Source of the DNA: a virus
DNA: 64,000 nucleotides
Direction: 5' to 3' (one strand)
Virus record (IMG/VR): IMGVR_UViG_3300028196_000006
Span: 27,729 to 91,728 of that record
Shown: positions 1-64,000 of the stretch, one piece after another
Layout: every line of letters starts with the position of its first letter
How positions within the stretch are numbered: position 1 is the stretch's first letter
Notes under the pieces: model-generated
Told to the model about the DNA's origin: nothing
Seen by the model: only the letters and a program-made list of their open reading frames with translations
Databases searched by the model: none
Made by a program: the position numbers and the translations under genes

Positions 1-2
1 TG

Positions 3-560
3 GTCCAGCCATTTGGAAGAAGTGCTCATCCTGAAAATTTAACTGAAAAACAGATGAAAGAAGACAAACAGCCAGACATCGCAGATGTTACTGGTAGAAG
101 TATAGAACTAAAAAATGTTTGGAGCATTGTAAGAAAACTATCTAAAAAGTATGGAGTTATGATGATGAGTGAATTCCCATTGGAATTTAAAAAACACATG
201 TCGTCTCCCGTGGCAACACCAATGAATGTACACATAAGAATATGGATGGCTGTCATAAAACAAGCAAATCACTTTGTTGGTTGTGACTCGGTTGGACAAC
301 ACATTGCATATGCATTCAACGGAACTTCCACAGTATTAATAGGTTCTACATATCCCGTAAACACATCATTTCCTGATTCAGATAATGTTGACATTATTGA
401 CCTTGGATTAGAAGATAGAGTATATTCGCCTATAAGAATCACTTCAGATGAGTTCAGTGACAGAACAAACGAAGGGATTATGGCTATGGATGATCAATCA
501 GAAGACAAAGTTATCAAGTCTGTAGAAAAGATGCTTAAACACAGTAAAAACAAGCAGTAA
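3..560 (+). CDS. Glycosyltransferase family 9-like protein, 5' truncated by the window edge
   Basis: The reading frame is open from the window start, so only the C-terminal part is present; the internal ATG at 54 need not be the true start. The segment FVGCDSVGQHIAYAFNG followed by STVLIGSTYPVN resembles the sugar-nucleotide binding region of GT9 (heptosyltransferase-type) enzymes, where a D-S-G/x-x-x-H motif precedes a V-x-L-x-G-x-T stretch. GT9 enzymes classically move ADP-heptose onto lipopolysaccharide core. This is notable because HldE-like and HldD-like genes for ADP-heptose lie at 11-13.7 kb. The tail end is acidic and featureless. The family assignment rests on one motif block and the acceptor is unknown. 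Confidence 0.55.
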   Translation, partial: VQPFGRSAHPENLTEKQMKEDKQPDIADVTGRSIELKNVWSIVRKLSKKYGVMMMSEFPLEFKKHMSSPVATPMNVHIRIWMAVIKQANHFVGCDSVGQHIAYAFNGTSTVLIGSTYPVNTSFPDSDNVDIIDLGLEDRVYSPIRITSDEFSDRTNEGIMAMDDQSEDKVIKSVEKMLKHSKNKQ

Positions 561-598
561 TACCCAAAATACAGTAATAATACAATAGTTCTAGATTA

Positions 599-610
599 GG
601 TAAATACACT
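599..610 (+). promoter_or_regulatory. Probable late promoter (GGTAAATACACT)
   Basis: A TAAATA core lies 24 bases before the next start codon and matches the late-motif family (ATAAATA) found before other virion genes here. T4 late transcription uses TATAAATA with the start site about six bases after its last A. An AAGGA ribosome-binding sequence follows downstream. This copy is one base off the core. Confidence 0.5.
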
Positions 611-629
611 ATAATAAGGATTATTCTAT

Positions 630-1064
630 ATGTTTGATGTATCAAGATTTTTTGGAAAAGGTGACAGAAATACTCTGTTAATGAAGAACGGGTTAAACCT
701 GTCTTACAATGGTCCATATTCAGTAGTTGAAGAAGGGTTGATTTTAGACCAATGGCATGTGAATACGTTCGCAACAGCAGAATACACAATCAGTGTGGAT
801 TACGACACAAACAATAAAGAAGTTTTAAAAGTGCTTGTATCAGCAAGTCCAAATCAAAGCAGTCTATCAATATATGGTAGATCAAATCTAGGCAATAAAT
901 TAATCAAGATCGATAGTGAAGTTAACAATTCATATGTTAGAATCAAAATAAATCCAGAAGATAAAAGTGCCACAGAGAAATATACTGGTTCTAAAATTAT
1001 TTTTGGTGCAACATATTTTGCTACACTGAATGCTTTAGTTGGAGGCTCACAAGTAACAGAATAA
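630..1064 (+). CDS. Conserved hypothetical virion protein (144 aa)
   Basis: The 144-residue product has no motif I can name with certainty. It begins MFDVSRFFGKGDRNTL, is rich in beta-prone residues and has no transmembrane segment or signal peptide. It is preceded by a late-type promoter motif and AAGGA, and followed 20 bases later by a very large tail-type protein, so a small structural or tail-fibre accessory role is likely. That role is inference from position and composition only. Start chosen at the ATG with the good ribosome-binding sequence. Confidence 0.6.
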   Translation: MFDVSRFFGKGDRNTLLMKNGLNLSYNGPYSVVEEGLILDQWHVNTFATAEYTISVDYDTNNKEVLKVLVSASPNQSSLSIYGRSNLGNKLIKIDSEVNNSYVRIKINPEDKSATEKYTGSKIIFGATYFATLNALVGGSQVTE

Positions 1065-1083
1065 TAAACATGGATATAGCACA

Positions 1084-2946
1084 ATGGCAGTAGTTTTTAA
1101 ACCTTTTGAAACAGATTACGGATATTCATCACCAGGATTCACGGTTGATGTAAACGGAAATGTCACAGTACGTACTATCACAAATACATACACTCCTCCA
1201 GTTATTCCACCTGCACCAGATTTTAACATAAATGAAACTGCGGGTGAATTTACAATTTTAAACAAAGGAGTTGCAGTTGCCGGAGATAATCCAGTTATTA
1301 CTGTAGAAAGAGGAACAACTTATACATTTGTTATAGATACATCCAGTCTTGCTTTTAACATTTACAAACCAGATGTTGCTAATACTGCCATTCCAGGACA
1401 GTTATATAATGAAGGGTTATCTCATACCAACACAGTTACAGGATTAAATTTACAATCAAGCACGTTAACTTTTCCTCAGACTTGGGAACAAGAGCAAACA
1501 GGGTACAATAGAACTGCTCAAGTAGTAGTACCTATCACAACAGGTACACCACTAGAAGGTAAAAAAATTCCAGTTGTAATTTCATTACATGATAAAGGAT
1601 TTACTCAAGCAAACGGTATTACAAATGTAAACTTTATCTCAGACAAAATTTTAATTGCTCCACAAGGATACAGCAATGAATGGAATGTGGGTTATCAAAC
1701 GTCAAAAGCAGATGACATTGCGTTAATTGATTCTATAATTTCTAGTTTTAGTCAATACGACAATGTGGACACAAGAGATATCACAATAATAGGGTATGGT
1801 AATGGAGCACAATTGGCATTACAATATACAAACTATTCACAAAATGCATCAGTGAAAAATATTATTACATTTAATGGATTATTAAATAGTGATCAATACC
1901 TTTCAACAGATCATACTTTTTACAATTACACATTAGATCCTCAAAACCAAGACAATTCAACTGTTATAAATTGGACAAGTGTCACACCACTAGGTAGTAA
2001 AAATATATTAATGTTTAATGGTAAAGATGATTTACAATTTCTTTTCAATGGTGGAACTATCGATGGACAAGAATTTTACAGTGCAGAAGATACTGTGTAT
2101 GGAATGGCTCAAGCAGATAGCACAATTGAAACTAAACTACTAGCAGGAACCACAGAAGCAGATGGAAGCCTAAGTTATTCTTATGATAATAATTCAATAA
2201 GAATGTATGCTTTCACAGGAGTTGCCAGCAATTTTACAACATATCAAAACTCTATTAGACAAAGAATTAACACATCTATTGCTACAAGCTCATATTTAAA
2301 TATTCCAGTTGCAACAACTTTAACAGAAGCAGAAGCTCAAGGAAAACAATCAGGAACGTTAACTTATGCTGTTCCTATTGATGCTCCAGATTCAATTTTT
2401 TATGCAGACTCAGATGGTACTCCTTATGGTACACTTACTGTGGCCCAGCCAAGTATTATTGGAGCAGGTGTTTTCAGTTCGATATTAGATACTGGCGATT
2501 TATTAGCAGAAGGCGTCAATGCAGAAATAAGATTAAAACCTACTGGAACAGGCACAGTCACTATAAATCCTGCCACAGTAGGAACAATCACCAACATGAA
2601 CATCAATGCACAAAATTTATCAACCAGTGGTCAGGTTAGTTTAACACCCAATGCTGACGTAACATTGAGTCCACAAGCAGGTGGAACGCTCACAGTAAGA
2701 CCAACAGACGTTGGTGTTGTAGACAATGTTACAATAGGGTCTGTAATACCAGGAAATGGAACCTTTTCGACATTGAATTCTTCGCAAGGAACGTTAAATA
2801 ACACTACAATAGGATTAACATCTGCAACGTCGGCGGCATTTACACAAGCAACCGTGACAAACAATCCGACAAGTGCAAATGATGTTACTAAAAAGCAGTA
2901 TGTCGATAACACAGCCACAGTGTTAGCGATAGCATTAGGAGTATAG
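1084..2946 (+). CDS. Tail-fibre-like structural protein with embedded degenerate alpha/beta-hydrolase domain
   Basis: The 620-residue protein is modular. Residues about 50-110 look like the beta-rich TVERGTTYTF module seen in marine phage adhesins. Residues about 155-400 resemble a polyhydroxybutyrate depolymerase/LpqC-type alpha/beta hydrolase: a strand IPVVISLHD, a DD-containing helix, then IIGYGNGAQLAL at the nucleophile elbow, and NGKDD plus FNGG where the family has its acid region. The elbow reads G237-Y-G239-N-G241, so the usual Ser is Gly, and the expected His region reads GVASNF; the domain is probably not catalytic. Residues about 450-620 are tail-fibre-type repeats ending in NDVTKKQYVDN, typical of marine phage fibres. 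It is followed 6 bases later by a giant structural gene. A binding role for the dead hydrolase fold is inference. Confidence 0.7.
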   Translation: MAVVFKPFETDYGYSSPGFTVDVNGNVTVRTITNTYTPPVIPPAPDFNINETAGEFTILNKGVAVAGDNPVITVERGTTYTFVIDTSSLAFNIYKPDVANTAIPGQLYNEGLSHTNTVTGLNLQSSTLTFPQTWEQEQTGYNRTAQVVVPITTGTPLEGKKIPVVISLHDKGFTQANGITNVNFISDKILIAPQGYSNEWNVGYQTSKADDIALIDSIISSFSQYDNVDTRDITIIGYGNGAQLALQYTNYSQNASVKNIITFNGLLNSDQYLSTDHTFYNYTLDPQNQDNSTVINWTSVTPLGSKNILMFNGKDDLQFLFNGGTIDGQEFYSAEDTVYGMAQADSTIETKLLAGTTEADGSLSYSYDNNSIRMYAFTGVASNFTTYQNSIRQRINTSIATSSYLNIPVATTLTEAEAQGKQSGTLTYAVPIDAPDSIFYADSDGTPYGTLTVAQPSIIGAGVFSSILDTGDLLAEGVNAEIRLKPTGTGTVTINPATVGTITNMNINAQNLSTSGQVSLTPNADVTLSPQAGGTLTVRPTDVGVVDNVTIGSVIPGNGTFSTLNSSQGTLNNTTIGLTSATSAAFTQATVTNNPTSANDVTKKQYVDNTATVLAIALGV

Positions 2947-2952
2947 AAAAGA

Positions 2953-5900
2953 ATGGCAAAAAAACGTATTAACACATACAAATTTACACCAGGAATACCA
3001 CAATCTGGAAACCTTTATCCCAATGCATGGGCACAAATCAATGCCAACAAAGAATGGTTAAAAGATGAATCCAATGCTTTCTTAGATTTTAAAATTACTG
3101 AAGACACAGCGGCAAATTTATATCCAAATGCAACATTAAGATATCTTAACAACAGAGAATATGTAAAAGCAGAAGTGGCGGCATGGGTGGCTGTACAAGT
3201 TGCTGGAAACATTGCACCGTTTGCCGGTTACACTGCCACAGCAACACAAATTAAAAATGATTTAGAAAAAGTTTTACAATCAGCATATCTTGATATGAGA
3301 TATGGTGGTAATGAAAATATTAGAACACAATCACAAACTTATTATGTAGACGGAGTACTTCAACTGGCATCTGCTGGTGAACCTGAATTAGCATATTGGA
3401 CAAAAGCCAAACAAATTATAGATTTATATATTTTCACAGGATTAGCATACGGCACAATTAATGGAGATGGATTATCACAAAACTCCACAGGATCAAATGC
3501 AGAAACAAATGGTAAAACATCATTTGCGGCAAACATGGCTGTGATCGATAATGTTGTGGATAACGGCATTTTAAATTTACCAGCACTATCAAGTTCCGTG
3601 TATGCGTTTGCCAATTTTACTTATGACAGTGCTCTATGTGAAAGAGACATGGGCTATAACATTGATGGTATATTAACAGACATAAGATATGGTGGAAATC
3701 AACAATCAAGATTTAATGCATCAACTTATTGGGTTGGTACAGTATCAGTTTTGAGTGGTGACAAACAACCTGAATTACAGGTAAAAAATGAAATAAAAAA
3801 TATCATTAATAATTATGTGATACCAGGTGTTGCTTTTACGTCAAAACAATCACCGGTGGTAACACAACAAACAATATTAGGTACACCAGGTGAAGCAGGA
3901 GCCACTGCAAGAGTGACTACTTTGTTTGGAATAATTACAGATGTAATTGAAAACGGATTAGATAATTTACCAACACAGATCAACAATGGAATTTCAAGTG
4001 TAAAAATTCCTGAAAGAGTGGAATTAGCAGAACTATTATTGATCACAAATGCTACATCGAATGCAGTTTTATACACATTCAATGATCCAGCAAAAGGCGC
4101 CACAACTTTTTACAGAAGAGAATTTACTACAAACACATCAAACCCAACAGCATTTGTTGATCCAGATTTTCCTAAAGCATTTCATGGCAATGACACAATC
4201 ACAACAATATTTTTAAATGCAGATACATCTGCAGATGATGTAACAGACCAATTACAAATTTTTGTTGAAGATGATGAAATAAGAACTCGTCCATATGACT
4301 TTGGAACAGATGCAATTGAAAGAATGAGAGTTGCACAACCTGAGTCAATGCTTGACGCTGACTTTGAATATGGTCTTCAGCCAACCAAGTGGCAAGCAAT
4401 TGCGACACAAAGAGGTTATCCTTCAATTTATGAAGTTCCAGGAACTGACTATGATTTAGCGTCAGTGGCATCAGATGCTTCAGCAGGAACATCAGGTATT
4501 GGTTCATCTTTGATCACAATAACAACAATTGGACCACATGGTTTTGAGCCTGGACAACCGTTTACAATAACAGGATTTGATAACTCAGTTGCAGGTGCAA
4601 GTAGAGCCGCAGGTTCGTTTGTGGTTAACACAGTGCCATCATCAACAGTTTTTAACTATTATGGAAAAGCAAAAGTTGGAACAGTAAATCCTACAACAAT
4701 TTCTACAAATTTCACTCAGTTGAGAAAAGGTGATTTTTACACAGGTGCATCAATTGGATTTCCGTCATTCAGTATACAATCAAATGGATCATCAGGAAAT
4801 TTTGTAACCAGTTTAGCAACACTATCAGGTTCTACAATTTTACCGTACACAGGTGTTCAACCTGAAATAGGAGCACCACTTACAGGAACAGGAATTCAGA
4901 CAGGTACACAGATTACAGCAGTTAATGGAACTGGTGGAGCATTAGCATCTCCCACAGTGACAGGAGATTATTCATCAGGTGCAACATCAATTACTGTGGC
5001 AGATTCTGCAGGAATTATTCAAAACTCTGTGATTGACAGAGGTGACGGATTTGCAGTAACAATTATCAATGTTGTAGGAAACGAATTAACATTGAGTGCA
5101 CCATTAAATCAAAACTTGATTGGTGATGTTACTCAGTACACAAATTTAGCAGGTGTAAATTACACTCCAGCAGGACAGTTGGGAAGATTCGACATATTCA
5201 GAGTTGGTGGAGCATACTCTGTATCATTAGTGACTAATGGACAAGTAGGTACAGGACAAGATTATGCTGTAGGTGATGTTGTTGTTGTAAGTGGTACTAT
5301 TTTAGGCGGAGCAACACCAGCCAATGATGCTTTTGTAACTGTAGAATCAGTAGACACTGGCGGAGAAATTTTAACAGCATCCATCACAGGTACATCATTC
5401 ACAGGCGAAGGCACAGCATCAGCAGTGTCACCAGTGTTCCAAGGTGGTGCAGGAACAGGTGCTCAAATAAATGTAACAAAAAATGCATCAACATACACAG
5501 TGGCATTGAACAGTCCTTCATACACAGACGTGGCTACATCAGCATACGCAGGAGGATCTGGTATTGGTGCAATTTTTGATATAGATGTAGACGGAGCGAC
5601 ATACACTGTAACAGTTGACACAGCAGGAACAGGATACATTGCCAACGATGTTATAAGAATAGCAGGTTCTACATTTGGTGGAACAGGCACAAATAATTTA
5701 GACATCAGAGTAACTGCTGTAGGCGGTTCAGGAGAAATTCAAACAATCAATGTGGCAGGAACAGCACCAGATCAAACGGTGAATTATGTTTCACCAACAT
5801 ACACAACAGCAAGTGCTGGAGGTGTAACAGCAAACTTCACAGTAACTAGAACAGGCACGGCATACTCTGCTGTGGTAACAACAATTGGTTCAGGATATTC

Positions 5901-8900
5901 AGGGGCAGAAACTCTTGTGTTTGCAGGAACACAACTTGGCGGAGCAACACCAGCCAATGATGCAACATTAACTATTGGATCTGTTGATGGTAATGGTGGA
6001 ATTTTAACTTTCACAATAGCAGGAACATCAGTAAACACACAAACATATCCAAATCAAAACACAGGTTCAAACATTGTAGGATCAAATGCTAGTTTTGATG
6101 TGGCAATTTCAGGAACTGGTTACACAGTAACTTTAAACACTGCTGGTGACAACTACGGTGTTGGACAAACACTTACAATTCTAGGAACAAGTTTAGGTGG
6201 AGCAACACCAACCAATGATGTGTCAATCGCAATTGATACAGTTACAGGCGCAGGTGCCAGTGCAATTGCAACAATTACAGCAACAGGTACAGCGGCATTG
6301 GAAGGTACATCAGGATACGCAATAGGAGATCAATTGTTTGTTAGTGGATCTGACTTAGGCGGAGCAACACCAACCAATGATGCATATGTGTCGATTGCAA
6401 CAGTTAATGGCAATGGCGGAATTACAAGTTTAGCAATCAGTGGAACACGCACAGATGCCAATGTAGATTACACATCAGTAACTTGGAGCACTACAGGCTC
6501 AGGAACAGGTGCAGTGATTGACATTAACAGAACAGGTACAACATACACAGCAACATTCACAAACACTGGTGCCTCATTTGCAGGATCAGACACAATTACA
6601 GTTTTAGGAACAGCACTGGGTGGATTAACGCCAGCCAATGATGTAACAATCGCAGTTGATACAGTTACAGGAGGTGCAATAGCCACGTACACTGTGACAG
6701 GAACAGCAGTGAATACTCAAACATTCACAAATGTAAACAAATCAAACAGAACACCTTCAGGATTATTAATGAACGTGACACTGAATTCAGGTACATACAC
6801 ATTGGCAGTTGCTAATGGTGGTAGCGGACATGCACCAGACCAAGTATTCAAAATATTAGGTACATCGGTTTTTGGATCTTCTCCTACAAATGATTTAACA
6901 TTCACAATTGCAGGTATAGATGCTGTGTCAACAGGTTCAGTTACTTCTGTATCAGGAGCAACAGGAACAGCAAACACAGGAACAGGTAATGCATTAAATG
7001 TTGCAGGCACAAACAGAACTCCAATAGGAGTTGGTGCTCAATTCAGTATCACAAGAACTAATGATACAGATTCATCAACTGCTTACACAGAATGCCAAGT
7101 GATTCAAGAAGGTTCAGACTATGGTGTGGGTGATAAAGTTATAATTTCAGGATCAAGTTTAGGCGGAACAACACCAGCCAATGACGTAACTGTTCAAATA
7201 CAATCAGTATCTTCATTTGGTGGTGCATTATCTAATACACACTCAGGAACAGCAGTTGGAGGAACAGGATTAAGTGTTTATTCATCAGTAACCATTTCAG
7301 ATCCAGTTTCACAAGCAATTCCATTAAGTTCAACAATTTCTTATTCAGCATTGGCAACAATGAGAGTTAATTTCACAACACCACATGGACTTGTTCCAGG
7401 TAATGCATTCTTGGTTGTAATACAATCAGATGACGGTTCAAACAATCACATACTTGCATCAGGACCGTTCTTGGCAACTTCTATTCCATCTACAACAAGT
7501 TTAACATATCAAGTGAGATCACCAGGCGCTATTACAGATGCTGGTTGGCAAGGATCGATATATGGTAGACCAGATTCATTCTTTGTACACAGACCATTCG
7601 ATGGTGGTGTTCAATTAGGAACAGGTGGTCCGGCACACGGTGCTCAAGCAATACGTCAATCTAAAAAATATATTAGATATCAATCAGGTAAAGGTTGTAT
7701 GTACACAACTGGTGCTCTATTTGCTCCAAGTTATGACATTCTAAACATTACTGCTGATGGAATTAATGCAGGTTCAACAATATCAGTAACAACAGATGAT
7801 GTTGACCACAACTTACAAGTTGGTGCTGTTGTGAGATTAGTAGGTGTAGCAACATCAGGGTATGATGGACAATACACAATAACGGCAGTTACAAATGAAA
7901 GAACATTCACAGTGATTGCACAAATCACTTTGGGAGGAACAACTCCTGAATTTACAGATCAACCACAAGTATCATTGTATCAATGGAATGGTGCAACAGT
8001 TAGATCAGGTATATTTGATGATCAAAACGGAATTTTCTGGGAGTATGATGGACAAAACACAAATGCTGTACAAAGAACTGCCACAAGACAATTGGCTGGT
8101 ACAGTCACAGTTACACCTAATTCAAATGCTGTAACAGGTGTGGGAACAAGATTTAGAGAACAAATTAAAGCAGGTGACAGAGTTGTAGTCAGAGGTATGA
8201 CACACGTGGTATCAAGTGTTACAGATAACACAACGATGAGTATTACTCCAGATTACAGAGGTGTTAACATATCAGCAGGTGTTAAAATGTGTGCTGTGGT
8301 TGATAAAAAAGCAAAACAATCAGAATTTAACAAAGACGTGTTGGACGGAACAGGACCAAGTGGATACAACTGGGACGTGTCTAAAATGCAGATGATTGGG
8401 ATACAATTTTCATGGTATGGTGCTGGGTTTATTGACTGGATGACTAGAGGTCAAAAAGGTAATTTCATATTTGTTCACAGAATGAGAAACTCAAACGTAA
8501 ACACAGAAGCATTTATGAGAACAGGTAACCAACCTGTGCGTTATGAAGTAACCAACGAAGGACCAGGTGCAAAATTAATTGAAAATATGGATTCAACACA
8601 AACCACACTTACTGTGGAAGATGCTTCATTCTTACCGCAAACAGGTGGTACAGTTTATATTGATAACGAAGTTATAACATTTACAGGTATTACAGGCGAC
8701 ACATTAACAGGATGTACAAGAGCGGCACAACTTACAAACTTTGCGGCAGGTGCCACAAGAAATTATTCAGCAGGTGCGGCGGCGGCTCACTTCAGAAACA
8801 CTGGAGTTGTGTTGATATCCAACACAGCATCTCCGATCATATCACACTGGGGTTCAGCATATCTAACAGATGGTAATTTTGATGAAGACAGAGGATACCT

Positions 8901-9987
8901 ATTCAGTTACTCAGGTACTGGATTAAATCTATCCACAATTAGACAAACAGTATTCTTAATGAGACTGGCTCCTTCAGTATCCAATGCCTTAACTGGTGAT
9001 TTGGGAGACAGAGACTTATTGAACAGAGCCCAGTTGCTACTAGATGGTATTGAAATTACTACAGAACCAATCTCAGGTGGTGGTACACAAGGTCAGTTGG
9101 TTATTCAGGGAATTATTAACCCACAAAACTATCCAATTGATCCAGCAGATATAGGTTGGACAGGACTGCAAGGAACAGCACAAGGTGGACAACCAAGTTT
9201 TGCGGAGATTGCTCCGGGTGGTTCAGTTAACTGGAACGGTGGTGCTAGTACTACACAAGCAACAGCAACCACTCAAGCAGAAATGACATCTACATCCAAT
9301 CACTGGTTTAACCTAGGTGGTAACAGAGATTATGCTTACTTCTTGGAAGCAGAATGGGAAAACAAAGGACATGTGGTGGGTATGCGTGTTACTTCTGCTC
9401 AATTCCCTTCCAACACTGTGGTAACACAGATTCAGAATAATGGATCTTACTATTTTGTGAGATTTTCAAATAGACACACAGGTATATCGGGCGGACAGGC
9501 TGTAACTTTTGCATACGGTGGTGATCAACTAAACAGTAACTTCTTGTTCTTTGATCCAACATCATGGGAAGCCGCTGGTGCTGTGAGTGGTACAGAAGTT
9601 GACACAGCAACAACAACTGAATTTCCACCAGGATCAACTGTGCAAAGTGTACAGGCTAAAACTGTATTTGGATCAACTGAATATTATAGAGTTGATTTTA
9701 ACCAATCATTTACTGGCACAATTGCCGCGGCAAGTGACGTATCATTTTCTTTTGGACAACCTCCTTATGCACAACCTGGAGAAACTATTTTCTCTTTCGT
9801 TGCACAACCTGGAGAAAGAGCGACATTAGGATTAGACAAAATCAAAGCATTAACCAACACCACTTTGGGTGGTAGAGGTACGTTCCCGAATGGTCCAGAC
9901 GTGTTGGCCATCAACGTATTTAGAACTGCTGGTACAGGTAATGTATCATCTACAATTACGTTACGTTGGTCTGAAGCACAGGCTTAA
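2953..9987 (+). CDS. Giant virion structural protein with tandem repeats (2344 aa)
   Basis: This is a 2344-residue protein, by far the largest in the window. The N-terminal part (to about residue 470) contains two segments with DMRYGG/DIRYGGN, as in large structural proteins of marine T4-like phages. The centre (about residues 770-1440) carries eight diverged beta repeats with the core L-G-G-A-T-P-x-N-D. The C-terminal part has modules such as GPHGFEPGQPFTI, a VYIDNEVITFTGI segment and a TFPNGPDVLAINV end. No enzyme motif was seen. Composition is rich in Gly, Thr and Asn with almost no Cys, as expected for an extracellular beta-structured tail or fibre protein. Its stop overlaps the next ATG as TAATG. 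The exact virion position is unknown. Confidence 0.75.
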   Translation: MAKKRINTYKFTPGIPQSGNLYPNAWAQINANKEWLKDESNAFLDFKITEDTAANLYPNATLRYLNNREYVKAEVAAWVAVQVAGNIAPFAGYTATATQIKNDLEKVLQSAYLDMRYGGNENIRTQSQTYYVDGVLQLASAGEPELAYWTKAKQIIDLYIFTGLAYGTINGDGLSQNSTGSNAETNGKTSFAANMAVIDNVVDNGILNLPALSSSVYAFANFTYDSALCERDMGYNIDGILTDIRYGGNQQSRFNASTYWVGTVSVLSGDKQPELQVKNEIKNIINNYVIPGVAFTSKQSPVVTQQTILGTPGEAGATARVTTLFGIITDVIENGLDNLPTQINNGISSVKIPERVELAELLLITNATSNAVLYTFNDPAKGATTFYRREFTTNTSNPTAFVDPDFPKAFHGNDTITTIFLNADTSADDVTDQLQIFVEDDEIRTRPYDFGTDAIERMRVAQPESMLDADFEYGLQPTKWQAIATQRGYPSIYEVPGTDYDLASVASDASAGTSGIGSSLITITTIGPHGFEPGQPFTITGFDNSVAGASRAAGSFVVNTVPSSTVFNYYGKAKVGTVNPTTISTNFTQLRKGDFYTGASIGFPSFSIQSNGSSGNFVTSLATLSGSTILPYTGVQPEIGAPLTGTGIQTGTQITAVNGTGGALASPTVTGDYSSGATSITVADSAGIIQNSVIDRGDGFAVTIINVVGNELTLSAPLNQNLIGDVTQYTNLAGVNYTPAGQLGRFDIFRVGGAYSVSLVTNGQVGTGQDYAVGDVVVVSGTILGGATPANDAFVTVESVDTGGEILTASITGTSFTGEGTASAVSPVFQGGAGTGAQINVTKNASTYTVALNSPSYTDVATSAYAGGSGIGAIFDIDVDGATYTVTVDTAGTGYIANDVIRIAGSTFGGTGTNNLDIRVTAVGGSGEIQTINVAGTAPDQTVNYVSPTYTTASAGGVTANFTVTRTGTAYSAVVTTIGSGYSGAETLVFAGTQLGGATPANDATLTIGSVDGNGGILTFTIAGTSVNTQTYPNQNTGSNIVGSNASFDVAISGTGYTVTLNTAGDNYGVGQTLTILGTSLGGATPTNDVSIAIDTVTGAGASAIATITATGTAALEGTSGYAIGDQLFVSGSDLGGATPTNDAYVSIATVNGNGGITSLAISGTRTDANVDYTSVTWSTTGSGTGAVIDINRTGTTYTATFTNTGASFAGSDTITVLGTALGGLTPANDVTIAVDTVTGGAIATYTVTGTAVNTQTFTNVNKSNRTPSGLLMNVTLNSGTYTLAVANGGSGHAPDQVFKILGTSVFGSSPTNDLTFTIAGIDAVSTGSVTSVSGATGTANTGTGNALNVAGTNRTPIGVGAQFSITRTNDTDSSTAYTECQVIQEGSDYGVGDKVIISGSSLGGTTPANDVTVQIQSVSSFGGALSNTHSGTAVGGTGLSVYSSVTISDPVSQAIPLSSTISYSALATMRVNFTTPHGLVPGNAFLVVIQSDDGSNNHILASGPFLATSIPSTTSLTYQVRSPGAITDAGWQGSIYGRPDSFFVHRPFDGGVQLGTGGPAHGAQAIRQSKKYIRYQSGKGCMYTTGALFAPSYDILNITADGINAGSTISVTTDDVDHNLQVGAVVRLVGVATSGYDGQYTITAVTNERTFTVIAQITLGGTTPEFTDQPQVSLYQWNGATVRSGIFDDQNGIFWEYDGQNTNAVQRTATRQLAGTVTVTPNSNAVTGVGTRFREQIKAGDRVVVRGMTHVVSSVTDNTTMSITPDYRGVNISAGVKMCAVVDKKAKQSEFNKDVLDGTGPSGYNWDVSKMQMIGIQFSWYGAGFIDWMTRGQKGNFIFVHRMRNSNVNTEAFMRTGNQPVRYEVTNEGPGAKLIENMDSTQTTLTVEDASFLPQTGGTVYIDNEVITFTGITGDTLTGCTRAAQLTNFAAGATRNYSAGAAAAHFRNTGVVLISNTASPIISHWGSAYLTDGNFDEDRGYLFSYSGTGLNLSTIRQTVFLMRLAPSVSNALTGDLGDRDLLNRAQLLLDGIEITTEPISGGGTQGQLVIQGIINPQNYPIDPADIGWTGLQGTAQGGQPSFAEIAPGGSVNWNGGASTTQATATTQAEMTSTSNHWFNLGGNRDYAYFLEAEWENKGHVVGMRVTSAQFPSNTVVTQIQNNGSYYFVRFSNRHTGISGGQAVTFAYGGDQLNSNFLFFDPTSWEAAGAVSGTEVDTATTTEFPPGSTVQSVQAKTVFGSTEYYRVDFNQSFTGTIAAASDVSFSFGQPPYAQPGETIFSFVAQPGERATLGLDKIKALTNTTLGGRGTFPNGPDVLAINVFRTAGTGNVSSTITLRWSEAQA
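5206..7260 (+). repeat. Eight diverged in-frame repeats (LGGATPxND core) inside the giant structural gene
   Basis: At the protein level eight copies carry LGGATPAND or variants such as FGGTGTNN, LGGLTPAND, FGSSPTND and LGGTTPAND, spaced roughly 60-110 residues apart. Several share the DNA core GGCGGAGCAACACCA, for example near 5306, 5938 and 6358. Each copy has the pattern GxGYxxxD-x-hydrophobic-x-G-T then TPxND then a GGxIxxxTxxGTA tail, which suggests stacked beta modules that grew by duplication. Some units are much more alike at the DNA level than others, so recombination between them is plausible. Confidence 0.75.
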
Positions 9988-10109
9988 TGGACCAACAGAT
10001 CAAACATATATGCGAGACGTGTGGGTGTGAACAACACTGCAAAAAATCGTGTGGAGAATGTCTAGATTGTCCAGACTGTGGTTGTAAGGAATGTATTAAC
10101 AAAGACTGA
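9987..10109 (+). CDS. Cys-rich mini-protein (40 aa, ten cysteines)
   Basis: The ATG overlaps the stop of the giant structural gene (TAATG). The 40-residue product has ten Cys at positions 9, 12, 14, 18, 22, 25, 28, 31, 33 and 36, including C-E-T-C-G-C, C-G-E-C and C-P-D-C-G-C. The density of CxxC and CxC pairs implies binding of two or more zinc ions, or a metallothionein-like fold. There is no hydrophobic core, signal peptide or membrane segment. The coupled start and the regular Cys spacing argue for a real gene. The function is unknown; metal storage, a small zinc adaptor or a regulator are all possible. Confidence 0.65.
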   Translation: MDQQIKHICETCGCEQHCKKSCGECLDCPDCGCKECINKD

Positions 10110-10113
10110 TAAG

Positions 10114-10701
10114 ATGAATTATAATAGGCTTCGTGTACTGGAAAGAGAAAACCCACACAAAGAACCTGAACGATGTTTTGTTTTACAAAAATTAATTAAA
10201 AAACACAATTTAAAAAAAGGCGCTGAACTAGGAGTTAGAAGCGGCGAACTTTATTATTTTTTATTATCTCATTGTCCTGAACTTACCCTGATTGGTGTAG
10301 ATTTGTACGAAAGTCAACCAAATGGAAGTACTGATCCTCAACGAAAAAGAACATATGATCAACCTCATATGGGGTTTAGTTATGATCACTCACTGTATTA
10401 CAATTTCATAAAAGAGTTACAAAATGAATTTGGAACAAGAGCTCAATTTATAAAAGATTGGACTTCAAATGCGTCTTTATTAATTGAAGATAATTCATTA
10501 GATTTTGTGTTTTTAGATGCTGATCATGGATTTGATGGATGTTCGCAAGATATTGAAAAATGGACACCAAAAGTTAAATCTGGTGGATTTATAACAGGAC
10601 ACGACTTCTGGTTGTCAGGAGTAAAAAAAGCAGTACAAAAATATTTTGGCAACGATTATAAGAAACACCCAGATCACGTCTGGATACATCAAAAAAAATA
10701 A
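10114..10701 (+). CDS. Class I SAM-dependent methyltransferase
   Basis: The 195-residue product has motif I as GAELGVRSGE, an acidic end of strand 2 (IGVDLY), and motif IV as LDFVFLDADHGFDG, followed by SGGFITGHD. This is the Methyltransf_24 pattern seen in enzymes acting on sugars or small molecules. I start at the ATG at 10114, four bases after the stop of the Cys-rich gene; an in-frame GTG at 10078 would overlap that gene by 32 bases and is less likely. It is convergent with the cupin gene, two bases away. Because the surrounding late units are rich in glycan genes, a sugar methyltransferase is a reasonable guess. The substrate is not visible. Confidence 0.8.
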   Translation: MNYNRLRVLERENPHKEPERCFVLQKLIKKHNLKKGAELGVRSGELYYFLLSHCPELTLIGVDLYESQPNGSTDPQRKRTYDQPHMGFSYDHSLYYNFIKELQNEFGTRAQFIKDWTSNASLLIEDNSLDFVFLDADHGFDGCSQDIEKWTPKVKSGGFITGHDFWLSGVKKAVQKYFGNDYKKHPDHVWIHQKK

Positions 10702-10702
10702 A

Positions 10703-11080
10703 TTATTTTTCTTCTATTTTTTGTGAATCGCCAGGAATGATTCTATAATTGTCTTCTGGATCGTCAGCAGTGCTCACTTCAGTGATGCTACCTCGATCAG
10801 TTAAACATTGAACTTGATGTGGCATTAGAGGTAAATTTCTCCATGTTTCACCTTCTTTAAGTTCTTTTGTTAACAGAGATGCAGTTTGAGTATCTATCCA
10901 ACTTAAAAGGAATTTTCCTTCGTTCACAAACCAAGTTTCATCTTTGGTTTTGTGAAAATGCATTGAGAATTTAGCACCTTTGCGTTCAAACACCATGATT
11001 TTTCCACAGTACTTGTCATTGGAAGCCCAAATTAATTCGTATCCCCAACCTTTATCTACTTTTCCTTCTTTATTAATCAT
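10703..11080 (-). CDS. Cupin-fold sugar isomerase-like protein
   Basis: The 125-residue protein carries the cupin metal pattern: FSMHFHKTKDETWFVNEGK supplies the HxH...E core, preceded by GWGYELIWASN and the segment YCGKIMVFE. That combination matches the small cupins related to the C-terminal domain of mannose-6-phosphate isomerase/mannose-1-phosphate guanylyltransferase and WxcM-like proteins found in sugar-nucleotide clusters. The second cupin motif (PHQVQCL) contributes another His. It is the last gene of the minus-strand late unit and overlaps the HldD-like gene by 8 bases. A role in sugar epimerisation or isomerisation next to the heptose genes fits but is inference. Confidence 0.7.
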   Translation of the reverse strand: MINKEGKVDKGWGYELIWASNDKYCGKIMVFERKGAKFSMHFHKTKDETWFVNEGKFLLSWIDTQTASLLTKELKEGETWRNLPLMPHQVQCLTDRGSITEVSTADDPEDNYRIIPGDSQKIEEK

Positions 11081-11888
11081 TTAAATATTGCTCAACTGTT
11101 TTATAATTTATTGTAACATTTTTATTTAATTCAGTTAAATCTGCACAGGTGTAAGACTGATATTGTCCTGTGAGTTGTTGAGGCATTGGTATTGTTTGTA
11201 TTTTGGCATTGTATTTTTTAGCCACAGAATCTGCTACACTTTGAAATGATGTTGCTGTGCCTGTGCCAACATTGTAAATACCGCTTACATCGTGTTGTAG
11301 CATTTGACAGTGTACGTTACACACATCATCCACACACACAAAATCTCTAAGATATTGATCACTATTTTCGAATAATTTTATTATGCCACTTTCTTTTGCT
11401 TGTTTTGAAAATTTAGTTACTGGAGATGCTTGATCTCCTTTGTGTTCTTCATGATCTCCATACACATTAAAATATCTAAATCCTTGAACTAATATTTTAA
11501 ATTCTCCCATGGCTTGTTGAACAAATCTATCAAACAAATACTTGCTCCAAGCATAGGGTGATTGAGGATATATTGGTCCGTTTTCTACAAAACTGTTTGT
11601 GTTACCATACACACTGGCAGAACTAGAATATTGAAAATTTACTCCCATTGTGTCACACATTTGTAATAATTTTAAACTGTATTCATAGTTTTGATCCATG
11701 ATTAATTCTACATTTCTTTCTGTTGTAGAACTAATTGCTCCAAGGTGTATTACCCAATCATACATACTGGGATCAGGAAAACTATTCATTGCATATTCAA
11801 ATTTTGTTACTTCGTGGTTCATACTATCTAGATGTTTGCACAAATTTTTTCCTATAAATCCTTCAGCACCCGTTACACAAATTTTCAT
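11073..11888 (-). CDS. hldD: ADP-L-glycero-D-manno-heptose 6-epimerase-like SDR (HldD/RfaD family)
   Basis: The 271-residue extended SDR has the Rossmann motif TGAEGFIG (residues 6-13), Ser near 88-91 and the catalytic Y112-x3-K116 (YAWSK). The block FRYFNVYGDHEEHKGDQAS followed by a KLFEN and YLRDFVCVDDV stretch is the hallmark of HldD, which epimerises ADP-D-glycero-beta-D-manno-heptose at C6. Bacterial HldD is about 310 residues, so this is somewhat short but contains all core motifs. It overlaps the upstream 2OG oxygenase by 4 bases (ATGA) and the downstream cupin. With the HldE-like gene two genes upstream, the last cytosolic steps to ADP-L-heptose are represented. GmhA- and GmhB-like genes are not in this window and may come from the host. 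Confidence 0.85.
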   Translation of the reverse strand: MKICVTGAEGFIGKNLCKHLDSMNHEVTKFEYAMNSFPDPSMYDWVIHLGAISSTTERNVELIMDQNYEYSLKLLQMCDTMGVNFQYSSSASVYGNTNSFVENGPIYPQSPYAWSKYLFDRFVQQAMGEFKILVQGFRYFNVYGDHEEHKGDQASPVTKFSKQAKESGIIKLFENSDQYLRDFVCVDDVCNVHCQMLQHDVSGIYNVGTGTATSFQSVADSVAKKYNAKIQTIPMPQQLTGQYQSYTCADLTELNKNVTINYKTVEQYLND

Positions 11889-12487
11889 ATCTTACACCAT
11901 AGTTTATTAATTGATTCTGATCCTTGTGGCGAAATAGGTTTTAATAATTGATTATTCCAATCAGCAACGAAATTAATATTAATATTAACTCTACATCTTT
12001 CATCAGAACAAGTACTTCCGGTGTGTTCCATGTGGCTGGGGAATATTACCATGGAGTTAGCAACACTTGGAACTTTATCGCCATCTTTAAATTCTGTAAA
12101 ACCATTGTTGGTGTTACAATAAAATATTGCTGTATAACTCAGTGGCACACTTACGTCACAGTGCATGCCGTGAGTCACAATTGTTTCTCTTCCAGGTATA
12201 TTGTTTGCTTTTACTCTTAAAAAAGTGTGAGGTTGAAGCACAGCAAAAATAGGAAAACACATGTTCCATATTTCAGGACTTGTGGCTATGTTACTGTTTT
12301 CGTGAAATTTATGCACAAACTGTATTTGATATTTTTCTTCTGTATTGGATTGATGTGAATGTACAACATGGTTTTGATAAAACCAAGGAAATTTATCACT
12401 CATGATTATATCCGTTAACTGTTTAAAATGTTCATCACTTAAAACATTTTTTAATGTTATTTTGTTATTTTTTATCTGTTGTTCCAT
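11885..12487 (-). CDS. 2OG-Fe(II) dioxygenase-family protein
   Basis: The 200-residue product has a metal triad pattern: H-C-D within HGMHCDVSVP, a distal His in PSHMEHTGS, and an Arg in RCRVNINI positioned to hold 2-oxoglutarate. Flanking strands (YTAIFYCN, SMVIFPS) fit a double-stranded beta-helix. Such enzymes hydroxylate amino acids, sugars or lipids using 2-oxoglutarate and O2. It sits between HldE-like and HldD-like genes and overlaps the former by 23 bases, so it is expressed with the heptose branch. A hydroxylated heptose or other sugar product is possible but the substrate cannot be read from sequence. Confidence 0.75.
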   Translation of the reverse strand: MEQQIKNNKITLKNVLSDEHFKQLTDIIMSDKFPWFYQNHVVHSHQSNTEEKYQIQFVHKFHENSNIATSPEIWNMCFPIFAVLQPHTFLRVKANNIPGRETIVTHGMHCDVSVPLSYTAIFYCNTNNGFTEFKDGDKVPSVANSMVIFPSHMEHTGSTCSDERCRVNININFVADWNNQLLKPISPQGSESINKLWCKI

Positions 12488-13724
12488 TAACTTTGTTTAA
12501 TAAATTTGTTGTTGAAAAACCTTTGACAGTTGGAAAAATTTTCACATCTGCCATTTCATTACCTACAGTGGTTTCCACACTGTAATCTCCACCTTTAACT
12601 ATAACATCAGGTGTATATTTTTTAATTGATTCTAGTGGTGTATCTTCATTGAACACAACAACCTGATCTACCCAAGGCAACTCCATTAATTGTTGTTGTC
12701 TTGCTGACATACTATTGTAAGGACGGTCATTGCCTTTTAGTCTTTTAACACTATCATCTGAATTAATACCTACAATCAATTTGTCTCCTTGATTTTTGGC
12801 AAATTTTAATAATTCTAAATGTCCTTGATGTAAAATATCAAAAACTCCATTAGTCCAAACTATTGTGTCTTCTATATCACTAATCTTAACAACAGTGACG
12901 CCTCTGTGTTGTACAACACTACTTGCACCTTTTAAAGCAAGAGAACAAGCATCTGTCATACTATGTCCTTGTTCAACATATTTTACAATAATTGCTAACA
13001 CTGTATCTCCTGCACCACTGACGTCTGCCAATTCAACAGCGTCACCAGTGATGTGTTTGTATTCATTATTGCCAACAACATGAATGCCGTTGCCTCCATC
13101 AGTTACAACCAACCAATTCCAATTGAATTGAGTTCTGTATTGATCAGCATTTTCAGGATTAAATTTTCCAAACCATTGTTCATACTCTTTCATATTAGGC
13201 TTAACCAGATATGCATCTTTATAGCAGTCAGGATTTTGTTTGGGATCTACATAAACTCTTTTTACCAAATGAACAATATCACTCACAAGGGTGTTAGTAA
13301 TTACACCTTTGTTGTAATCACTCACTAAAACAACATCATCCTTTTGTAAATTTTTTAATAAATTTTGTTTGGGCTGAGATTCGGTGTATGGTTCTTCACG
13401 ATCCAGTCTTAATAGGTGCTGTCCGTCTGGTCCAATCATACGTGTTTTCACAGTGCTGGTTACAGCATCATTACTGATGTATGATGTGATATTGTTTTTA
13501 AGCAGTATTTCTTGTATTCTGTGACCTGGGGCATCGTTGCCCACCGAACTGTAAAGATGTGTGTCTACGCCGAGATTTGATAGGTTTAAAGCGAGATTTC
13601 CTGCTCCTCCTATGTTGTAATTTCGAGAGTTTTCTTTCAGTACAAGAGTGGATGCTTCTGGAGATACTTTGGTACAATCACCCTGTACCCAAACGTCCAA
13701 CATTACATCTCCAATTATTTTCAT
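12465..13724 (-). CDS. hldE: Bifunctional heptose-7-phosphate kinase / heptose-1-phosphate adenylyltransferase-like (HldE/RfaE)
   Basis: The 419 residues contain both HldE domains in the normal order. The N-terminal ribokinase/PfkB domain shows GDVMLD, the SPEA segment, GGAGNLALNL and the anion-hole motif SGAGDT near residue 236. The C-terminal nucleotidyltransferase begins with TNGVFDILHQGHLELL near residue 290 and ends with VKGGDYSVETTVG and a FSTTNLL tail, as in RfaE. Known reaction: phosphorylation at C1 and adenylylation toward ADP-D-glycero-beta-D-manno-heptose. It is about 60 residues shorter than the E. coli enzyme, with a trimmed N-terminus. The start overlaps the Nudix stop as ATGA. 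This is a full-length, intact-looking gene. Confidence 0.9.
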   Translation of the reverse strand: MKIIGDVMLDVWVQGDCTKVSPEASTLVLKENSRNYNIGGAGNLALNLSNLGVDTHLYSSVGNDAPGHRIQEILLKNNITSYISNDAVTSTVKTRMIGPDGQHLLRLDREEPYTESQPKQNLLKNLQKDDVVLVSDYNKGVITNTLVSDIVHLVKRVYVDPKQNPDCYKDAYLVKPNMKEYEQWFGKFNPENADQYRTQFNWNWLVVTDGGNGIHVVGNNEYKHITGDAVELADVSGAGDTVLAIIVKYVEQGHSMTDACSLALKGASSVVQHRGVTVVKISDIEDTIVWTNGVFDILHQGHLELLKFAKNQGDKLIVGINSDDSVKRLKGNDRPYNSMSARQQQLMELPWVDQVVVFNEDTPLESIKKYTPDVIVKGGDYSVETTVGNEMADVKIFPTVKGFSTTNLLNKVNGTTDKK

Positions 13725-14155
13725 TTGATCAATTTTAACATTTTAAACACAGTATCCAATTTAATTTGATTCGTTTTATTTTGGAATGTTTTACGTAATC
13801 CTTGGTGTAATGGCTTGGGCCAGTTACCAAAAGTTACCCATGCATATCCATCATGTTCTGTGTTTAATATTGGAATAAATTCTTTTTCTACCACACACAA
13901 ATAAGTATGATACAAAAAATTTTCATCATTGCTGACGAATGTTTCCATTGGAATAGTTTTTTTAATTGATTGTTCGCCTATTTCTTCTTTAATTTCTCTT
14001 TGAAGACCGTCCCATAAATTTTTATCTGAAGTTGTAGTACCACCGACCAATCCCCAAACATTATTTTGTTTACTTTGAGTTCTGTGTAGTAATAAAAATC
14101 TTTTTGTATCTAGTGTATAGAAGAGTGCTCCACACCCTACAATTTTACTGTTCAT
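13721..14155 (-). CDS. Nudix hydrolase
   Basis: Taking the ATG at 14155 gives 144 residues starting MNSKIVGCGALF; it lies 16 bases after the gp15 stop, and longer readings would run into gp15. The Nudix box reads GGTTTSDKNLWDGLQREIKEEIG, which keeps G, R-E-x-x-E-E and G but has Lys at the position of the first Glu. A RFLLLHRTQ segment and VWGLVGG precede it, as is usual. The overall look is close to GDP-mannose mannosyl hydrolase-like or general NDP-sugar/dNTP Nudix enzymes. Position at the head of the heptose genes suggests nucleotide-sugar turnover. Substrate unknown. Confidence 0.8.
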   Translation of the reverse strand: MNSKIVGCGALFYTLDTKRFLLLHRTQSKQNNVWGLVGGTTTSDKNLWDGLQREIKEEIGEQSIKKTIPMETFVSNDENFLYHTYLCVVEKEFIPILNTEHDGYAWVTFGNWPKPLHQGLRKTFQNKTNQIKLDTVFKMLKLIK

Positions 14156-14171
14156 ACAATTAATTATGTGA

Positions 14172-15599
14172 CTAAGAGATCTTCCAAGTGCCTTTACGAT
14201 ATTCACCTTCGAAAGACAACAACCATTCTGTACCATTCCATTTATACTGTACACCAGTGTTTAAATTGGTAACAAATGATTCTGTGAAATTGGCAACGGT
14301 GCTAGGATTAGCACTGGCATCAAAAATGACTTGCCAATTTGTTCCGTTCCATTCCACAATGTCATTGGCTCCTGCAACTAAATCTATATTGCTGTCACCT
14401 TTCCATGCATCTGCTCCGTCTTCGTTGTTGGAATCGCCAATGCCTTTCAATAATAGTAATCTTTTACCATTTTGTTTCACACTGGATGGATCAAACGATG
14501 CAGGATCAACAATAAAATCTACTGAACCACTGGTCGTAACTGGTCCAACAATAACAGTGTCAGTTGGAATTGTGTCTTCATCCCAATCAATTAAAAGTTG
14601 GTGTGGATTTGCTTCATTCACTGCCACAGTACCAACCACTTGAGCATCAATACCTTGTCTATTTAAATAAATTTTGCTCAATCCATTTTTATAGTTTGGT
14701 ATGGTTAACACATTGCCTGTCCATACTTCTCCACCTATAACACCTTTAGTTATAATTTGAGCAACACTGTTCAACACATATATGTCAACATTGATACCTG
14801 TTGTGCCTTGCACAGAATCTGTATCTTTTCTTATTGCTCGTCCTTTATCATCTAACTTGATGCTGTTTTCATATCCATCTTGATATGCTTTTAATTCAGG
14901 CATTGTTTGACTTAGATCTATATTACCTGATTGTTCGTTAAAAATACTTGTAATAATATGAGTAATCACTCCTAATTTTTTTACTTTTGTTGGTGGTGAT
15001 ATGAATATTGGTGTCGTGAATCCCAGTGTGGCAACATCAACTTCTGATTCTGTACCTAATGGAATTGTTCTTGATGAAAAATTAATATTTGACAATTCGA
15101 CAACACTTAAACTGGTCCAGTCAATATAGTTGTCTGTGGTTTGAATTTCAAGTGATGGATTAAACAACATCATTATTTGTTCCATTATTTGTAACTTTTG
15201 TTCTGTGTTTGATGTCCAAATATCTGCATTCATTGTTAATGTGTAAGGCGTTGGCATCAATCTTTCAACAGTGACATTTTTGCCTTGTGTGTTTAGATAT
15301 TCATTATTGTTGGCATCGTATGCTCTTTCTCTAACGTGTACTTTAGAAATAAAAGATGCATCTGCTAATCTGTTTCTATCCATTTCTAATCCAGTAACAT
15401 ATATTCCCATTCTTGGCACTGAAGGTAATTTGTTTTCTGAATTATCTCTTATGATATGTCCAACTTGTCTGCTGATATCTCCGTACATAACCGGTATAGT
15501 TTTTAATCCATCACTACCGTCTTTGTAAGAAAAATTACTCAGTAATCTAATAATTTGAGTAATGTATCTTCTAATCTGTCCGTCGTAAAAATGTTGCAT
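14172..15599 (-). CDS. gp15: Tail sheath stabilizer and completion protein (T4 gp15-like)
   Basis: The 475-residue protein starts MQHFYDGQIRRYITQ with RLLSNFSY, matching the start of T4 gp15 (FRRYxxLxxxLFSNI), followed by IPVMYGD, a PRMGIYVTG strand and a YTLTMNADIWT segment as in that family. gp15 forms the hexameric ring that caps the sheath and joins the head. T4 gp15 is 272 residues, so this homologue has about 200 extra C-terminal residues. The extension includes an EWNGTNWQVIFDAS segment and ends in GTEWLLSFEGEYRKGTWKI, a small Trp-rich repeat unit. Its ATG overlaps the stop of gp14. Function is well supported by motif and neighbours. Confidence 0.8.
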   Translation of the reverse strand: MQHFYDGQIRRYITQIIRLLSNFSYKDGSDGLKTIPVMYGDISRQVGHIIRDNSENKLPSVPRMGIYVTGLEMDRNRLADASFISKVHVRERAYDANNNEYLNTQGKNVTVERLMPTPYTLTMNADIWTSNTEQKLQIMEQIMMLFNPSLEIQTTDNYIDWTSLSVVELSNINFSSRTIPLGTESEVDVATLGFTTPIFISPPTKVKKLGVITHIITSIFNEQSGNIDLSQTMPELKAYQDGYENSIKLDDKGRAIRKDTDSVQGTTGINVDIYVLNSVAQIITKGVIGGEVWTGNVLTIPNYKNGLSKIYLNRQGIDAQVVGTVAVNEANPHQLLIDWDEDTIPTDTVIVGPVTTSGSVDFIVDPASFDPSSVKQNGKRLLLLKGIGDSNNEDGADAWKGDSNIDLVAGANDIVEWNGTNWQVIFDASANPSTVANFTESFVTNLNTGVQYKWNGTEWLLSFEGEYRKGTWKIS

Positions 15600-16756
15600 T
15601 AACTATCCGCCTTTGGTTTCAGTGCTGTAGATAAACTTTGTCTTTCAGTTACTGATTCACCAGCAATTGTTGAAGTTTTAGTATTATTAACAAATGTTCC
15701 TTTTTGAGTACTTCTTGTGTCAGTGTTAGTTAGTGTCATACGCACATTGTCTTCCATTTTCACCCAACGTCCGCCATCGCTTCTAAATAATCTATTAGGT
15801 AAGAAATCTGTGCGTAAAAAATAATCTCCTTTGTCTGACTGTGCTGGAAAACTTATACCAAAGCCAAACTGTTCACCATTGGGTGCAATTCCATCTCCTA
15901 ACAAATATCCATTGTAACCTTCTTTAGACGGAGTTTGGGTTACCCTGTCTGCTAAAGTATTTTGTGTTGATGTGTCCAATGTCGATGTATCAGTTGTGAC
16001 TAATTCTGGTTTTCCTTGACTATCTACTTGTAAAGTATAAAAATGTGCTATGTCGTATCCTGACTTGGGTGCATCTGCTTCTGCTTGTTGAATCACAGCA
16101 TTATTAATTTGCATTTCTTGTTCATATGTAGACAGTACGTCTCTTAATGTTTGTCCTGTACCTGCTCCTGCATCCTTGTCTAATATCTCTTTAAATTCTT
16201 GTGAGTCGTATATCTGTTTTAATTTAACTCTGTAAAGGTGTGGATACCAAGTTTGACTAAATCCTTCTGCCGCTCTACTAATATCTTCCACAACATAAAA
16301 TCTTTTAAGTGCTACATTGAAATCATTCAGTGCATATTCGTCTTTCAGATGAGGTAATTCAAACACATCACCCGGCATAACTTTTCTGCCCAATGTTTTA
16401 ACACTGCTGGTGATAGGAATTGTCATAAACAATGTGTCGTTTTGTAAGAACAATCCAAATTGACTCATGTCAAAGTCAATATCTTGCACATTGTATATGC
16501 CTCTTAAACTGTACACATCTGTGTCGTATTTTCTGTCTCTATTTTCTAGAAATAACATATCTTGTATGTTGGTTTCTTTCACAGCATTGTATCTTGGCTG
16601 GCTTGGAGTGGCATCTGCTTCGTCTGTATTCTTAGGTCCTAGGTATTTGTGTACAAAAACATCGGTACCGCCCACAGTGAACATTTCCACCACGGTGTTG
16701 TCTAAGAATGTGTAGTCATTTCCCTTTTCTGGTTTATAAAGACTTAATCTTGGCAT
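15599..16756 (-). CDS. gp14: Neck protein (T4 gp14-like)
   Basis: I choose the ATG at 16756 (385 residues, MPRLSLYKPEKG), because the upstream in-frame ATG falls inside the promoter palindrome. The core MPGDVFELPHLKDEYALNDF with FYVVEDIS parallels T4 gp14 GDLIYFPxDNxLFEINWV. gp14 works with gp13 at the neck, where head and tail join. The protein is longer than T4 gp14 (256 residues), with a C-terminal extension holding GYLLGDGIAPNGEQFGFG and a FLPNRLFRSDGGRWVKMED stretch, common in marine relatives as far as I recall. It heads a minus-strand unit continuing into gp15 and the heptose genes. Confidence 0.75.
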   Translation of the reverse strand: MPRLSLYKPEKGNDYTFLDNTVVEMFTVGGTDVFVHKYLGPKNTDEADATPSQPRYNAVKETNIQDMLFLENRDRKYDTDVYSLRGIYNVQDIDFDMSQFGLFLQNDTLFMTIPITSSVKTLGRKVMPGDVFELPHLKDEYALNDFNVALKRFYVVEDISRAAEGFSQTWYPHLYRVKLKQIYDSQEFKEILDKDAGAGTGQTLRDVLSTYEQEMQINNAVIQQAEADAPKSGYDIAHFYTLQVDSQGKPELVTTDTSTLDTSTQNTLADRVTQTPSKEGYNGYLLGDGIAPNGEQFGFGISFPAQSDKGDYFLRTDFLPNRLFRSDGGRWVKMEDNVRMTLTNTDTRSTQKGTFVNNTKTSTIAGESVTERQSLSTALKPKADS

Positions 16757-16762
16757 ATACAT

Positions 16763-16784
16763 ATATTTATCGGACGATAAATAT
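16763..16784. promoter_or_regulatory. Back-to-back divergent late promoters in one palindrome
   Basis: Two 10-base arms, ATATTTATCG (16763-16772) and CGATAAATAT (16775-16784), are exact reverse complements with a GA centre. Each strand thus carries CGATAAATAT, one base from the T4 late TATAAATA. Predicted starts are near 16789 (plus, toward gp13) and 16758 (minus, two bases before the gp14 ATG). Confidence 0.7.
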
Positions 16785-16800
16785 GTATAAGGAAAACTGT

Positions 16801-17559
16801 ATGAGCGATTTAACAACACAGAAACAAGAAGTATATGACTATGTTTATACCAGCCTAGGTGGCGGTATGGTAGACGTAGAATTAGACCCTAATCACTACG
16901 AAACAGCCCTAACAGATGCATTAGATAGATTCCGTCAAAGATCGGACAACTCTGTGGAAGAAAGTTACATGTTTTTGCCTCTAGTACAGGATCAAAACGA
17001 TTACACACTTCCAAATGAAGTGATAGAAGTAAGACAAATCTACAGAAGATCGATAGGCTCAAGATCAGGTGGAGGCGATGGTGGTACATTGTTCGAACCA
17101 TTCAACCTAGCATACACAAACACTTATCTATTAGCAAGTTCCAACATGGGCGGTGTTGCAACTTATGATATGTTTGCTCAATACCAAGAATTAGTAGGAA
17201 GAATGTTTGGTTCTTTTATAGAATTTAAATGGAACACAACAACCAAAAAATTAACGATACTTCAAAGACCAAGACAAGGCGAAGAAGTGTTATTAGAGGC
17301 TTACAATTACAGACCAGATTCGGAATTGCTTAAAGATTATTTGGCAAAAAAATGGTTAAAAGATTACACACTTGCAAAATGTAAGTATATGCTGGGTGAA
17401 GCAAGAAGTAAATTTAACACAATAGCAGGTCCACAAGGCGGAACATCACTGAATGGTGATGCTTTAAAACAAGAAGCCATAGCAGAAATGGAAAGACTTG
17501 AAATAGAAGTTAAAACACAAACTAGCGGTGGTCAAGGATATTCATTCGCAATTGGTTAA
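16801..17559 (+). CDS. gp13: Neck protein (T4 gp13-like)
   Basis: Start set at 16801 (252 residues, MSDLTTQKQEV) because AAGGA lies just upstream; the in-frame ATG at 16783 sits within the promoter. The N-terminus VYTSLGGGMVDVELDPNHYE then ALTDALDRFR matches T4 gp13 LRRLGAPxINVELTPxQxxDCIxRALELY, and the middle has the predicted neck-protein pattern with FNLAYTNTYLL, EFKWNTTTKKL and EAYNYRPDSELLKDYLAKK. The C-terminal part is helical, LKQEAIAEMERLEIEVKTQ. gp13 closes the portal after packaging together with gp14, which is divergently transcribed from the same palindrome. Confidence 0.8.
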   Translation: MSDLTTQKQEVYDYVYTSLGGGMVDVELDPNHYETALTDALDRFRQRSDNSVEESYMFLPLVQDQNDYTLPNEVIEVRQIYRRSIGSRSGGGDGGTLFEPFNLAYTNTYLLASSNMGGVATYDMFAQYQELVGRMFGSFIEFKWNTTTKKLTILQRPRQGEEVLLEAYNYRPDSELLKDYLAKKWLKDYTLAKCKYMLGEARSKFNTIAGPQGGTSLNGDALKQEAIAEMERLEIEVKTQTSGGQGYSFAIG

Positions 17560-17566
17560 GTCTTAG

Positions 17567-17595
17567 TTGACAATTTACTAAACATATAGTAATAT
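17567..17595 (+). promoter_or_regulatory. Sigma-70-type promoter TTGACA-17-TAATAT
   Basis: TTGACA (17567-17572) and TAATAT (17590-17595) are separated by exactly 17 bases. The next ATG is only seven bases after the -10, so the transcript would begin at or one base before the start codon. It lies between late tail genes and would let the oxygenase and dNMP kinase pair be made early. Confidence 0.75.
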
Positions 17596-17602
17596 ACACT
17601 AT

Positions 17603-18241
17603 ATGAAACATCATCTTACTCCTTTATTTTCGGTACCGTTATATCAAACAGTTTTGGATCCCTTAGATCCTATTGAAGAATCATGGATTAAAAATTTAGA
17701 ATTTCCTTCACAAAGTGTTGGGCTGTACAAAGCAGAAAACGAAGAACCAAAAAATGCAGGAATGCAAGTGTTGAATCAACCTCAATTAAAAAATCTTAGA
17801 CAACAGATATTAAAAGTGATGAAACATTTTGTTAGCGATGTATTAGATATTGAACAAGATTTTGAACTGACAACAAGTTGGGTAAACAAAAATGGAAAAG
17901 GTGATCATATTATTCAACATTCACACCCAAATGCAATGATCAGTGGAGTGTATTATGTTGAAAGTGATGACACATCTGCTCCGATCATATTTAACAAGCC
18001 TTATTTTTACACAAATCTTTTTCACGACACAGTCAAACCAACTTTTAAAAATAAAAATAATAATCAATTCAATTTAGACTATTACGGTTTAAAGCCTAAA
18101 AAAAATGATCTGTATATGTTTCCATCTTGGTTGGAACACACAGTGCCGCCGCAAGATGCAGACAAAGATAGATTAAGTCTAGCATTTAATTTCTTTGTTA
18201 AAGGCAAGGTAGGAGTAGGAACAACACAATTACAATTATGA
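17603..18241 (+). CDS. 2OG-Fe(II) oxygenase, CHP02466-type (PF13759-like)
   Basis: The 212-residue protein begins LTPLFSVPLYQTVL and has QHSHPNAMISGVYYVE (His106, His108), then LYMFPSWLEHTVPP with His179 and an Arg at 190, and finishes SLAFNFFVKGKVG. That order (HxHxNxxxSGVYY, FPSWLxH, R, lsFN) is the signature of the small phage and marine bacterial 2OG-oxygenase family related to prolyl hydroxylases. A clear paralogue lies at 52921-53574. It is transcribed from its own sigma-70-type promoter and its stop overlaps the dNMP kinase start (ATGA). The substrate is unknown; protein, nucleotide or free amino acid are all possible. Confidence 0.8.
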   Translation: MKHHLTPLFSVPLYQTVLDPLDPIEESWIKNLEFPSQSVGLYKAENEEPKNAGMQVLNQPQLKNLRQQILKVMKHFVSDVLDIEQDFELTTSWVNKNGKGDHIIQHSHPNAMISGVYYVESDDTSAPIIFNKPYFYTNLFHDTVKPTFKNKNNNQFNLDYYGLKPKKNDLYMFPSWLEHTVPPQDADKDRLSLAFNFFVKGKVGVGTTQLQL

Positions 18242-18864
18242 TTATAGGAATATGCGGACTGATAGGTTCAGGCAAAGATACCATCGCTGATTTTTTAGTA
18301 AAAGAAAAGAACTTTCAAAAATTATCATTTGCTGACAAATTAAAAGACAGTGTGGCTGAAATGTTTGATTGGGATAGACAACTGTTGGACGGAAAAACAG
18401 ATGAAAGTAGAGCATGGCGTGAAAAATCTGATGAATTTTGGAGCAAAGAAATGGGTAAAGATATTACTCCCAGACATGTGCTTCAAGTGTTTGGCACAGA
18501 ATGTATGCGTGATGGGTTTTATAATGGTGTGTGGGTAAGTTTAGCAAAAAAGAAAGTTTTAGATAATCCAAACATCAACTGGGTAATACCCGATGTGCGT
18601 TTTGAAAATGAAGCCACAATGATTAAAGAAATTAACGGAGAAGTATGGTGGGTAAAAAGAGGACAACTGCCATTATGGTTTAAAATGTATCAGGACATTG
18701 GAAAAGAACCCAAAGATGTACATCCTTCTGAATGGGCATGGGCAAACACAAATTTTAATACAGAATTATCTAATAATGGCACCATTGCTGAACTTAAAAA
18801 TCAGGTACAAGATCGCCTTGTTGCCAACGGATTCCTTCAAGGTGCAACGATCTCTGGCAGTTAG
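18238..18864 (+). CDS. gp1: Deoxynucleoside monophosphate kinase (T4 gp1-like)
   Basis: The 208-residue product has a P-loop GLIGSGKDT (residues 7-15) and the segment FADKLKDSVAEMF, then TPRHVLQVFGTECMRDG and VIPDVRFENEA. This is the T4 gene 1 / phage dNMP kinase pattern; the enzyme turns dNMPs from host DNA breakdown into dNDPs for phage replication. It is translationally coupled to the preceding oxygenase by ATGA. The last 71 bases overlap the antisense zinc-ribbon gene. Length is close to T4 gp1 (241). Confidence 0.9.
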   Translation: MIIGICGLIGSGKDTIADFLVKEKNFQKLSFADKLKDSVAEMFDWDRQLLDGKTDESRAWREKSDEFWSKEMGKDITPRHVLQVFGTECMRDGFYNGVWVSLAKKKVLDNPNINWVIPDVRFENEATMIKEINGEVWWVKRGQLPLWFKMYQDIGKEPKDVHPSEWAWANTNFNTELSNNGTIAELKNQVQDRLVANGFLQGATISGS

Positions 18865-19135
18865 CACACACTGTTTTTAAATTATTAAACTTACAATTAT
18901 TAAGATTACTGTCCACATGAAACACGTTAAATTGTTGTTTATACTTGCTGGAGTGTCCACATTTATCACACTTTGTTTTAGTTCTATATCCAGCAATATA
19001 CCATTTGGGTTGATAACCGCTGGGTCCTCCATGCTTCAAACACATCTCACATTGCTTTCTATAATAAGTCTTATTGCCTTTTTTATAGTTCACAGCACAA
19101 GGTCTTTGGTTACATTTAGTGCATAATGGTCTCAT
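18794..19135 (-). CDS. Zinc-ribbon / HNH-like protein, antisense between dNMP kinase and tail sheath
   Basis: Starting at the ATG at 19135 gives 113 residues; an in-frame GTG at 19180 would add 15. Four CxxC pairs (C5/C8, C29/C32, C56/C59, C90/C93) frame FHVDSNLNNCKFNNLKTVC, which is the HNH-type pattern H-x-D-x-N-L-x-N-x-x-x-x-N-L-x-x-x-C-x-x-C. The last position is Gln rather than His, so nuclease activity is doubtful. I remember similar short proteins in marine T4-like phages. It converges on and overlaps the dNMP kinase tail by 71 bases. A GGTAAATACATT late-like motif ends just before the 19135 ATG. Function unknown; a DNA- or RNA-binding zinc protein is likeliest. Confidence 0.65.
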   Translation of the reverse strand: MRPLCTKCNQRPCAVNYKKGNKTYYRKQCEMCLKHGGPSGYQPKWYIAGYRTKTKCDKCGHSSKYKQQFNVFHVDSNLNNCKFNNLKTVCANCQRSLHLEGIRWQQGDLVPDF

Positions 19136-19207
19136 ACGAATGTATTTACCTGCCCTTTTTAACCCCTTTTTTAATAACACTTAATACGGCTTGATTTGAC
19201 ACATTGT

Positions 19208-19217
19208 CATAAATACT
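19208..19217 (+). promoter_or_regulatory. Late promoter CATAAATACT upstream of tail sheath
   Basis: A perfect ATAAATA core lies 40 bases before the gp18 ATG. The predicted start near 19221 leaves a leader of about 36 bases containing AGGAG ahead of the start codon, in contrast to the many leaderless genes in this genome. Confidence 0.7.
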
Positions 19218-19256
19218 AGCAATATAAAGTTTTACACTTTAATAGGAGATAAAAAG

Positions 19257-22200
19257 ATGGCATTAGTTTCACCAGGAGTACAAGTTAGTGTAATAGACGA
19301 AAGTTTCTACACACCAGCAGAACCGGGCACAGTCCCTATGATTTTCGTTGCTTCGGCAACAGACAAAACAAGCAGTTCCGGAACAGGAATAGCACAAGGT
19401 ACAACAGCCGCTAACGCAGGCAAAGTGTACTTGATGACTTCTCAAAGAGAATTAGCAGAAACATTTGGTGATCCAATATTTAAAACAGATGCCAATAATA
19501 ATCCTATCAATGGTGGTGAAACAAACGAATACGGATTACAAGCGGCTTACAGTTATTTAGGTGTTGCCAACAGAGCATACGTTGTGAGAGCAGATGTTGA
19601 TCTAGGTCAATTAGAAGCAACAGCAACAGCACCAGCGGCAAATCCAGAATCTGGAACTTATTGGTTTGACACAGCAGTTTCAAAATTTGGAATATTTGAA
19701 TGGAATAGTGCTTCAGCATCAACAACAGGTGGACAAACTTTTAGCAACAAAATTCCTCACGTAATTACAAGTGCAACACTTTTAAATGCAGGTGTTCCAA
19801 AAACTTCATTTGGACAAGCAGGTGATTATGCAATCGTGGCAACAACAGATGCCAACGAAATGTTTTACAAAAAATACGATGGTAGTTGGGTAGGCGTAGG
19901 TTCAACGGCTTGGGTTGCATCAAATCCAACTGTGTTAGGATCAACAGCAACAGCAGGTTACACAGGAACTATTGGTTCAGGAACAACTTTCACAATCACT
20001 ATTAACGGTGGTGCAACAACAATCACAACATCAGGTACAACAGCAACAGCAGTGGCTTCAGATATTTCAGGTGCAGGTGTTTCAGGTTTATCAGCAAGAG
20101 TAGTAGGCGGAATATTAGCAATCTATTATGATGGATCTAATGACCAAGACATTCAACTTGGATCAGGTACATTAGACATAGCAATAGGTTTAGGTATTGC
20201 AACAGGAACATATTACGTTCCAAAACTAACAACTGCCCCACACACTTCTGTACCAGCATACAAAACTGGTGACGCAGAATCAAGACCAACAGGTTCTTTA
20301 TGGGTTAAAACAACAACACCTAACTCAGGTGCGAAATGGTCAGTTAAAAAATTCAACGGTACAACAAAGTTATGGGAAGACATAACAGCACCAATTTATT
20401 CAGATGCCGAAACAGCTCTATACAATCTAGATAGAACAGGTGGTGGAGTAAATCTTGCTGTAGGCAATTTATACATTGACCATTACACTGGAACAAATGC
20501 TCTAGAGCAAACAATTTTTAGAAGAGAATCTACAGGTTCAACAAAAATCACAGGTACAGCAATCACATCAGGTATCACAGCAGGTAGCAAAACATTTACT
20601 ATTGCTGAATCAATTGTAGGACAACTAGCATTGAACTCAGCAGTAACAGTTAGTGTAACTCCAACAGGAGCGGCAACTGATGCTGATTTAATAGCAGGTG
20701 CTATTAACGGTTCAGGATTCACAAACATTGTGGCAAGTGTTGATTCACAGAACAGAGTTTCAATCGAACACAACGACGGTGGAGAATTTGACATTGTTGA
20801 CACAAGCGGTACTTTGGGTGAAGCAGGTTTCACTGGTTACAACTATGTTACCAAGGCAGGTACAGCAAACTTGTACACAACAAGCACTGGATTCAGAGCA
20901 AGTAACTGGAAAATTTTATCATACACAGCAAGTGCCACAGCAGTTACAACAACTGCGGCAAATGGACAATTATGGTACTCATCAATTGTTGATGAAGTAG
21001 ACATAATGTATCACAACGGTACAGACTGGAAAGGTTACTCAGCAGTATCAAGTTCAGATCCAGCAGGTCCACAAGTTAAATCAACTGCTCCAACTACACA
21101 ATCAGATGGAACAGCACTTGTTGAAGGCGACTTATGGATTTCAACAGCAGACTTAGAAAATTATCCAACAATTTACAAATGGAATGCAACTTCGTTAAAA
21201 TGGATTCTAGTTGACAAAACAGATCAAACAACAGAAAATGGAATTCTATTTGCTGATGCTAGATACGGTACAACAGGTGGTACGGCAACAGTTGCACCAA
21301 CAGGTACTATTGTAGAATTATTAGCAAGTGACTTCTTAGACACTGATGCTCCAGATCCAGCACTATATCCAAAAGGTATGTTGTTATGGAACACAAGACG
21401 TTCAGGTTTCAATGTTAAGAAATTTACAAGAAATTATGTTGATGTTACAGCAAACAACACAAGAGGTTCAGACAGCGGCAGTTCAATGGCGGCTTACTAT
21501 CCACACAGATGGACAACTGAATCGGCTAACCAAGTAGATGGTTCAGGATCATTTGGTAGAATAGCACAGAAAAAAGTTGTTGTACAATCATTACAAGCAA
21601 TGTTAAATTCTAATCAAGAAATCAGAGATGATGAGTCTAGATTGTTTAACATTATGGCAACACCAGGTTATCCAGAATTGATTGGCGAAATGATTTCGTT
21701 AAACAATGACAGAGGCTTGTCAGCATTTATAGTTGGTGACTCACCAATGAGATTAACACCAGATGCAACAAGTTTACAAAATTGGGCATCAAATGTTAAC
21801 CTAGCAGTGGAAGACAATGATAACGGACTTGTAAGCACAGACGAATATCTTGGAGTATTTTATCCATCAGGATTCACAAGTGATAACTTTGGAAACAATA
21901 TAGTTGTTCCATCAAGTCACATGATGTTAAGAACTATTGCTTTAAGTGATCAAGTTTCTTTTCCATGGTTTGCTCCAGCAGGTACAAGACGTGGCGGAAT
22001 CACAAACGCAAGTTCAACAGGTTACATTAGCAACGAAGGCGAATTTGTTTCAACAGCATTAAATGAAGGACAAAGAGATACATTGTATTCAAACAATGTT
22101 AACCCAATTACTTTCATAACAGGTGCTGGTTTAGTCAACTACGGACAAAAAACAAGATTTGCTGGAAGTTCTGCATTAGACAGAATTAACGTTGCTAGAT

Positions 22201-22496
22201 TAGTAATTTACATGAGAAGTCAGTTAAACAAATTAGCGAGACCTTATGTTTTTGAGCCAAATGATAAAATTACAAGAGATGAAATCAAAGCTCAAGCAGA
22301 AAGTTTATTACTTGAACTAGTTGGTAACAGAGCGATTTATGACTTCTTGGTTGTGTGTGACGAATCAAACAACACACCTACTAGGATAGACAGAAACGAG
22401 TTGTACTTAGATATTGCTATTGAACCAGTCAAAGCAGTAGAGTTCATCTACGTACCATTAAGATTGAAAAATACTGGCGAAATAGCAGGATTATAA
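19257..22496 (+). CDS. gp18: Tail sheath protein (T4 gp18-like), expanded
   Basis: The N-terminus MALVSPGVQVSVIDESFY and the C-terminal half, with LFNIMATPGYPELIGEMI, FPWFAPAGTRRGGI, a GLVNYGQKTRF strand and INVARLVIYMRSQL, are the standard contractile sheath core. The sheath polymerises on the tube and contracts to drive DNA delivery. At 1079 residues it is far longer than T4 gp18 (659). The extra sequence sits between about residues 120 and 700 and contains repeated surface modules with YWFDTAVSKFGIFEWN, GSLWVKTTTPNSGAKWSVKK and GDLWISTADLENY. These probably form an enlarged protruding domain on the outside of the tail. The leader has AGGAG. Confidence 0.92.
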   Translation: MALVSPGVQVSVIDESFYTPAEPGTVPMIFVASATDKTSSSGTGIAQGTTAANAGKVYLMTSQRELAETFGDPIFKTDANNNPINGGETNEYGLQAAYSYLGVANRAYVVRADVDLGQLEATATAPAANPESGTYWFDTAVSKFGIFEWNSASASTTGGQTFSNKIPHVITSATLLNAGVPKTSFGQAGDYAIVATTDANEMFYKKYDGSWVGVGSTAWVASNPTVLGSTATAGYTGTIGSGTTFTITINGGATTITTSGTTATAVASDISGAGVSGLSARVVGGILAIYYDGSNDQDIQLGSGTLDIAIGLGIATGTYYVPKLTTAPHTSVPAYKTGDAESRPTGSLWVKTTTPNSGAKWSVKKFNGTTKLWEDITAPIYSDAETALYNLDRTGGGVNLAVGNLYIDHYTGTNALEQTIFRRESTGSTKITGTAITSGITAGSKTFTIAESIVGQLALNSAVTVSVTPTGAATDADLIAGAINGSGFTNIVASVDSQNRVSIEHNDGGEFDIVDTSGTLGEAGFTGYNYVTKAGTANLYTTSTGFRASNWKILSYTASATAVTTTAANGQLWYSSIVDEVDIMYHNGTDWKGYSAVSSSDPAGPQVKSTAPTTQSDGTALVEGDLWISTADLENYPTIYKWNATSLKWILVDKTDQTTENGILFADARYGTTGGTATVAPTGTIVELLASDFLDTDAPDPALYPKGMLLWNTRRSGFNVKKFTRNYVDVTANNTRGSDSGSSMAAYYPHRWTTESANQVDGSGSFGRIAQKKVVVQSLQAMLNSNQEIRDDESRLFNIMATPGYPELIGEMISLNNDRGLSAFIVGDSPMRLTPDATSLQNWASNVNLAVEDNDNGLVSTDEYLGVFYPSGFTSDNFGNNIVVPSSHMMLRTIALSDQVSFPWFAPAGTRRGGITNASSTGYISNEGEFVSTALNEGQRDTLYSNNVNPITFITGAGLVNYGQKTRFAGSSALDRINVARLVIYMRSQLNKLARPYVFEPNDKITRDEIKAQAESLLLELVGNRAIYDFLVVCDESNNTPTRIDRNELYLDIAIEPVKAVEFIYVPLRLKNTGEIAGL

Positions 22497-22498
22497 TA

Positions 22499-22508
22499 GA
22501 TAAATATT
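22499..22508 (+). promoter_or_regulatory. Late promoter GATAAATATT upstream of tail tube
   Basis: The motif begins three bases after the gp18 stop. The predicted start near 22512 is about ten bases before the gp19 ATG. AGGAG lies across the start site. It would let the tube be made in excess over the sheath. Confidence 0.7.
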
Positions 22509-22521
22509 ATAGGAGAAACAA

Positions 22522-23148
22522 ATGAGTATATCTACACTATCAAAAATTACAGTACCTTTAGACAGTAACCAATCTGCTTCTAACCAAGGTCTGTTAATGC
22601 CAAAGTTACAGTATCGTTTTAGAGTATCACTAGAAAACTTTGGTGTATCTACACCAACTACTGAACTAACAAAGCAAGTTGTAGATATTACAAGACCTAA
22701 TTTAAGTTTCGAAACAACTACTGTTGACGTGTATAACTCTAAAGTTTATCTAGCAGGTAAACACACATGGGAAACTGTTACACTTACATTAAGAGAAGAT
22801 GTTAGCAACAACGTACAAAAACTTGTTGGCGAGCAACTACAGAAACAATTTGACTTCTTTGAAATGAGTGCGGCGGCATCAGGTGCTGATTACAAATTTG
22901 TTACTAGAATTGAAATATTAGATGGTGGTAACGGAGCAAACACTCCAAACACATTAGAAACATTTGAATTATACGGTTGCTATATTGAATCAGCAAACTA
23001 TAATCAATTATCGTACAGTACAAGTGAACCAGTTACTGTAACGTTAGCATTAAGATACGACAATGCTATCCAAACTCCTCAAGGTTCGGGTGTAGGAACT
23101 GCTGTAGGCAGAACTGTAAACACTTTGATTACGGGTGGCGGAGCGTAA
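22522..23148 (+). CDS. gp19: Tail tube protein (T4 gp19-like)
   Basis: The 208-residue protein follows the sheath gene directly, as gp19 follows gp18 in T4-like phages. It has the tube-protein pattern: LMPKLQYRFRVSLENFG near the N-terminus, DITRPNLSFETTTVDVYNSK, HTWETVTLTLRED and a final strand GCYIESANYNQLSYSTSEP with VTVTLALRYDNA. T4 gp19 is 163 residues; the extra length is mainly at the ends. It has its own late promoter and a strong terminator behind it, consistent with high expression of a major structural protein. Confidence 0.92.
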   Translation: MSISTLSKITVPLDSNQSASNQGLLMPKLQYRFRVSLENFGVSTPTTELTKQVVDITRPNLSFETTTVDVYNSKVYLAGKHTWETVTLTLREDVSNNVQKLVGEQLQKQFDFFEMSAAASGADYKFVTRIEILDGGNGANTPNTLETFELYGCYIESANYNQLSYSTSEPVTVTLALRYDNAIQTPQGSGVGTAVGRTVNTLITGGGA

Positions 23149-23180
23149 TTTTCGTAAGCATTTATAAATTTAAAGTATCG

Positions 23181-23208
23181 AAAAGGGGACTTTTTAAGTC
23201 CCTTTTTT
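23181..23208 (+). terminator. Rho-independent terminator after tail tube gene
   Basis: The stem GGGACTT / AAGTCCC with a three-base TTT loop is preceded by AAAAG and followed by a run of six T. It is the clearest intrinsic terminator in the window and ends the gp18-gp19 late unit. Confidence 0.9.
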
Positions 23209-23236
23209 GGTTTTTAACACATCACTTTTTACAGCA

Positions 23237-23246
23237 CATAAATACT
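23237..23246 (+). promoter_or_regulatory. Late promoter CATAAATACT abutting a start codon
   Basis: The ATAAATA core ends at 23244, so the predicted start is about 23250 and the ATG is at 23251. The message would be leaderless. No ribosome-binding sequence can fit between promoter and ATG. Confidence 0.7.
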
Positions 23247-23250
23247 GTAC

Positions 23251-24381
23251 ATGGCAAATTTACTCAAAGGTTTTTTAGACAATGTTCTTAAAGGAACACT
23301 CAATCCTAAAGGAAATCTAGCAGATTTCAGCCATGCTTCTAGACTGTATGTAGATGACAGTTTTAGATTAGCACCCAAGCAAAAATTTTTATACCATGTG
23401 GTTTTTAATATCAACCCAAAAGCGGCAATCACAGATCCGCCATTAAGTAATCATCAACGAGAATTGAACATGCTGGTGAAGGCGGTAGACTTACCACAAT
23501 ACACTGTGGATATGATTACTGCACAACAATACAACATAAAAAGAAAAATACAAACAAAAATTTCATATGATCCAATTAACATCACTTTTCATGACGACAA
23601 CTATGGAGTAACAACTGCATTGTGGGAAACATATTATAGATACTATTTCAATGATGGAAATTATGCCAGTAAAGATACCCAAGGAAATCAATCCACTAGC
23701 ACAGACAGAGCTTACAGTAAATCAAATGTATTAAAAGAGAAAAAAAATACCAAAAATAGATTTGGGTTAGATTCGGATGCTAATATTCCATTTTTTACAA
23801 GTATTCAAATTTATCAAATGGCAAGAAAAACTTACACTTGTTACACATTAGTAAATCCAATTATACAGAGATGGCAACACGATTCGATGAACAATCAAGA
23901 ATCAGCACCAGTACAAAATCAGATGTCGGTTGAATATGAAGCAGTATTTTATTCTAGAGGTAAAGTACAAGCCAACGGTGCTCCTGCTGGCTTTGGAAAA
24001 GAACACTATGACAAAACTCCATCGCCTAACAGTTTATCAGGAGGAGGATCTACAAGTTTACTTGGAACTGGTGGCGTATTATCAGGATTGTTTGGAGCCA
24101 ACGATGGCCCATACACATACATTGGTAGTCAACTAGGAGGAGGCAGACAAGGAATAACTCTTGGTTCAATAATTAGAACAGCCAATAGATTAAAAAATGC
24201 AAAAAAATTATCTAAAGAAGGATTACGTCAAGAAGGATTCAACATCTTAACAGGAGCAATAGGCAGAATAGGAAATACTGCTGACCAGGCTTATGGTGTG
24301 CCAAATACTTTTATAGGCAGAAGTGCTTCTAATATAGGTGCAGGCTTTAAGGCTATAACAAAAGCAGTAATAAGGAAATAA
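23251..24381 (+). CDS. Baseplate/tail-tube junction protein (gp48/gp54-like)
   Basis: The 376-residue product begins with a short helix, then SRLYVDDSFRLAPKQKFLYHVVFNI, LVKAVDLPQYTVDM, KIQTKISYDPINITFHDDN and, later, IIQRWQHDSM with QMSVEYEAVFYSRGKV. This is the tail-tube fold (strand order F-x-V-x-F, VKxxDLPxY, W/YDPIxIxFxDD), seen in gp19 and in the T4 tube initiators gp48 and gp54. The C-terminal third is Gly/Ser-rich and helical. T4 gp48 (364) and gp54 (320) are of similar length. Position between gp19 and the head completion gene supports a baseplate tube-initiation role. Which of gp48 or gp54 it matches I cannot decide. Confidence 0.6.
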   Translation: MANLLKGFLDNVLKGTLNPKGNLADFSHASRLYVDDSFRLAPKQKFLYHVVFNINPKAAITDPPLSNHQRELNMLVKAVDLPQYTVDMITAQQYNIKRKIQTKISYDPINITFHDDNYGVTTALWETYYRYYFNDGNYASKDTQGNQSTSTDRAYSKSNVLKEKKNTKNRFGLDSDANIPFFTSIQIYQMARKTYTCYTLVNPIIQRWQHDSMNNQESAPVQNQMSVEYEAVFYSRGKVQANGAPAGFGKEHYDKTPSPNSLSGGGSTSLLGTGGVLSGLFGANDGPYTYIGSQLGGGRQGITLGSIIRTANRLKNAKKLSKEGLRQEGFNILTGAIGRIGNTADQAYGVPNTFIGRSASNIGAGFKAITKAVIRK

Positions 24382-24744
24382 ATGTCAAACATACCAAAAC
24401 AAAACAATGATAGTGGTGCACCAGTAAAAGAATTTTTCAATGAATATTTCAATGACACTGTTGCTTTCCCTAGCAACGATGTTGATGCTGTTGTGGGTTA
24501 TTTTGAATCAAGAGGCTTTGATAGAACTGCCAGCATATCTACAGCAACAGTGATATTACAACAAGCAAAAATAGACGGTGTTAAAGTTTTTGAATTAATA
24601 GATACTCTACAAGGTATGGACAAAGTACAATTAAGTTATATTGTTACTGAAATTTTAAATCATAACAGATCAAATACATCATCACTTGGTTATAAAGTTA
24701 AAACTGAAAACAGTCTTTCAGAAAAACGTAACATAGTAGTATAG
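24382..24744 (+). CDS. Conserved small protein of marine T4-like phages, function unknown
   Basis: The 120-residue product starts immediately after the preceding stop. It contains PVKEFFNEYFNDTVAFPSND, DAVVGYFESRGFDRTA, VILQQAKIDGVKVFELIDTL and QLSYIVTEILNHNRSNTSSLGYK, and ends EKRNIVV. I recall proteins with this layout in cyanophages between baseplate and head-completion genes, but no function. It is mostly helical with no Cys, signal or membrane segment. The tight spacing suggests it is a minor structural or assembly protein. That role is inference. Confidence 0.65.
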   Translation: MSNIPKQNNDSGAPVKEFFNEYFNDTVAFPSNDVDAVVGYFESRGFDRTASISTATVILQQAKIDGVKVFELIDTLQGMDKVQLSYIVTEILNHNRSNTSSLGYKVKTENSLSEKRNIVV

Positions 24745-24748
24745 TCCA

Positions 24749-25183
24749 ATGGCGAAGTTCGCTCAAGGTAGATATCAAATAAAAAATCCAGACAAATATA
24801 TTGGGGGACGAACTCCTTTATATAGAAGCAGTTGGGAATTTGCTTTTATGAAGTTTTGTGACGAAAGTCCTAGCATACAAAAATGGGCTAATGAATCTAT
24901 AAGGATTCCTTACAAACATCCTATGACAGGAAAGTTTACTATATATGTTCCAGATTTTTTTATTGCCTACACAGACAAAAACGGAAGACCTCATGCAGAA
25001 GTAATAGAAATTAAACCTGAGAATCAAACATTAGTAGAAAAAGTTGGAAAGAACAGATACAATCAAGCACAATTGATTATCAATAAAGCCAAATGGAGCA
25101 GTGCTCAAATGTGGTGTAAGAACAAAGGATTCCGTTTCAGAGTGATCAACGAAAAAGATATCTTCCATGGCGGTAAAAGGTGA
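24749..25183 (+). CDS. gp4: Head completion protein (T4 gp4-like)
   Basis: The 144-residue product has the gp4 pattern: NPDKYIGGRTPLYRSSWEFAF, MKFCDESPSIQKWANESI, IPYKHPMTGKFTIYVPDFFI and EVIEIKPENQT. The E...D...ExK layout (E at SSWE, D in VPDFF, E-I-K) is that of restriction-endonuclease-like (TnsA-type) nucleases. In T4, gp4 (gene 50/4) completes filled heads so that tails can join. The stop overlaps the next GTG start (GTGA). Length agrees with T4 gp4 (about 150). Confidence 0.85.
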   Translation: MAKFAQGRYQIKNPDKYIGGRTPLYRSSWEFAFMKFCDESPSIQKWANESIRIPYKHPMTGKFTIYVPDFFIAYTDKNGRPHAEVIEIKPENQTLVEKVGKNRYNQAQLIINKAKWSSAQMWCKNKGFRFRVINEKDIFHGGKR

Positions 25184-25713
25184 GTGTTCGTAAAATAAAA
25201 GAATGGGCGTGGCCCTTCATTAAAAACTTCCGTACTTACATAGACATTGGTGCTCTCGACGGTGACACATCTGCTCCATTTGTAAAAGATTTCAAAAAAG
25301 TGATAGCATTCGAACCCAGTCCTTTAACATTTCCAAAAATTCCAGACACAGTTGAAAAATACAATGTTGCTTTAGGCAATCAACATGAGATAAAAACACT
25401 TAAAATTCCTGGCGGAACTGGAAATCCTGTTCATGGTAGTCTTGTAAGATATGGTAAAGGTATCATCGAACACGAAGTTTCTGTAAAATGTTTAGACGAT
25501 TACAATTTTGAAGACGTGGATTTTATAAAAATAGATGTGGAATGGTATGAATTAAAAGCATGTCAAGGTGCGGAAAACACAATTAAAAAATATATGCCTA
25601 CCATAATGTTTGAAAACAAAAGAAATGAAGCAGATAACTGTATGAGATATTTGCAAACACTGGGATATCAAATCAAAAAGTACAAGTCAGAGACCATAGC
25701 CTACACTAAATAA
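25180..25713 (+). CDS. FkbM-family methyltransferase with GTG start
   Basis: The 177-residue protein reads YIDIGALDGDTSAPF (motif I), VIAFEPSPLTFPKI, KYNVALGNQHEI, a VKCLDDYNFEDVDFIKIDVEW segment and ELKACQGAENTI, which is the FkbM methyltransferase pattern. FkbM enzymes O-methylate sugars or small molecules using SAM. The start is GTG, coupled to the gp4 stop as GTGA; no ATG lies nearby. Its place between head completion and small terminase, inside the core head/packaging genes, is unusual and suggests insertion of a glycan-modification gene. Substrate unknown. Confidence 0.8.
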   Translation: MSVRKIKEWAWPFIKNFRTYIDIGALDGDTSAPFVKDFKKVIAFEPSPLTFPKIPDTVEKYNVALGNQHEIKTLKIPGGTGNPVHGSLVRYGKGIIEHEVSVKCLDDYNFEDVDFIKIDVEWYELKACQGAENTIKKYMPTIMFENKRNEADNCMRYLQTLGYQIKKYKSETIAYTK

Positions 25714-25726
25714 AAATACATATATT

Positions 25727-26257
25727 ATGACCAAAAAATTAGAAGAACTGCTCAACCTTCCAGAATCACAAGAGATAGTGAAAGAAGAACAAGAAAAAGC
25801 ACAGGCAGAAGATAAAAAAACAGAAAAGAAAAGCAAAAGTATTGAACAACAACAAACCACAATGCGAGACATTGCCGAGTTTGACAAAATTGCGGCGGCA
25901 TTACCAAAAGTTGATGGCTTAGGAGAATTAGGAGATTCAGAACTGGATGATGTTGGCACACGTGCTATCACTGCCTATGAAGATCTCATGGATTTGGGTA
26001 TGAATGTGGAGAGTAGATATTCTGCTCGTATATTTGAAGTGGCAGGCAATATGTTAAAGACCACATTGGATGCCAAGGTAGCGAAAATAGATAAAAAATT
26101 AAAAATGGTTGATTTACAACTTAAAAAACAAAAACAAGACCAAAAACAGGGCGATTCCGATGCAAATGTGGTACAAGGAGAAGGATATGTAATATCTGAT
26201 CGCAATAGTTTATTGGAGAAACTTAAAAACATGGATAAATACAACGATGACAAGTAA
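25727..26257 (+). CDS. gp16: Small terminase subunit (T4 gp16-like)
   Basis: The 176-residue protein begins with a charged segment (KKLEELLNLPESQEIVKEEQ), then TTMRDIAEFDKIAAALPKVDG, and a central helical region AITAYEDLMDLGMNVESRYSA with RIFEVAGNMLKTTLDAKVAK that continues as a predicted coiled coil (IDKKLKMVDLQLKKQKQD). Length and layout parallel T4 gp16 (164), which forms the DNA-recognition ring of the packaging motor and has the central ARxxEVxxxLM helix pair. It lies four genes before gp17, with two small genes between. Possible promoter CTAAATAAAAATACAT lies just before. Confidence 0.75.
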   Translation: MTKKLEELLNLPESQEIVKEEQEKAQAEDKKTEKKSKSIEQQQTTMRDIAEFDKIAAALPKVDGLGELGDSELDDVGTRAITAYEDLMDLGMNVESRYSARIFEVAGNMLKTTLDAKVAKIDKKLKMVDLQLKKQKQDQKQGDSDANVVQGEGYVISDRNSLLEKLKNMDKYNDDK

Positions 26258-26837
26258 ATTACAACAGTACCTAGCAGAAAGCACAAAAACATACCCTTTT
26301 AAAATAGGTGTAGCAGGCGATTTGCCAGAAGGTTTCGCTGACCATTTAGAATCAGCATTAGAAAAATTTGTAGTTGTTAAAATGAGCAACGGCAAAAAAA
26401 CTCCAATACAACAAAGACCATTGGATTTTCCTGCTCTTGAAAATGAAAGAACAACATACTTTGACACAGAATTACAATACCCAACAACACCACAAGTTTT
26501 ACAACAGTTTATTAAAACTTACTGTAACATGCCAGAAAGTCATATCATAGTAAGAAATCCTAATGAGCCACAAGAAGCATATCAAGAAGAAAAATCAGAT
26601 GCACCTTACGAAGCAAAATTAAACAGTGCATATGAAGATAGCAAAGACGAACAAAAAACAGTGGGCAATTCGAGAGTTATGGATTTATTAAAAGAATTAG
26701 AAAAAGCACGTAAAGAAAGAAATGCACCAGACGCCGCAGGCGAAATTAAAGCACCAAAAGATGGTGGAGCAACTGAAAATGCAGGCGACAGCAAAAACAA
26801 AATGTCACCTATTTCAGGCAAGTCGAAAGGTAAATAG
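26247..26837 (+). CDS. Conserved hypothetical between terminase subunits (196 aa)
   Basis: The start overlaps gp16 by 11 bases. The N-terminal half has a compact domain: YPFKIGVAGDLPEGFADHLE, ALEKFVVVKMSNGKKTPIQQ, RPLDFPALENERTTYFDTEL and YPTTPQVLQQFIKTYCNMPE then SHIIVRNPNEPQEAYQ. I recall similar proteins in marine phages without a known function. The C-terminal half is charged and Gly/Asn-rich, likely disordered (KAPKDGGATENAGDSKNK). The position between gp16 and gp17 suggests a packaging or prohead role; this is inference. Confidence 0.65.
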   Translation: MTSKLQQYLAESTKTYPFKIGVAGDLPEGFADHLESALEKFVVVKMSNGKKTPIQQRPLDFPALENERTTYFDTELQYPTTPQVLQQFIKTYCNMPESHIIVRNPNEPQEAYQEEKSDAPYEAKLNSAYEDSKDEQKTVGNSRVMDLLKELEKARKERNAPDAAGEIKAPKDGGATENAGDSKNKMSPISGKSKGK

Positions 26838-26841
26838 TAGC

Positions 26842-27309
26842 ATGGACATAAGAGATTTTTTAACAAAAATAGATGCTATTCAAAGCAAAGAGCAAATGAA
26901 AGAAGATGTAAAAAAAATACATCTTAACGAAGCATCACAAGTAATGTTGTATGGAGATACTCCAGAAGACATGAATGCTATTGCACAAATTTTTAAAAAC
27001 GCAGGAGTAACTCCTCCAGCACCAGTTGAAGGTCCAACACCAGAACCAGAACCAGAAGCAGAAGCAGAAGTAAAAGCAGTTGAAGAAGTTCCTGGAAAAG
27101 CATCAACAACACCTGAGCCAGAGTATAAAGATACTCAATACATGACAAAAGATTTATCAGGCGGTATAAACAAGATCAAAAAAACATATCCTAAAGTTGC
27201 TGGTGGAGATAATCCAATGGCTCCAGTACAAAAAACTGAAGAAGAAGTACAATCATCTATCAAAGAAACTCTACTTCAAGCATACCAAGACTTTAAGAAA
27301 AACGCATAG
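26842..27309 (+). CDS. Acidic Pro/Glu-linker protein, possible prohead core component (155 aa)
   Basis: The ATG at 26842 lies four bases after the preceding stop and gives MDIRDFLTKIDAIQSKE. The N-terminal 60 residues are helical (QVMLYGDTPEDMNAIAQIFKNAG). A Pro-Glu-Ala linker with alternating PEPEPEAEAE follows, then GGINKIKKTYPKVAGGDNP and a final amphipathic helix SSIKETLLQAYQDFKKN. Nothing catalytic is visible. The layout (short helix, disordered acidic linker, C-terminal helix) fits scaffold or core proteins, but that is a weak inference. A longer reading upstream would overlap the preceding gene and is rejected. Confidence 0.6.
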   Translation: MDIRDFLTKIDAIQSKEQMKEDVKKIHLNEASQVMLYGDTPEDMNAIAQIFKNAGVTPPAPVEGPTPEPEPEAEAEVKAVEEVPGKASTTPEPEYKDTQYMTKDLSGGINKIKKTYPKVAGGDNPMAPVQKTEEEVQSSIKETLLQAYQDFKKNA

Positions 27310-27338
27310 TCAAAAAGCAATTCTCCATCAATTTTCAG

Positions 27339-27348
27339 CATAAGTATT
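27339..27348 (+). promoter_or_regulatory. Weak late promoter CATAAGTATT before gp17
   Basis: One base off the ATAAATA core. The predicted start at about 27352 is one base before the ATG at 27353, so the transcript would be leaderless, as for other late genes here. Confidence 0.5.
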
Positions 27349-27352
27349 GTAT

Positions 27353-28936
27353 ATGAGTAATAAAAGTTTAGATGGTGTCCTTACCAAAAAAGCACACACA
27401 AGAGAAAAATTTACAGAAGAACAAATAGCAGATTTAGTGCATTGTTCAGATCCTAAAAAAGGATACGACTATTTTGCAAAAAAATTTTTTTTTATACAAC
27501 ACCCTGTGAGAGGTAAATGTGTTTTTGAACCATTTGGATATCAAACAAAATTGTTGTCCAGTTATCATGATTTTAGATTTAACATAAACATGCTACCAAG
27601 ACAGAGTGGTAAAACAACCACAGCCGCTTGTTATCTTTTATGGTATGCAATGTTCCATCCGGATCAAACAATACTAATTGCGGCACACAAATACACAGGT
27701 GCTCAAGAGATTATGCAACGTATTAGATACGGATATGAATTGTGTCCTGATTATATTAGAGCTGGTGTAACAAACTACAACAAAGGATCTATGGAATTTG
27801 AAAATGGATCAAGAATTGTATCCGCAACCACAACAGGAAACACTGGTAGAGGTATGTCAATATCTTTACTGTATTGTGATGAGTTTGCATTTGTTAACCC
27901 CGGCATAGCACAAGAGTTTTGGACATCTATATCACCCACACTGGCAACGGGTGGACGTGCAATTATCACATCAACACCAAACTCAGATGAAGATGTGTTT
28001 GCAACAATTTGGCGTGAAAGTCAAAACAAATTTGATGAGCATGGTAACGAACAAGAATTAGGAATCAATGGATTTCATGGATACACAGCATCATGGGACG
28101 AACATCCAGACAGAGATGAAGAATGGAAAAAAGAAGAATTAGGACGTATTGGTGAAGAAAGATTCAGACGTGAATATGGTTGTGAATTTTTGGTTTTTGA
28201 CGAAACACTAGTAAACAGTCTTGTGTTGACCACATTGGAAGGAAAAGAACCCACACTCAATATGGGACAAACACGCTGGTATAAAAAATTAGACGCTCAT
28301 GCAACTTATGTGGTGGCACTGGATCCAGCAATGGGAACAGGTGGCGACAATGCCGCAATTGAAGTGTTTGAATTGCCTTCATACACACAGGTAGCAGAAT
28401 GGAAACACAACACAACTCCTATTCCACAACAAATAAGAATCATGCGTGATATTTGCAATCACATAAAAGATGAAACAAAATCATCAGGCTCAAACATTTA
28501 TTGGAGCGTGGAAAACAACTCAATAGGCGAATCTGCACTGTTGGTTATAAATGATTTTGGAGAAGATTCTATCCCTGGATTGTTTGTTTCAGAGCCTATT
28601 AGAAAAGGTCACATAAGAAAGTTTAGAAAAGGATTTAATACCACACACAAAACAAAAATTACTGCATGTTCTAGATTAAAGAACATGATTGAAAAAGAAA
28701 AATTGAAAATATACAGTAAACCTTTGATAAGTGAATTGAAGAGTTTTATTGCTTCGGGTTCATCATTCAAAGCAAAATCAGGACAAACAGATGATCTGGT
28801 CAGTGCTACTTTGTTGATTATGCGTATAATCAGTGTGTTAAAAGATTGGGATCCAAAAATCTATGCATCATTCAGTCAAGCAGACGAAGATACAGCAGAC
28901 AGAGTCATGCCAATGCCTATATTTGTAAGCCACTAA
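27353..28936 (+). CDS. gp17: Large terminase subunit (T4 gp17-like)
   Basis: The 527-residue protein has the ATPase Walker A MLPRQSGKTTTA (RQSGKT at 83-88), Walker B LLYCDEFAF (175-180) and a coupling motif ITSTPNS near 205. The C-terminal nuclease starts ALDPAMGTGGDNAAIEVFEL, with a second acidic patch WSVENNSIGE and a third in SGQTDDLVSA. This is the packaging motor that translocates and cuts concatemeric DNA. Length is close to T4 gp17 (610). ATG at 27353 is chosen over an upstream TTG. No catalytic residue appears missing. Confidence 0.93.
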   Translation: MSNKSLDGVLTKKAHTREKFTEEQIADLVHCSDPKKGYDYFAKKFFFIQHPVRGKCVFEPFGYQTKLLSSYHDFRFNINMLPRQSGKTTTAACYLLWYAMFHPDQTILIAAHKYTGAQEIMQRIRYGYELCPDYIRAGVTNYNKGSMEFENGSRIVSATTTGNTGRGMSISLLYCDEFAFVNPGIAQEFWTSISPTLATGGRAIITSTPNSDEDVFATIWRESQNKFDEHGNEQELGINGFHGYTASWDEHPDRDEEWKKEELGRIGEERFRREYGCEFLVFDETLVNSLVLTTLEGKEPTLNMGQTRWYKKLDAHATYVVALDPAMGTGGDNAAIEVFELPSYTQVAEWKHNTTPIPQQIRIMRDICNHIKDETKSSGSNIYWSVENNSIGESALLVINDFGEDSIPGLFVSEPIRKGHIRKFRKGFNTTHKTKITACSRLKNMIEKEKLKIYSKPLISELKSFIASGSSFKAKSGQTDDLVSATLLIMRIISVLKDWDPKIYASFSQADEDTADRVMPMPIFVSH

Positions 28937-28938
28937 CA

Positions 28939-28948
28939 GATAAATATA
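28939..28948 (+). promoter_or_regulatory. Late promoter GATAAATATA abutting a start codon
   Basis: A perfect ATAAATA core ends at 28946; the predicted start is 28952, one base before the ATG at 28953. No ribosome-binding sequence precedes that ATG. Confidence 0.7.
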
Positions 28949-28952
28949 TTAT

Positions 28953-31406
28953 ATGAACTTAAATGTTATAGCAAAAGACCTTTTTAACAAGATCAGAGGA
29001 CAATTTCCACAGGTTACATTGGGAAATTCAAATGGACAAGCAACCACTGAGCCCACTGAAGCAAGGTTCTTTGACTTTGATTTCAAAGAGAGCGGAAACA
29101 CCCTAGGAAAGGTAAGTATTAGTATTAGTGAGGAAGATGGGCTGGTTGTAATGCACAGCAAAGACTTTGTTGAACAGTCAGATGAGCCATTAAAACACGG
29201 TTGGTACAACTTTTTAAAAGAATTAAGAAGTTTTGCTAAAGCAAGAGTGCTTGGGTTTGATACAAGAGATATCACAAAAAGTAATCTTGAAAAAAGAGAC
29301 TATGATTTTTTAGGACAAGGTAAAGAGGTAGAAACAGTGAGCGAATCAAATTTATACGGTACAACAAAAACAAGTTTTCAAACAGTTGGTGAAGCAAGAC
29401 TAGTAATCAAACATTCAGCACCTGTGAATCCAGCAGTAGCAGGCGGACGTACTCACAGAATAGAATCTCTTTTTATAGAAAGCAACGCAGGCGAAAGATT
29501 CAAATATCCAATCAAACATTTGAACGGTGCTAGAGCAATGGCTCGTCACGTATCAGAAGGTGGAAATCCATTTGATGACTTTGGTAAACACATTTCAGAA
29601 ATGAGTGCAGAGTTAAATCAATTAAGAAAATTCAAAACATACATGAACAGATCAAATGTTATGGCAGAAGGCTTAAAACAATATCAATCTGTTGTGGATG
29701 AAAGAATTGAAGAAATTAAATCAAGTTGTTTAAAATTACAAAAACAAAACAACTATAAAGAAACTTTTGAAAGTTATAGCAAATCAGAATTAGCAGAAGT
29801 TCCAGAAGATGTTAAAAAATCTTGGATTGATGAATTAACTATTAAAACATTTAACGAAGAATTACAAGATGTATTTCCTTACATCTATAAATTGGTTTCA
29901 GAAAGAACAGCAATAGAAGAATTAGGACCAACATCATTTGAAGCACATGGATACCAAGGTGGTGTTGAACCAAGAACTTTAAAGTACGATCTAGTTGGTG
30001 ACTTTGATCCTGAAAATCCAATTAGTGATATGGAAATAGACAATGTTCAAAATTTATTATCCAAAGCAGGTATTTCAGCAGATGTACAATCTGATCCATC
30101 AAACTTTCAAGGTGTAGTTGTACACACAGATAATAATCCAGAAGAAATAGAAAAAGTATTGGGTGGTATGATTGAAACTGTGGATAACTTTCATGAGTTT
30201 GAATCAGCAATGGACGATATTGTAAGAGAAGATAACGGATTGTTTTCACAAGATGCAGACGAACAAAATTTAGCACTAGAAAAATTAAACACACTAATGG
30301 CAAAACATTTTCCTGTAGGTGTTAATGGTACAAACGGAATTGAAAGTCTAGCAGGTATAATTGATGATCAAGAATTAAATGCTGAAATTGAAAAAGCGGC
30401 AAATGAAGATTCAGATGCTTGTATGCGTCCAATGATAATGGATTATATTTCACAAAAAGATCCTACACTGGTTTCAAAAATTGAAACAGGCGACATGAAC
30501 AATGAGCCTAAAGAAGAAGAGGACGTTGCAGAAGGTCATTATCCACATATGAAAAGTTTTGATAAACTTTATGGCATAAAGGATGTACAACAATACAAAG
30601 CCATGGCGGATGATGCACAATCAATGGACATGGAAGAATTCAAGGACACATACAACAGTACGATTGATATGGCTGGAGATTTTTATCAAGATCATCAAAA
30701 AAATGAAGCAATAACATTTGAAGACATTAAACCTTATGTGTCTATGTACAAAGGTGACGATGGTAAGATGGTGTATGATATTTTAGACAAAGATGAAAAA
30801 TCTGTAACAAAATTTAATAATGCCAAAGACGCAATGGAATATCTAAGAAAAAATTTCGACAAATTAAAATCAAATGATTCAGAAATTAAAAACGAAAACG
30901 AAACAGATTACGAAGGTTCAATGGATTATGAATTATCTGGTGATGACGGAGAAGTGGCTCACGGCACAATACACTACAAAGCAATCAACGGTGTGGTTGA
31001 TCCAAACTCGCTAGAAGGTAGTTATGAATATGATGGCAATCATAAAATTAATGATGACGTAGCAGATGAGATGATCAAACCAGGTGGCGAGGAACATGAA
31101 GAAGCACTGAAAGCCGCTCAAGAAGATTATGAGTATGAAGCAGGACGTATGAAATCAAAATTTGGCATGGAAAATCAAGACGATAAAGAGTTAAGCAACA
31201 AAGAAGAAACTGTAGAAGATTTTGTTAAAAGTTTCTTTGACTACACATCAAATCAATTTCCTAAAGGTGAAACAGCAGTATTAACTTCAGTAGAAAAGAA
31301 ATTTGGCGACAATGCTGTGAAGACTGCACAGGAAACAATCCAAAACTTAATGGCAAATAAAGATCCCGAAATTGCCAAAATCAAAAAACTAGCAGGCGTT
31401 CAATAA
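28953..31406 (+). CDS. Large conserved late protein of unknown function (817 aa)
   Basis: The 817-residue product has two parts. The N-terminal ~330 residues include a strand-rich segment with FFDFDFKESGNTLGKVSISI, DGLVVMHSKDF and HRIESLFIESNAGERFKYPI then KHLNGARAMARHVSEGGNPFDDFG, which I recall from marine myovirus proteins of unknown role. The rest is acidic and helical, with a GDFDPENPISDMEIDNVQNL stretch, several EDNGLFSQDADEQ-like runs and a C-terminal FVKSFFDYTSNQFPKGETAV domain. No catalytic motif or membrane segment is visible. It has its own late promoter directly after gp17. A virion-internal or head-associated protein is possible but not shown. Confidence 0.65.
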   Translation: MNLNVIAKDLFNKIRGQFPQVTLGNSNGQATTEPTEARFFDFDFKESGNTLGKVSISISEEDGLVVMHSKDFVEQSDEPLKHGWYNFLKELRSFAKARVLGFDTRDITKSNLEKRDYDFLGQGKEVETVSESNLYGTTKTSFQTVGEARLVIKHSAPVNPAVAGGRTHRIESLFIESNAGERFKYPIKHLNGARAMARHVSEGGNPFDDFGKHISEMSAELNQLRKFKTYMNRSNVMAEGLKQYQSVVDERIEEIKSSCLKLQKQNNYKETFESYSKSELAEVPEDVKKSWIDELTIKTFNEELQDVFPYIYKLVSERTAIEELGPTSFEAHGYQGGVEPRTLKYDLVGDFDPENPISDMEIDNVQNLLSKAGISADVQSDPSNFQGVVVHTDNNPEEIEKVLGGMIETVDNFHEFESAMDDIVREDNGLFSQDADEQNLALEKLNTLMAKHFPVGVNGTNGIESLAGIIDDQELNAEIEKAANEDSDACMRPMIMDYISQKDPTLVSKIETGDMNNEPKEEEDVAEGHYPHMKSFDKLYGIKDVQQYKAMADDAQSMDMEEFKDTYNSTIDMAGDFYQDHQKNEAITFEDIKPYVSMYKGDDGKMVYDILDKDEKSVTKFNNAKDAMEYLRKNFDKLKSNDSEIKNENETDYEGSMDYELSGDDGEVAHGTIHYKAINGVVDPNSLEGSYEYDGNHKINDDVADEMIKPGGEEHEEALKAAQEDYEYEAGRMKSKFGMENQDDKELSNKEETVEDFVKSFFDYTSNQFPKGETAVLTSVEKKFGDNAVKTAQETIQNLMANKDPEIAKIKKLAGVQ

Positions 31407-31425
31407 AAAACTTTACCATTATCGG

Positions 31426-31454
31426 TTGACTAAATAGTAATATTAGTATATTAT
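31426..31454 (+). promoter_or_regulatory. Sigma-70-type promoter TTGACT-17-TATTAT upstream of gp32
   Basis: TTGACT (31426-31431) and TATTAT (31449-31454) are 17 bases apart. The predicted leader to the gp32 ATG is about 80 bases, with AAAGGAGG as a strong ribosome-binding site nine bases before ATG. A second TTGACT at 31455 has a poorly spaced -10 (TATACT, 14 bases). Confidence 0.65.
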
Positions 31455-31486
31455 TTGACTTAATGTTATTTGTATATACTAATATT
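31439..31486. repeat. 13-base perfect inverted repeat in the gp32 leader/promoter
   Basis: AATATTAGTATAT (31439-31451) and ATATACTAATATT (31474-31486) are exact reverse complements, separated by 22 bases. The left arm overlaps the -10 of the gp32 promoter. It could be an operator for a dimeric regulator or form an RNA hairpin in part of the leader. Confidence 0.75.
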
Positions 31487-31539
31487 TTAAAGGCACATAA
31501 CATAATAAAAAACAGGCATAATAAAGGAGGCTTAAGATT

Positions 31540-32502
31540 ATGGCAACACTACAAGAGATAAGAGCAAAACTGAAAGAACAAGAAGTTAAATCAGGTAGCT
31601 CTAATACAAGAACAGGCGGAGACAACGCCATTTACCCATTTTGGAATCTAAAAGAAGGAGAGCAGGCAACTGTTCGTTTCTTGCCAGATGGCGATAAAGA
31701 AAACACTTTTTTCTGGAAAGAAAGGTTAATGATCAAATTACCTTTCGCAGGAATCAAAGGTGAAACAGATTCAAGACCAGTGCAAGTACAAGTTCCATGT
31801 ATGGAAATGTACGGCGAGTCTTGTTCAATCTTATCCGAAGTAAGAGGATGGTTCAAAGATCCTAAATTAGAAGATTTAGGAAGAAAATATTGGAAGAAAA
31901 GAAGTTATATTTTCCAAGGTTTTGTAAAAGACGATCCAATCGGAGAAGAATCAACTCCAACGAATCCAATTAGAAGATTCATAATTGGTCCACAAATATT
32001 CCAAATAATTAAAGGAGCATTAATGGATCCAGATATGGAAGATCTTCCAACTGATTCAACAAGTGGTGTTGATTTTAGAATTATCAAAACATCCAAAGGT
32101 GGATATGCTGATTATTCAACATCATCATGGTCTAGAAAATCAAGACCTTTAACAGAAGATGAAAACAAAGCGATTGAGAGTAATACACTTTTCAATCTTA
32201 ATGATTTCCTTCCAAAAAAACCTAGCGAAGTTGAAGTTAAGGTTATGAAGGAGATGTTTGAAGCATCTGTTGACGGTGAAGCATATGATCAAGATAAATT
32301 TGGTCAATACTTTAGACCCGCAGGCTTGTCATCAAAAACAGGTGATCCAATAACTCCGAAAGCAGAAACTCCAGCACCAGCGGCTGAAGTGAAAGCAGAA
32401 CCGGTTGTTGAAACACCGCAAGAAGCACCAAAGCCAACTGCTGAATCAAGCGGAAAAGCAGAGGACATCTTAGCAATGATAAGAGCAAGACAACAAAAAT
32501 AA
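31540..32502 (+). CDS. gp32: Single-stranded DNA-binding protein (T4 gp32-like)
   Basis: The 320-residue protein has the gp32 layout: a basic N-terminal segment, a core with NAIYPFWNLKEGEQATVRFL, FFWKERLMIKLPFAGIKGE, VQVPCMEMYGESCSI and RGWFKDPKLEDLGRKYWKKR followed by YIFQGFVKDDP, and a Pro/Ala/Glu linker leading to a short C-terminal helix AEDILAMIRARQ. gp32 coats ssDNA and organises replication, recombination and repair. Only two Cys are seen in the zinc region and the T4 His is absent, so the zinc site may differ. The leader has AAAGGAGG and an inverted repeat; uvsX follows. Confidence 0.9.
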   Translation: MATLQEIRAKLKEQEVKSGSSNTRTGGDNAIYPFWNLKEGEQATVRFLPDGDKENTFFWKERLMIKLPFAGIKGETDSRPVQVQVPCMEMYGESCSILSEVRGWFKDPKLEDLGRKYWKKRSYIFQGFVKDDPIGEESTPTNPIRRFIIGPQIFQIIKGALMDPDMEDLPTDSTSGVDFRIIKTSKGGYADYSTSSWSRKSRPLTEDENKAIESNTLFNLNDFLPKKPSEVEVKVMKEMFEASVDGEAYDQDKFGQYFRPAGLSSKTGDPITPKAETPAPAAEVKAEPVVETPQEAPKPTAESSGKAEDILAMIRARQQK

Positions 32503-32511
32503 TAAAGTATA

Positions 32512-32538
32512 TTGTTGGGGAGGCAACTCCCCACACAA
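32512..32538 (+). promoter_or_regulatory. GNRA-capped hairpin between gp32 and uvsX
   Basis: GGGGAG (32517-32522), loop GCAA, CTCCCC (32527-32532) form a perfect 6-pair stem extended by TTGTT/ACACAA with one bulged C. No T-run follows, so it is not a standard terminator. A 3' mRNA-stability or processing element for the abundant gp32 message, or a block before the uvsX start, is likely. Confidence 0.75.
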
Positions 32539-32555
32539 CTTGAAGGTAAAAAATT

Positions 32556-33623
32556 ATGGTGAAAGCATTTGACGTTTCTAAGTTTCGTAAAAACTTAACT
32601 AAATCAATCACAGGCATGAGTAGTGGATTTAACGATCCTACTGATTGGATTAGTACAGGTAACTATGCCTTAAATTATCTTATTAGTGGTGACTTCAACA
32701 AAGGTGTTCCGCTAGGTAAGGTTACTGTGTTTGCAGGAGAATCTGGTGCAGGTAAGAGTTATATCTGTGCAGGTAACATTGTAAAAGCGGCACAAGAACA
32801 AGGTATCTTTGTAGTCTTAATTGACTCAGAGAACGCACTTGACGAGAGTTGGCTTAAAGCTCTTGAAGTTGACACAGCAGAAGATAAACTTCTTAAACTA
32901 AACATGTCAATGATTGATGATGTTGCTAAAACTATTAGCACGTTCATGATTGACTACAAAACAATGCCAGACGAAGAACGTCCTAAGATTTTGTTTGTAA
33001 TTGACTCACTTGGTATGCTATTGACGCCTACTGATGTTGATCAGTTTAACAAAGGTGACATGAAAGGTGATATGGGTCGTAAACCTAAAGCACTTACATC
33101 GTTGGTTAGAAATACTGTTAACATGATTGGTAGTTGTAACGTAGGATTAGTTTGTACTAATCACACATATGCATCACAAGATATGTTTGATCCAGATGAT
33201 AAGATATCAGGTGGACAAGGCTTTATCTATGCATCATCTATTGTAGTAGCAATGAAAAAATTGAAACTAAAAGAAGATGAAGACGGTAACAAGATATCAG
33301 AAGTACGTGGTATTAGAGCAGGTTGTAAAGTGATGAAAACTCGTTATGCAAAACCGTTTGAAGGTGTACAAGTTAAAATTCCATATGAAACAGGAATGAA
33401 CCCATACAGCGGTCTTGTTGATCTTTTTGAGAAAAAAGGCTTGCTTGTTAAAGACGGAAACAGACTAAAATATATTGATTCTAAAGGAGTAGAAAGCAAG
33501 GAATATCGTAAGGTATGGGAAAGTGGTGGAGAACCATTAGACAACATTATGAAAGAGTTTTCAGATGGTTCTAATTCTATAGAAGAAATTAAAGAAACAA
33601 ACATTAGCACAGAAGAGGAATAA
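32556..33623 (+). CDS. uvsX: RecA-like recombinase UvsX
   Basis: The 355-residue protein has the RecA core: VTVFAGESGAGKSYICAGNI (Walker A, 61-68), VVLIDSENALDESWLKAL, KILFVIDSLGMLLTP (Walker B), GLVCTNHTYASQDMFDPDD and a KISGGQGFIYASSIVVAMKK segment. UvsX catalyses strand exchange with gp32. Length agrees with T4 UvsX (391), with a shorter C-terminus. Start at the ATG after AAGG. Two small conserved genes follow directly, which suggests a recombination operon that begins at the gp32 promoter. Confidence 0.92.
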   Translation: MVKAFDVSKFRKNLTKSITGMSSGFNDPTDWISTGNYALNYLISGDFNKGVPLGKVTVFAGESGAGKSYICAGNIVKAAQEQGIFVVLIDSENALDESWLKALEVDTAEDKLLKLNMSMIDDVAKTISTFMIDYKTMPDEERPKILFVIDSLGMLLTPTDVDQFNKGDMKGDMGRKPKALTSLVRNTVNMIGSCNVGLVCTNHTYASQDMFDPDDKISGGQGFIYASSIVVAMKKLKLKEDEDGNKISEVRGIRAGCKVMKTRYAKPFEGVQVKIPYETGMNPYSGLVDLFEKKGLLVKDGNRLKYIDSKGVESKEYRKVWESGGEPLDNIMKEFSDGSNSIEEIKETNISTEEE

Positions 33624-33626
33624 GAC

Positions 33627-33842
33627 ATGGAAGGAAGTCAGTTAGTTGAAATTTGGCAATTTTTTAAAGAATATCTCGACAGGAAACAACCTATTAAGGT
33701 AATTGCTGAAAAATTTGTAGATATAATGGCAGACTATGGTATCGGAGACGAAGAGTTTCGTGAGGCCTTGGGTGCAGATGATGATCTTGATAAAGCAATT
33801 CAATACTATTTGGATGCTGAATCTGAGGACGAGGACTTTTAA
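33627..33842 (+). CDS. Small acidic protein in the uvsX operon (71 aa)
   Basis: The 71-residue product begins MEGSQLVEIWQFFKEYLDRK and continues QPIKVIAEKFVDIMADYGIG and DEEFREALGADDDLDKAIQY, ending in a run of acidic residues (DAESEDEDF). It is helical and strongly acidic, with no Cys. Its start is three bases after uvsX and its stop overlaps the next ATG (TAATG). A DNA-mimic or adaptor role is conceivable, but I know no function. Confidence 0.7.
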   Translation: MEGSQLVEIWQFFKEYLDRKQPIKVIAEKFVDIMADYGIGDEEFREALGADDDLDKAIQYYLDAESEDEDF

Positions 33843-34300
33843 TGGCTGGTTGGTATCAGAAAATAGCAAGAGATATTGGTGTTATTCCTGATGCCATCAG
33901 ACACTATGAAGACGAACTAGAAGTAGCAAAGTCAGAAATTAGAATCAGAGGCAATCTTGAAAAAGCATCAGCAGATATGCCTGGGATTGTTGAACAAAGA
34001 TTCAATCAATTACAAGAAATAGAAGCAGTCTTACAGTATATGAATATCGAACTACGTAGATTGCGTTCGTCACATTTTAAAAAATATCTAGAAAACTATC
34101 AAAGAGCATTGTCCAGCAGAGATGTTGAAAAATATGTAGACGGTGAATCAGATGTGGTTGATTATGAAAAAATAATTAACGAATTTGCACTGTTGAGAAA
34201 CAAGTGGCTAGGTATTACCAAAGGACTCGATCAAAAACAATGGCAAATGACCAATATTGTTAAGTTAAGAGTGGCTGGCATGGAAGACGCTTCCATATAA
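33842..34300 (+). CDS. Helical protein in the uvsX operon (152 aa), possible recombination mediator
   Basis: The 152-residue protein is nearly all helix: GWYQKIARDIGVIPDAIRHY, EDELEVAKSEIRIRGNLEKA, VEQRFNQLQEIEAVLQYMNI then a basic segment LRRLRSSHFKKYLENYQRAL. Its C-terminus has VDYEKIINEFALLRNKWLGI and MTNIVKLRVAGMEDA. I recall this family from marine T4-like phages. Position right after uvsX suggests a partner of the recombinase, as T4 UvsY is, but it does not resemble the UvsY sequence I remember, so I leave the name open. TAATG coupling to the previous gene. Confidence 0.6.
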   Translation: MAGWYQKIARDIGVIPDAIRHYEDELEVAKSEIRIRGNLEKASADMPGIVEQRFNQLQEIEAVLQYMNIELRRLRSSHFKKYLENYQRALSSRDVEKYVDGESDVVDYEKIINEFALLRNKWLGITKGLDQKQWQMTNIVKLRVAGMEDASI

Positions 34301-34320
34301 CACATTACCAAAAAACATTC

Positions 34321-34330
34321 CAATAAATAT
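34321..34330 (+). promoter_or_regulatory. Late promoter CAATAAATAT for the first glycan unit
   Basis: The ATAAATA core at 34323-34329 gives a predicted start near 34335, directly before the ATG at 34336. It would drive the 34.3-43.3 kb chain of overlapping glycan genes. Leaderless first gene. Confidence 0.65.
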
Positions 34331-34335
34331 TCAAA

Positions 34336-35076
34336 ATGAACTTGAATATTCCATCATACATCATCACAATGCAAGGCAATCAAACAAGTGAATTGCTATC
34401 TCAACAATGTTTCGATTCTGCCAAAAAATTTAGTATAGAACCAAAAATTTTCCCTGCAATTCATGGCAAACAAATAGACATTGAATGGAAAAAACACAAT
34501 TTGAAAGATTTTAAATTTAATCAAAGAATAAAAAAATTAAGTTTGGGCATGAAAGGGTGTACGTTATCACATTTTTTATTATGGAAAAAAAGTATAGAAA
34601 TAAACAAACCTATACTGATACTTGAACACGATGCATTAATAATCAGACCCATTCCTCACAGCATTGTTGCTAAATTTGACGAAGTGTGCAATCTTGATAG
34701 ACTGAGTAGATTAACCACAGACTATGACAACAAAGTTCAAGAACATCGTGGAGAAGGTGTGACTGTGTTCATGAAATCAAGACCAATGGCATCAGGATTA
34801 GAACTGTATAATAAAACACACATTAAAGGTGCTCATGGTTATATTGTTAAACCACAAGGTGCTCAAAGATTAGTGGATTGGGTATGGGCCTCTGGTGCAT
34901 TGGCGTCAGATGTTTCCATCAACAGCATAAGTTGTGTGTTAACTTATTCAGATACCAGTTATTGTCGAATAAATCCGCAGTTCTGGAACTCAAAACGAAT
35001 GAAGGGCACCAATTCTTTTACCAGACCCAATAAACAAGATAAGAAATTAATGAGAGAGGCTAATAATGGAATTTGA
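34336..35076 (+). CDS. Glycosyltransferase family 25-like protein
   Basis: The 246-residue protein has PSYIITMQGN near the N-terminus, the GT25 block KLSLGMKGCTLSHFLLWKKS, and KPILILEHDALIIRPIPHSI, where EHDA is the acidic metal-binding motif. GAHGYIVKPQGAQRLVDWVW is the conserved later block. GT25 enzymes (LgtB/LpsA type) transfer Gal or Glc in lipopolysaccharide synthesis. It heads a long overlapping glycan operon and overlaps the next gene by 11 bases. Two more GT25-like genes occur at 35952 and 42659. Confidence 0.8.
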   Translation: MNLNIPSYIITMQGNQTSELLSQQCFDSAKKFSIEPKIFPAIHGKQIDIEWKKHNLKDFKFNQRIKKLSLGMKGCTLSHFLLWKKSIEINKPILILEHDALIIRPIPHSIVAKFDEVCNLDRLSRLTTDYDNKVQEHRGEGVTVFMKSRPMASGLELYNKTHIKGAHGYIVKPQGAQRLVDWVWASGALASDVSINSISCVLTYSDTSYCRINPQFWNSKRMKGTNSFTRPNKQDKKLMREANNGI

Positions 35077-35965
35077 CAAACTACACATTGGCGGAGACTT
35101 ACCTATTAAAAAATCTCATGTGATATTCTTCAGTTGTGATCCTGCATACTGGGCAGAACATGGACAATACTTGGCAAGAAGTACACTGTCTTTAAACAAA
35201 AAGAATCTTATCCACATACATGTACATATGATCTACGAACACAATCAAACACACAACTTAGAAAATTTAATCCGAGACGAAAATATAACATACACCTATG
35301 AAACTCACAGCGAAGGATTTTATGATCAGTTTCAATTAGCAAAGGATCACCCAAAGTTTAGTAGAGGACCAGAGATATGTAACACAAAATCAGACGATGA
35401 ACTAAAAAGAAAAATATATCTATCCAGTGCTAGATTTTTTTATTTTGATAGATTTTTTGAAAAATTCCAACATGTTGTTCAACTGGATTCAGATGGTATT
35501 GCTAGAGAACGAATTCCTTTACACGAATTCAAACTGATTTCTTCATGGCCCGCGGCAATGCGTAAACCCAAAGATCCGAGTGTGTACATTGCTAGTTGTG
35601 TGACGCCTGGAATAGGTGAACCTGGCGATAAATTTAAAAAAGAATTATCACAAAACATGATTGAAGCATTTAAAAAACCAATTTATTGGTTTGTGGATCA
35701 ACATGTATTAAAGAAATTATTAGATGCAAGAGAGTTTGTGTCTATACCTTATAAATGGAACAGTTGGGGACTTAAATCTGGTGGAGAAATATTCAGCACA
35801 GCAAAAGGCAATAAGAAATATGGATTTAGATACAAAGCATTAAAATATGCATGGTTCGATGACAAAGACAAATTGAAATTTCATAAAAATATGTCGGACA
35901 AAATACAACTGGAAAAGATGCAACAAAAAATGGCAAAGAAAAATAGAAAAAATGACAAATCCTAA
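35066..35965 (+). CDS. GT-A fold glycosyltransferase-like protein
   Basis: The 299-residue protein has a Rossmann-like start HVIFFSCDPAYWAEHGQYLA, then RFFYFDRFFEKFQHVVQLDS, where LDSDG is the metal/nucleotide-sugar DxD motif of GT-A enzymes. Later segments GPEICNTKSDDELKRK and YWFVDQHVLKKLLDA fit the same class. The C-terminus is basic. No close family name is certain. It lies between two GT25-like genes in an overlapping operon, so sugar transfer onto a shared glycan is likely. Confidence 0.65.
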   Translation: MEFDKLHIGGDLPIKKSHVIFFSCDPAYWAEHGQYLARSTLSLNKKNLIHIHVHMIYEHNQTHNLENLIRDENITYTYETHSEGFYDQFQLAKDHPKFSRGPEICNTKSDDELKRKIYLSSARFFYFDRFFEKFQHVVQLDSDGIARERIPLHEFKLISSWPAAMRKPKDPSVYIASCVTPGIGEPGDKFKKELSQNMIEAFKKPIYWFVDQHVLKKLLDAREFVSIPYKWNSWGLKSGGEIFSTAKGNKKYGFRYKALKYAWFDDKDKLKFHKNMSDKIQLEKMQQKMAKKNRKNDKS

Positions 35966-36533
35966 AGGATACATTATACATTTAAAAAATCATCAAAAAT
36001 CTGTTGAATGGAGTAATCATGCACTTACAACAGGACAAAAATTTGGATGGAAACTAGAACTGTATGATGGTGTCGATGGCACAAAAGAAAAGTTAGAAGA
36101 CTACAAAGTAAAAATTTACCCACACAATAAAAAATGTGTTAGACTGTTATCAAGACCCGGAACACAAGGATGTTTTCTCAGTCAATACAAATTATGGAAA
36201 AAATGTTTTAAAGAAAATAAGGAAATTTGTGTATTTGAACATGATGTTGTGTTTAAAAAACCTTTCAGCATTGAGCAAGAATTTTCAGACATTTTAAAGT
36301 TTGAAGGATTCCAACCTACTAAACCAATGCCTGTAGGACAATGGTGGGAAGGTGCTAGAGCATACTGTTTGAAGCCTTCTGGTGCTAAAAAACTGTTAGA
36401 TTTTGTTAAGCACAAAGGAGCCATGCCAGCAGATTGGTGTATCAACAATGGCATATTGGATGTTAAGTTTGATTTAAATAACAAAGTTACATTTGATTCA
36501 AAAAAATTTAGTTTCACAAAGGATTTAAAATGA
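35952..36533 (+). CDS. Glycosyltransferase family 25-like protein
   Basis: The 193-residue protein has PKGYIIHLKNHQKSVEW, then SRPGTQGCFLSQYKLWKKCF and KEICVFEHDVVFKKPF, equivalent to the G-C-x-x-S-H and EHD blocks of GT25, and EGARAYCLKPSGAKKLLDFV in the later block. It is shorter than the first GT25 in this cluster, with a compact C-terminus. The start overlaps the preceding gene by 14 bases and the stop overlaps the next ATG (ATGA). Confidence 0.8.
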   Translation: MTNPKGYIIHLKNHQKSVEWSNHALTTGQKFGWKLELYDGVDGTKEKLEDYKVKIYPHNKKCVRLLSRPGTQGCFLSQYKLWKKCFKENKEICVFEHDVVFKKPFSIEQEFSDILKFEGFQPTKPMPVGQWWEGARAYCLKPSGAKKLLDFVKHKGAMPADWCINNGILDVKFDLNNKVTFDSKKFSFTKDLK

Positions 36534-37309
36534 AAAGGTTAATATTTCAAGTAAGTGTAGGTAAACCTAGCAAGTTGTACACCACTTGTATCAACAGTGT
36601 GGCAGAATATTGTAAAAAATATTCAATAGATCACATAGTGTTAACGGAACCAAAACTAAAAATAAGACCAGATCCTTCAAGAACAGGTAGAAGTTTACAA
36701 GCAGTGGAAAAATTAGGTTACATGCCTATTTACGAGAAAGAAAATGCTTTTGAATACTTTGATAGATATGATCAAATTGCAATAGTAGACAGCGACATAT
36801 ACATAAAACCAACAGCACCTGATATATTTTTAGACTTAACACAAGAATATGACTTTGGTGGTGTTGCTGAAAGAGAATTACCGTTGACACCTAAATATAA
36901 AAACAAAATTACCAAATACTCACGCAGTGCTTTCACCAATCTAAAAGACGTTGATTGGCATTGGAATCACTTAGGTGCTGAATTTTACAACATGGGACTG
37001 ATGGTGATGAACAAATCGTTTGCCAAATACCTTAAAGGTCAAACACCTAAAGAATTTATTACTAGACCAGAATTTAAAGATTTTGTTGATGGTGTTGGTT
37101 TTTACAAATGGAGCACAGACCAAATGTTATTAAACTGGTTTGTAAAAAAAGAAAAAATGAAATGTAAAAATATGGACTGGCGTTGGAACTCTTTGTACAC
37201 AGCAGTAACCAAAGACAGACAACATGAAAGTTTCTTCACTCACTTCTTTTTGAGAGATCACCTACCAGAACGTGGCGAAAACATAGAAGAGATATTAAAA
37301 AAAATATGA
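36530..37309 (+). CDS. GT-A fold glycosyltransferase-like protein
   Basis: The 259-residue protein starts KRLIFQVSVGKPSKLYTTC and has DRYDQIAIVDSDIYIKPTAP, where VDSDIY is the DxD motif, then FGGVAERELPLTPKY and HWNHLGAEFYNMGLMVMNKS, which resembles the product-side region of GT8-like glycosyltransferases. A final WRWNSLYTAVT segment precedes a charged tail. It sits in a run of ATGA-linked sugar genes. Donor and acceptor sugars are not predictable. Confidence 0.7.
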   Translation: MKRLIFQVSVGKPSKLYTTCINSVAEYCKKYSIDHIVLTEPKLKIRPDPSRTGRSLQAVEKLGYMPIYEKENAFEYFDRYDQIAIVDSDIYIKPTAPDIFLDLTQEYDFGGVAERELPLTPKYKNKITKYSRSAFTNLKDVDWHWNHLGAEFYNMGLMVMNKSFAKYLKGQTPKEFITRPEFKDFVDGVGFYKWSTDQMLLNWFVKKEKMKCKNMDWRWNSLYTAVTKDRQHESFFTHFFLRDHLPERGENIEEILKKI

Positions 37310-37965
37310 ATATAATTTTACAACATTGGACAGGAGAACTAGGTCCTCTAGAATTGGCATCTAAAGCAAATATGGAGAATTATGCAAAATATTGCAAAGC
37401 GTCATATGAATTAGTTTTAGGTAATCAATTTAGACCAAAATTAAATCCTTGCTGTCAAAAATTAATAATGCTGGATGAAAAATTTGACATATATGATGAT
37501 GTGCTAATGGTAGATCTCGATATGTTTGTAACAAAACACGTTAAAGAAAATATATTTGATATACCCGGAGTTGGATTAAATTCTGCAATTCAACAGACAT
37601 TGTTTGCTTCTATGCTAAAACATAAAAAATATAAAACATTAATGGATAAGGATGGTCCTTTTTGGGGAGGAGCATTTTGGAAATTTACAAATCAGCAAAG
37701 AAAACAGTTAAGAAAATTTATTGTCGATAGTGAAATGAAAATCTTTAATGGAAATTTCAATGACGAAGGAATAATACATAGATTAGCAAGTCAAGCCAAA
37801 ATGAAACAAGCAGATGTATCTGAAGAATGGTGCTGGGGAAATTGTTTTCCTGGTTATGAAAAAGCAAAAATGATACATATTAGACACAAGTTCAAATTAG
37901 AAGGACCAAAAGTTTCTAAAATAGAAGTTTTAAATCAATTAAAAAAAGAAGGAGTTGTTGAATGA
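37306..37965 (+). CDS. GT-A fold glycosyltransferase-like protein (short)
   Basis: The 219-residue protein begins NIILQHWTGELGPLELASKA, has DIYDDVLMVDLDMFVTKHVK with the DxD equivalent VDLDMF, and FWGGAFWKFTNQQRKQL and WCWGNCFPGYEKAKMIHIRH later. It resembles the preceding gene and the one at 40686 in its overall order, so these are probably diverged copies. It is ATGA-linked on both sides. Donor and acceptor unknown. Confidence 0.65.
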   Translation: MNIILQHWTGELGPLELASKANMENYAKYCKASYELVLGNQFRPKLNPCCQKLIMLDEKFDIYDDVLMVDLDMFVTKHVKENIFDIPGVGLNSAIQQTLFASMLKHKKYKTLMDKDGPFWGGAFWKFTNQQRKQLRKFIVDSEMKIFNGNFNDEGIIHRLASQAKMKQADVSEEWCWGNCFPGYEKAKMIHIRHKFKLEGPKVSKIEVLNQLKKEGVVE

Positions 37966-38816
37966 AGATATTAGTAACCGGTGCTACCGGATATATTGGT
38001 GCCCACTATGTTAAAATTGCGGCAGAACATGGTCATGAAGTGGTCGCCACTGATTTTAATTTTAATCAAAATAACATAGAAAAATATTCATCACGAATTA
38101 TTAATTGGGACTTTCGTAAACCATCTCCAATGAAGATGTCGTTTGACAAAGTAGTGCATATTGGGGCAATGGGTAAAGTTCCTTTATCAGTAAAAGATCC
38201 TTGGTTATATTATGAAACGAATGTAGTTGGTACAAAAAACGTGATCGACTTTGCTGAATGTGATCACTTTGTTTATTGTTCTACTGGTTCAGCATTTGAT
38301 CCTGCCGCGTCACCATATGCGGCTACAAAGTACGGTGGTGAGTTACTCACAAAACAGTTCAAAGAGAATCACAGTCTTGTTCGGTTCTATAATGTGTGTG
38401 GTAATAACGGATTTGATAAATTTGATGACGAATATTCTCATCTGATAAGAAAAGCGGCGGCGGTGGCTAACGGTAAGTTTGATACATTAGAAATCTTTGG
38501 TACTGATTATGATACTCGCGATGGAACTTGTATTAGGAATTATACCCATGTTATAGATATTGTTGATTCTCTACAAAAGTTGGTAGAAAATAAACCAACT
38601 GGAGTTATTGATTGTCTTGGATCACCAGAAGGCGTATCTGTTAGGGAAGTTATCGATACAATGTGTAACGTATCAAAGAAAAACCTACATGTCATCGAAA
38701 GAGAAAGACGACTGGGCGATATTGCTGTATCAACTGTACCAGATAAATCAATTCACTTCGAGCAAACTAAATCAGTTGCTGATATGTGTATAGATGCTTT
38801 GGAGCGTGAAGTATGA
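37962..38816 (+). CDS. UDP-sugar 4-epimerase-like SDR (GalE-like)
   Basis: The 284-residue protein has TGATGYIG at the N-terminus, CSTGSAFDPAASPYAATKYG with the catalytic Y119-x3-K123, and a GTDYDTRDGTCIRNYTHVID stretch that matches GalE (TDYxTxDGTxVRDYIHVxDL). GalE interconverts UDP-glucose and UDP-galactose; relatives act on N-acetyl sugars and other NDP-sugars. It is shorter than E. coli GalE (338), mainly at the C-terminus. It would supply a donor sugar to the transferases around it. ATGA overlaps on both sides. Confidence 0.8.
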   Translation: MKILVTGATGYIGAHYVKIAAEHGHEVVATDFNFNQNNIEKYSSRIINWDFRKPSPMKMSFDKVVHIGAMGKVPLSVKDPWLYYETNVVGTKNVIDFAECDHFVYCSTGSAFDPAASPYAATKYGGELLTKQFKENHSLVRFYNVCGNNGFDKFDDEYSHLIRKAAAVANGKFDTLEIFGTDYDTRDGTCIRNYTHVIDIVDSLQKLVENKPTGVIDCLGSPEGVSVREVIDTMCNVSKKNLHVIERERRLGDIAVSTVPDKSIHFEQTKSVADMCIDALEREV

Positions 38817-39538
38817 CGTTATGGGAAAGCATGTTAGTAGACATTCAATCTGAATTTCAAAATAAAGAAAAGTTCTTACAGCATAAAACTATTTCTAAAA
38901 CAATAAGTCCAAATCAAAAAGGTAATACATTAAATCATTTAAATTACGTAAGGAAAAACGAGTATTTTTTAAATAAAGTTTTGCCTAAAGTCCTTGATTC
39001 AAAAGTTGGTGACCCAAAACTATTCGAAGGATTCAGTCAAGGGACTGCTCAACATTGTCATTATCTTATGGTCTTGTTGGAACATCTTGGTTTAGAGATT
39101 AAAGACTTTGATCATATATCTGATATAGGTGGTGGGTATGGTAATTTCTATAGAATGGCAAAGTTGTTAGGATACAAAGGAAATTTTGATATTGCTGATT
39201 TCCCAATCATGCATGAAATACAAGAATACTATATAAAGCAACACAATCTTGATCTTCCAAACTTTATTGGATTAGGAGATTTAAATCCAGTTAGCAAAAG
39301 TATTCTTTTTGGATTTCATAGTGTGAACGAAATGCCTCTTTCTGATAGAAGCATACTTGAAGAAAAGTATTATCTTTATGACCATGTAATGATACTTTAC
39401 AACAATAAGTTTGATGGTATTGACAATATGGAATATTTTAAAGATTTAAAAGAACGCATAAGCAAAGATTTCACAGTAAACATAATTCAAGCACCACTGA
39501 AAACTAACGGTGCCTTTTTTATAGGATCAAAAAAATGA
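38813..39538 (+). CDS. SAM-dependent (sugar O-)methyltransferase-like protein
   Basis: The 241-residue protein has a helical N-terminal segment (YVRKNEYFLNKVLPKVLDS) and then DFDHISDIGGGYGNFYRMAK, a methyltransferase motif I, with FDIADFPIMHEIQEYY as the next acidic strand. Later strands (SILFGFHSVNEMP, HVMILYNNKFDGIDN) and a GAFFIGSKK end fit class I methyltransferases of the putative sugar O-methyltransferase type. Coupled by ATGA to the epimerase and the following gene. Substrate not visible. Confidence 0.7.
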   Translation: MTLWESMLVDIQSEFQNKEKFLQHKTISKTISPNQKGNTLNHLNYVRKNEYFLNKVLPKVLDSKVGDPKLFEGFSQGTAQHCHYLMVLLEHLGLEIKDFDHISDIGGGYGNFYRMAKLLGYKGNFDIADFPIMHEIQEYYIKQHNLDLPNFIGLGDLNPVSKSILFGFHSVNEMPLSDRSILEEKYYLYDHVMILYNNKFDGIDNMEYFKDLKERISKDFTVNIIQAPLKTNGAFFIGSKK

Positions 39539-40689
39539 ACCCAACTGATTTATTAACGCACAAACGATTTGATGTTGTAGTCAAATATCTGTATGCGGCA
39601 AATTTATCAAGTGAATTTTATAAAAATGCATACAAAGAACATCTCAAAATTTGGAATGGTTTTCATGAAAGAAATCCAAAAAAGAATGGGTTTGAAGAAT
39701 TTGATAATGCATTTAAATCGATTATAAACAACACCGTCGATGAACCAGTTCCTGTGAATCCTGACGGACATATTGCCAATGGTGCTCACAGATTAGCCGC
39801 CGCGTTATATCATCAAAGACCTATTAATACTAGAAATACAAATTCAAATGAAAATTATCCTATTGAGGCCGATTACAAAGTCTTTCATAAAAAAGGATTA
39901 CAAAATCATATCTTACAAAGAACTGCATTAGAATATGCAAAACTTAAATCCAATACTCATGTCATATGTTTATTTCCTATTGCTCATACACGCATGGAGG
40001 AAGTAATGAATATAATTGAGAAACACTCTAATATATTTTATAAATCATCTGAAGTATTAAATGCCACAGGACAACTTGGTTTAGTAAAAGAAATATACCT
40101 TTCTGATGGTTGGGCTAACGAAAAAGGAATAAGAAAAAAATGTAAGCAGTGTTTTAGAGGAATGAGTAAAGTAACCTTTGTGTTGATAGATGCAAAAAAT
40201 CTTGAAACTGTTAAAGAAATGAAAAAAGAGATTAGAGCATTATTCAAAGTTGGTAACCATTCTGTTCACATTAATGATTATCATATAGACACGATTCGTA
40301 TAGCAAAAACAGTATTCAATGACAATAGCATACATTTCCTTAATAATAGAAAAGACGTTTTGTTTCCTAATTACAAAAAACTAATGTCTGATACAAAATC
40401 AGACGACAATACAATTATGACTGGTTCAACTGTATTATCGCTATACGGTTTAAGAGATTGTAAAGATATAGATCTAATTTATTTTAATAATCCACCCGTT
40501 GACTCTCATAATCAATATGTAGGAACACTCTATAAATTAACTATAGACGAGATTTTTAATAATCCAATGTATCATCTATATTACAATGGATTTAAATATG
40601 TGTCTCTAGATGTTATAAAAAATATGAAAAAAATACGGAATGAACCAAAAGATGTTATAGACGTGAAATTAGCAGAGGAAATAAAATGA
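39535..40689 (+). CDS. Two-domain protein: ParB-like N-terminus and nucleotidyltransferase-like C-terminus
   Basis: The 384-residue protein combines two unrelated patterns. Residues about 70-110 read PVPVNPDGHIANGAHRLAAA, close to the ParB/Srx motif (dG-x-x-I-x-x-G-x-HR). Residues about 290-330 read TIMTGSTVLSLYGLRDCKDI followed by DLIYFNN, resembling the G-S-x-x-x-x-L-x-G-x-R-x-x-x-D-I-D pattern of minimal nucleotidyltransferases. The middle contains FRGMSKVTFVLIDAKNLETV. ParB/Srx-like folds can bind CTP or ATP. A sugar-nucleotide or phosphotransfer step is possible from context. The combination is unusual and both assignments are by eye. Confidence 0.55.
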   Translation: MNPTDLLTHKRFDVVVKYLYAANLSSEFYKNAYKEHLKIWNGFHERNPKKNGFEEFDNAFKSIINNTVDEPVPVNPDGHIANGAHRLAAALYHQRPINTRNTNSNENYPIEADYKVFHKKGLQNHILQRTALEYAKLKSNTHVICLFPIAHTRMEEVMNIIEKHSNIFYKSSEVLNATGQLGLVKEIYLSDGWANEKGIRKKCKQCFRGMSKVTFVLIDAKNLETVKEMKKEIRALFKVGNHSVHINDYHIDTIRIAKTVFNDNSIHFLNNRKDVLFPNYKKLMSDTKSDDNTIMTGSTVLSLYGLRDCKDIDLIYFNNPPVDSHNQYVGTLYKLTIDEIFNNPMYHLYYNGFKYVSLDVIKNMKKIRNEPKDVIDVKLAEEIK

Positions 40690-41501
40690 AAAATTTGATT
40701 TATCAAGTATGGGCTGGTGAAATGAGACCTGGTTGTAGGTACAGTGAAAAACTTTTTAGAGAATATGCAGAAAAAATTGGGGCAGATTACAGATTAGATA
40801 TAAGTCCTAATATTGCCAGTAAGCATGTTCGTAAAGACGGTATGTATTTTGAATGGTTAAATCCTATGTTAGACGATTCATTCCTTGAATACGATAAAGT
40901 CTGTGTAATTGATCTAGACGTGTTTCCAGTTGAGAACTTGACTACAAATATTTTTGACGAGCCAATCAAAGACTTTGGCATCTGTACTGAACCTTTTCAA
41001 GGTAAGTATCGAGAATCTACAACTATAGGTAAAAACATAAACAAGAAAAGTGATGAACGGTGGGCTCAAGCGATCAAATCAAAATACGGTGCAACTATGC
41101 CTCGAGATGCTGACGGTTATCTCAAAGTTTATAATGCTGGTATGGTGATGTTTACAAAGAAAGGTATGCAACTTGCTCGAGAAAAGTTTGTACCTTTTAA
41201 AGAATATATGGATTATATTAGAGCCTGTGGCTTGGGTAGGTTCTACAGTGTGGATCAGAATTATTTTCATGCCATGATGGTAACGCATAGTGAATATACT
41301 GAAATGGATAATGGCTGGAATAATTATGTTCACGGTGTCCGTGGTCCTTTAGCATTACAAGATCCAGTGAATGATAGTAGGAACGCATTAACTAAATTTG
41401 TTCATATTCAATTAAGTAGTGCAGATTATTTTAGTGATGAACAATTATATCATATCACTAATTCAGCAAGATCAGAATGGAAAGTGGAAGGTATATTATG
41501 A
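40686..41501 (+). CDS. GT-A fold glycosyltransferase-like protein
   Basis: The 271-residue protein starts KNLIYQVWAGEMRPGCRYSE and has FLEYDKVCVIDLDVFPVENL with IDLDVF as the DxD motif, then a CTEPFQGKYRESTT segment and LKVYNAGMVMFTKKGMQLAR as the product-side block (N-A-G-M). The C-terminus SVDQNYFHAMMVTHSEYTEM also fits GT8-like enzymes. It resembles the genes at 36530 and 37306. It is ATGA-coupled to its neighbours. Confidence 0.7.
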   Translation: MKNLIYQVWAGEMRPGCRYSEKLFREYAEKIGADYRLDISPNIASKHVRKDGMYFEWLNPMLDDSFLEYDKVCVIDLDVFPVENLTTNIFDEPIKDFGICTEPFQGKYRESTTIGKNINKKSDERWAQAIKSKYGATMPRDADGYLKVYNAGMVMFTKKGMQLAREKFVPFKEYMDYIRACGLGRFYSVDQNYFHAMMVTHSEYTEMDNGWNNYVHGVRGPLALQDPVNDSRNALTKFVHIQLSSADYFSDEQLYHITNSARSEWKVEGIL

Positions 41502-42058
41502 TAGTAGCAAATCTTAAAGAAGCAAAAAACATTAATGAGTATCAAACCTCGTTAAAACAACAGTTGCAGAAAGCACATGGAGAACAATACACAGATTATC
41601 TAGACGAAATTTCTAGATTAACAAAAAACTCTCAATCTTATAGAGAAATAGGAACGTTTCAAGGTGCTTCTACATCTACAGCAATGATGAATATGATCCC
41701 ATACATCGAAACTATTGATCTCGACTTTGTTCATATTAATCCTCACAAACATATTTTTGAAACACACGCACAACAAAATCAAATAGAATTTAAAATGATT
41801 CAGACTGATTCGTTGAAATATAACATAGATAAAAAAACGGAAGTACTTTTAATAGACGGATATCATAACCCTAAACACGTGGCAAAAGAATTGGACAAAT
41901 ATGCTCCGTGGACAATACAAACTATTGTTCTACACGATACAACACTATTTCCAAGATTATGGAAATCTGTACAAAATTTTTTATCGTCTCATCAAGATTG
42001 GAAACTTGTTTATAGACACACTGTAAACGCAGGCTACACTGTATTAGGAAAGAAATAA
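41498..42058 (+). CDS. Class I methyltransferase-like protein
   Basis: The ATG at 41498 overlaps the previous stop (ATGA) and gives 186 residues. QSYREIGTFQGASTSTAMMN is motif I of the Methyltransf_24 type (EIGTFxGxSTxxM), followed by ETIDLDFVHI. VLLIDGYHNPKHVAKELDKY is motif IV (LLIDGxHxxxxV), and TIVLHDTTLFPRLWKSV the post-IV block. These enzymes methylate sugars or small acids. It is followed by a second methyltransferase, so tandem modification of one glycan is likely. Confidence 0.75.
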   Translation: MIVANLKEAKNINEYQTSLKQQLQKAHGEQYTDYLDEISRLTKNSQSYREIGTFQGASTSTAMMNMIPYIETIDLDFVHINPHKHIFETHAQQNQIEFKMIQTDSLKYNIDKKTEVLLIDGYHNPKHVAKELDKYAPWTIQTIVLHDTTLFPRLWKSVQNFLSSHQDWKLVYRHTVNAGYTVLGKK

Positions 42059-42059
42059 A

Positions 42060-42662
42060 ATGAGTTTAAAAGAAATTTTTATAAAAAACAAATGTGATAA
42101 GGCTACTAAACATAGATATTATGAACTATATGAAAAAGATTTTAGTGAATTCAAAAATCAGGATATTAAAATATTAGAAATTGGAACGTTCAAAGGTGAA
42201 AGTACTCAATCCTGGATTGACTATTTTGATAAAGCACAAATTTACACAGCAGACACATTTGAAAGAGTAGTCCCAGAAAAAATTCCTGCATTAAAAAACA
42301 ACCGTGTACAATGGTTCAAAGTTGATAGTACTTCACTAAATTGTAAAGAAAATTTTAAAAATCTAAATATTCAATTCGATTTTATCATTGATGATGGACT
42401 ACATACACCTGAAGGTCAAAGATTAACCTTTGAAAATTTAATTGATTTTTTAAAACCTACAGGATCATATTATATAGAAGATGTTTGGATGTTAAACAAA
42501 GGAAATAATATGTCGCATTGGTGGGTTAAAAAACATTCAAAAGAGTTTACTATGGAAAAATTTAATAAATTAATCGATTCAATTAGTAAATTTAAAGTAA
42601 CAGAACACGATTTCAGTAGTTCTAAAATTCCTGACAGTTACATATTAAAGATTAAAAAATGA
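42060..42662 (+). CDS. Class I methyltransferase-like protein
   Basis: The 200-residue protein has KILEIGTFKGESTQSWIDYF (motif I), AQIYTADTFERVVPEK (the acid after strand 2), and FDFIIDDGLHTPEGQRLTFE (motif IV). TGSYYIEDVWMLNKGNN follows as in Methyltransf_24 relatives. It differs from the preceding gene in the IIDDGLH spacing but shares the family pattern. Stop overlaps the next GT25 ATG (ATGA). Substrate unknown, probably a sugar. Confidence 0.75.
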   Translation: MSLKEIFIKNKCDKATKHRYYELYEKDFSEFKNQDIKILEIGTFKGESTQSWIDYFDKAQIYTADTFERVVPEKIPALKNNRVQWFKVDSTSLNCKENFKNLNIQFDFIIDDGLHTPEGQRLTFENLIDFLKPTGSYYIEDVWMLNKGNNMSHWWVKKHSKEFTMEKFNKLIDSISKFKVTEHDFSSSKIPDSYILKIKK

Positions 42663-43324
42663 AAGCATTTATTATAACTCTGATGAAAGATGTTTGGAGT
42701 TTGTCATATGCTGAACGTTGCTTACAAAGTATCCAAGACACAGAAAGTGATATCGAAGCCACACTGTTCGATGCCACAACTCCTGAAACAATTTTTCCTG
42801 TTGCATGGACTTGGCCCACAGGCAAGAAGATCACTTGTTCAAAAACAAATTTATTGTTAACACCCTACAAAACATATGACAATAATAAACGTATAGCCGC
42901 GGCACAAAGTCATTACAAACTCTGGAAACATTGTGTTGGTATTAATGAACCTATTATGATATTAGAACATGATGCAATATTCACACACAAATTTGAAGCA
43001 CCTAGTACAACTTTAAATGTAGGAGCATACAGCATAAATGATCCTAAGGGTGCAACATTCAAATCAAAAGACTATTCCAATAAGGTAAAAGAAGGATTTA
43101 ACACAGTGCCTTGGGTAGCACCAGAAAATATTCCTCAAGGACTGCCAGGACACTCGGCTTATGTGATCACACCCTGGGCGGCTCGAGACATAATTGAAAA
43201 ACAAGACAGCATAGGGTGGTGGCCCAACGATGCCATAATGTGTAAACAATTATGTGAATGGTTGTATGTGTACAAACCTTTTTTTACCAAAACACAAGGC
43301 ACCAAATCTACTACTTCACTGTAA
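42659..43324 (+). CDS. Glycosyltransferase family 25-like protein
   Basis: The 221-residue protein starts KAFIITLMKDVWSLSYAERC, then RIAAAQSHYKLWKHCVGINE and PIMILEHDAIFTHKFEAPST, the S-H-x-x-x-W and EHDA blocks of GT25. GLPGHSAYVITPWAARDIIE is the later block. It is the third GT25-like gene in the cluster and the last gene of the first late unit. The C-terminus is short and polar. Confidence 0.8.
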   Translation: MKAFIITLMKDVWSLSYAERCLQSIQDTESDIEATLFDATTPETIFPVAWTWPTGKKITCSKTNLLLTPYKTYDNNKRIAAAQSHYKLWKHCVGINEPIMILEHDAIFTHKFEAPSTTLNVGAYSINDPKGATFKSKDYSNKVKEGFNTVPWVAPENIPQGLPGHSAYVITPWAARDIIEKQDSIGWWPNDAIMCKQLCEWLYVYKPFFTKTQGTKSTTSL

Positions 43325-43330
43325 ATTTGC

Positions 43331-43340
43331 CAATAAATAT
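43331..43340 (+). promoter_or_regulatory. Late promoter CAATAAATAT for the second glycan unit
   Basis: The ATAAATA core ends at 43339, so the predicted start is about 43345 and the next ATG is 43347: a two-base leader. It duplicates the sequence seen at 34321. It begins seven bases after the GT25 stop. Confidence 0.65.
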
Positions 43341-43346
43341 TTCAAT

Positions 43347-44030
43347 ATGAAAGTTTATGTAGGGTATGACACTAGAGAAGATATTGCATATCAAGTATGT
43401 GAGCATTCAATTAACTCACATTCACCAGACACAGAAATTGTGCCATTGAATCAACAAACACTACGACAAGACAAGTGGTACTGGAGAGAACTGGACCATT
43501 TGGCTTCAACAGAGTTTACATTCACAAGATTTTTAATACCAGCATTAGAAAATTATAAAGGTTGGGCATTGTTTTGCGATTCGGATATAATCTTTTTAAA
43601 AGATATCAAAGAACTTTTTAGCCAAGCAGATGAAAAATATGCTGTGATGTGTGTAAAACACGACTACACTCCTAAACCAGGAATTAAGATGGATGGGCAA
43701 AAACAAACTGTGTATCCAAGAAAAAATTGGAGTTCTGTTGTGCTGTACAACTGTGGACACAAATCAAACGAAAAATTAACAGTGGATTTAGTAAACAATC
43801 CTAATTATGATGGAGCATATTTTCATAGATTTTCATGGTTGAAAGACGAAGAAATAGGCTCGCTGGATCACAGTTGGAATTGGCTTGTGGGTTGGTACAA
43901 AACTCCACAAGATGGTGAGCCCAATGCCTTGCACTACACGGAAGGCGGACCTTGGTTCAAAAATTATCGTAATTGCGAATACGGTGATGTTTGGAAAAAA
44001 TACCTTAACACAATGATGAACAGTGAATGA
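43347..44030 (+). CDS. GT-A fold glycosyltransferase-like protein (GT8-like)
   Basis: The ATG at 43347 (227 residues, MKVYVGYDTRED) follows the late promoter directly. VYVGYDTREDIAYQVCEHSI is a GT8-like N-terminus, GWALFCDSDIIFLKDIKELF the DxD block, YPRKNWSSVVLYNCGHKSNE the product-side region, and YTEGGPWFKNYRNCEYGDVW a metal/donor block with HY/EGGP as in GT8-like enzymes. An upstream in-frame start would precede the promoter, so it is rejected. Confidence 0.8.
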   Translation: MKVYVGYDTREDIAYQVCEHSINSHSPDTEIVPLNQQTLRQDKWYWRELDHLASTEFTFTRFLIPALENYKGWALFCDSDIIFLKDIKELFSQADEKYAVMCVKHDYTPKPGIKMDGQKQTVYPRKNWSSVVLYNCGHKSNEKLTVDLVNNPNYDGAYFHRFSWLKDEEIGSLDHSWNWLVGWYKTPQDGEPNALHYTEGGPWFKNYRNCEYGDVWKKYLNTMMNSE

Positions 44031-44031
44031 T

Positions 44032-44829
44032 ATGCACTATTACTTTGATGGTCAGGATGAAATACTACAACATTGGAACAGCGGTTTAGGCGCTCATTAT
44101 CTTCCATGGGAAAATATTAAAAGTACACCAATAGAAAACACAGTTAGTTTTAGAAGTCTTGCCAAAAGAAAAATAATCAGAGAGTGTATAAAGACAGGTA
44201 GACCATTTTATTATATCGACACAGGATATGTGGGTAATCTTATAAAAAAGAAACTGTATCATAGAATTGTAAAAAATGATGTACAACACAGTTTGGTGTT
44301 TGATGTGCCTGACGATCGTTGGAGGAAGATACAATCAAGAAGTCCTGAATTAGAATTTGTTGAATGGCGTAAAAATCACAAAGGTAAAATTTTGTTAGTT
44401 GTGCCAAGCGAAAAGCCTTGTAAATATTACAACATCAGCAGAGACCAGTGGGTTGCTGAGACCATAAACACATTAAAAAAATATACTGATAGAGAAATTA
44501 TTATAAGAGATAAAGGCAAAAGGTATCAGAGAGTTGGTGAAGGCAGTGTGCCAAAATTCTTAATCAAAGAAAAAATTTATGCCACAGTAACTTATCAATC
44601 CATAGCGGCTATTGAAAGTGTGTGTGCAGGTGTGCCAGCATTCACTATGGAAAAAACTGCGGCAGACAGTGTAGTATCACAGGATCTAAGTAAGATAGAA
44701 TCACCATTTTATCCAAACAGAGACCAAGTACACAAATGGCAACATTGGTTAGCATACTGTCAATATCATATCAGTGAACTTGGTAGTGGTCAAGCAGTGC
44801 GGATAATGAAGGAACACGGACTATTATGA
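44032..44829 (+). CDS. GT-B-like sugar transferase, paralogue 1
   Basis: The 265-residue protein (MHYYFDGQDE start, one base after the previous stop) has a C-terminal region with IYATVTYQSIAAIESVCAGV, PAFTMEKTAADSVVSQDLSK and IESPFYPNRDQVHKWQHWLA. The same layout (V-x-H/Y-x-S-x-x-x-x-E, G-x-P-x-x, S-P-x-x-x-x-R) occurs in the genes at 44826, 46596 and 59087, so these are four diverged copies. They look like retaining/inverting GT-B or CDP-glycerol-transferase-like proteins. Donor unknown. Some marine phage relatives lack a name. Confidence 0.65.
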   Translation: MHYYFDGQDEILQHWNSGLGAHYLPWENIKSTPIENTVSFRSLAKRKIIRECIKTGRPFYYIDTGYVGNLIKKKLYHRIVKNDVQHSLVFDVPDDRWRKIQSRSPELEFVEWRKNHKGKILLVVPSEKPCKYYNISRDQWVAETINTLKKYTDREIIIRDKGKRYQRVGEGSVPKFLIKEKIYATVTYQSIAAIESVCAGVPAFTMEKTAADSVVSQDLSKIESPFYPNRDQVHKWQHWLAYCQYHISELGSGQAVRIMKEHGLL

Positions 44830-45773
44830 TAAGTGTTGTAGGTTATATGAAAGTTATTCCGCCTGGAAATAAAAAACCACAAAAGCCTTTGATAATAAAA
44901 AACTTTATTGAAGGTGTGAATAGATGCGGAGATAAAGGGATAATAAGTAATTCTTGGACAGTGATTCCAGCAGATGTTTCTGTGTTGCAAGGATTTGTGC
45001 ATCAGCAACCTCAAAAACACAGACATCTTATGTTGAGAAAAACTGTGTTTGAACAACAGCAAAAAAGAAACAAACGCACCATGATTGTGGATTCAAGTTT
45101 ATTTTTGTATGCTGATCCTACTCAATCAAAAAATTATTTACGTTATGGTTATGATGGAATTTTTCCTAACACAGCAGAATATTGTTATGATAATCCAGAC
45201 CCATTGCGTTGGGAAGTAATTAAAAAAGATTTAGGTATAGATTTAAAACCTTGGAGATTGGGCGGAGGCAAATACATTTTAATCTGTTGTCAAAGAGATG
45301 GCGGATGGAGCATGGGAGGATTAAAAGTAAATGTTTGGTTGCAACACGCAATTCAACAAATAAGAAGTTTTACAAAAAAAGAAATTAGAATAAGATTTCA
45401 TCCAGGAGATAAATCATCTAAACAATGGGTTTCTCTTGTAAGACAATGGATAAACAGTGGACAATCAACTTATCAAAACATTGTAATCAGCGGTGCTAAG
45501 AATTTAATAGACGAATTTGCTCATGCTCATGCAGTTGTTGGTCATAATTCAAGTCCAACTGTGGCATCAGTGATAGAAGGTATACCCACATTGGTAACAG
45601 ATCCAGATGGTGCTCAAATCAAAGGTGTTAATTTAGAAAAATGGCAAGATATAGAATCTCCTAAAGAGTTTGATAGAGAACTATGGATCAGACGCATAGC
45701 ACAGATCCATTGGACCTTAGATGAAGTAAAACAAGGTTTAGCATGGAAACATTTAAGGAATTACGTAAAATGA
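44826..45773 (+). CDS. GT-B-like sugar transferase, paralogue 2
   Basis: The 315-residue protein has KYILICCQRDGGWSMGGLKV near the middle, KKEIRIRFHPGDKSSKQWVS, then a FAHAHAVVGHNSSPTVASVI segment and GIPTLVTDPDGAQIKGVNLE with QDIESPKEFDRELWIRRIA. Order and spacing match paralogue 1 with a longer N-terminus. The R-x-H-P motif and S-P-x-x-x-x-R are the most constant positions of the set. ATGA-coupled on both sides. Confidence 0.7.
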   Translation: MISVVGYMKVIPPGNKKPQKPLIIKNFIEGVNRCGDKGIISNSWTVIPADVSVLQGFVHQQPQKHRHLMLRKTVFEQQQKRNKRTMIVDSSLFLYADPTQSKNYLRYGYDGIFPNTAEYCYDNPDPLRWEVIKKDLGIDLKPWRLGGGKYILICCQRDGGWSMGGLKVNVWLQHAIQQIRSFTKKEIRIRFHPGDKSSKQWVSLVRQWINSGQSTYQNIVISGAKNLIDEFAHAHAVVGHNSSPTVASVIEGIPTLVTDPDGAQIKGVNLEKWQDIESPKEFDRELWIRRIAQIHWTLDEVKQGLAWKHLRNYVK

Positions 45774-46606
45774 TTACTGCATTAACAACATTTCATAAAG
45801 CAGGATTAGACTTGTACGGACAAAGATTCATAGACAGTTTTGCAAAAAATGTTGATAAGAAAATCAAATTGTTAGTGTATGCAGAAAATTGTACACCTGT
45901 AAATCCAGACATAAATCAAATAACAATTATAGATTCAAAAGAATTAGTTAAGTTAAATCAATTTAAATCACGTTGGGGCAATGTGCCTAAAGCAAATGGT
46001 GAATGTCCGTTTCCAGAAAAACGTCCAAGAGATCATCATAAAAAATTTAAGTGGGACGCAGTACGTTTTGCTAACAAAGTGTATGCAGTGTTTGACGCTG
46101 TTGAAAGAAATAACGACAAGTGGACTGTGTGGATTGATGGAGACACATATGTGCATTCCCCTATCAATTACGAACAATTTCAACAACTACTTCCAAGCGA
46201 TAAGTGGATAACATTTGTTGGAAGAGGTAAAGGATCACAAACTTGGCCCGAGTGTGGATTTTATGGTTTGAATACTGAACACGATACTTGTAAAAAATTT
46301 TTAAATGAATTTGAACGTATGTACCAAGATGCAGACAACGGAATATTCAAACTAGATGAATGGCATGATAGTTATGTGTTTGGTAAGATACTAAATCAGT
46401 TAATGCCTATAGATAAAAACTTTCATGATTATTCCCAAGACATATATAATAAAACTGCCAAAACAGGTGGCGGTGGACACCCTTTAATTAATTCTGTATT
46501 AGGAAACTATTTTGATCACATGAAGGGCGATAGAAAAAACAAAGGCAAAAGTCAAAAGAAAGATCTGTTGTCTAATCGTGCAGAATCATATTGGAATGAA
46601 GTTTAG
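45770..46606 (+). CDS. GT-A fold glycosyltransferase-like protein
   Basis: The ATG at 45770 overlaps the previous stop (ATGA) and gives 278 residues. MITALTTFHKAGLDLYGQRF and NDKWTVWIDGDTYVHSPINY (IDGDT as DxD equivalent) and FVGRGKGSQTWPECGFYGLN fit a GT-A enzyme; ECGFYGLN is the product-side block. The end is Lys-rich. It lies between two GT-B paralogues. Overlaps the next gene by 11 bases. Confidence 0.65.
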   Translation: MITALTTFHKAGLDLYGQRFIDSFAKNVDKKIKLLVYAENCTPVNPDINQITIIDSKELVKLNQFKSRWGNVPKANGECPFPEKRPRDHHKKFKWDAVRFANKVYAVFDAVERNNDKWTVWIDGDTYVHSPINYEQFQQLLPSDKWITFVGRGKGSQTWPECGFYGLNTEHDTCKKFLNEFERMYQDADNGIFKLDEWHDSYVFGKILNQLMPIDKNFHDYSQDIYNKTAKTGGGGHPLINSVLGNYFDHMKGDRKNKGKSQKKDLLSNRAESYWNEV

Positions 46607-47432
46607 TTTATTCACAGACAACGGTCCATTAAACAGTCCATTAGTTTGGGAGGCTGTGAAGTCTGGGTTACAACGATTAGGGCACTCTGTAGACGAAAAT
46701 AATTTAGACACAGATGTTCCTGTGATTTGGTCATTGCTATGGCATGGTAGAATGATGAAAAATAAACCTATTTGGGATAAATTCAGATCTCAAAACAAAA
46801 ATGTTCTAGTGATAGAAGTGGGTGGAATAAAAAGAAACACAACTTGGAAAGTTGGAATAAACGGAATCAATAGATCAGCAGACTTTGGGCCAACCAACAA
46901 CGATAGTCAAAGAGCACAACAATTAGGTATCGAATTAAAACCATGGAGTACAGACGGAGAACACATACTGATTTGTTTACAACACATCAAAAGTGAACAG
47001 TGGAAAGATATGCCTGCATTGGATCAATATGTAATCGATACCGTAAAAAATATAAGACAACACACAGATAGAAAAATTATAGTCAGACCTCACCCTAGAT
47101 GTCCTTTAAAAAATTTGCCTGTGCTTGATAATGTTGGTTACGAGATTCCCAAACAGATTGCTAACACATATGACGATTTCAATTTAAATTTTACCAATGT
47201 TTGGGCAGTTGTAAGTCATAGCAGTAATCCCGGTGTTCATGCTGTACTCAATGGAATACCTGCTTTTGTAAGCGAACAAAGTCTAGCATACGATGTTGCA
47301 AACACAGATTTTAGCACCATTAACAGCCCAAAGACCCCCAATAGACAGCAATGGCTCAATGATTACACACATACTGAATGGACCATTGAGGAAATTGCAC
47401 AAGGCATTCCATTTTCTAGATTGACTTTTTAA
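46596..47432 (+). CDS. GT-B-like sugar transferase, paralogue 3
   Basis: The ATG at 46596 gives 278 residues. ILICLQHIKSEQWKDMPALD, DRKIIVRPHPRCPLKNLPVL, FTNVWAVVSHSSNPGVHAVL, then GIPAFVSEQSLAYDVANTDF and INSPKTPNRQQWLNDYTHTE align with paralogues 1 and 2; the C-terminal WTIEEIAQG matches WTLDEVKQG in paralogue 2. It ends the glycan island. Function is inferred from the shared layout and context. Confidence 0.7.
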   Translation: MKFSLFTDNGPLNSPLVWEAVKSGLQRLGHSVDENNLDTDVPVIWSLLWHGRMMKNKPIWDKFRSQNKNVLVIEVGGIKRNTTWKVGINGINRSADFGPTNNDSQRAQQLGIELKPWSTDGEHILICLQHIKSEQWKDMPALDQYVIDTVKNIRQHTDRKIIVRPHPRCPLKNLPVLDNVGYEIPKQIANTYDDFNLNFTNVWAVVSHSSNPGVHAVLNGIPAFVSEQSLAYDVANTDFSTINSPKTPNRQQWLNDYTHTEWTIEEIAQGIPFSRLTF

Positions 47433-47449
47433 CCAAAATCCTTTATACT
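47421..47449 (+). promoter_or_regulatory. Sigma-70-type promoter TTGACT-17-TATACT
   Basis: TTGACT (47421-47426, inside the end of the previous gene) and TATACT (47444-47449) are exactly 17 apart. The ATG at 47456 is six bases after the -10, so the message would be leaderless. It opens the early-type block running through UvsW. Confidence 0.75.
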
Positions 47450-47455
47450 ATTGGT

Positions 47456-48742
47456 ATGCGTTCAATTACCATAGAAGAGTGTTTAGAAGCAATGGCGGGA
47501 CTTACTGTCAATGCTACTGTGACTCCTGCTTTTATTGTGTTGGACAGAGATAAAAAGATCATTTTCGACATAGCAAAAAAGGTTTTCAAAGGATCAGCAT
47601 TAACTGATAGACAACTGGAAGCAGTAAAAAAAATATTAATCACACGATACAAATCCCAATTTAAGATACGTGGTATAGATTTAGAAAACAGTGTGAACAA
47701 TCTTAGACAACCATTAAGACACTTAGATAGAACCGAGTATATACGATTAGAAGAAGGCTCTAAATATTTAGAACCGTTTTGGTCAGGATTTACACCACAA
47801 AAAGTGATTGTAACTAGATTTCCATTCAATATGACATATTCAAAAACTATCACAGAAGTTAAGAAATTACTAGGTCCCGCAATTAGTAGATACTATTCAC
47901 AAAAATTAAAAGACAAATACATATTGCCTTACACAGAAAAAGTTACACACAGACTTTTAACCAAATTTAAAAACAAAATAAAAGATATAGATCCGGTATT
48001 GCTTGATGTTTATGATCAATGCGAAAAAATTTATAAAAAATCCGATCAGTATGTGCCAGGAATTTATAATTATCAAATTAAAAACAGTTCCGAAACTGTA
48101 ACAAAATATCATCAAGAATATTTTGGTGATCCTGTTAAAGAAAATTTGTATCTGTATTATGATAGAAAAGAAAAATTAGGATTAAAACACTTTGACCAAA
48201 AAGAATTAGCACAGTCGACACACAGTTTATCTGCATTAAGTAAAGCAATATTGGAACGACAGTGGCCTCGAATAAATTTAGATTTAAAAAAATGGCCCAT
48301 GGAACAAGTAATCGAAACCATTACAGAATTGAGAAGATTTCCGTTACTGGTAATTATTAGCGGTTCCACTGAAAAAGAATGTCTAGCAGATTTGCATAGC
48401 ACACACAAACTGTTTAAAAACATTATACCAAATAATGAAATTGCTGTAATGGCAAGATGCAAAAACTCAACAACTTTTGGTAAAGAATTTAATGACTACA
48501 TCAAAGATAATCGATTAAATAATTCACTTGCAAAATCAACAAAAATAGTGTATATTACTAGTAAGAAGATTCCAAAGCCATTACTGACATCTGAATGGGA
48601 ATCAGAAGCAGTACTAATTTGTGATAACACTAGAAATTATTCTAAGGTAGACAAATACGTTGGCACAATTGATTTACAATTACAAATCAATGGTCAAGAT
48701 AGTTTTTGGAGTCAAGTTCATTTTGGAGCAGACACTGTATGA
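47456..48742 (+). CDS. Unknown early protein upstream of UvsW (428 aa)
   Basis: The 428-residue protein starts RSITIEECLEAMAGLTVNAT and has SALTDRQLEAVKKILITRYK, EGSKYLEPFWSGFTPQKVIV, then many Lys-rich helices (RYYSQKLKDKYILPYTEKV), RRFPLLVIISGSTEKECLAD and KIVYITSKKIPKPLLTSEWE. The C-terminal half has an alternating hydrophobic strand pattern as in a P-loop-like or helicase-like fold, but no Walker motif. I recall no name for it. It is driven by a strong early-type promoter and its stop overlaps the UvsW ATG (ATGA), so a recombination or replication role is likely. Confidence 0.6.
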   Translation: MRSITIEECLEAMAGLTVNATVTPAFIVLDRDKKIIFDIAKKVFKGSALTDRQLEAVKKILITRYKSQFKIRGIDLENSVNNLRQPLRHLDRTEYIRLEEGSKYLEPFWSGFTPQKVIVTRFPFNMTYSKTITEVKKLLGPAISRYYSQKLKDKYILPYTEKVTHRLLTKFKNKIKDIDPVLLDVYDQCEKIYKKSDQYVPGIYNYQIKNSSETVTKYHQEYFGDPVKENLYLYYDRKEKLGLKHFDQKELAQSTHSLSALSKAILERQWPRINLDLKKWPMEQVIETITELRRFPLLVIISGSTEKECLADLHSTHKLFKNIIPNNEIAVMARCKNSTTFGKEFNDYIKDNRLNNSLAKSTKIVYITSKKIPKPLLTSEWESEAVLICDNTRNYSKVDKYVGTIDLQLQINGQDSFWSQVHFGADTV

Positions 48743-50196
48743 GATGTAAAATTATAATCACAGATGAAGTCAATGTAAAAATTGAAGGATTGCCTGTTGA
48801 TGTTAGAAGAAAGATTGCTAACAAACTAAAATTTTCAGTTCCTTATGCAAGGTACTTACCACAATACAAACTAGGACGATGGGATGGTAAGGTTGGTTTC
48901 TTTGGTTTAGGTGGTAATGGATACGTTAATCATTTGGATAAAATTATAGAATATCTTAACGAATCGGGTGTTGAGATAGAAGAAGTAGATGACAAAAGAG
49001 AAAAGTTTGATTTAACATTTGATAAAGTTACTAAAGATTTTTTTGCAAGTAAGTCGTGGCCCAAAGGTCACATATGCGAAGGTCAACCAATCGAACTGAG
49101 AGATTATCAAGTTGATGTAATTAATAATTTTATTAAAGAACCACAAAGTTTACAGGAAGTTGCCACTGGTGCTGGTAAAACAATTATCACAGCGGCATTG
49201 AGTAGTATATGCGAAAAATTTGGACGTACTCTAGTAATTGTGCCCAACAAAGGTCTTGTGACTCAAACAGAAGAAGATTATATCAATGTTGGTTTAGATG
49301 TTGGTGTTTACTTTGGAGATAGAAAAGAATTAAACCGTACACACACAATTTGTACTTGGCAAAGTTTAAATGTTTTAGATAAAAAATCTAAAGCAGGCGA
49401 ATCTGTTTTGACATTGTCTGATTTTTTAGAAGGTGTTAAAACTGTTATTATAGACGAAGTTCACCAAGCAAAAGCAGAAGTTCTTAAAAAATTATTAACA
49501 CAGCATCTAAAAAATGCTCCTGTAAGATGGGGGTTAACAGGCACAGTGCCTAAAGAACAATTTGAATTTCAAAGTATATTAGCAAGTATAGGTCCTGTTG
49601 TTAATCAAATATCAGCAAAAGAATTGCAAGACAAGGGTGTATTATCTACATGTCATGTGAATGTTGTACAACTGATCGATACCGAAGTTTATACAAATTA
49701 TCAAGAAGAATTAAAATACTTGGTCACTAATGAAAAAAGAATAGAATACATTGGCAAGATGATTAATAAAATTAAAAGCGGAGGAAACACTCTTGTGTTA
49801 GTTGATAGATTAACAGCAGGAAAGAGCTTGAGCGAAATAGTAGATGATAGTGTGTTTATTCAAGGAGAAACCAAGTTAGTAGATAGAAAAGAAACTTACG
49901 ATACAATCAAAGAAGGCACTAACAAAGTTATCATAGCAACTTATGGTGTAGCCAGTGTGGGTATTAACATACCAAGAATATTCAATCTAATATTAATTGA
50001 GCCAGGCAAGTCGTTTGTTAGGGTGATTCAATCAATTGGAAGAGGCATACGTAAGGCAGAAGACAAAGACTTTGTGCAGATATGGGACTTAACTTCAAGT
50101 TGTAAATTTGCTAAAAGACATTTAACACATAGAAAAAAATTTTATAAGGATGCAAATTATCCTTTTACAATAGAAAAGTTGGATTGGACAAAATGA
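48739..50196 (+). CDS. uvsW: DNA helicase UvsW (superfamily 2)
   Basis: The ATG at 48739 (ATGA with the previous stop) gives 485 residues. The N-terminal domain YLPQYKLGRWDGKVGFFGLG is characteristic of UvsW. Motif I is ATGAGKT near residue 142, motif II DEVH near 238, motif III TGTVP, and motif VI QSIGRGIRKA. UvsW unwinds branched DNA, D-loops and R-loops and moves T4 from origin- to recombination-dependent replication. Its stop overlaps the nitrilase start. Confidence 0.92.
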   Translation: MRCKIIITDEVNVKIEGLPVDVRRKIANKLKFSVPYARYLPQYKLGRWDGKVGFFGLGGNGYVNHLDKIIEYLNESGVEIEEVDDKREKFDLTFDKVTKDFFASKSWPKGHICEGQPIELRDYQVDVINNFIKEPQSLQEVATGAGKTIITAALSSICEKFGRTLVIVPNKGLVTQTEEDYINVGLDVGVYFGDRKELNRTHTICTWQSLNVLDKKSKAGESVLTLSDFLEGVKTVIIDEVHQAKAEVLKKLLTQHLKNAPVRWGLTGTVPKEQFEFQSILASIGPVVNQISAKELQDKGVLSTCHVNVVQLIDTEVYTNYQEELKYLVTNEKRIEYIGKMINKIKSGGNTLVLVDRLTAGKSLSEIVDDSVFIQGETKLVDRKETYDTIKEGTNKVIIATYGVASVGINIPRIFNLILIEPGKSFVRVIQSIGRGIRKAEDKDFVQIWDLTSSCKFAKRHLTHRKKFYKDANYPFTIEKLDWTK

Positions 50197-51017
50197 GAAT
50201 AGCAGGAGCACAAATACCAGTAACAAATGATGTGAAAACAAATGCTGAAGCAATAATGAAAGCATGCGAATGGGCAGTAGAAAACAAAGTAGATTATTTG
50301 TTTACACCTGAAACATCATTGAGTGGATACAACACACCAGCATTTACTTTGAACACTTGCAAAGAAACTGAAGATGCAATGGCAAAATTAGTAGAGTATG
50401 CTTCAAACAACAAGTTGGGATTGATCATAGGAACACTTTGGTTAGACGATAAAGATAAAATTAATGGTGCTTACTTTGGATTCAAATCAAATCAATTAAG
50501 ATTTTACAATCAAGAAGGAGAATACATTGGGTCTACGAAAAAAACTAAAATTGTAAGTTTTGATTCAGATTGTGAAAAAGAAACTAAAACTCCAGTTATT
50601 ACACTTACAGCAGGAGAAGAAAAAATGAAAATTGGTGCTCTTATCTGTAATGATCTTGTAGGAAATTATTATTGGGGAGGCGAAAATCTTGCTAGTAAAC
50701 TTAAACAAGAAGAAGTTGCTTTAATAATTCATGCCAGTAACACACAAAAAGATCAAGGCAAACACATCAAATTAATACATGACAAATTTCATGACGCTTG
50801 TATGCAGTTTGTATCATATGCCACTAACACACCAATATTAAGTGTTGATAATCCTTGGCATATACATGGCTCAGAGTCAGAAGACGGTACATCGTTTACA
50901 TCAGGAATTTATCTTCCATTAGAGGCAAAATATCAGGCACCCAAGACAGGCACTCACTACTTTTATTACGATCACAGCGACATAACTCATTCATTTATGG
51001 AAGGAACAAACAAATGA
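50193..51017 (+). CDS. Carbon-nitrogen hydrolase (nitrilase superfamily)
   Basis: Start at ATG 50193 (ATGA with uvsW) gives 274 residues. The E-K-C triad is visible: FTPETSLSGYN with Glu40, TKKTKIVSF with Lys117/119, and IGALICNDLVGNYYW with Cys152 at the nucleophile elbow. VALIIHASNTQ follows. The family hydrolyses amides, nitriles or N-carbamoyl compounds, or does amide transfer. Members in host metabolism include carbamoylputrescine amidase and omega-amidase. Being translationally fused to a recombination gene is unexpected for a metabolic enzyme. Substrate unknown; it may supply nitrogen or modify a host signal. Confidence 0.85.
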   Translation: MRIAGAQIPVTNDVKTNAEAIMKACEWAVENKVDYLFTPETSLSGYNTPAFTLNTCKETEDAMAKLVEYASNNKLGLIIGTLWLDDKDKINGAYFGFKSNQLRFYNQEGEYIGSTKKTKIVSFDSDCEKETKTPVITLTAGEEKMKIGALICNDLVGNYYWGGENLASKLKQEEVALIIHASNTQKDQGKHIKLIHDKFHDACMQFVSYATNTPILSVDNPWHIHGSESEDGTSFTSGIYLPLEAKYQAPKTGTHYFYYDHSDITHSFMEGTNK

Positions 51018-51520
51018 AAATATTAACAGTGGAAAATACTACATACGATCTAGACAAGATGCCGCACACAGTATCAGACGATATGGCATTCAGTGTGTTA
51101 GATAACAGTAATCCAAAAGAACCAGATTTCTTTTTCTTGCCATTAATTTACATTGAATCTTTCAATGCTCCGGCAATAGTTTTAGATATTGGTGGTAAAG
51201 AGATTACTATGCCATTAGATTGGAGCATAGCCGTGGGAGACAAAGAAGACAGTAACACAGTTGAAGTTGTGCCGTTAACCAGTATTGCAGACAGAGGATT
51301 CTCAGCATTTATTTTTAATCCGTTAACTGGATTCAAAGCAGACTTTTTTGAAGTTAATGTTATAAATTTTTACAACGATGTTAAATGGTATTTTCCAAAA
51401 ATAAAAAACAATCAACTGCTATCAATACCGTTAACAAATACAAAAAAACCAGATTGTGCTTTTTTTGTAAAAGATATTTCAAGACAGTGTGAAAGTATAG
51501 AATACACGTCATTATTATAA
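51014..51520 (+). CDS. Conserved phage protein of unknown function (168 aa)
   Basis: The 168-residue protein begins MKILTVENTTYDLDKMPHTV and contains SVLDNSNPKEPDFFFLPLIY, APAIVLDIGGKEITMPLDWS, VEVVPLTSIADRGFSAFIFN and KWYFPKIKNNQLLSIPLTN. It ends DCAFFVKDISRQCES. I recall close relatives in T4-like cyanophages near UvsW-type genes but no function. A compact, beta-rich single domain. Start by ATGA coupling to the nitrilase; its stop overlaps the next ATG (TAATG). Confidence 0.7.
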   Translation: MKILTVENTTYDLDKMPHTVSDDMAFSVLDNSNPKEPDFFFLPLIYIESFNAPAIVLDIGGKEITMPLDWSIAVGDKEDSNTVEVVPLTSIADRGFSAFIFNPLTGFKADFFEVNVINFYNDVKWYFPKIKNNQLLSIPLTNTKKPDCAFFVKDISRQCESIEYTSLL

Positions 51521-51768
51521 TGCCAAAAAAAAAAGAACCTGCAATGATTTACGAGAGTCCCGATGGCGGAGCAACAGTGTATGCACGACCAATTAATGGC
51601 AAAGGTGAGCGGGTGTTGATTGAAGAACCAAAATACCCAGACTGGCATTTGACAGAATTAGAGATAAGCCAAGTTGTAGATTATGCATCTGAAGGAAACA
51701 AGTCTTTACAAATACAGTTAAAGAAGTTAAAATTAATATATAATTTAATTAGAGAAGACAGATGGTAA
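51520..51768 (+). CDS. Small conserved protein (82 aa)
   Basis: The 82-residue product begins with a basic run, then YESPDGGATVYARPINGKGE and TELEISQVVDYASEGNKSLQ with a C-terminal helix IQLKKLKLIYNLIREDR. It is coupled by TAATG to the previous gene and overlaps the next by 7 bases. No domain is recognised. A small regulatory or adaptor role in the early block is possible. Confidence 0.65.
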   Translation: MPKKKEPAMIYESPDGGATVYARPINGKGERVLIEEPKYPDWHLTELEISQVVDYASEGNKSLQIQLKKLKLIYNLIREDRW

Positions 51769-52241
51769 ACAACACTAACAAACTACCTTTAAAAGATATA
51801 TTGGCGGCTATCGACATGAATGCTAAAAATGTATGGAACGACTTGTCTGATGACGAACGCAAACAGGTATCGTTTTATCTGTTGAACAGATATGCCAGTG
51901 CTATCAAAGGTACATCAGAAGAAAAACAATTACAAATATTTAAAACAAATCAGTATTACAATAAACATTTTTTTACATTATCCAAACACAAAAAACTATT
52001 ATGGTATTTGCTTTGCATGACTGCTAATGATACGAAATCAATAAAATATCACGAATGGATTGGATACAAACAAAAAGGTAGTAACAGTACAGCAAAAGCA
52101 ATGAAGTTTTTAGAAAAATTATATCCATCTAGAAAACAAGACGAATTAAGATTACTGGCAAGCATCAACTCAACTAAAGAATTAAAACAGTTAGCAGAAG
52201 ATTCAGGAATGACGAAAGAACAAATTAAGAAAACATTTTAA
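51762..52241 (+). CDS. Possible clamp-loader small subunit (gp62-like)
   Basis: The 159-residue protein has LPLKDILAAIDMNAKNVWND, QVSFYLLNRYASAIKGTSEE, QYYNKHFFTLSKHKKLLWYL and HEWIGYKQKGSNSTAKAM. The order L-K-x-I-x-x-I near the start, an FxLNRxxS block and a KxxxW block loosely resembles gp62 of T4-like phages (about 120-190 residues). The match is weak and no gp44 gene is in this window to support it, so I put this only as a candidate. It is early-block, overlapping both neighbours. Confidence 0.5.
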   Translation: MVNNTNKLPLKDILAAIDMNAKNVWNDLSDDERKQVSFYLLNRYASAIKGTSEEKQLQIFKTNQYYNKHFFTLSKHKKLLWYLLCMTANDTKSIKYHEWIGYKQKGSNSTAKAMKFLEKLYPSRKQDELRLLASINSTKELKQLAEDSGMTKEQIKKTF

Positions 52242-52924
52242 TGATTGAAAAACTTTATTCGTGCAAATACTGTAATGCAAAATTTGCCAAAGAAAAAACT
52301 TTATCAGTGCATATGTGTGAACAAAAACGAAGATTTGTACAAAAAGATGAACGTAGAGTACAACTAGGATATCAAACATTTATGAGATTTTATGAACTAT
52401 GTCAAAAATCTAGTAAATCAAAATCGTATGAAGACTTTTGTAAGTCTCCTTATTATACAGCATTTGTAAAATTTGGCAGTTTTATCAGTAATGTTAAGCC
52501 GTTGTATCCAAACAAGTATATCGATTATGTTGTTACATCTGGCGTAAAACTAGATCATTGGTGCAGAGAAGAAATGTATTTGAAATATGCAGGAGATTTA
52601 ATTTTAAGAGAACCGGTTGAAACAGCCATGGAAAGATCAATCAAAACTATGATGGATTGGGGAGACGAAAAACAAGCACCATGGGGAGATTATTTTAGAT
52701 ATGCAAGTCTAAACAGAGCAGTAATTGATATTAAAGACGGAAAGATATCTCCTTGGTTGATATTAAATTGTAAAAGCGGTAAAGTTATGATGAAGAAATT
52801 TAATGATGAACAATTACAGATTGTGTATCCGGTGATGGATCCATCACATTGGGCATTAAGATTTAAGCGATTACCAGCAGATATTGAAATGATAAAAGAA
52901 ATTGTAAAGGAGGCAGGACTATGA
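52241..52924 (+). CDS. C2HC zinc-finger protein of unknown function
   Basis: The 227-residue protein begins with a single zinc-binding unit: C8-x2-C11 in YSCKYCNAKF and H24-x-C26 in SVHMCEQKRR, about 12 residues on, so a C2HC variant of the C2H2 type. The remaining 190 residues are helical with QTFMRFYELCQKSSKSKSYE, SGVKLDHWCREEMYLKYAGD and SPWLILNCKSGKVMMKKFND. I recall such proteins in marine T4-like phages. Nucleic-acid binding is likely. The stop overlaps the next start (ATGA). Confidence 0.65.
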   Translation: MIEKLYSCKYCNAKFAKEKTLSVHMCEQKRRFVQKDERRVQLGYQTFMRFYELCQKSSKSKSYEDFCKSPYYTAFVKFGSFISNVKPLYPNKYIDYVVTSGVKLDHWCREEMYLKYAGDLILREPVETAMERSIKTMMDWGDEKQAPWGDYFRYASLNRAVIDIKDGKISPWLILNCKSGKVMMKKFNDEQLQIVYPVMDPSHWALRFKRLPADIEMIKEIVKEAGL

Positions 52925-53574
52925 TCAAAGAACACAATGTTGTTCCATTGTTTGGAATACCACTTTGTCAAACACAAATACAACCATATGAAGAAAGTGA
53001 AAACTTTCTAAAAGAAAAAATAGAATATGTTGAACGATCACACAAAGTATCATACATATCTAAAGATGATTACGTACTAGATAATGAAAACTTGATGCCA
53101 CTCAAAAATGAAATTGAAACTCAGGTAAGCGAATTTATGCATGGATATTTAGACATACACGAAAAGCATAGATTTATTATCACAACAAGTTGGTGTAATA
53201 GATATGAACATAATCATTTTATACAAGAACATTATCATAGTAACAGTTTAATATCCGGAGTATTATTTTTATCAGACTGTCAAGACACAGCAAATATTGT
53301 ATTTCATAAAGATAAAAATCATACAAATATTTTTACTGATACAGTAAAATTAGATCACAAAGATGAATTCGATTATGTTAACAAAAGAAGTTATCTATAT
53401 CATCAATCTAAAATGGCAATTAGTCCAAAGAAATGGGATTTAGTTATGTTTCCAAGTTTTTTAAATCACAGTGTTGAAGCCAACACTAGCACAACTAATG
53501 TAAGACACACACTGTCATTTAATGTTTGGGTTAAAGGTGAAATAGGTGGCGGACACAGTAAATTGGTATTATAA
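52921..53574 (+). CDS. 2OG-Fe(II) oxygenase, CHP02466-type (paralogue of 17603-18241)
   Basis: The 217-residue protein has NVVPLFGIPLCQTQI at the start, TTSWCNRYEHNHFIQEHYHS followed by NSLISGVLFLSD, and LVMFPSFLNHSVEANTS then RHTLSFNVWVKGEIGGGHSK. Metal ligands H-x-H and the distal His in FPSFLNH plus the Arg match the gene at 17603 in order and spacing, including the VKGExGxGxxxLxL tail. The two are about equally long and clearly paralogous. This copy lies in the early block next to the polymerase-like mini-protein. Substrate unknown. Confidence 0.8.
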   Translation: MIKEHNVVPLFGIPLCQTQIQPYEESENFLKEKIEYVERSHKVSYISKDDYVLDNENLMPLKNEIETQVSEFMHGYLDIHEKHRFIITTSWCNRYEHNHFIQEHYHSNSLISGVLFLSDCQDTANIVFHKDKNHTNIFTDTVKLDHKDEFDYVNKRSYLYHQSKMAISPKKWDLVMFPSFLNHSVEANTSTTNVRHTLSFNVWVKGEIGGGHSKLVL

Positions 53575-54131
53575 TGTTTGATGTAGATATAGACTTTGCA
53601 GATAGAAATGTGTTATTAGAAAAACTAAAACACAGAGTAGCCAAATTAGAAAATGGTAAAAAGCACAATACTGGTGTTTACTTTACAGAGATACCGCATG
53701 ACCCTGCAACTAATCTATCTACTTTAGATTATGAAACTGCTGAAGATAGAAACTATTTTAAATTGGATTGCTTAAATGTAAGTATATACAAAAATGTAAA
53801 AGACAACGATCACTTAAACAAATTAATGACAACAAAACCAGTATGGGAATTATTAGAAGCCAAAGAATTTAGTGATCAAGTTTTCCACTTGAACGGACAT
53901 AATGATATTTTAAAAACATTAAAGCCAAAAAATATAGAACAATTGGCGGCTGTGTTGGCAATTATACGACCTAGCAAAAGATATCTACTCAATAAAGATT
54001 GGGACACAATAATGAAAGAAGTTTGGATTAAACCAACTGACGACAAATACTTTTTTAAGAAATCACACGCAACATCCTACGCATTCGCAGTGGTGGTACA
54101 CATGAATCTTATCTGTGAACAATTAACTTGA
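53574..54131 (+). CDS. Mini C-family DNA polymerase-like protein (185 aa)
   Basis: The 185-residue protein starts at the place where bacterial DnaE/PolC palm motifs begin: MFDVDIDFADR matches the catalytic PDxDxDF motif (Asp3, 5, 7). It continues KKHNTGVYFTEIP (compare HAAGVVI), NYFKLDCLNVSIYKNV (compare LKxDFLGLxxL, Asp65 as the third catalytic Asp) and QVFHLNGHNDILKTLKPKNI then EQLAAVLAIIRPSKRYL (compare GVFQxES...LKPxxxxDLIAxxALYRPG). The order is colinear with DnaE over about 160 residues, but PHP, thumb and most of fingers are missing. I recall conserved relatives in T4-like phages, unnamed. Activity is not shown; it might be a domesticated remnant, or a partner of the phage polymerase. 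Confidence 0.6.
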   Translation: MFDVDIDFADRNVLLEKLKHRVAKLENGKKHNTGVYFTEIPHDPATNLSTLDYETAEDRNYFKLDCLNVSIYKNVKDNDHLNKLMTTKPVWELLEAKEFSDQVFHLNGHNDILKTLKPKNIEQLAAVLAIIRPSKRYLLNKDWDTIMKEVWIKPTDDKYFFKKSHATSYAFAVVVHMNLICEQLT

Positions 54132-54497
54132 TTATTTAGGTTTACGAACTAGTTGAACTGATTTTCTCTTACTTCGTTTCATAGCAAGATTGTTAAGACT
54201 TGTGACAGGACCTATCTTTACATTGACATCTTTCGTGTTCATCATCATCAAACACTCGCGAAATTTGATTAATTCTTTACGTAAAAATATACCCATTGGG
54301 ATCATTCTGTTGCTTTCCCACCACCAAGTTTGACATAAACTCATAAACTCTTCCTTGGCATTTGCATGTATTTCTTCGTACACATAAATGGAGGTGATGG
54401 AGTTATCTTGGTTGTTGATTACCCCAACATACTCTTTTCCGCCGTATTCGACGACTGAGATAAACGGAAAGTTCTTTTCGATGTCGTTTAATAGCAT
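54132..54497 (-). CDS. Conserved phage protein of unknown function (121 aa, minus strand)
   Basis: The 121-residue protein has NFPFISVVEYGGKEYVGVIN, SITSIYVYEEIHANAKEEFM, QTWWWESNRMIPMGIFLRKE and VKIGPVTSLNNLAMKRSKRK. The WWWESNR block with a very basic C-terminus is one I remember in T4-like cyanophage proteins of unknown role. It is convergent with the polymerase-like gene (abutting) and divergent from the structural gene at 54524. RNA or DNA binding by the basic tail is plausible. Confidence 0.65.
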   Translation of the reverse strand: MLLNDIEKNFPFISVVEYGGKEYVGVINNQDNSITSIYVYEEIHANAKEEFMSLCQTWWWESNRMIPMGIFLRKELIKFRECLMMMNTKDVNVKIGPVTSLNNLAMKRSKRKSVQLVRKPK

Positions 54498-54505
54498 TTT
54501 AATAT

Positions 54506-54515
54506 CAATAAATAC
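54506..54515 (+). promoter_or_regulatory. Late promoter CAATAAATAC upstream of a structural gene
   Basis: The ATAAATA core ends at 54514; predicted start about 54520, four bases before the ATG at 54524. No ribosome-binding sequence fits, again implying a near-leaderless message. Confidence 0.65.
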
Positions 54516-54523
54516 ATAAGATT

Positions 54524-55309
54524 ATGCAACTTGTTTCGAAATATTTATTAAATAACAATGTAACTCTTACCGCAAACCTGGCAGGAGAAATAACGGAGTA
54601 TAGATCAGTGTATCAAAGAAATTTAAACATCGCTAAAGGAATAGACAACCCAATTCAGTTCAATGTGCTTAATGCAGATCAGAAACCTGTATCTATATTG
54701 AACACATATACGCCCAAGTTTCAATTGTATGATGAAAATAACAGATTAATAGTATCAAGAGACGGTACTGTGATTGAAACTTCTACTCCCAGCAAAGTGG
54801 GACATTTCACAGTTACAATAACAGAAAATGACTTATTAAACATTAAATCACAATACATGCACTACACAGTGTATCTACAAAAAAATTCTGATTCAACAAA
54901 AACTATATTGCACAGTGGTGTAAATTTTGAAAATAAAGGCACAGTGTACATCAGCACAGAAGAGTTCCCAGGTCCAGTTGACTCGTACTCTGTGACAACA
55001 TTCATCGAAGACAACCCAGGTTCGGGTGTGTTCGTTTCAGAAACAGTAACAGCAGAACCAACCATAAATGGTAATTCAGCATTGCACACTGTGGCTTATT
55101 ATCTTGACGAAGCAGTTGGTGACATAGTTGTACAAGGCACCCTTGCCAATCAGATTGATGGAAACACATTTTGGACAGACATTAATACATTCGCATCCAC
55201 AGATGCAAATAACTTGAAATATGTAAACTTCAATGGAGTGTACAGTTATTTGAGATTCAAACACACACTGACTTCTGGTAGTGTTACCAAAATATTAATT
55301 CGAAATTAA
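54524..55309 (+). CDS. Structural protein, BppU-like N-terminus (261 aa)
   Basis: The 261-residue protein is beta-rich. Residues about 30-120 read IAKGIDNPIQFNVLNADQKP, ILNTYTPKFQLYDENNRLIV, GHFTVTITENDLLNIKSQYM and HYTVYLQKNSDSTKTIL, the arrangement of BppU-type N-terminal domains in receptor-binding proteins. The rest has SYSVTTFIEDNPGSGVF and a sandwich of strands to the end. It is driven by a late promoter and sits next to replication genes. A baseplate, neck or head-decoration role is likely; exact place unknown. Confidence 0.6.
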   Translation: MQLVSKYLLNNNVTLTANLAGEITEYRSVYQRNLNIAKGIDNPIQFNVLNADQKPVSILNTYTPKFQLYDENNRLIVSRDGTVIETSTPSKVGHFTVTITENDLLNIKSQYMHYTVYLQKNSDSTKTILHSGVNFENKGTVYISTEEFPGPVDSYSVTTFIEDNPGSGVFVSETVTAEPTINGNSALHTVAYYLDEAVGDIVVQGTLANQIDGNTFWTDINTFASTDANNLKYVNFNGVYSYLRFKHTLTSGSVTKILIRN

Positions 55310-55338
55310 TTGACTTTTATCACATTTTAACTTATAAT
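55310..55338 (+). promoter_or_regulatory. Sigma-70-type promoter TTGACT-17-TATAAT before primase
   Basis: TTGACT (55310-55315) and a perfect TATAAT (55333-55338) are separated by 17 bases. The ATG at 55345 follows the -10 by six bases, so the message would be leaderless. It begins at the stop codon of the late structural gene. Confidence 0.8.
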
Positions 55339-55344
55339 AACAGC

Positions 55345-56349
55345 ATGAACATTGTGCTTGACGTTTTACAAACTTATCTTCCTGCCAAAAGAAAACAAAC
55401 ACCCAGTGGTTGGGTGGCTTTTAATGCACCGTGTTGTGGACACAATGGAACAACTCCTGACACTAGACAAAGAGGTGGATTGATTGCTAAGGCAGACGAG
55501 AGTGTGAGTTTTCATTGTTTCAACTGTGGATTTAAAACGAGTTGGCGTATTGGGAGAAACTTATCTTATAAAATGAAAAAATTTATGAGGTGGTTGAATA
55601 TGCCCGATGATGTAATCACAAAACTAGCACTTCAAGTTTTACAACAAAAGACAGATGATACAGGATTCAAGTCAATTGTCACACTTCCAAAATTTACAAT
55701 TAAAGAACTTCCGCCCAAAGCAAAACCAATATACGAGTGGGCAACATACAAAGATTTAGAACCCAGTGGAGTTGATAAAGATTTATTTTCTGTGATGGAA
55801 TACATTGCTAAAAGAAAATTAACACTCGATGATTATGATTTTTACTGGAGTCCTGAAGCAGGATTTAGAGATAGATTAATCATACCTTTTATTCATCAAT
55901 CAAAAATTGTGGGATACACAGCCAGGAAAGTTGTGGAAAGCAAAGTGAAATATTTGTCAGAACAACAACCAGGATATGTGTTTAACACAGATGCACAAGA
56001 TGATGATAGAAAATATATTGTAGCAATGGAAGGACCTATCGATGCTATTGCCGTTGACGGGATTGCGTTACTGGGTAGTGAAATTAAAGAACAACAATCA
56101 ACATTGGTAAACAGTTTAGGAAAACATGTGATTGTGGTTCCTGACAGAGATGAAGCAGGACAAAAATTAGTTTGGGATAGTTTCGAAGCAGGCTGGAGTG
56201 TGAGTATGCCGGATTGGGACCAAGATGTCAAAGACGTCAACGATGCTGTGTGTAAATATGGTAGACTTCATACATTGTATACAATAATAAAGAATGCTGA
56301 AGATTCACAACTAAAAACTAAACTAAGGATGAAAAAATGGTTCGCATAA
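55345..56349 (+). CDS. gp61: DNA primase (T4 gp61-like)
   Basis: The 334-residue protein begins NIVLDVLQTYLPAKRKQTPS and has the zinc-binding part with CCGHNG and HCFNCGF, then TOPRIM motifs: IVAMEGPIDAIAVDGIALLG (E-G-x-x-D-A) and VVPDRDEAGQKLVWDSF (D-x-D). gp61 makes short RNA primers and works on the gp41 helicase hexamer, whose gene is 1.3 kb downstream. Length equals T4 gp61 (342). Its last 13 bases overlap the following mini-gene. Confidence 0.9.
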   Translation: MNIVLDVLQTYLPAKRKQTPSGWVAFNAPCCGHNGTTPDTRQRGGLIAKADESVSFHCFNCGFKTSWRIGRNLSYKMKKFMRWLNMPDDVITKLALQVLQQKTDDTGFKSIVTLPKFTIKELPPKAKPIYEWATYKDLEPSGVDKDLFSVMEYIAKRKLTLDDYDFYWSPEAGFRDRLIIPFIHQSKIVGYTARKVVESKVKYLSEQQPGYVFNTDAQDDDRKYIVAMEGPIDAIAVDGIALLGSEIKEQQSTLVNSLGKHVIVVPDRDEAGQKLVWDSFEAGWSVSMPDWDQDVKDVNDAVCKYGRLHTLYTIIKNAEDSQLKTKLRMKKWFA

Positions 56350-56471
56350 AGAATTTTTTAAAAAAAGCGATCTCAATTTTGTTTTTTCCTATCACTAAAC
56401 TTGTAAACTACATCAAGTACAAGAAGAAGATTAGAGAATTGCAAAAGAGAGACCCGTTCATATACAAGTAG
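56337..56471 (+). CDS. Small basic membrane-prone protein (44 aa)
   Basis: The 44-residue product starts at the ATG at 56337, inside the primase tail. It reads basic, then ISILFFPITKLVNYI, then KYKKKIRELQKRDPFIYK. The C-terminal RxLxKRDPFIYK is a motif I recall from small proteins in T4-like cyanophages, which supports a real gene. The hydrophobic stretch may be an amphipathic or single membrane helix. Function unknown; translational coupling to primase suggests a replication-linked role. Confidence 0.6.
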   Translation: MVRIKNFLKKAISILFFPITKLVNYIKYKKKIRELQKRDPFIYK

Positions 56472-56472
56472 A

Positions 56473-56649
56473 ATGTATTACGTTTTAGAAGGAATACATA
56501 AAGACCCAATGGATATGAAAACATTGGACAACAAAACAAAAAAGGAATATGGTCCTATGAATAAAATAAAAGCCAACGAGTTAGCAAAATCGCTGATTCA
56601 AAGAAACATTGATGACTTTTATCACAGAGCATGGGTAATTGAAAGATGA
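56473..56649 (+). CDS. Small hypothetical protein (58 aa)
   Basis: The 58-residue product begins MYYVLEGIHKDPMDMK and ends NIDDFYHRAWVIER. Its ATG is one base after the previous stop and its stop overlaps the carbamoyltransferase start (ATGA), so it is translationally linked on both sides. No domain is recognised. The coupling is the main evidence that it is real. Confidence 0.6.
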   Translation: MYYVLEGIHKDPMDMKTLDNKTKKEYGPMNKIKANELAKSLIQRNIDDFYHRAWVIER

Positions 56650-57656
56650 TCATTTGGGGAATAACAGGAAATAATCACGATGCCAGTTTGGCAGTGATGG
56701 AATGGAAGGTAAAAGGATTAACGCCTAATTACCATCTTAGATTAAAATGGGCAGGCATGAGCAAAGATTTTAGTGGAGTTGCTGGAGATCCAACGTTGTG
56801 TCCTAAACTGATGGCAGAAGTAAGAGCAAATCCTAAATGGGCCTACCCTGCAAAGATTTATTTTTATGAAAAGCCTTGGAAGAAAACTATGAGACAACTG
56901 ATTGCAGGACAAGGTTGGAAATGGAAAGAAAATGATATTAAAAAGTTTTTGGCAAAATCTGGTGTACACAATGTTCCTATAGAATATGTTGATCATCATC
57001 ATAGCCATGCGGCATATGGATATTACACATCGGGATTTAAAAATGCGGCAGTTATTGTTTTAGATTCGATTGGTGAGTTTGAAACATTTACTATTTGGCA
57101 CGGCAGAGGTACCAGGTTGGAGAAGAAGTACACACAACGTTATCCACACAGCATAGGTTTATTTTATTCAGCAATGACACAAAGATGTGGATTCAAAGCA
57201 AACGCAGAAGAATACAAATTAGAACAATTGGCGAAAAAAGGTAATTGGAGAAAGTATCATAGAATGATGATGGAAGAAATTATAGACACCAGAATGCCTT
57301 TCAAAACAAGAATAAATCTGCATAGAGGTTGTAATTGGTGGAGACCAGAATTAAACACAGAAGAAGACATGGCTGATCTAGCCGCAACTACACAGCACAT
57401 TTTTGAACAAGTGTTGATGTGTGCAAGTTCGTGGATACAGATGCATATCAACACATCAAACATAGTTTTGGTAGGCGGATGTGCATTGAATAAAACTGCT
57501 GTGAGTAAATTAAGTGCAGTTTGGGATGATATATGGGTGCCAACAAATCCTGGTGATCCTGGATCGTGTATAGGTGCAGTGTGTGCCAAATATCAAAAGC
57601 ACATTGACTTTCACGGAGAAATGTGGTATAATAAGGACAATGGTGAAACAAAATAA
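56646..57656 (+). CDS. Carbamoyltransferase-like protein (NodU/TobZ N-terminal domain only)
   Basis: The 336-residue protein has IIWGITGNNHDASLAVMEWK at the N-terminus, YVDHHHSHAAYGYYTSGF (the metal-binding HHxxHA of the Kae1-like domain), VIVLDSIGEFETFTIW, HSIGLFYSAMTQRCGF and NIVLVGGCALNKTAVSKL. In NodU/TobZ this Kae1-like domain forms and transfers carbamoyl from an adenylate, but full enzymes have about 550 residues and a second domain, which is missing here. I recall short versions in marine phages. It lies between primase and helicase genes. Its acceptor might be a nucleotide or sugar; this is inference. Confidence 0.8.
   Translation: MIIWGITGNNHDASLAVMEWKVKGLTPNYHLRLKWAGMSKDFSGVAGDPTLCPKLMAEVRANPKWAYPAKIYFYEKPWKKTMRQLIAGQGWKWKENDIKKFLAKSGVHNVPIEYVDHHHSHAAYGYYTSGFKNAAVIVLDSIGEFETFTIWHGRGTRLEKKYTQRYPHSIGLFYSAMTQRCGFKANAEEYKLEQLAKKGNWRKYHRMMMEEIIDTRMPFKTRINLHRGCNWWRPELNTEEDMADLAATTQHIFEQVLMCASSWIQMHINTSNIVLVGGCALNKTAVSKLSAVWDDIWVPTNPGDPGSCIGAVCAKYQKHIDFHGEMWYNKDNGETK
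57604..57632 (+). promoter_or_regulatory. Sigma-70-type promoter TTGACT-17-TATAAT inside the carbamoyltransferase gene
   Basis: TTGACT (57604-57609) and a perfect TATAAT (57627-57632) are 17 bases apart, within the end of the carbamoyltransferase coding region. The gp41 ATG at 57640 is seven bases after the -10; AAGGA lies between and would be part of a leader of one or two bases only. Confidence 0.75.
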
Positions 57657-59097
57657 AGACTACGGTTACGAGATACAGAAACTGTATCTTGAAATGATGT
57701 TAAGTGACGCAGAAACATTTGTGCGTTGTCAATCCATATTTGATTACACACTGTTTGATAGAAAACTTCAAGAAACAGCAGACTTTGTTAACAAATATGT
57801 AGCAGAATACAACTCATTGCCAACATACGACATTGTGAACAAGTCGTGCAATATTGAATTAAAGCCAGCAGAAAGTTTGACTGAAGAACATTTCAATTGG
57901 TTATTAGATGACTTTGAAACATTTATCAGACACAAAAGTTTAGAAAGAGCAATTTTAAAAAGTGCTGATATGTTGGAAAACGGCGAGTACGGTCCTGTTG
58001 AAGAATTGGTCAAGAAGGCAGTACAAATAGGATTACACAAAGATATAGGAACAGATTATTTTGACGATCCCAAAGCAAGATTGATGGGGTTGAAAGATCA
58101 AAATGGACAAGTGAGCACAGGCTGGACAACATTAGACAGAAAACTGTTTGGCGGATTTAACAAAGGTGAACTTAACATTTTTGCTGGTGGATCAGGAGCA
58201 GGTAAGAGTTTGTTCCTTGCAAACTTAGGTTGTAATTGGGTATTAAATGGATTGAATGTTGCATACATAACTTTTGAATTAAGTGAAGCACTAGTAAGTA
58301 TGAGATTAGATTCTATGCTGACTGATGTGCCTGCTAGAGAAATATTTAAAGATTTAGATGGTGTAGAAATGAAAGTTAAACTGCTTGGTAAAAAATCAGG
58401 CAAGTTTCAAATCAAATACATGAGCAGTGGTAAGAACACAAACGATTTAAGAAGTTATATCAAAGAATATGAAATTAAAACTGGCAGTAAACTAGATGTT
58501 ATACTAGTTGACTATTTGGATCTCATGATGCCGATCAATAAAAAAGTATCACCGGCTGATCTTTTTGTAAAAGACAAATTTGTTTCTGAAGAATTAAGAA
58601 ACTTATCAATGGAATTAAATGTAATATTTGTAACAGCATCACAGTTGAACAGAGGTGCAGTTGAAGAAATAGAATTTGATCATTCGCACATAGCAGGAGG
58701 ATTAAGTAAAATACAAACTGCTGACAATGTGTTTGGTATATTCACATCAAGAGCGATGCGTGAGCGTGGTAGATATCAAATACAATTAATGAAAACCAGA
58801 TCATCTAGTGGTGTTGGTCAAAAGATTGATTTAGAATTTGATATAGACAGTTTAAGAATTAGAGATTTAGCAGAAGACGAGTCGGGACAAAATTACGGTA
58901 GTGGTGGTGGTAATAGTACCATATACAATTCATTGAAAAAAACTTCAACAGTTATAGAAGATAATGCAACTGATTCGCCAGAACCTCAAGAAAAAGTTCC
59001 TAATCCTACAAAGGGAGAGTCGTTGCACAAAGCCAATACAGATAATACAGATCAAACAAAATTAAGGGACTTTTTAAAGAACCTTGATGACGAATAA
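57640..59097 (+). CDS. gp41: Replicative DNA helicase (T4 gp41-like, DnaB family)
   Basis: The ATG at 57640 gives 485 residues. The RecA-like ATPase core has STGWTTLDRKLFGGFNKGEL, Walker A FAGGSGAGKS near residue 184, Walker B DVILVDYLDLMM, ASQLNRG and SHIAGGLSKIQTADNVFG. It forms the hexamer that unwinds the fork with gp61. Length matches T4 gp41 (475). The start overlaps the carbamoyltransferase end by 17 bases. The C-terminal tail is polar and likely flexible. Confidence 0.92.
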   Translation: MVKQNKDYGYEIQKLYLEMMLSDAETFVRCQSIFDYTLFDRKLQETADFVNKYVAEYNSLPTYDIVNKSCNIELKPAESLTEEHFNWLLDDFETFIRHKSLERAILKSADMLENGEYGPVEELVKKAVQIGLHKDIGTDYFDDPKARLMGLKDQNGQVSTGWTTLDRKLFGGFNKGELNIFAGGSGAGKSLFLANLGCNWVLNGLNVAYITFELSEALVSMRLDSMLTDVPAREIFKDLDGVEMKVKLLGKKSGKFQIKYMSSGKNTNDLRSYIKEYEIKTGSKLDVILVDYLDLMMPINKKVSPADLFVKDKFVSEELRNLSMELNVIFVTASQLNRGAVEEIEFDHSHIAGGLSKIQTADNVFGIFTSRAMRERGRYQIQLMKTRSSSGVGQKIDLEFDIDSLRIRDLAEDESGQNYGSGGGNSTIYNSLKKTSTVIEDNATDSPEPQEKVPNPTKGESLHKANTDNTDQTKLRDFLKNLDDE

Positions 59098-59923
59098 ATC
59101 ATACAAAAGAATAGTAATACCCAAAGGTTTAGACTTAGGAACCAGTAGACGTACCTGTCTTCAATTGGCAAATACAATCAGTATAAGATCAGGTTTAGAA
59201 ATATTTTCAGATGTTGAAAATATTCAACAAGGAGATTTGGTAATACTTGGCGGTGTTGGTGGACATGATGGTTTTCAAAAGTATCATGAGTCTTTTCAAG
59301 AAAAAAATATTGATTATGTGAACGTTGAAAAAGGATATTGTAATTGGTGGAAACCGGTTTACTGGAGAGTTACATTCAACGAAAATCAAATTTTAGATAT
59401 AAAAGGTGAATACACCAACGAGCGATTTGTTAAATTTAAACTAAAAATAAAACAGTGGCAAATGGGGGAACAAGTATACATCGTTGCTCCTAGTCAAAAT
59501 GGATTAGAAGTATATGGCATTAAACAAAATGTAGATCAATGGATAGAATCCACTACACAAGAAATTAAAAAACACACAAACAGACCAATCAAAATTAGAA
59601 AAAAGATGCCTAAGAAAGCAAGAGGTTCAAGAGGTTTTTGTAATTCTTTAGAAAACATTTACTGTGTGGTCAGTTTACACACCATGGCAATGACCGAAGC
59701 ACTACGAGAAGGATGTCCTGTAATCAGTCTTGTGCCAGGCTGTGTAAAAGATTACAGTGTAAACTCAATTGATAAAATTAACAACTTGTACTACCCAGAA
59801 AACAGACAATACCTGTTCAACTGTTTAACCAATTTACAATTCAACTCTGACGAATTAATATCCGGTGTTGCTTGGGACACCATGAGCAAATACTACGGAA
59901 TCAGCATCAGCAAACAAGCCTAG
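59087..59923 (+). CDS. GT-B-like sugar transferase, paralogue 4
   Basis: The 278-residue protein (ATG at 59087, overlapping gp41 by 11 bases) has YIVAPSQNGLEVYGI, WIESTTQEIKKHTNRPIKIR, then a NIYCVVSLHTMAMTEALREG block, CPVISLVPGCVKDYSVNSID and INNLYYPENRQYLFNCLTNL. It is the most diverged copy of the set at 44032, 44826 and 46596, sharing the V-S-x-H, G-x-P and Y-P-x-x-R blocks. It is unusual to find it attached to the replicative helicase rather than to the glycan island. Donor unknown. Confidence 0.65.
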   Translation: MTNKSYKRIVIPKGLDLGTSRRTCLQLANTISIRSGLEIFSDVENIQQGDLVILGGVGGHDGFQKYHESFQEKNIDYVNVEKGYCNWWKPVYWRVTFNENQILDIKGEYTNERFVKFKLKIKQWQMGEQVYIVAPSQNGLEVYGIKQNVDQWIESTTQEIKKHTNRPIKIRKKMPKKARGSRGFCNSLENIYCVVSLHTMAMTEALREGCPVISLVPGCVKDYSVNSIDKINNLYYPENRQYLFNCLTNLQFNSDELISGVAWDTMSKYYGISISKQA

Positions 59924-59940
59924 AGGCGGACAGCAAAATT

Positions 59941-60000
59941 CCGCAAAGCGGTAACGCAGAAATTTCAAATCCGCGAAGCGGTAAGCACAGCGATTTCGGT
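59941..60000. repeat. Two 30-base GC-rich hairpin units between convergent genes
   Basis: CCGCAAAGCGG (59941-59951) and CCGCGAAGCGG (59971-59981) start exactly 30 bases apart; each is a CCGC/GCGG stem with a short AAA or GAA loop and is followed by GTAA and a CAG-(G)-ATTTC-like tail. The GC content stands out from the AT-rich surroundings. The unit lies between the stops of a plus-strand and a minus-strand operon, where it could act as a two-way terminator or RNA end-stabiliser, though only weak T-runs follow. Confidence 0.7.
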
Positions 60001-60008
60001 AAGCAATT

Positions 60009-61079
60009 TTAATCTATGATTTTTCTTTTGACGCCTCGTCTTTTGACATCAAGTGTGCTACAATGTATTCCACCGTCCCAAAACAAATAGTGTCTTTGTG
60101 GCACAACGTGACAGTCTATGTGTAAGGACTTCAGTTTTGCAAACAGTTTGGGTATGTGTCGTGCAAACACAATGTTGTTTCTGTCTATCACCAACACATT
60201 GAGATCAAAGCAAACTTCTTGACTGTAACCTCTCCAATTCTCCAAGTACTTGTCTATCCAAGCAATGTCCATTTTGTTTTTGGCTTCTGCATAATCTTGT
60301 ACATATCTGTCCATTTTTAGTTCAGGCAAACAGTCACTCACATCAATCAACTGTTTGTTGTGTAAGCATTGAGGCACCCATTCCTTGCCTGCGTGTATCA
60401 CTGTGTCATCATCTATCATGATGAAGCCGTGGTCAATGTGACCAAAGCCATTGAATCTTGTGCCGGCATTGTGATGAAATTTATACTCACTCAGTTCACG
60501 TTTGCACCATTCTAAACCTGAAGTTGTGCCAGGTCCTTCGTGATTCACAATGATGGAATCGCCTGCTTTGTACATGGTGGCAGTGTGCCACAACACTCTG
60601 TCCATCAATTTTTCTTTGTAGGTTTTGTCGTTCACAAACCAATCATCTTGGTTGTTCAAGTCCATCAACATGGGTGCTGGTTGGCTGATCCAACGATGAC
60701 CTTGTTGAAACAACTGTTCAAATATTCGGTAATAACTGACGGAGTCAAAGTACCTGTCTGTGTAACTGGTGTAGGTTTGTATCACAGTGTTGCCCATTAC
60801 CAGCAAGGCATCTCTAGGCACAACAGGTGCTATGGGAAACTGCACATTGAACTCAGGCATCTGCGTGTGATCATGATGTGTGTACACATTGGGTCGCATG
60901 ACTTCAATGTTGCCTTGTTTGAGAAAGTCTGCCAACTGATCCAGGTCTTGTTTGGTCTCTTCTAAAATTTTATTGAACTGCGAGGCATTGTGATGAGTCA
61001 ACAAGTGACTGATTTGTTCTGGAGTGTATGTGTCTCCCACTATCACTGACTCCAACGGATCGTATTCTGTGTATATCAT
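60009..61079 (-). CDS. Glycine amidinotransferase-like enzyme (GATM/AGAT family)
   Basis: The 356-residue protein starts MIYTEYDPLESVIVGD (compare EWDPLxEVIVG), and has KAGDSIIVNHEGPGTTSGLE followed by WCKREL (compare RAGRDIF...NYLGIEWMRRHL), NGFGHIDHGFIMIDD with His214, and WDGGIHCSTLDVKRRGVK with Cys340, the expected nucleophile. AGAT moves the amidino group of arginine to an amine. The FDAADF segment of the family is replaced by WHTATM, so the acidic triad partner may have moved and activity is uncertain. It is the last gene of a five-gene minus-strand unit, ATGA-coupled to the aminotransferase. The local G+C is higher than elsewhere (45-48% in the two 60-base lines I counted). Confidence 0.8.
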   Translation of the reverse strand: MIYTEYDPLESVIVGDTYTPEQISHLLTHHNASQFNKILEETKQDLDQLADFLKQGNIEVMRPNVYTHHDHTQMPEFNVQFPIAPVVPRDALLVMGNTVIQTYTSYTDRYFDSVSYYRIFEQLFQQGHRWISQPAPMLMDLNNQDDWFVNDKTYKEKLMDRVLWHTATMYKAGDSIIVNHEGPGTTSGLEWCKRELSEYKFHHNAGTRFNGFGHIDHGFIMIDDDTVIHAGKEWVPQCLHNKQLIDVSDCLPELKMDRYVQDYAEAKNKMDIAWIDKYLENWRGYSQEVCFDLNVLVIDRNNIVFARHIPKLFAKLKSLHIDCHVVPQRHYLFWDGGIHCSTLDVKRRGVKRKIID

Positions 61080-62173
61080 TTGATCTGTTGCTCCAAAATT
61101 TCAAAATATTCATCAGTGGCATTTACAGGAACAATAAAAAACTTGTGAGTGTCTCCTCTATGAGCACTGAACAGCAAACCAAACACACTGTTCACTATGT
61201 ATCCTTGTGATTCAAAAACCTTTTGAGCACGTTGTTGTACAGTGAAATGATTATCCAACGGCATTTCTTTGTGCAGAATATCTATGTACTTGAAGCAACT
61301 CAATATGCCTGGCAGACTGTAATTGTATGTGAAACCGTGTTCCCAATCAAAATTATCCGGCAACACTTGATCTATTCTATCACCGTACAGTGTGATGCTG
61401 AGTGGAAAATATCCTGCTGTGACGGCTTTGCCCATAGTAAAGATGTCTGGCTTGACCGGCAGATTTCTCCAGCCCACAAATGATCCTGTTTTGCCACCGC
61501 CTATAAAAATATCATCCAGAATCAACACAACTCCTTGTGCCTGCAACTGTTTCATCTTGTTCCAGAATTCATCTGAATGAGGTTGTAACTGTTGAGCATA
61601 CTGACAGGTTTCCACCATCACACACAACACTTCATCCCAATTGGTGTCATTGATATTGAAATCTGTAGACAAACGCACAACTTCTGTGTAACGATTCAAT
61701 GTGTAGAAAGGATTGTCGAACAGACTGTCTCCCAAGTTATTGGTCAGAAATGTTGATCCGTGATAACTGTTGTTGAATGTCACAATTTTTTTACGTTGAT
61801 GCTGACCTAATTGATGTTGATAAGCACTGGCTAATTTGATAGCACCTTCATTAGCATCTGATCCACTCAATGCAAAAATACTCTTGTAACCACACATATT
61901 GTACAACTGATCAGCCAATTGCCATGACACATCATTCAATCTCAAATTGGAATCTTCCATTATAAAACTTTCGGCAACCTCAGGCTTCATTTTCATTTGA
62001 TCACACACATAATCTATGATGTCAAATCTTTCAAACCCTAGCACGAAACAACTGAAATGCAACAATGGATCAATCTGTTTTACACCATCCACAATGTTTC
62101 CATACTGCCAAGAGGGGTTTTCAAATCCAACAATATCTTGTCTTCCTGGTATTAGTCCTGGAAATTTTCTCAT
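61076..62173 (-). CDS. Class III PLP-dependent aminotransferase
   Basis: Start at ATG 62173 (ATGA with the previous stop) gives 365 residues; a TTG at 62182 is an alternative. Motifs: FALSGSDANEGAIKLASAYQ (residues 100-119), FNNSYHGSTF (PLP phosphate/stacking region), VLILDDIFIGGGKTGSFVGW with Asp220/221 for the pyridine N, and DIFTMGKAVTAGYFPLSI with Lys249 as the Schiff-base lysine. Class III enzymes include ornithine and omega-amino acid aminotransferases and glutamate-1-semialdehyde mutase. The family is usually about 420-450 residues, so this is trimmed. An aminotransferase feeding an amidinotransferase gives a guanidino product. Substrate unknown. G+C 53% in one counted line. Confidence 0.85.
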   Translation of the reverse strand: MRKFPGLIPGRQDIVGFENPSWQYGNIVDGVKQIDPLLHFSCFVLGFERFDIIDYVCDQMKMKPEVAESFIMEDSNLRLNDVSWQLADQLYNMCGYKSIFALSGSDANEGAIKLASAYQHQLGQHQRKKIVTFNNSYHGSTFLTNNLGDSLFDNPFYTLNRYTEVVRLSTDFNINDTNWDEVLCVMVETCQYAQQLQPHSDEFWNKMKQLQAQGVVLILDDIFIGGGKTGSFVGWRNLPVKPDIFTMGKAVTAGYFPLSITLYGDRIDQVLPDNFDWEHGFTYNYSLPGILSCFKYIDILHKEMPLDNHFTVQQRAQKVFESQGYIVNSVFGLLFSAHRGDTHKFFIVPVNATDEYFEILEQQIK

Positions 62174-62721
62174 AGATTCCAATAACTCCTTTCAGTTGTA
62201 ATATACAGTGTAACTCTCCATTCATCACTCCAATTCCAACTGCCGTGTGCTTGTTCTGGAAGGAAACTGACTGCGTCGCCTTGTGCGATATAAATTTTTT
62301 CTTCTGCTATTTGAAATCCAACTGCTTCCACATTATTGCTAGGAATATTAATACCGAACACAGTTGGAATCAATAATATTTCTTGTTTGTTAATATAATC
62401 TTTTTTGTCCACATGAACAGGAATCGTGTGTCCTGGTTTCGTAAAATTGACAGCCACGTGTATTACTCCAGGAATATCTTTAGTGGCTTCATAAGTTCTA
62501 TTCCATTCTGCACTCCATTTTGTTTTTTTATAAAAATGCACAATAGGTACTCCCCACCATCCACATCTATAATCTACTAGATTCGCTTCGTAAACTTCTC
62601 CTGCATTTACAGTTTCTTTTTCTATATCGTGTGATTGACTCCAGTCTTCCCAATCCTTCCTACACAGATCATATAGATTTTTAAAACGATCGTGATGTTT
62701 GTATTGATAAGTTTTAATCAT
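62170..62721 (-). CDS. Aspartyl/asparaginyl beta-hydroxylase-like 2OG oxygenase
   Basis: The 183-residue protein has the AspH-type layout: IPGVIHVAVNFTKPGHTIPV, H103-x-D105 in PVHVDKKDY, QGDAVSFLPEQAHGSWNWSD with His159 and an Arg169 in EWRVTLYI. AspH family members hydroxylate Asp/Asn in proteins, and relatives act on free amino acids. The protein is short and lacks a membrane anchor, so a soluble small-molecule hydroxylase is possible. It overlaps the second oxygenase by 8 bases. Confidence 0.75.
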   Translation of the reverse strand: MIKTYQYKHHDRFKNLYDLCRKDWEDWSQSHDIEKETVNAGEVYEANLVDYRCGWWGVPIVHFYKKTKWSAEWNRTYEATKDIPGVIHVAVNFTKPGHTIPVHVDKKDYINKQEILLIPTVFGINIPSNNVEAVGFQIAEEKIYIAQGDAVSFLPEQAHGSWNWSDEWRVTLYITTERSYWNL

Positions 62722-63262
62722 TTAAACTGTCCTTATCTAAGAATATTTGAAAAGTTAACCTCGGGTCAGCACCATAAGACACAGGAGCAACTCCATGGGG
62801 TTCCACTCCGTTATTGAGTATTGCTGTGTTGTACACTGGAGTTATAAATTTTCCTTCCATATCATCAAATTTATTTTTATGCATGAATTGACCACCCCAA
62901 TTATTTTGCCAAGTTTTGTTCATAAAAATTGTTATGCCACAAGTGTTGCTGTTGCCTGTAGTATCATCGTTTGACGGAGCATCGGTGTGCCAATCTATAG
63001 AGCATCCAGAGCCGGCATAGTGCAACATACACACAAAGTCTTTTGGTTTGTGTTTTATAATTTTTGCATCTAACAAATATTTTACAATGCTTTCTTTTAG
63101 TTGATCTGTTTTTAAAACCATTATCTCTAGATTATGTTTCACTCCTTTTTTCTCATAAAAAGAATAACCATGTATCCAGTCGCCTTTATCAAAATTTTGT
63201 AGATAGCATTCTTGTATTAATTCTAACGTTGCGGTATCAAAAAAATTGCTTATTATTTTCAT
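62714..63262 (-). CDS. Prolyl-4-hydroxylase-like 2OG oxygenase
   Basis: The 182-residue protein reads DFVCMLHYAGSGCSIDWHTD with H92-x-D94, then CGITIFMNKTWQNNWGGQFM and NGVEPHGVAPVSYGADPRLT with His156 and Arg168. The W-G-G-x-F block before the distal His and P-R-L-T-x-Q-x-F-L are typical of small prolyl-4-hydroxylase-like enzymes. It differs in spacing from both neighbours, so the three oxygenases are not simple duplicates. ATGA overlap with the upstream gene. Confidence 0.75.
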   Translation of the reverse strand: MKIISNFFDTATLELIQECYLQNFDKGDWIHGYSFYEKKGVKHNLEIMVLKTDQLKESIVKYLLDAKIIKHKPKDFVCMLHYAGSGCSIDWHTDAPSNDDTTGNSNTCGITIFMNKTWQNNWGGQFMHKNKFDDMEGKFITPVYNTAILNNGVEPHGVAPVSYGADPRLTFQIFLDKDSLND

Positions 63263-63819
63263 AAATCAAAACTGTCCTCTAGCAAAGACAAACAAAAAGT
63301 AATCCTTCGCTCGTTTGTTTTATTGTAAACACCATGTGGTACACGCCCACCATCTAAACATAGAATAGAATCTTCTGGCAAATACAATTTTTTATCTCCC
63401 CAGTTCATACCACAATTTTCTGCAGTGGTCTTTGGTTGTTTAAGGTAATACATTAATGTAAATGTTTTATCAACATTGTCTTCAGGCATTCCTTCTATAT
63501 GACTCCAGTCGGTGTGTTCTAACATTTCACTTTGAGGATTAACAATTATGATTGCACTGTAACTGATGCCATGTAAATTTTTAATTTTGTCTACTACTGA
63601 TTCATACCTTTCAGGTGGTTGACGATCAACAAATCTGTTGTAGATATCATAACTGTATGTTTCTACTTTTTCATCATGCACACCTTGGTCCCAACCTTCA
63701 TTCCAGTCTTCAACTCTAAAATCTTTCATATCCTGTTCAACATTGTACAGATTTTTGATTTCTTGGAAAATGGCTTCCAACTTGTTATAATCTTTATATT
63801 TGGTATAGTCTATAAGCAT
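63259..63819 (-). CDS. 2OG-Fe(II) oxygenase, first gene of the cassette
   Basis: The 186-residue protein has SEMLEHTDWSHIEGMPEDNV with H102-x-D104, FTLMYYLKQPKTTAENCGMN, and DGGRVPHGVYNKTNERRITF with His162 and Arg171/172. The L-x-x-D-x-x-x-x-P-H-G-V-x-N block is close to phage and marine bacterial hydroxylases of free amino acids or proteins. It starts the minus-strand cassette directly downstream of a perfect TATAAATA late promoter. Leader about 14 bases. Confidence 0.75.
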   Translation of the reverse strand: MLIDYTKYKDYNKLEAIFQEIKNLYNVEQDMKDFRVEDWNEGWDQGVHDEKVETYSYDIYNRFVDRQPPERYESVVDKIKNLHGISYSAIIIVNPQSEMLEHTDWSHIEGMPEDNVDKTFTLMYYLKQPKTTAENCGMNWGDKKLYLPEDSILCLDGGRVPHGVYNKTNERRITFCLSLLEDSFDL

Positions 63820-63825
63820 GGTGAA

Positions 63826-63861
63826 TTAAATTCAAAAATATTTATAAACTGTTGAATTTAA
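63826..63861 (-). promoter_or_regulatory. Perfect late promoter TATAAATA inside a 10-base inverted repeat
   Basis: On the minus strand TATAAATA spans 63846 to 63839, the exact T4 late consensus, giving a start near 63833. TTAAATTCAA (63826-63835) and TTGAATTTAA (63852-63861) are perfect reverse complements flanking it with a 16-base spacer. The repeat may be an operator for the oxygenase cassette. Confidence 0.75.
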
Positions 63862-63883
63862 AGGTCGTAGGTATGGTTTTGAT

Positions 63884-63975
63884 ACTGATAGACACATATA
63901 CGCCTCAACAAACAATGGCCCTTGTACTGACGTGTATGACGTTTTAACAGGCGTTTATTAGGGCGTTCTATCAGT
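63884..63975. other. Unassigned region with a long-range 9-base inverted repeat
   Basis: ACTGATAGA (63884-63892) and TCTATCAGT (63967-63975) are exact reverse complements 74 bases apart. Inside, ACGCC near 63900 can pair with GGCGT near 63950, and two ACGT copies flank a five-base spacer, so a folded RNA is conceivable. It lacks tRNA features. From here to the window end (63976-64000) I see no gene; a 24-codon reading frame at 63873 has no support. Confidence 0.35.
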
Positions 63976-64000
63976 CAATAATGCTGTAAAATTATTGCTG

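Follow-up and report, generated by a model that had tools for sequence, protein, structure and literature searches.

The open reading frame (ORF) at 53574–54131 (+) of the window, the 64,000-nucleotide stretch of viral DNA analysed here, was confirmed to encode a palm-plus-fingers protein of the C-family (DnaE) DNA polymerases. This 185-amino-acid (aa) product, PHROG_11778, carries the palm metal-binding and fingers segments of a split minimal DNA polymerase III (Pol III) alpha subunit and is hereafter called the C-half. It is probably one of the two chains of an accessory C-family polymerase that operates beside a T4-like family-B polymerase (PolB). Bacteria replicate their DNA with C-family polymerases, which normally have about 1000 residues or more. 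A two-chain version of about 355 residues under strong selection would define the minimal C-family catalytic core, would open the origin of C-family replicases to testing, and would explain why a second type of polymerase is retained by a phage that has a family-B replicase of its own. The split C-family polymerase family is abundant in the ocean.

Identity, active-site register and predicted fold of the C-half

Translation of the window gave an exact ORF, with the ATG at 53574 and the stop codon ending at 54131. Profile searching revealed a full-length match to the PHROG_11778 'DNA polymerase' profile (E = 2e-58, residues 3–183 of 185), along with weaker matches to full DnaE families (phrog_405, E = 5e-5; TIGR00594, E = 5e-4). 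The Pfam DNA_pol3_finger domain was matched at E = 0.0012 with 18.7 bits, under its curated 22-bit cut-off, and the same domain was matched by 15 of 20 homologues of the C-half. When the C-half profile alone was compared with seven DnaE proteins in a profile–profile alignment (hhalign), an E-value of 1.3e-5 was obtained. Sequence-only comparison of the C-half with PDB entries was weak (best E of 0.46 with a profile, in three short colinear pieces), and the case therefore rests on the profiles and the fold, both of which revealed homology to the palm/fingers core of cellular-type DnaE. The complete cellular-type architecture, in which PHP, palm, thumb, fingers, clamp-binding and OB domains are united in one chain, was not present, the C-half being composed of parts of the palm and fingers only.

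Carrying the profile alignment to E. coli numbering revealed five DnaE motifs in the 185-aa protein, all in DnaE order. The DVDID motif (residues 3–7; codons 53580–53594, +) places D3 and D5 on the metal ligands D401 and D403 of E. coli, and HNTG (residues 31–34; 53664–53675, +) places H31 and G34 on H511 and G514. K63-L64-D65 (53760–53768, +) aligns with K553 and D555, the third catalytic aspartate, and its lysine and aspartate were invariant in 52 of 52 distinct C-half homologues. R132-P133 (53967–53972, +), invariant to the same extent, aligns with R639-P640 of the fingers. The last motif, FKKSHATSYA (residues 161–170; 54054–54083, +), aligns with FNKSHSAAYA at 756–765 of E. coli; H165 and Y169 were invariant, and the K-S-H...Y block corresponds to DnaE 758–764. 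Across the 52 distinct homologues, the registered motif positions were invariant or nearly so. The RP and K.H...Y fingers motifs contact the template and the incoming dNTP in DnaE. A loose five-motif pattern, which was composed after the sequence had been seen, was matched by none of 20,000 shuffles of the protein.

The AlphaFold model of the C-half, based on 20 sequences, had a mean pLDDT of 80. The 13 best PDB matches by Foldseek were all DnaE or Pol III alpha (probabilities 0.69–1.00), with modest TM-scores of 0.36–0.43 by query length, as is expected of a shortened core. Bacterial DnaE, represented by the E. coli, Thermus and Mycobacterium structures, shares with the C-half the order of palm/fingers motifs, the Asp triad and the predicted fold, whereas the C-half has 185 aa compared to approximately 1160 and its palm is split over two chains. 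The original prediction was of a C-family catalytic segment, with four colinear DnaE/PolC stretches, in a T4-like phage, a group that uses a family-B polymerase; complete members of the lineage have such a T4-like enzyme. The C-family segment was borne out by the order of the motifs, by the profile matches (PHROG_11778, phrog_405, TIGR00594 and hhalign) and by the palm-like fold; the fifth motif, FKKSHATSYA, had been overlooked.

The separate N-terminal half and the proposed joined enzyme

The palm of DnaE needs a GRGS triphosphate loop upstream of PDxDxDF. A separate gene of about 170 aa with a GRGS loop could be detected by Pfam PF07733 in Phosso, RaK2 and Paride; this gene, PHROG_11127 (the N-half), is strongly conserved at G-x-G-R-G-S-S. 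Its AlphaFold model reached a pLDDT of 88, and the ten best PDB matches by Foldseek were all Pol III alpha or PolC. Catalytic residues are kept in both halves. The N-half ends in ..EFL(K/R/N) and the C-half starts with (P/F)DxDxD, the E. coli counterpart being FERFLN / PDFDVDF. A joined N+C profile built from 19 paired phages tiled E. coli DnaE 285–778 continuously (E = 2.4e-13), with the junction falling exactly between FERFLN and PDFDVDF and no break at the split, while 15 column-shuffled controls and one reversed control all gave E ≥ 0.068. Pairwise distances of the N- and C-halves also co-varied in the 19 phages (r = 0.78; maximum of 2000 permutations, 0.44), a correlation for which shared ancestry alone suffices.

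Two further candidates were rejected. A split intein joining the halves was discounted, as the N-half stops right after ..EFLK/R and intein sequence is absent from the ORF; the split intein reported for MIJ3 is in PolB (PMC6892783). As for a DnaQ-type proofreading partner, RNase_T exonucleases occurred in RaK2, 121Q, Paride, XacN1 and Atu_ph07 but were not found in Phosso, G052 or most other large records, which gave no general link.

Compared to DnaE, the N+C pair is without the PHP domain, nearly all of the thumb, some 85 fingers residues and the whole of the C-terminal remainder. In the proposed mechanism, the C-half would supply the three catalytic aspartates, the lysine beside the third of them and a shortened fingers domain, while the N-half would bring the GRGS triphosphate-binding loop and the first palm segment. 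The N-half would bind the C-half non-covalently and so complete a Pol-beta-like active site. The physically assembled two-chain complex would do without the clamp-binding, OB and tau-binding domains of bacterial DnaE as well as the PHP domain, nearly all of the thumb and part of the fingers. It would be catalytically active and may take part in replication in an accessory role, next to the T4-like family-B replicase; it might, for example, fill gaps, assist in repair or priming hand-off, or synthesise the lagging strand.

The C-half is homologous to host DnaE and has no full active site alone, which would suit a mimic of the host Pol III holoenzyme, or a partner to it, that has no catalytic activity; such a decoy had been suggested from the original reading. 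A decoy would not need the catalytic aspartates and lysine, yet these are invariant across jumbo phages of many hosts. Moreover, the clamp-, tau- and epsilon-binding regions for contacts with the host replisome are absent, and a matching N-half is encoded in trans. Such a mimic is very unlikely and was rejected on the basis of selection and invariance in favour of a split enzyme of which the C-half is one part.

A minimal Pol III alpha existing beside a family-B polymerase has been described in group 2.2 jumbo phages as two proteins encoded at distant loci, one N-terminal with NTP-binding and one C-terminal with Mg-/template-binding (Iyer et al. 2021, PMC7824862). From this description and the phage group, we infer that these proteins are PHROG_11127 and PHROG_11778. 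The C-half agrees with them in family, size and phage group and, as seen in its complete relatives, in co-existence with PolB and in having a distant partner gene; it differs in coming from an uncultured marine phage with an incomplete record, in which the N-half and PolB were not seen. The papers on CBB (PMC5259590) and Atu_ph07 (PMC6102473) had previously mentioned a Pol III alpha subunit that was truncated or predicted. The surprise once attached to a C-family segment beside PolB is therefore not new; the split arrangement was already described in 2021, and the C-half is an added marine member of that kind. No biochemical test of the split minimal Pol III alpha was found in a literature search of open-licence papers. 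A survey of jumbo phages from the sea, published in ISME J in 2022 (PMC9123017), reported PF07733 as the sole group-specific gene in more than half of PGC_A, which fits either the N-half or the PHP-less DnaE considered below.

Co-occurrence with PolB and distribution

All eight complete isolates that were examined (Phosso, RaK2, Paride, Atu_ph07, XacN1, 121Q, RAS14 and SCTP-2) had the N-half, C-half and PolB together. In complete relatives the N-half is encoded elsewhere in the same genome as the C-half; in Atu_ph07, XacN1, 121Q and SCTP-2 its gene is near that of the gp44 clamp loader. In eight marine contigs that carry the C-half, presence of the N-half coincided exactly with that of PolB: both occurred, 24–28 kb apart, in G052, G091, G093 and G094, and neither was found in G090, G092, G095 and G096. 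The window's record is a 91.7-kb virus fragment in which neither the N-half nor a T4-like family-B polymerase was found, the PolB region near which the N-half sits in relatives being missing. Since the two genes are together present or together absent in the nearer marine relatives, their absence here matches an incomplete contig, and the N-half of the window phage is predicted to lie beyond the end of the record.

Both halves occurred together in no contig of the nearest marine clade (C-half ≥80%). The C-half was not found in 32 marine N-half contigs, as the halves lie far apart (for example, 208 kb in G052) and short contigs cannot span both. Large metagenomic records also combine the N-half, C-half and PolB except for G020 (543 kb), G031 (359 kb) and G023 (141 kb), N-half records in which a recognisable C-half was not found; either the pairing is not universal or one half can diverge beyond detection. 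In G020 (locus L072) and G031 (L096) the N-half is accompanied by PolB, and their C-half may have diverged beyond detection, been lost or been replaced. Among the matches listed, N-half and C-half contigs share samples (e.g., 3300017697, 3300024264 and 3300021964), which was not counted as evidence.

A C-half homologue was present in 63 phage records, every one below 60% identity. The carriers were essentially all jumbo phages or their fragments, including PA5oct/Paride, RaK2, 121Q, Serratia BF, Atu_ph07, Phosso and XacN1. IMG/VR contained at least 57 near relatives of the C-half, and when a profile served as the query the number rose to at least 596. The C-half was also matched by six contigs of bacterial or archaeal genomes, all of which were metagenome-assembled; these contigs are best read as phage contigs binned there, and one of them, a 335-kb contig, also carried the N-half and PolB.

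Selection, gene neighbourhood and the PHP-less DnaE

The dN/dS of the C-half against near relatives was 0.03–0.09, mostly 0.03–0.04, values that are approximate with dS saturated for several pairs. The C-half is far shorter than DnaE and divergent, as a decaying, functionless relic of a horizontally acquired DnaE would be, and it had been suggested to be a palm relic or a remnant with a new role. This is contradicted by the low dN/dS, the invariant active site, the conserved synteny, the occurrence in several jumbo-phage genera and the GRGS segment in a separate gene; a relic has a virtually negligible chance of being correct and was rejected on selection and invariance.

The conserved gene order was PHROG_11758, PHROG_11058, C-half, convergent PHROG_11637, a structural gene, primase and helicase. 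This module order was common to the window, Paride, Phosso, Atu_ph07, RaK2 and 121Q with local insertions and losses, and did not extend to XacN1. Upstream lie PHROG_11758 (159 aa; 51762–52241, +), a neighbour of the C-half in most relatives, and PHROG_11058 (227 aa; 52241–52924, +), which has a weak C2H2-like match and is kept adjoining the C-half. The convergent PHROG_11637 (121 aa, function not assigned; 54132–54497, −) abuts the stop codon of the C-half and holds the same position in five isolated jumbo phages (RaK2, 121Q, Paride, Phosso and Atu_ph07). Downstream, a DnaG-type DNA primase (55345–56349, +) is a conserved neighbour, followed by a DnaB/gp41-type replicative helicase (57574–59097, +), the true start of which may be further 3' as its first codons overlap the preceding gene. 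Two genes appear as insertions into the otherwise conserved replication module: a 2OG-Fe(II) oxygenase gene (PHROG_81; 52921–53574, +), which separates the C-half from the conserved upstream genes, and a carbamoyltransferase-like gene (56646–57656, +), named from its sequence only, which lies between the primase and helicase.

The proximity of the primase would also suit associated halves that form another nucleotidyltransferase, for primer synthesis, end-tailing or nucleotide-signal synthesis, rather than a processive polymerase. With the thumb almost gone, the fingers partly gone and every accessory domain for clamp or DNA binding deleted, processivity would be limited, and PolB is on hand for bulk synthesis. 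Against this, the RP and K.H...Y fingers motifs are kept and invariant, and a DnaG-type primase is already encoded next door, which makes such an enzyme unlikely.

Marine relatives additionally encode a complete DnaE without PHP of approximately 543–551 aa (L069: 148–1779, −; L071: 148–1779, −; L349: 1411–3066, +; also L353–L432). It lies usually just downstream of the replicative helicase, with both genes in 78 of 80 loci, and was present in at least 308 IMG/VR contigs; its best match in the isolate collection was an uncultured 484-kb phage at 37% identity. Of the PHP-less-DnaE loci with at least 7 kb upstream, 18/26 also held the split C-half. The PHP-less DnaE (about 543 aa in L069, L071 and L349) has the C-family catalytic core and the replication module in common with the C-half but is a different gene; it encodes one complete chain that has a GRGS of its own, longer fingers and a tail at the C-terminus.

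Its presence in the same module of relatives at 63–82% C-half identity could mean that, in the window's clade, the C-half partners another C-family protein of this kind rather than the N-half. The PHP-less DnaE, however, already has its own GRGS and Asp motifs, is absent from the corresponding place in the window (approximately 59923–60009) and was not found in the record by Pfam search, and the larger marine relatives G052, G091, G093 and G094 possess N-halves. Such a partnership is extremely unlikely, and the N-half is preferred as the partner. A bolder proposal, which we regard as rather doubtful, is that marine T4-like jumbo phages combine a family-B replicase, the two-chain minimal C-family enzyme and, in some relatives, the PHP-less DnaE coupled to the replicative helicase, and that the two-chain enzyme is the smallest natural C-family core and a surviving model of an ancestral stage.

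Elsewhere in the window, at approximately 34336–47432, the genes of a long series resemble, as judged from their translations only, glycosyltransferases, methyltransferases and epimerases, which suggests a surface or virion glycan programme.
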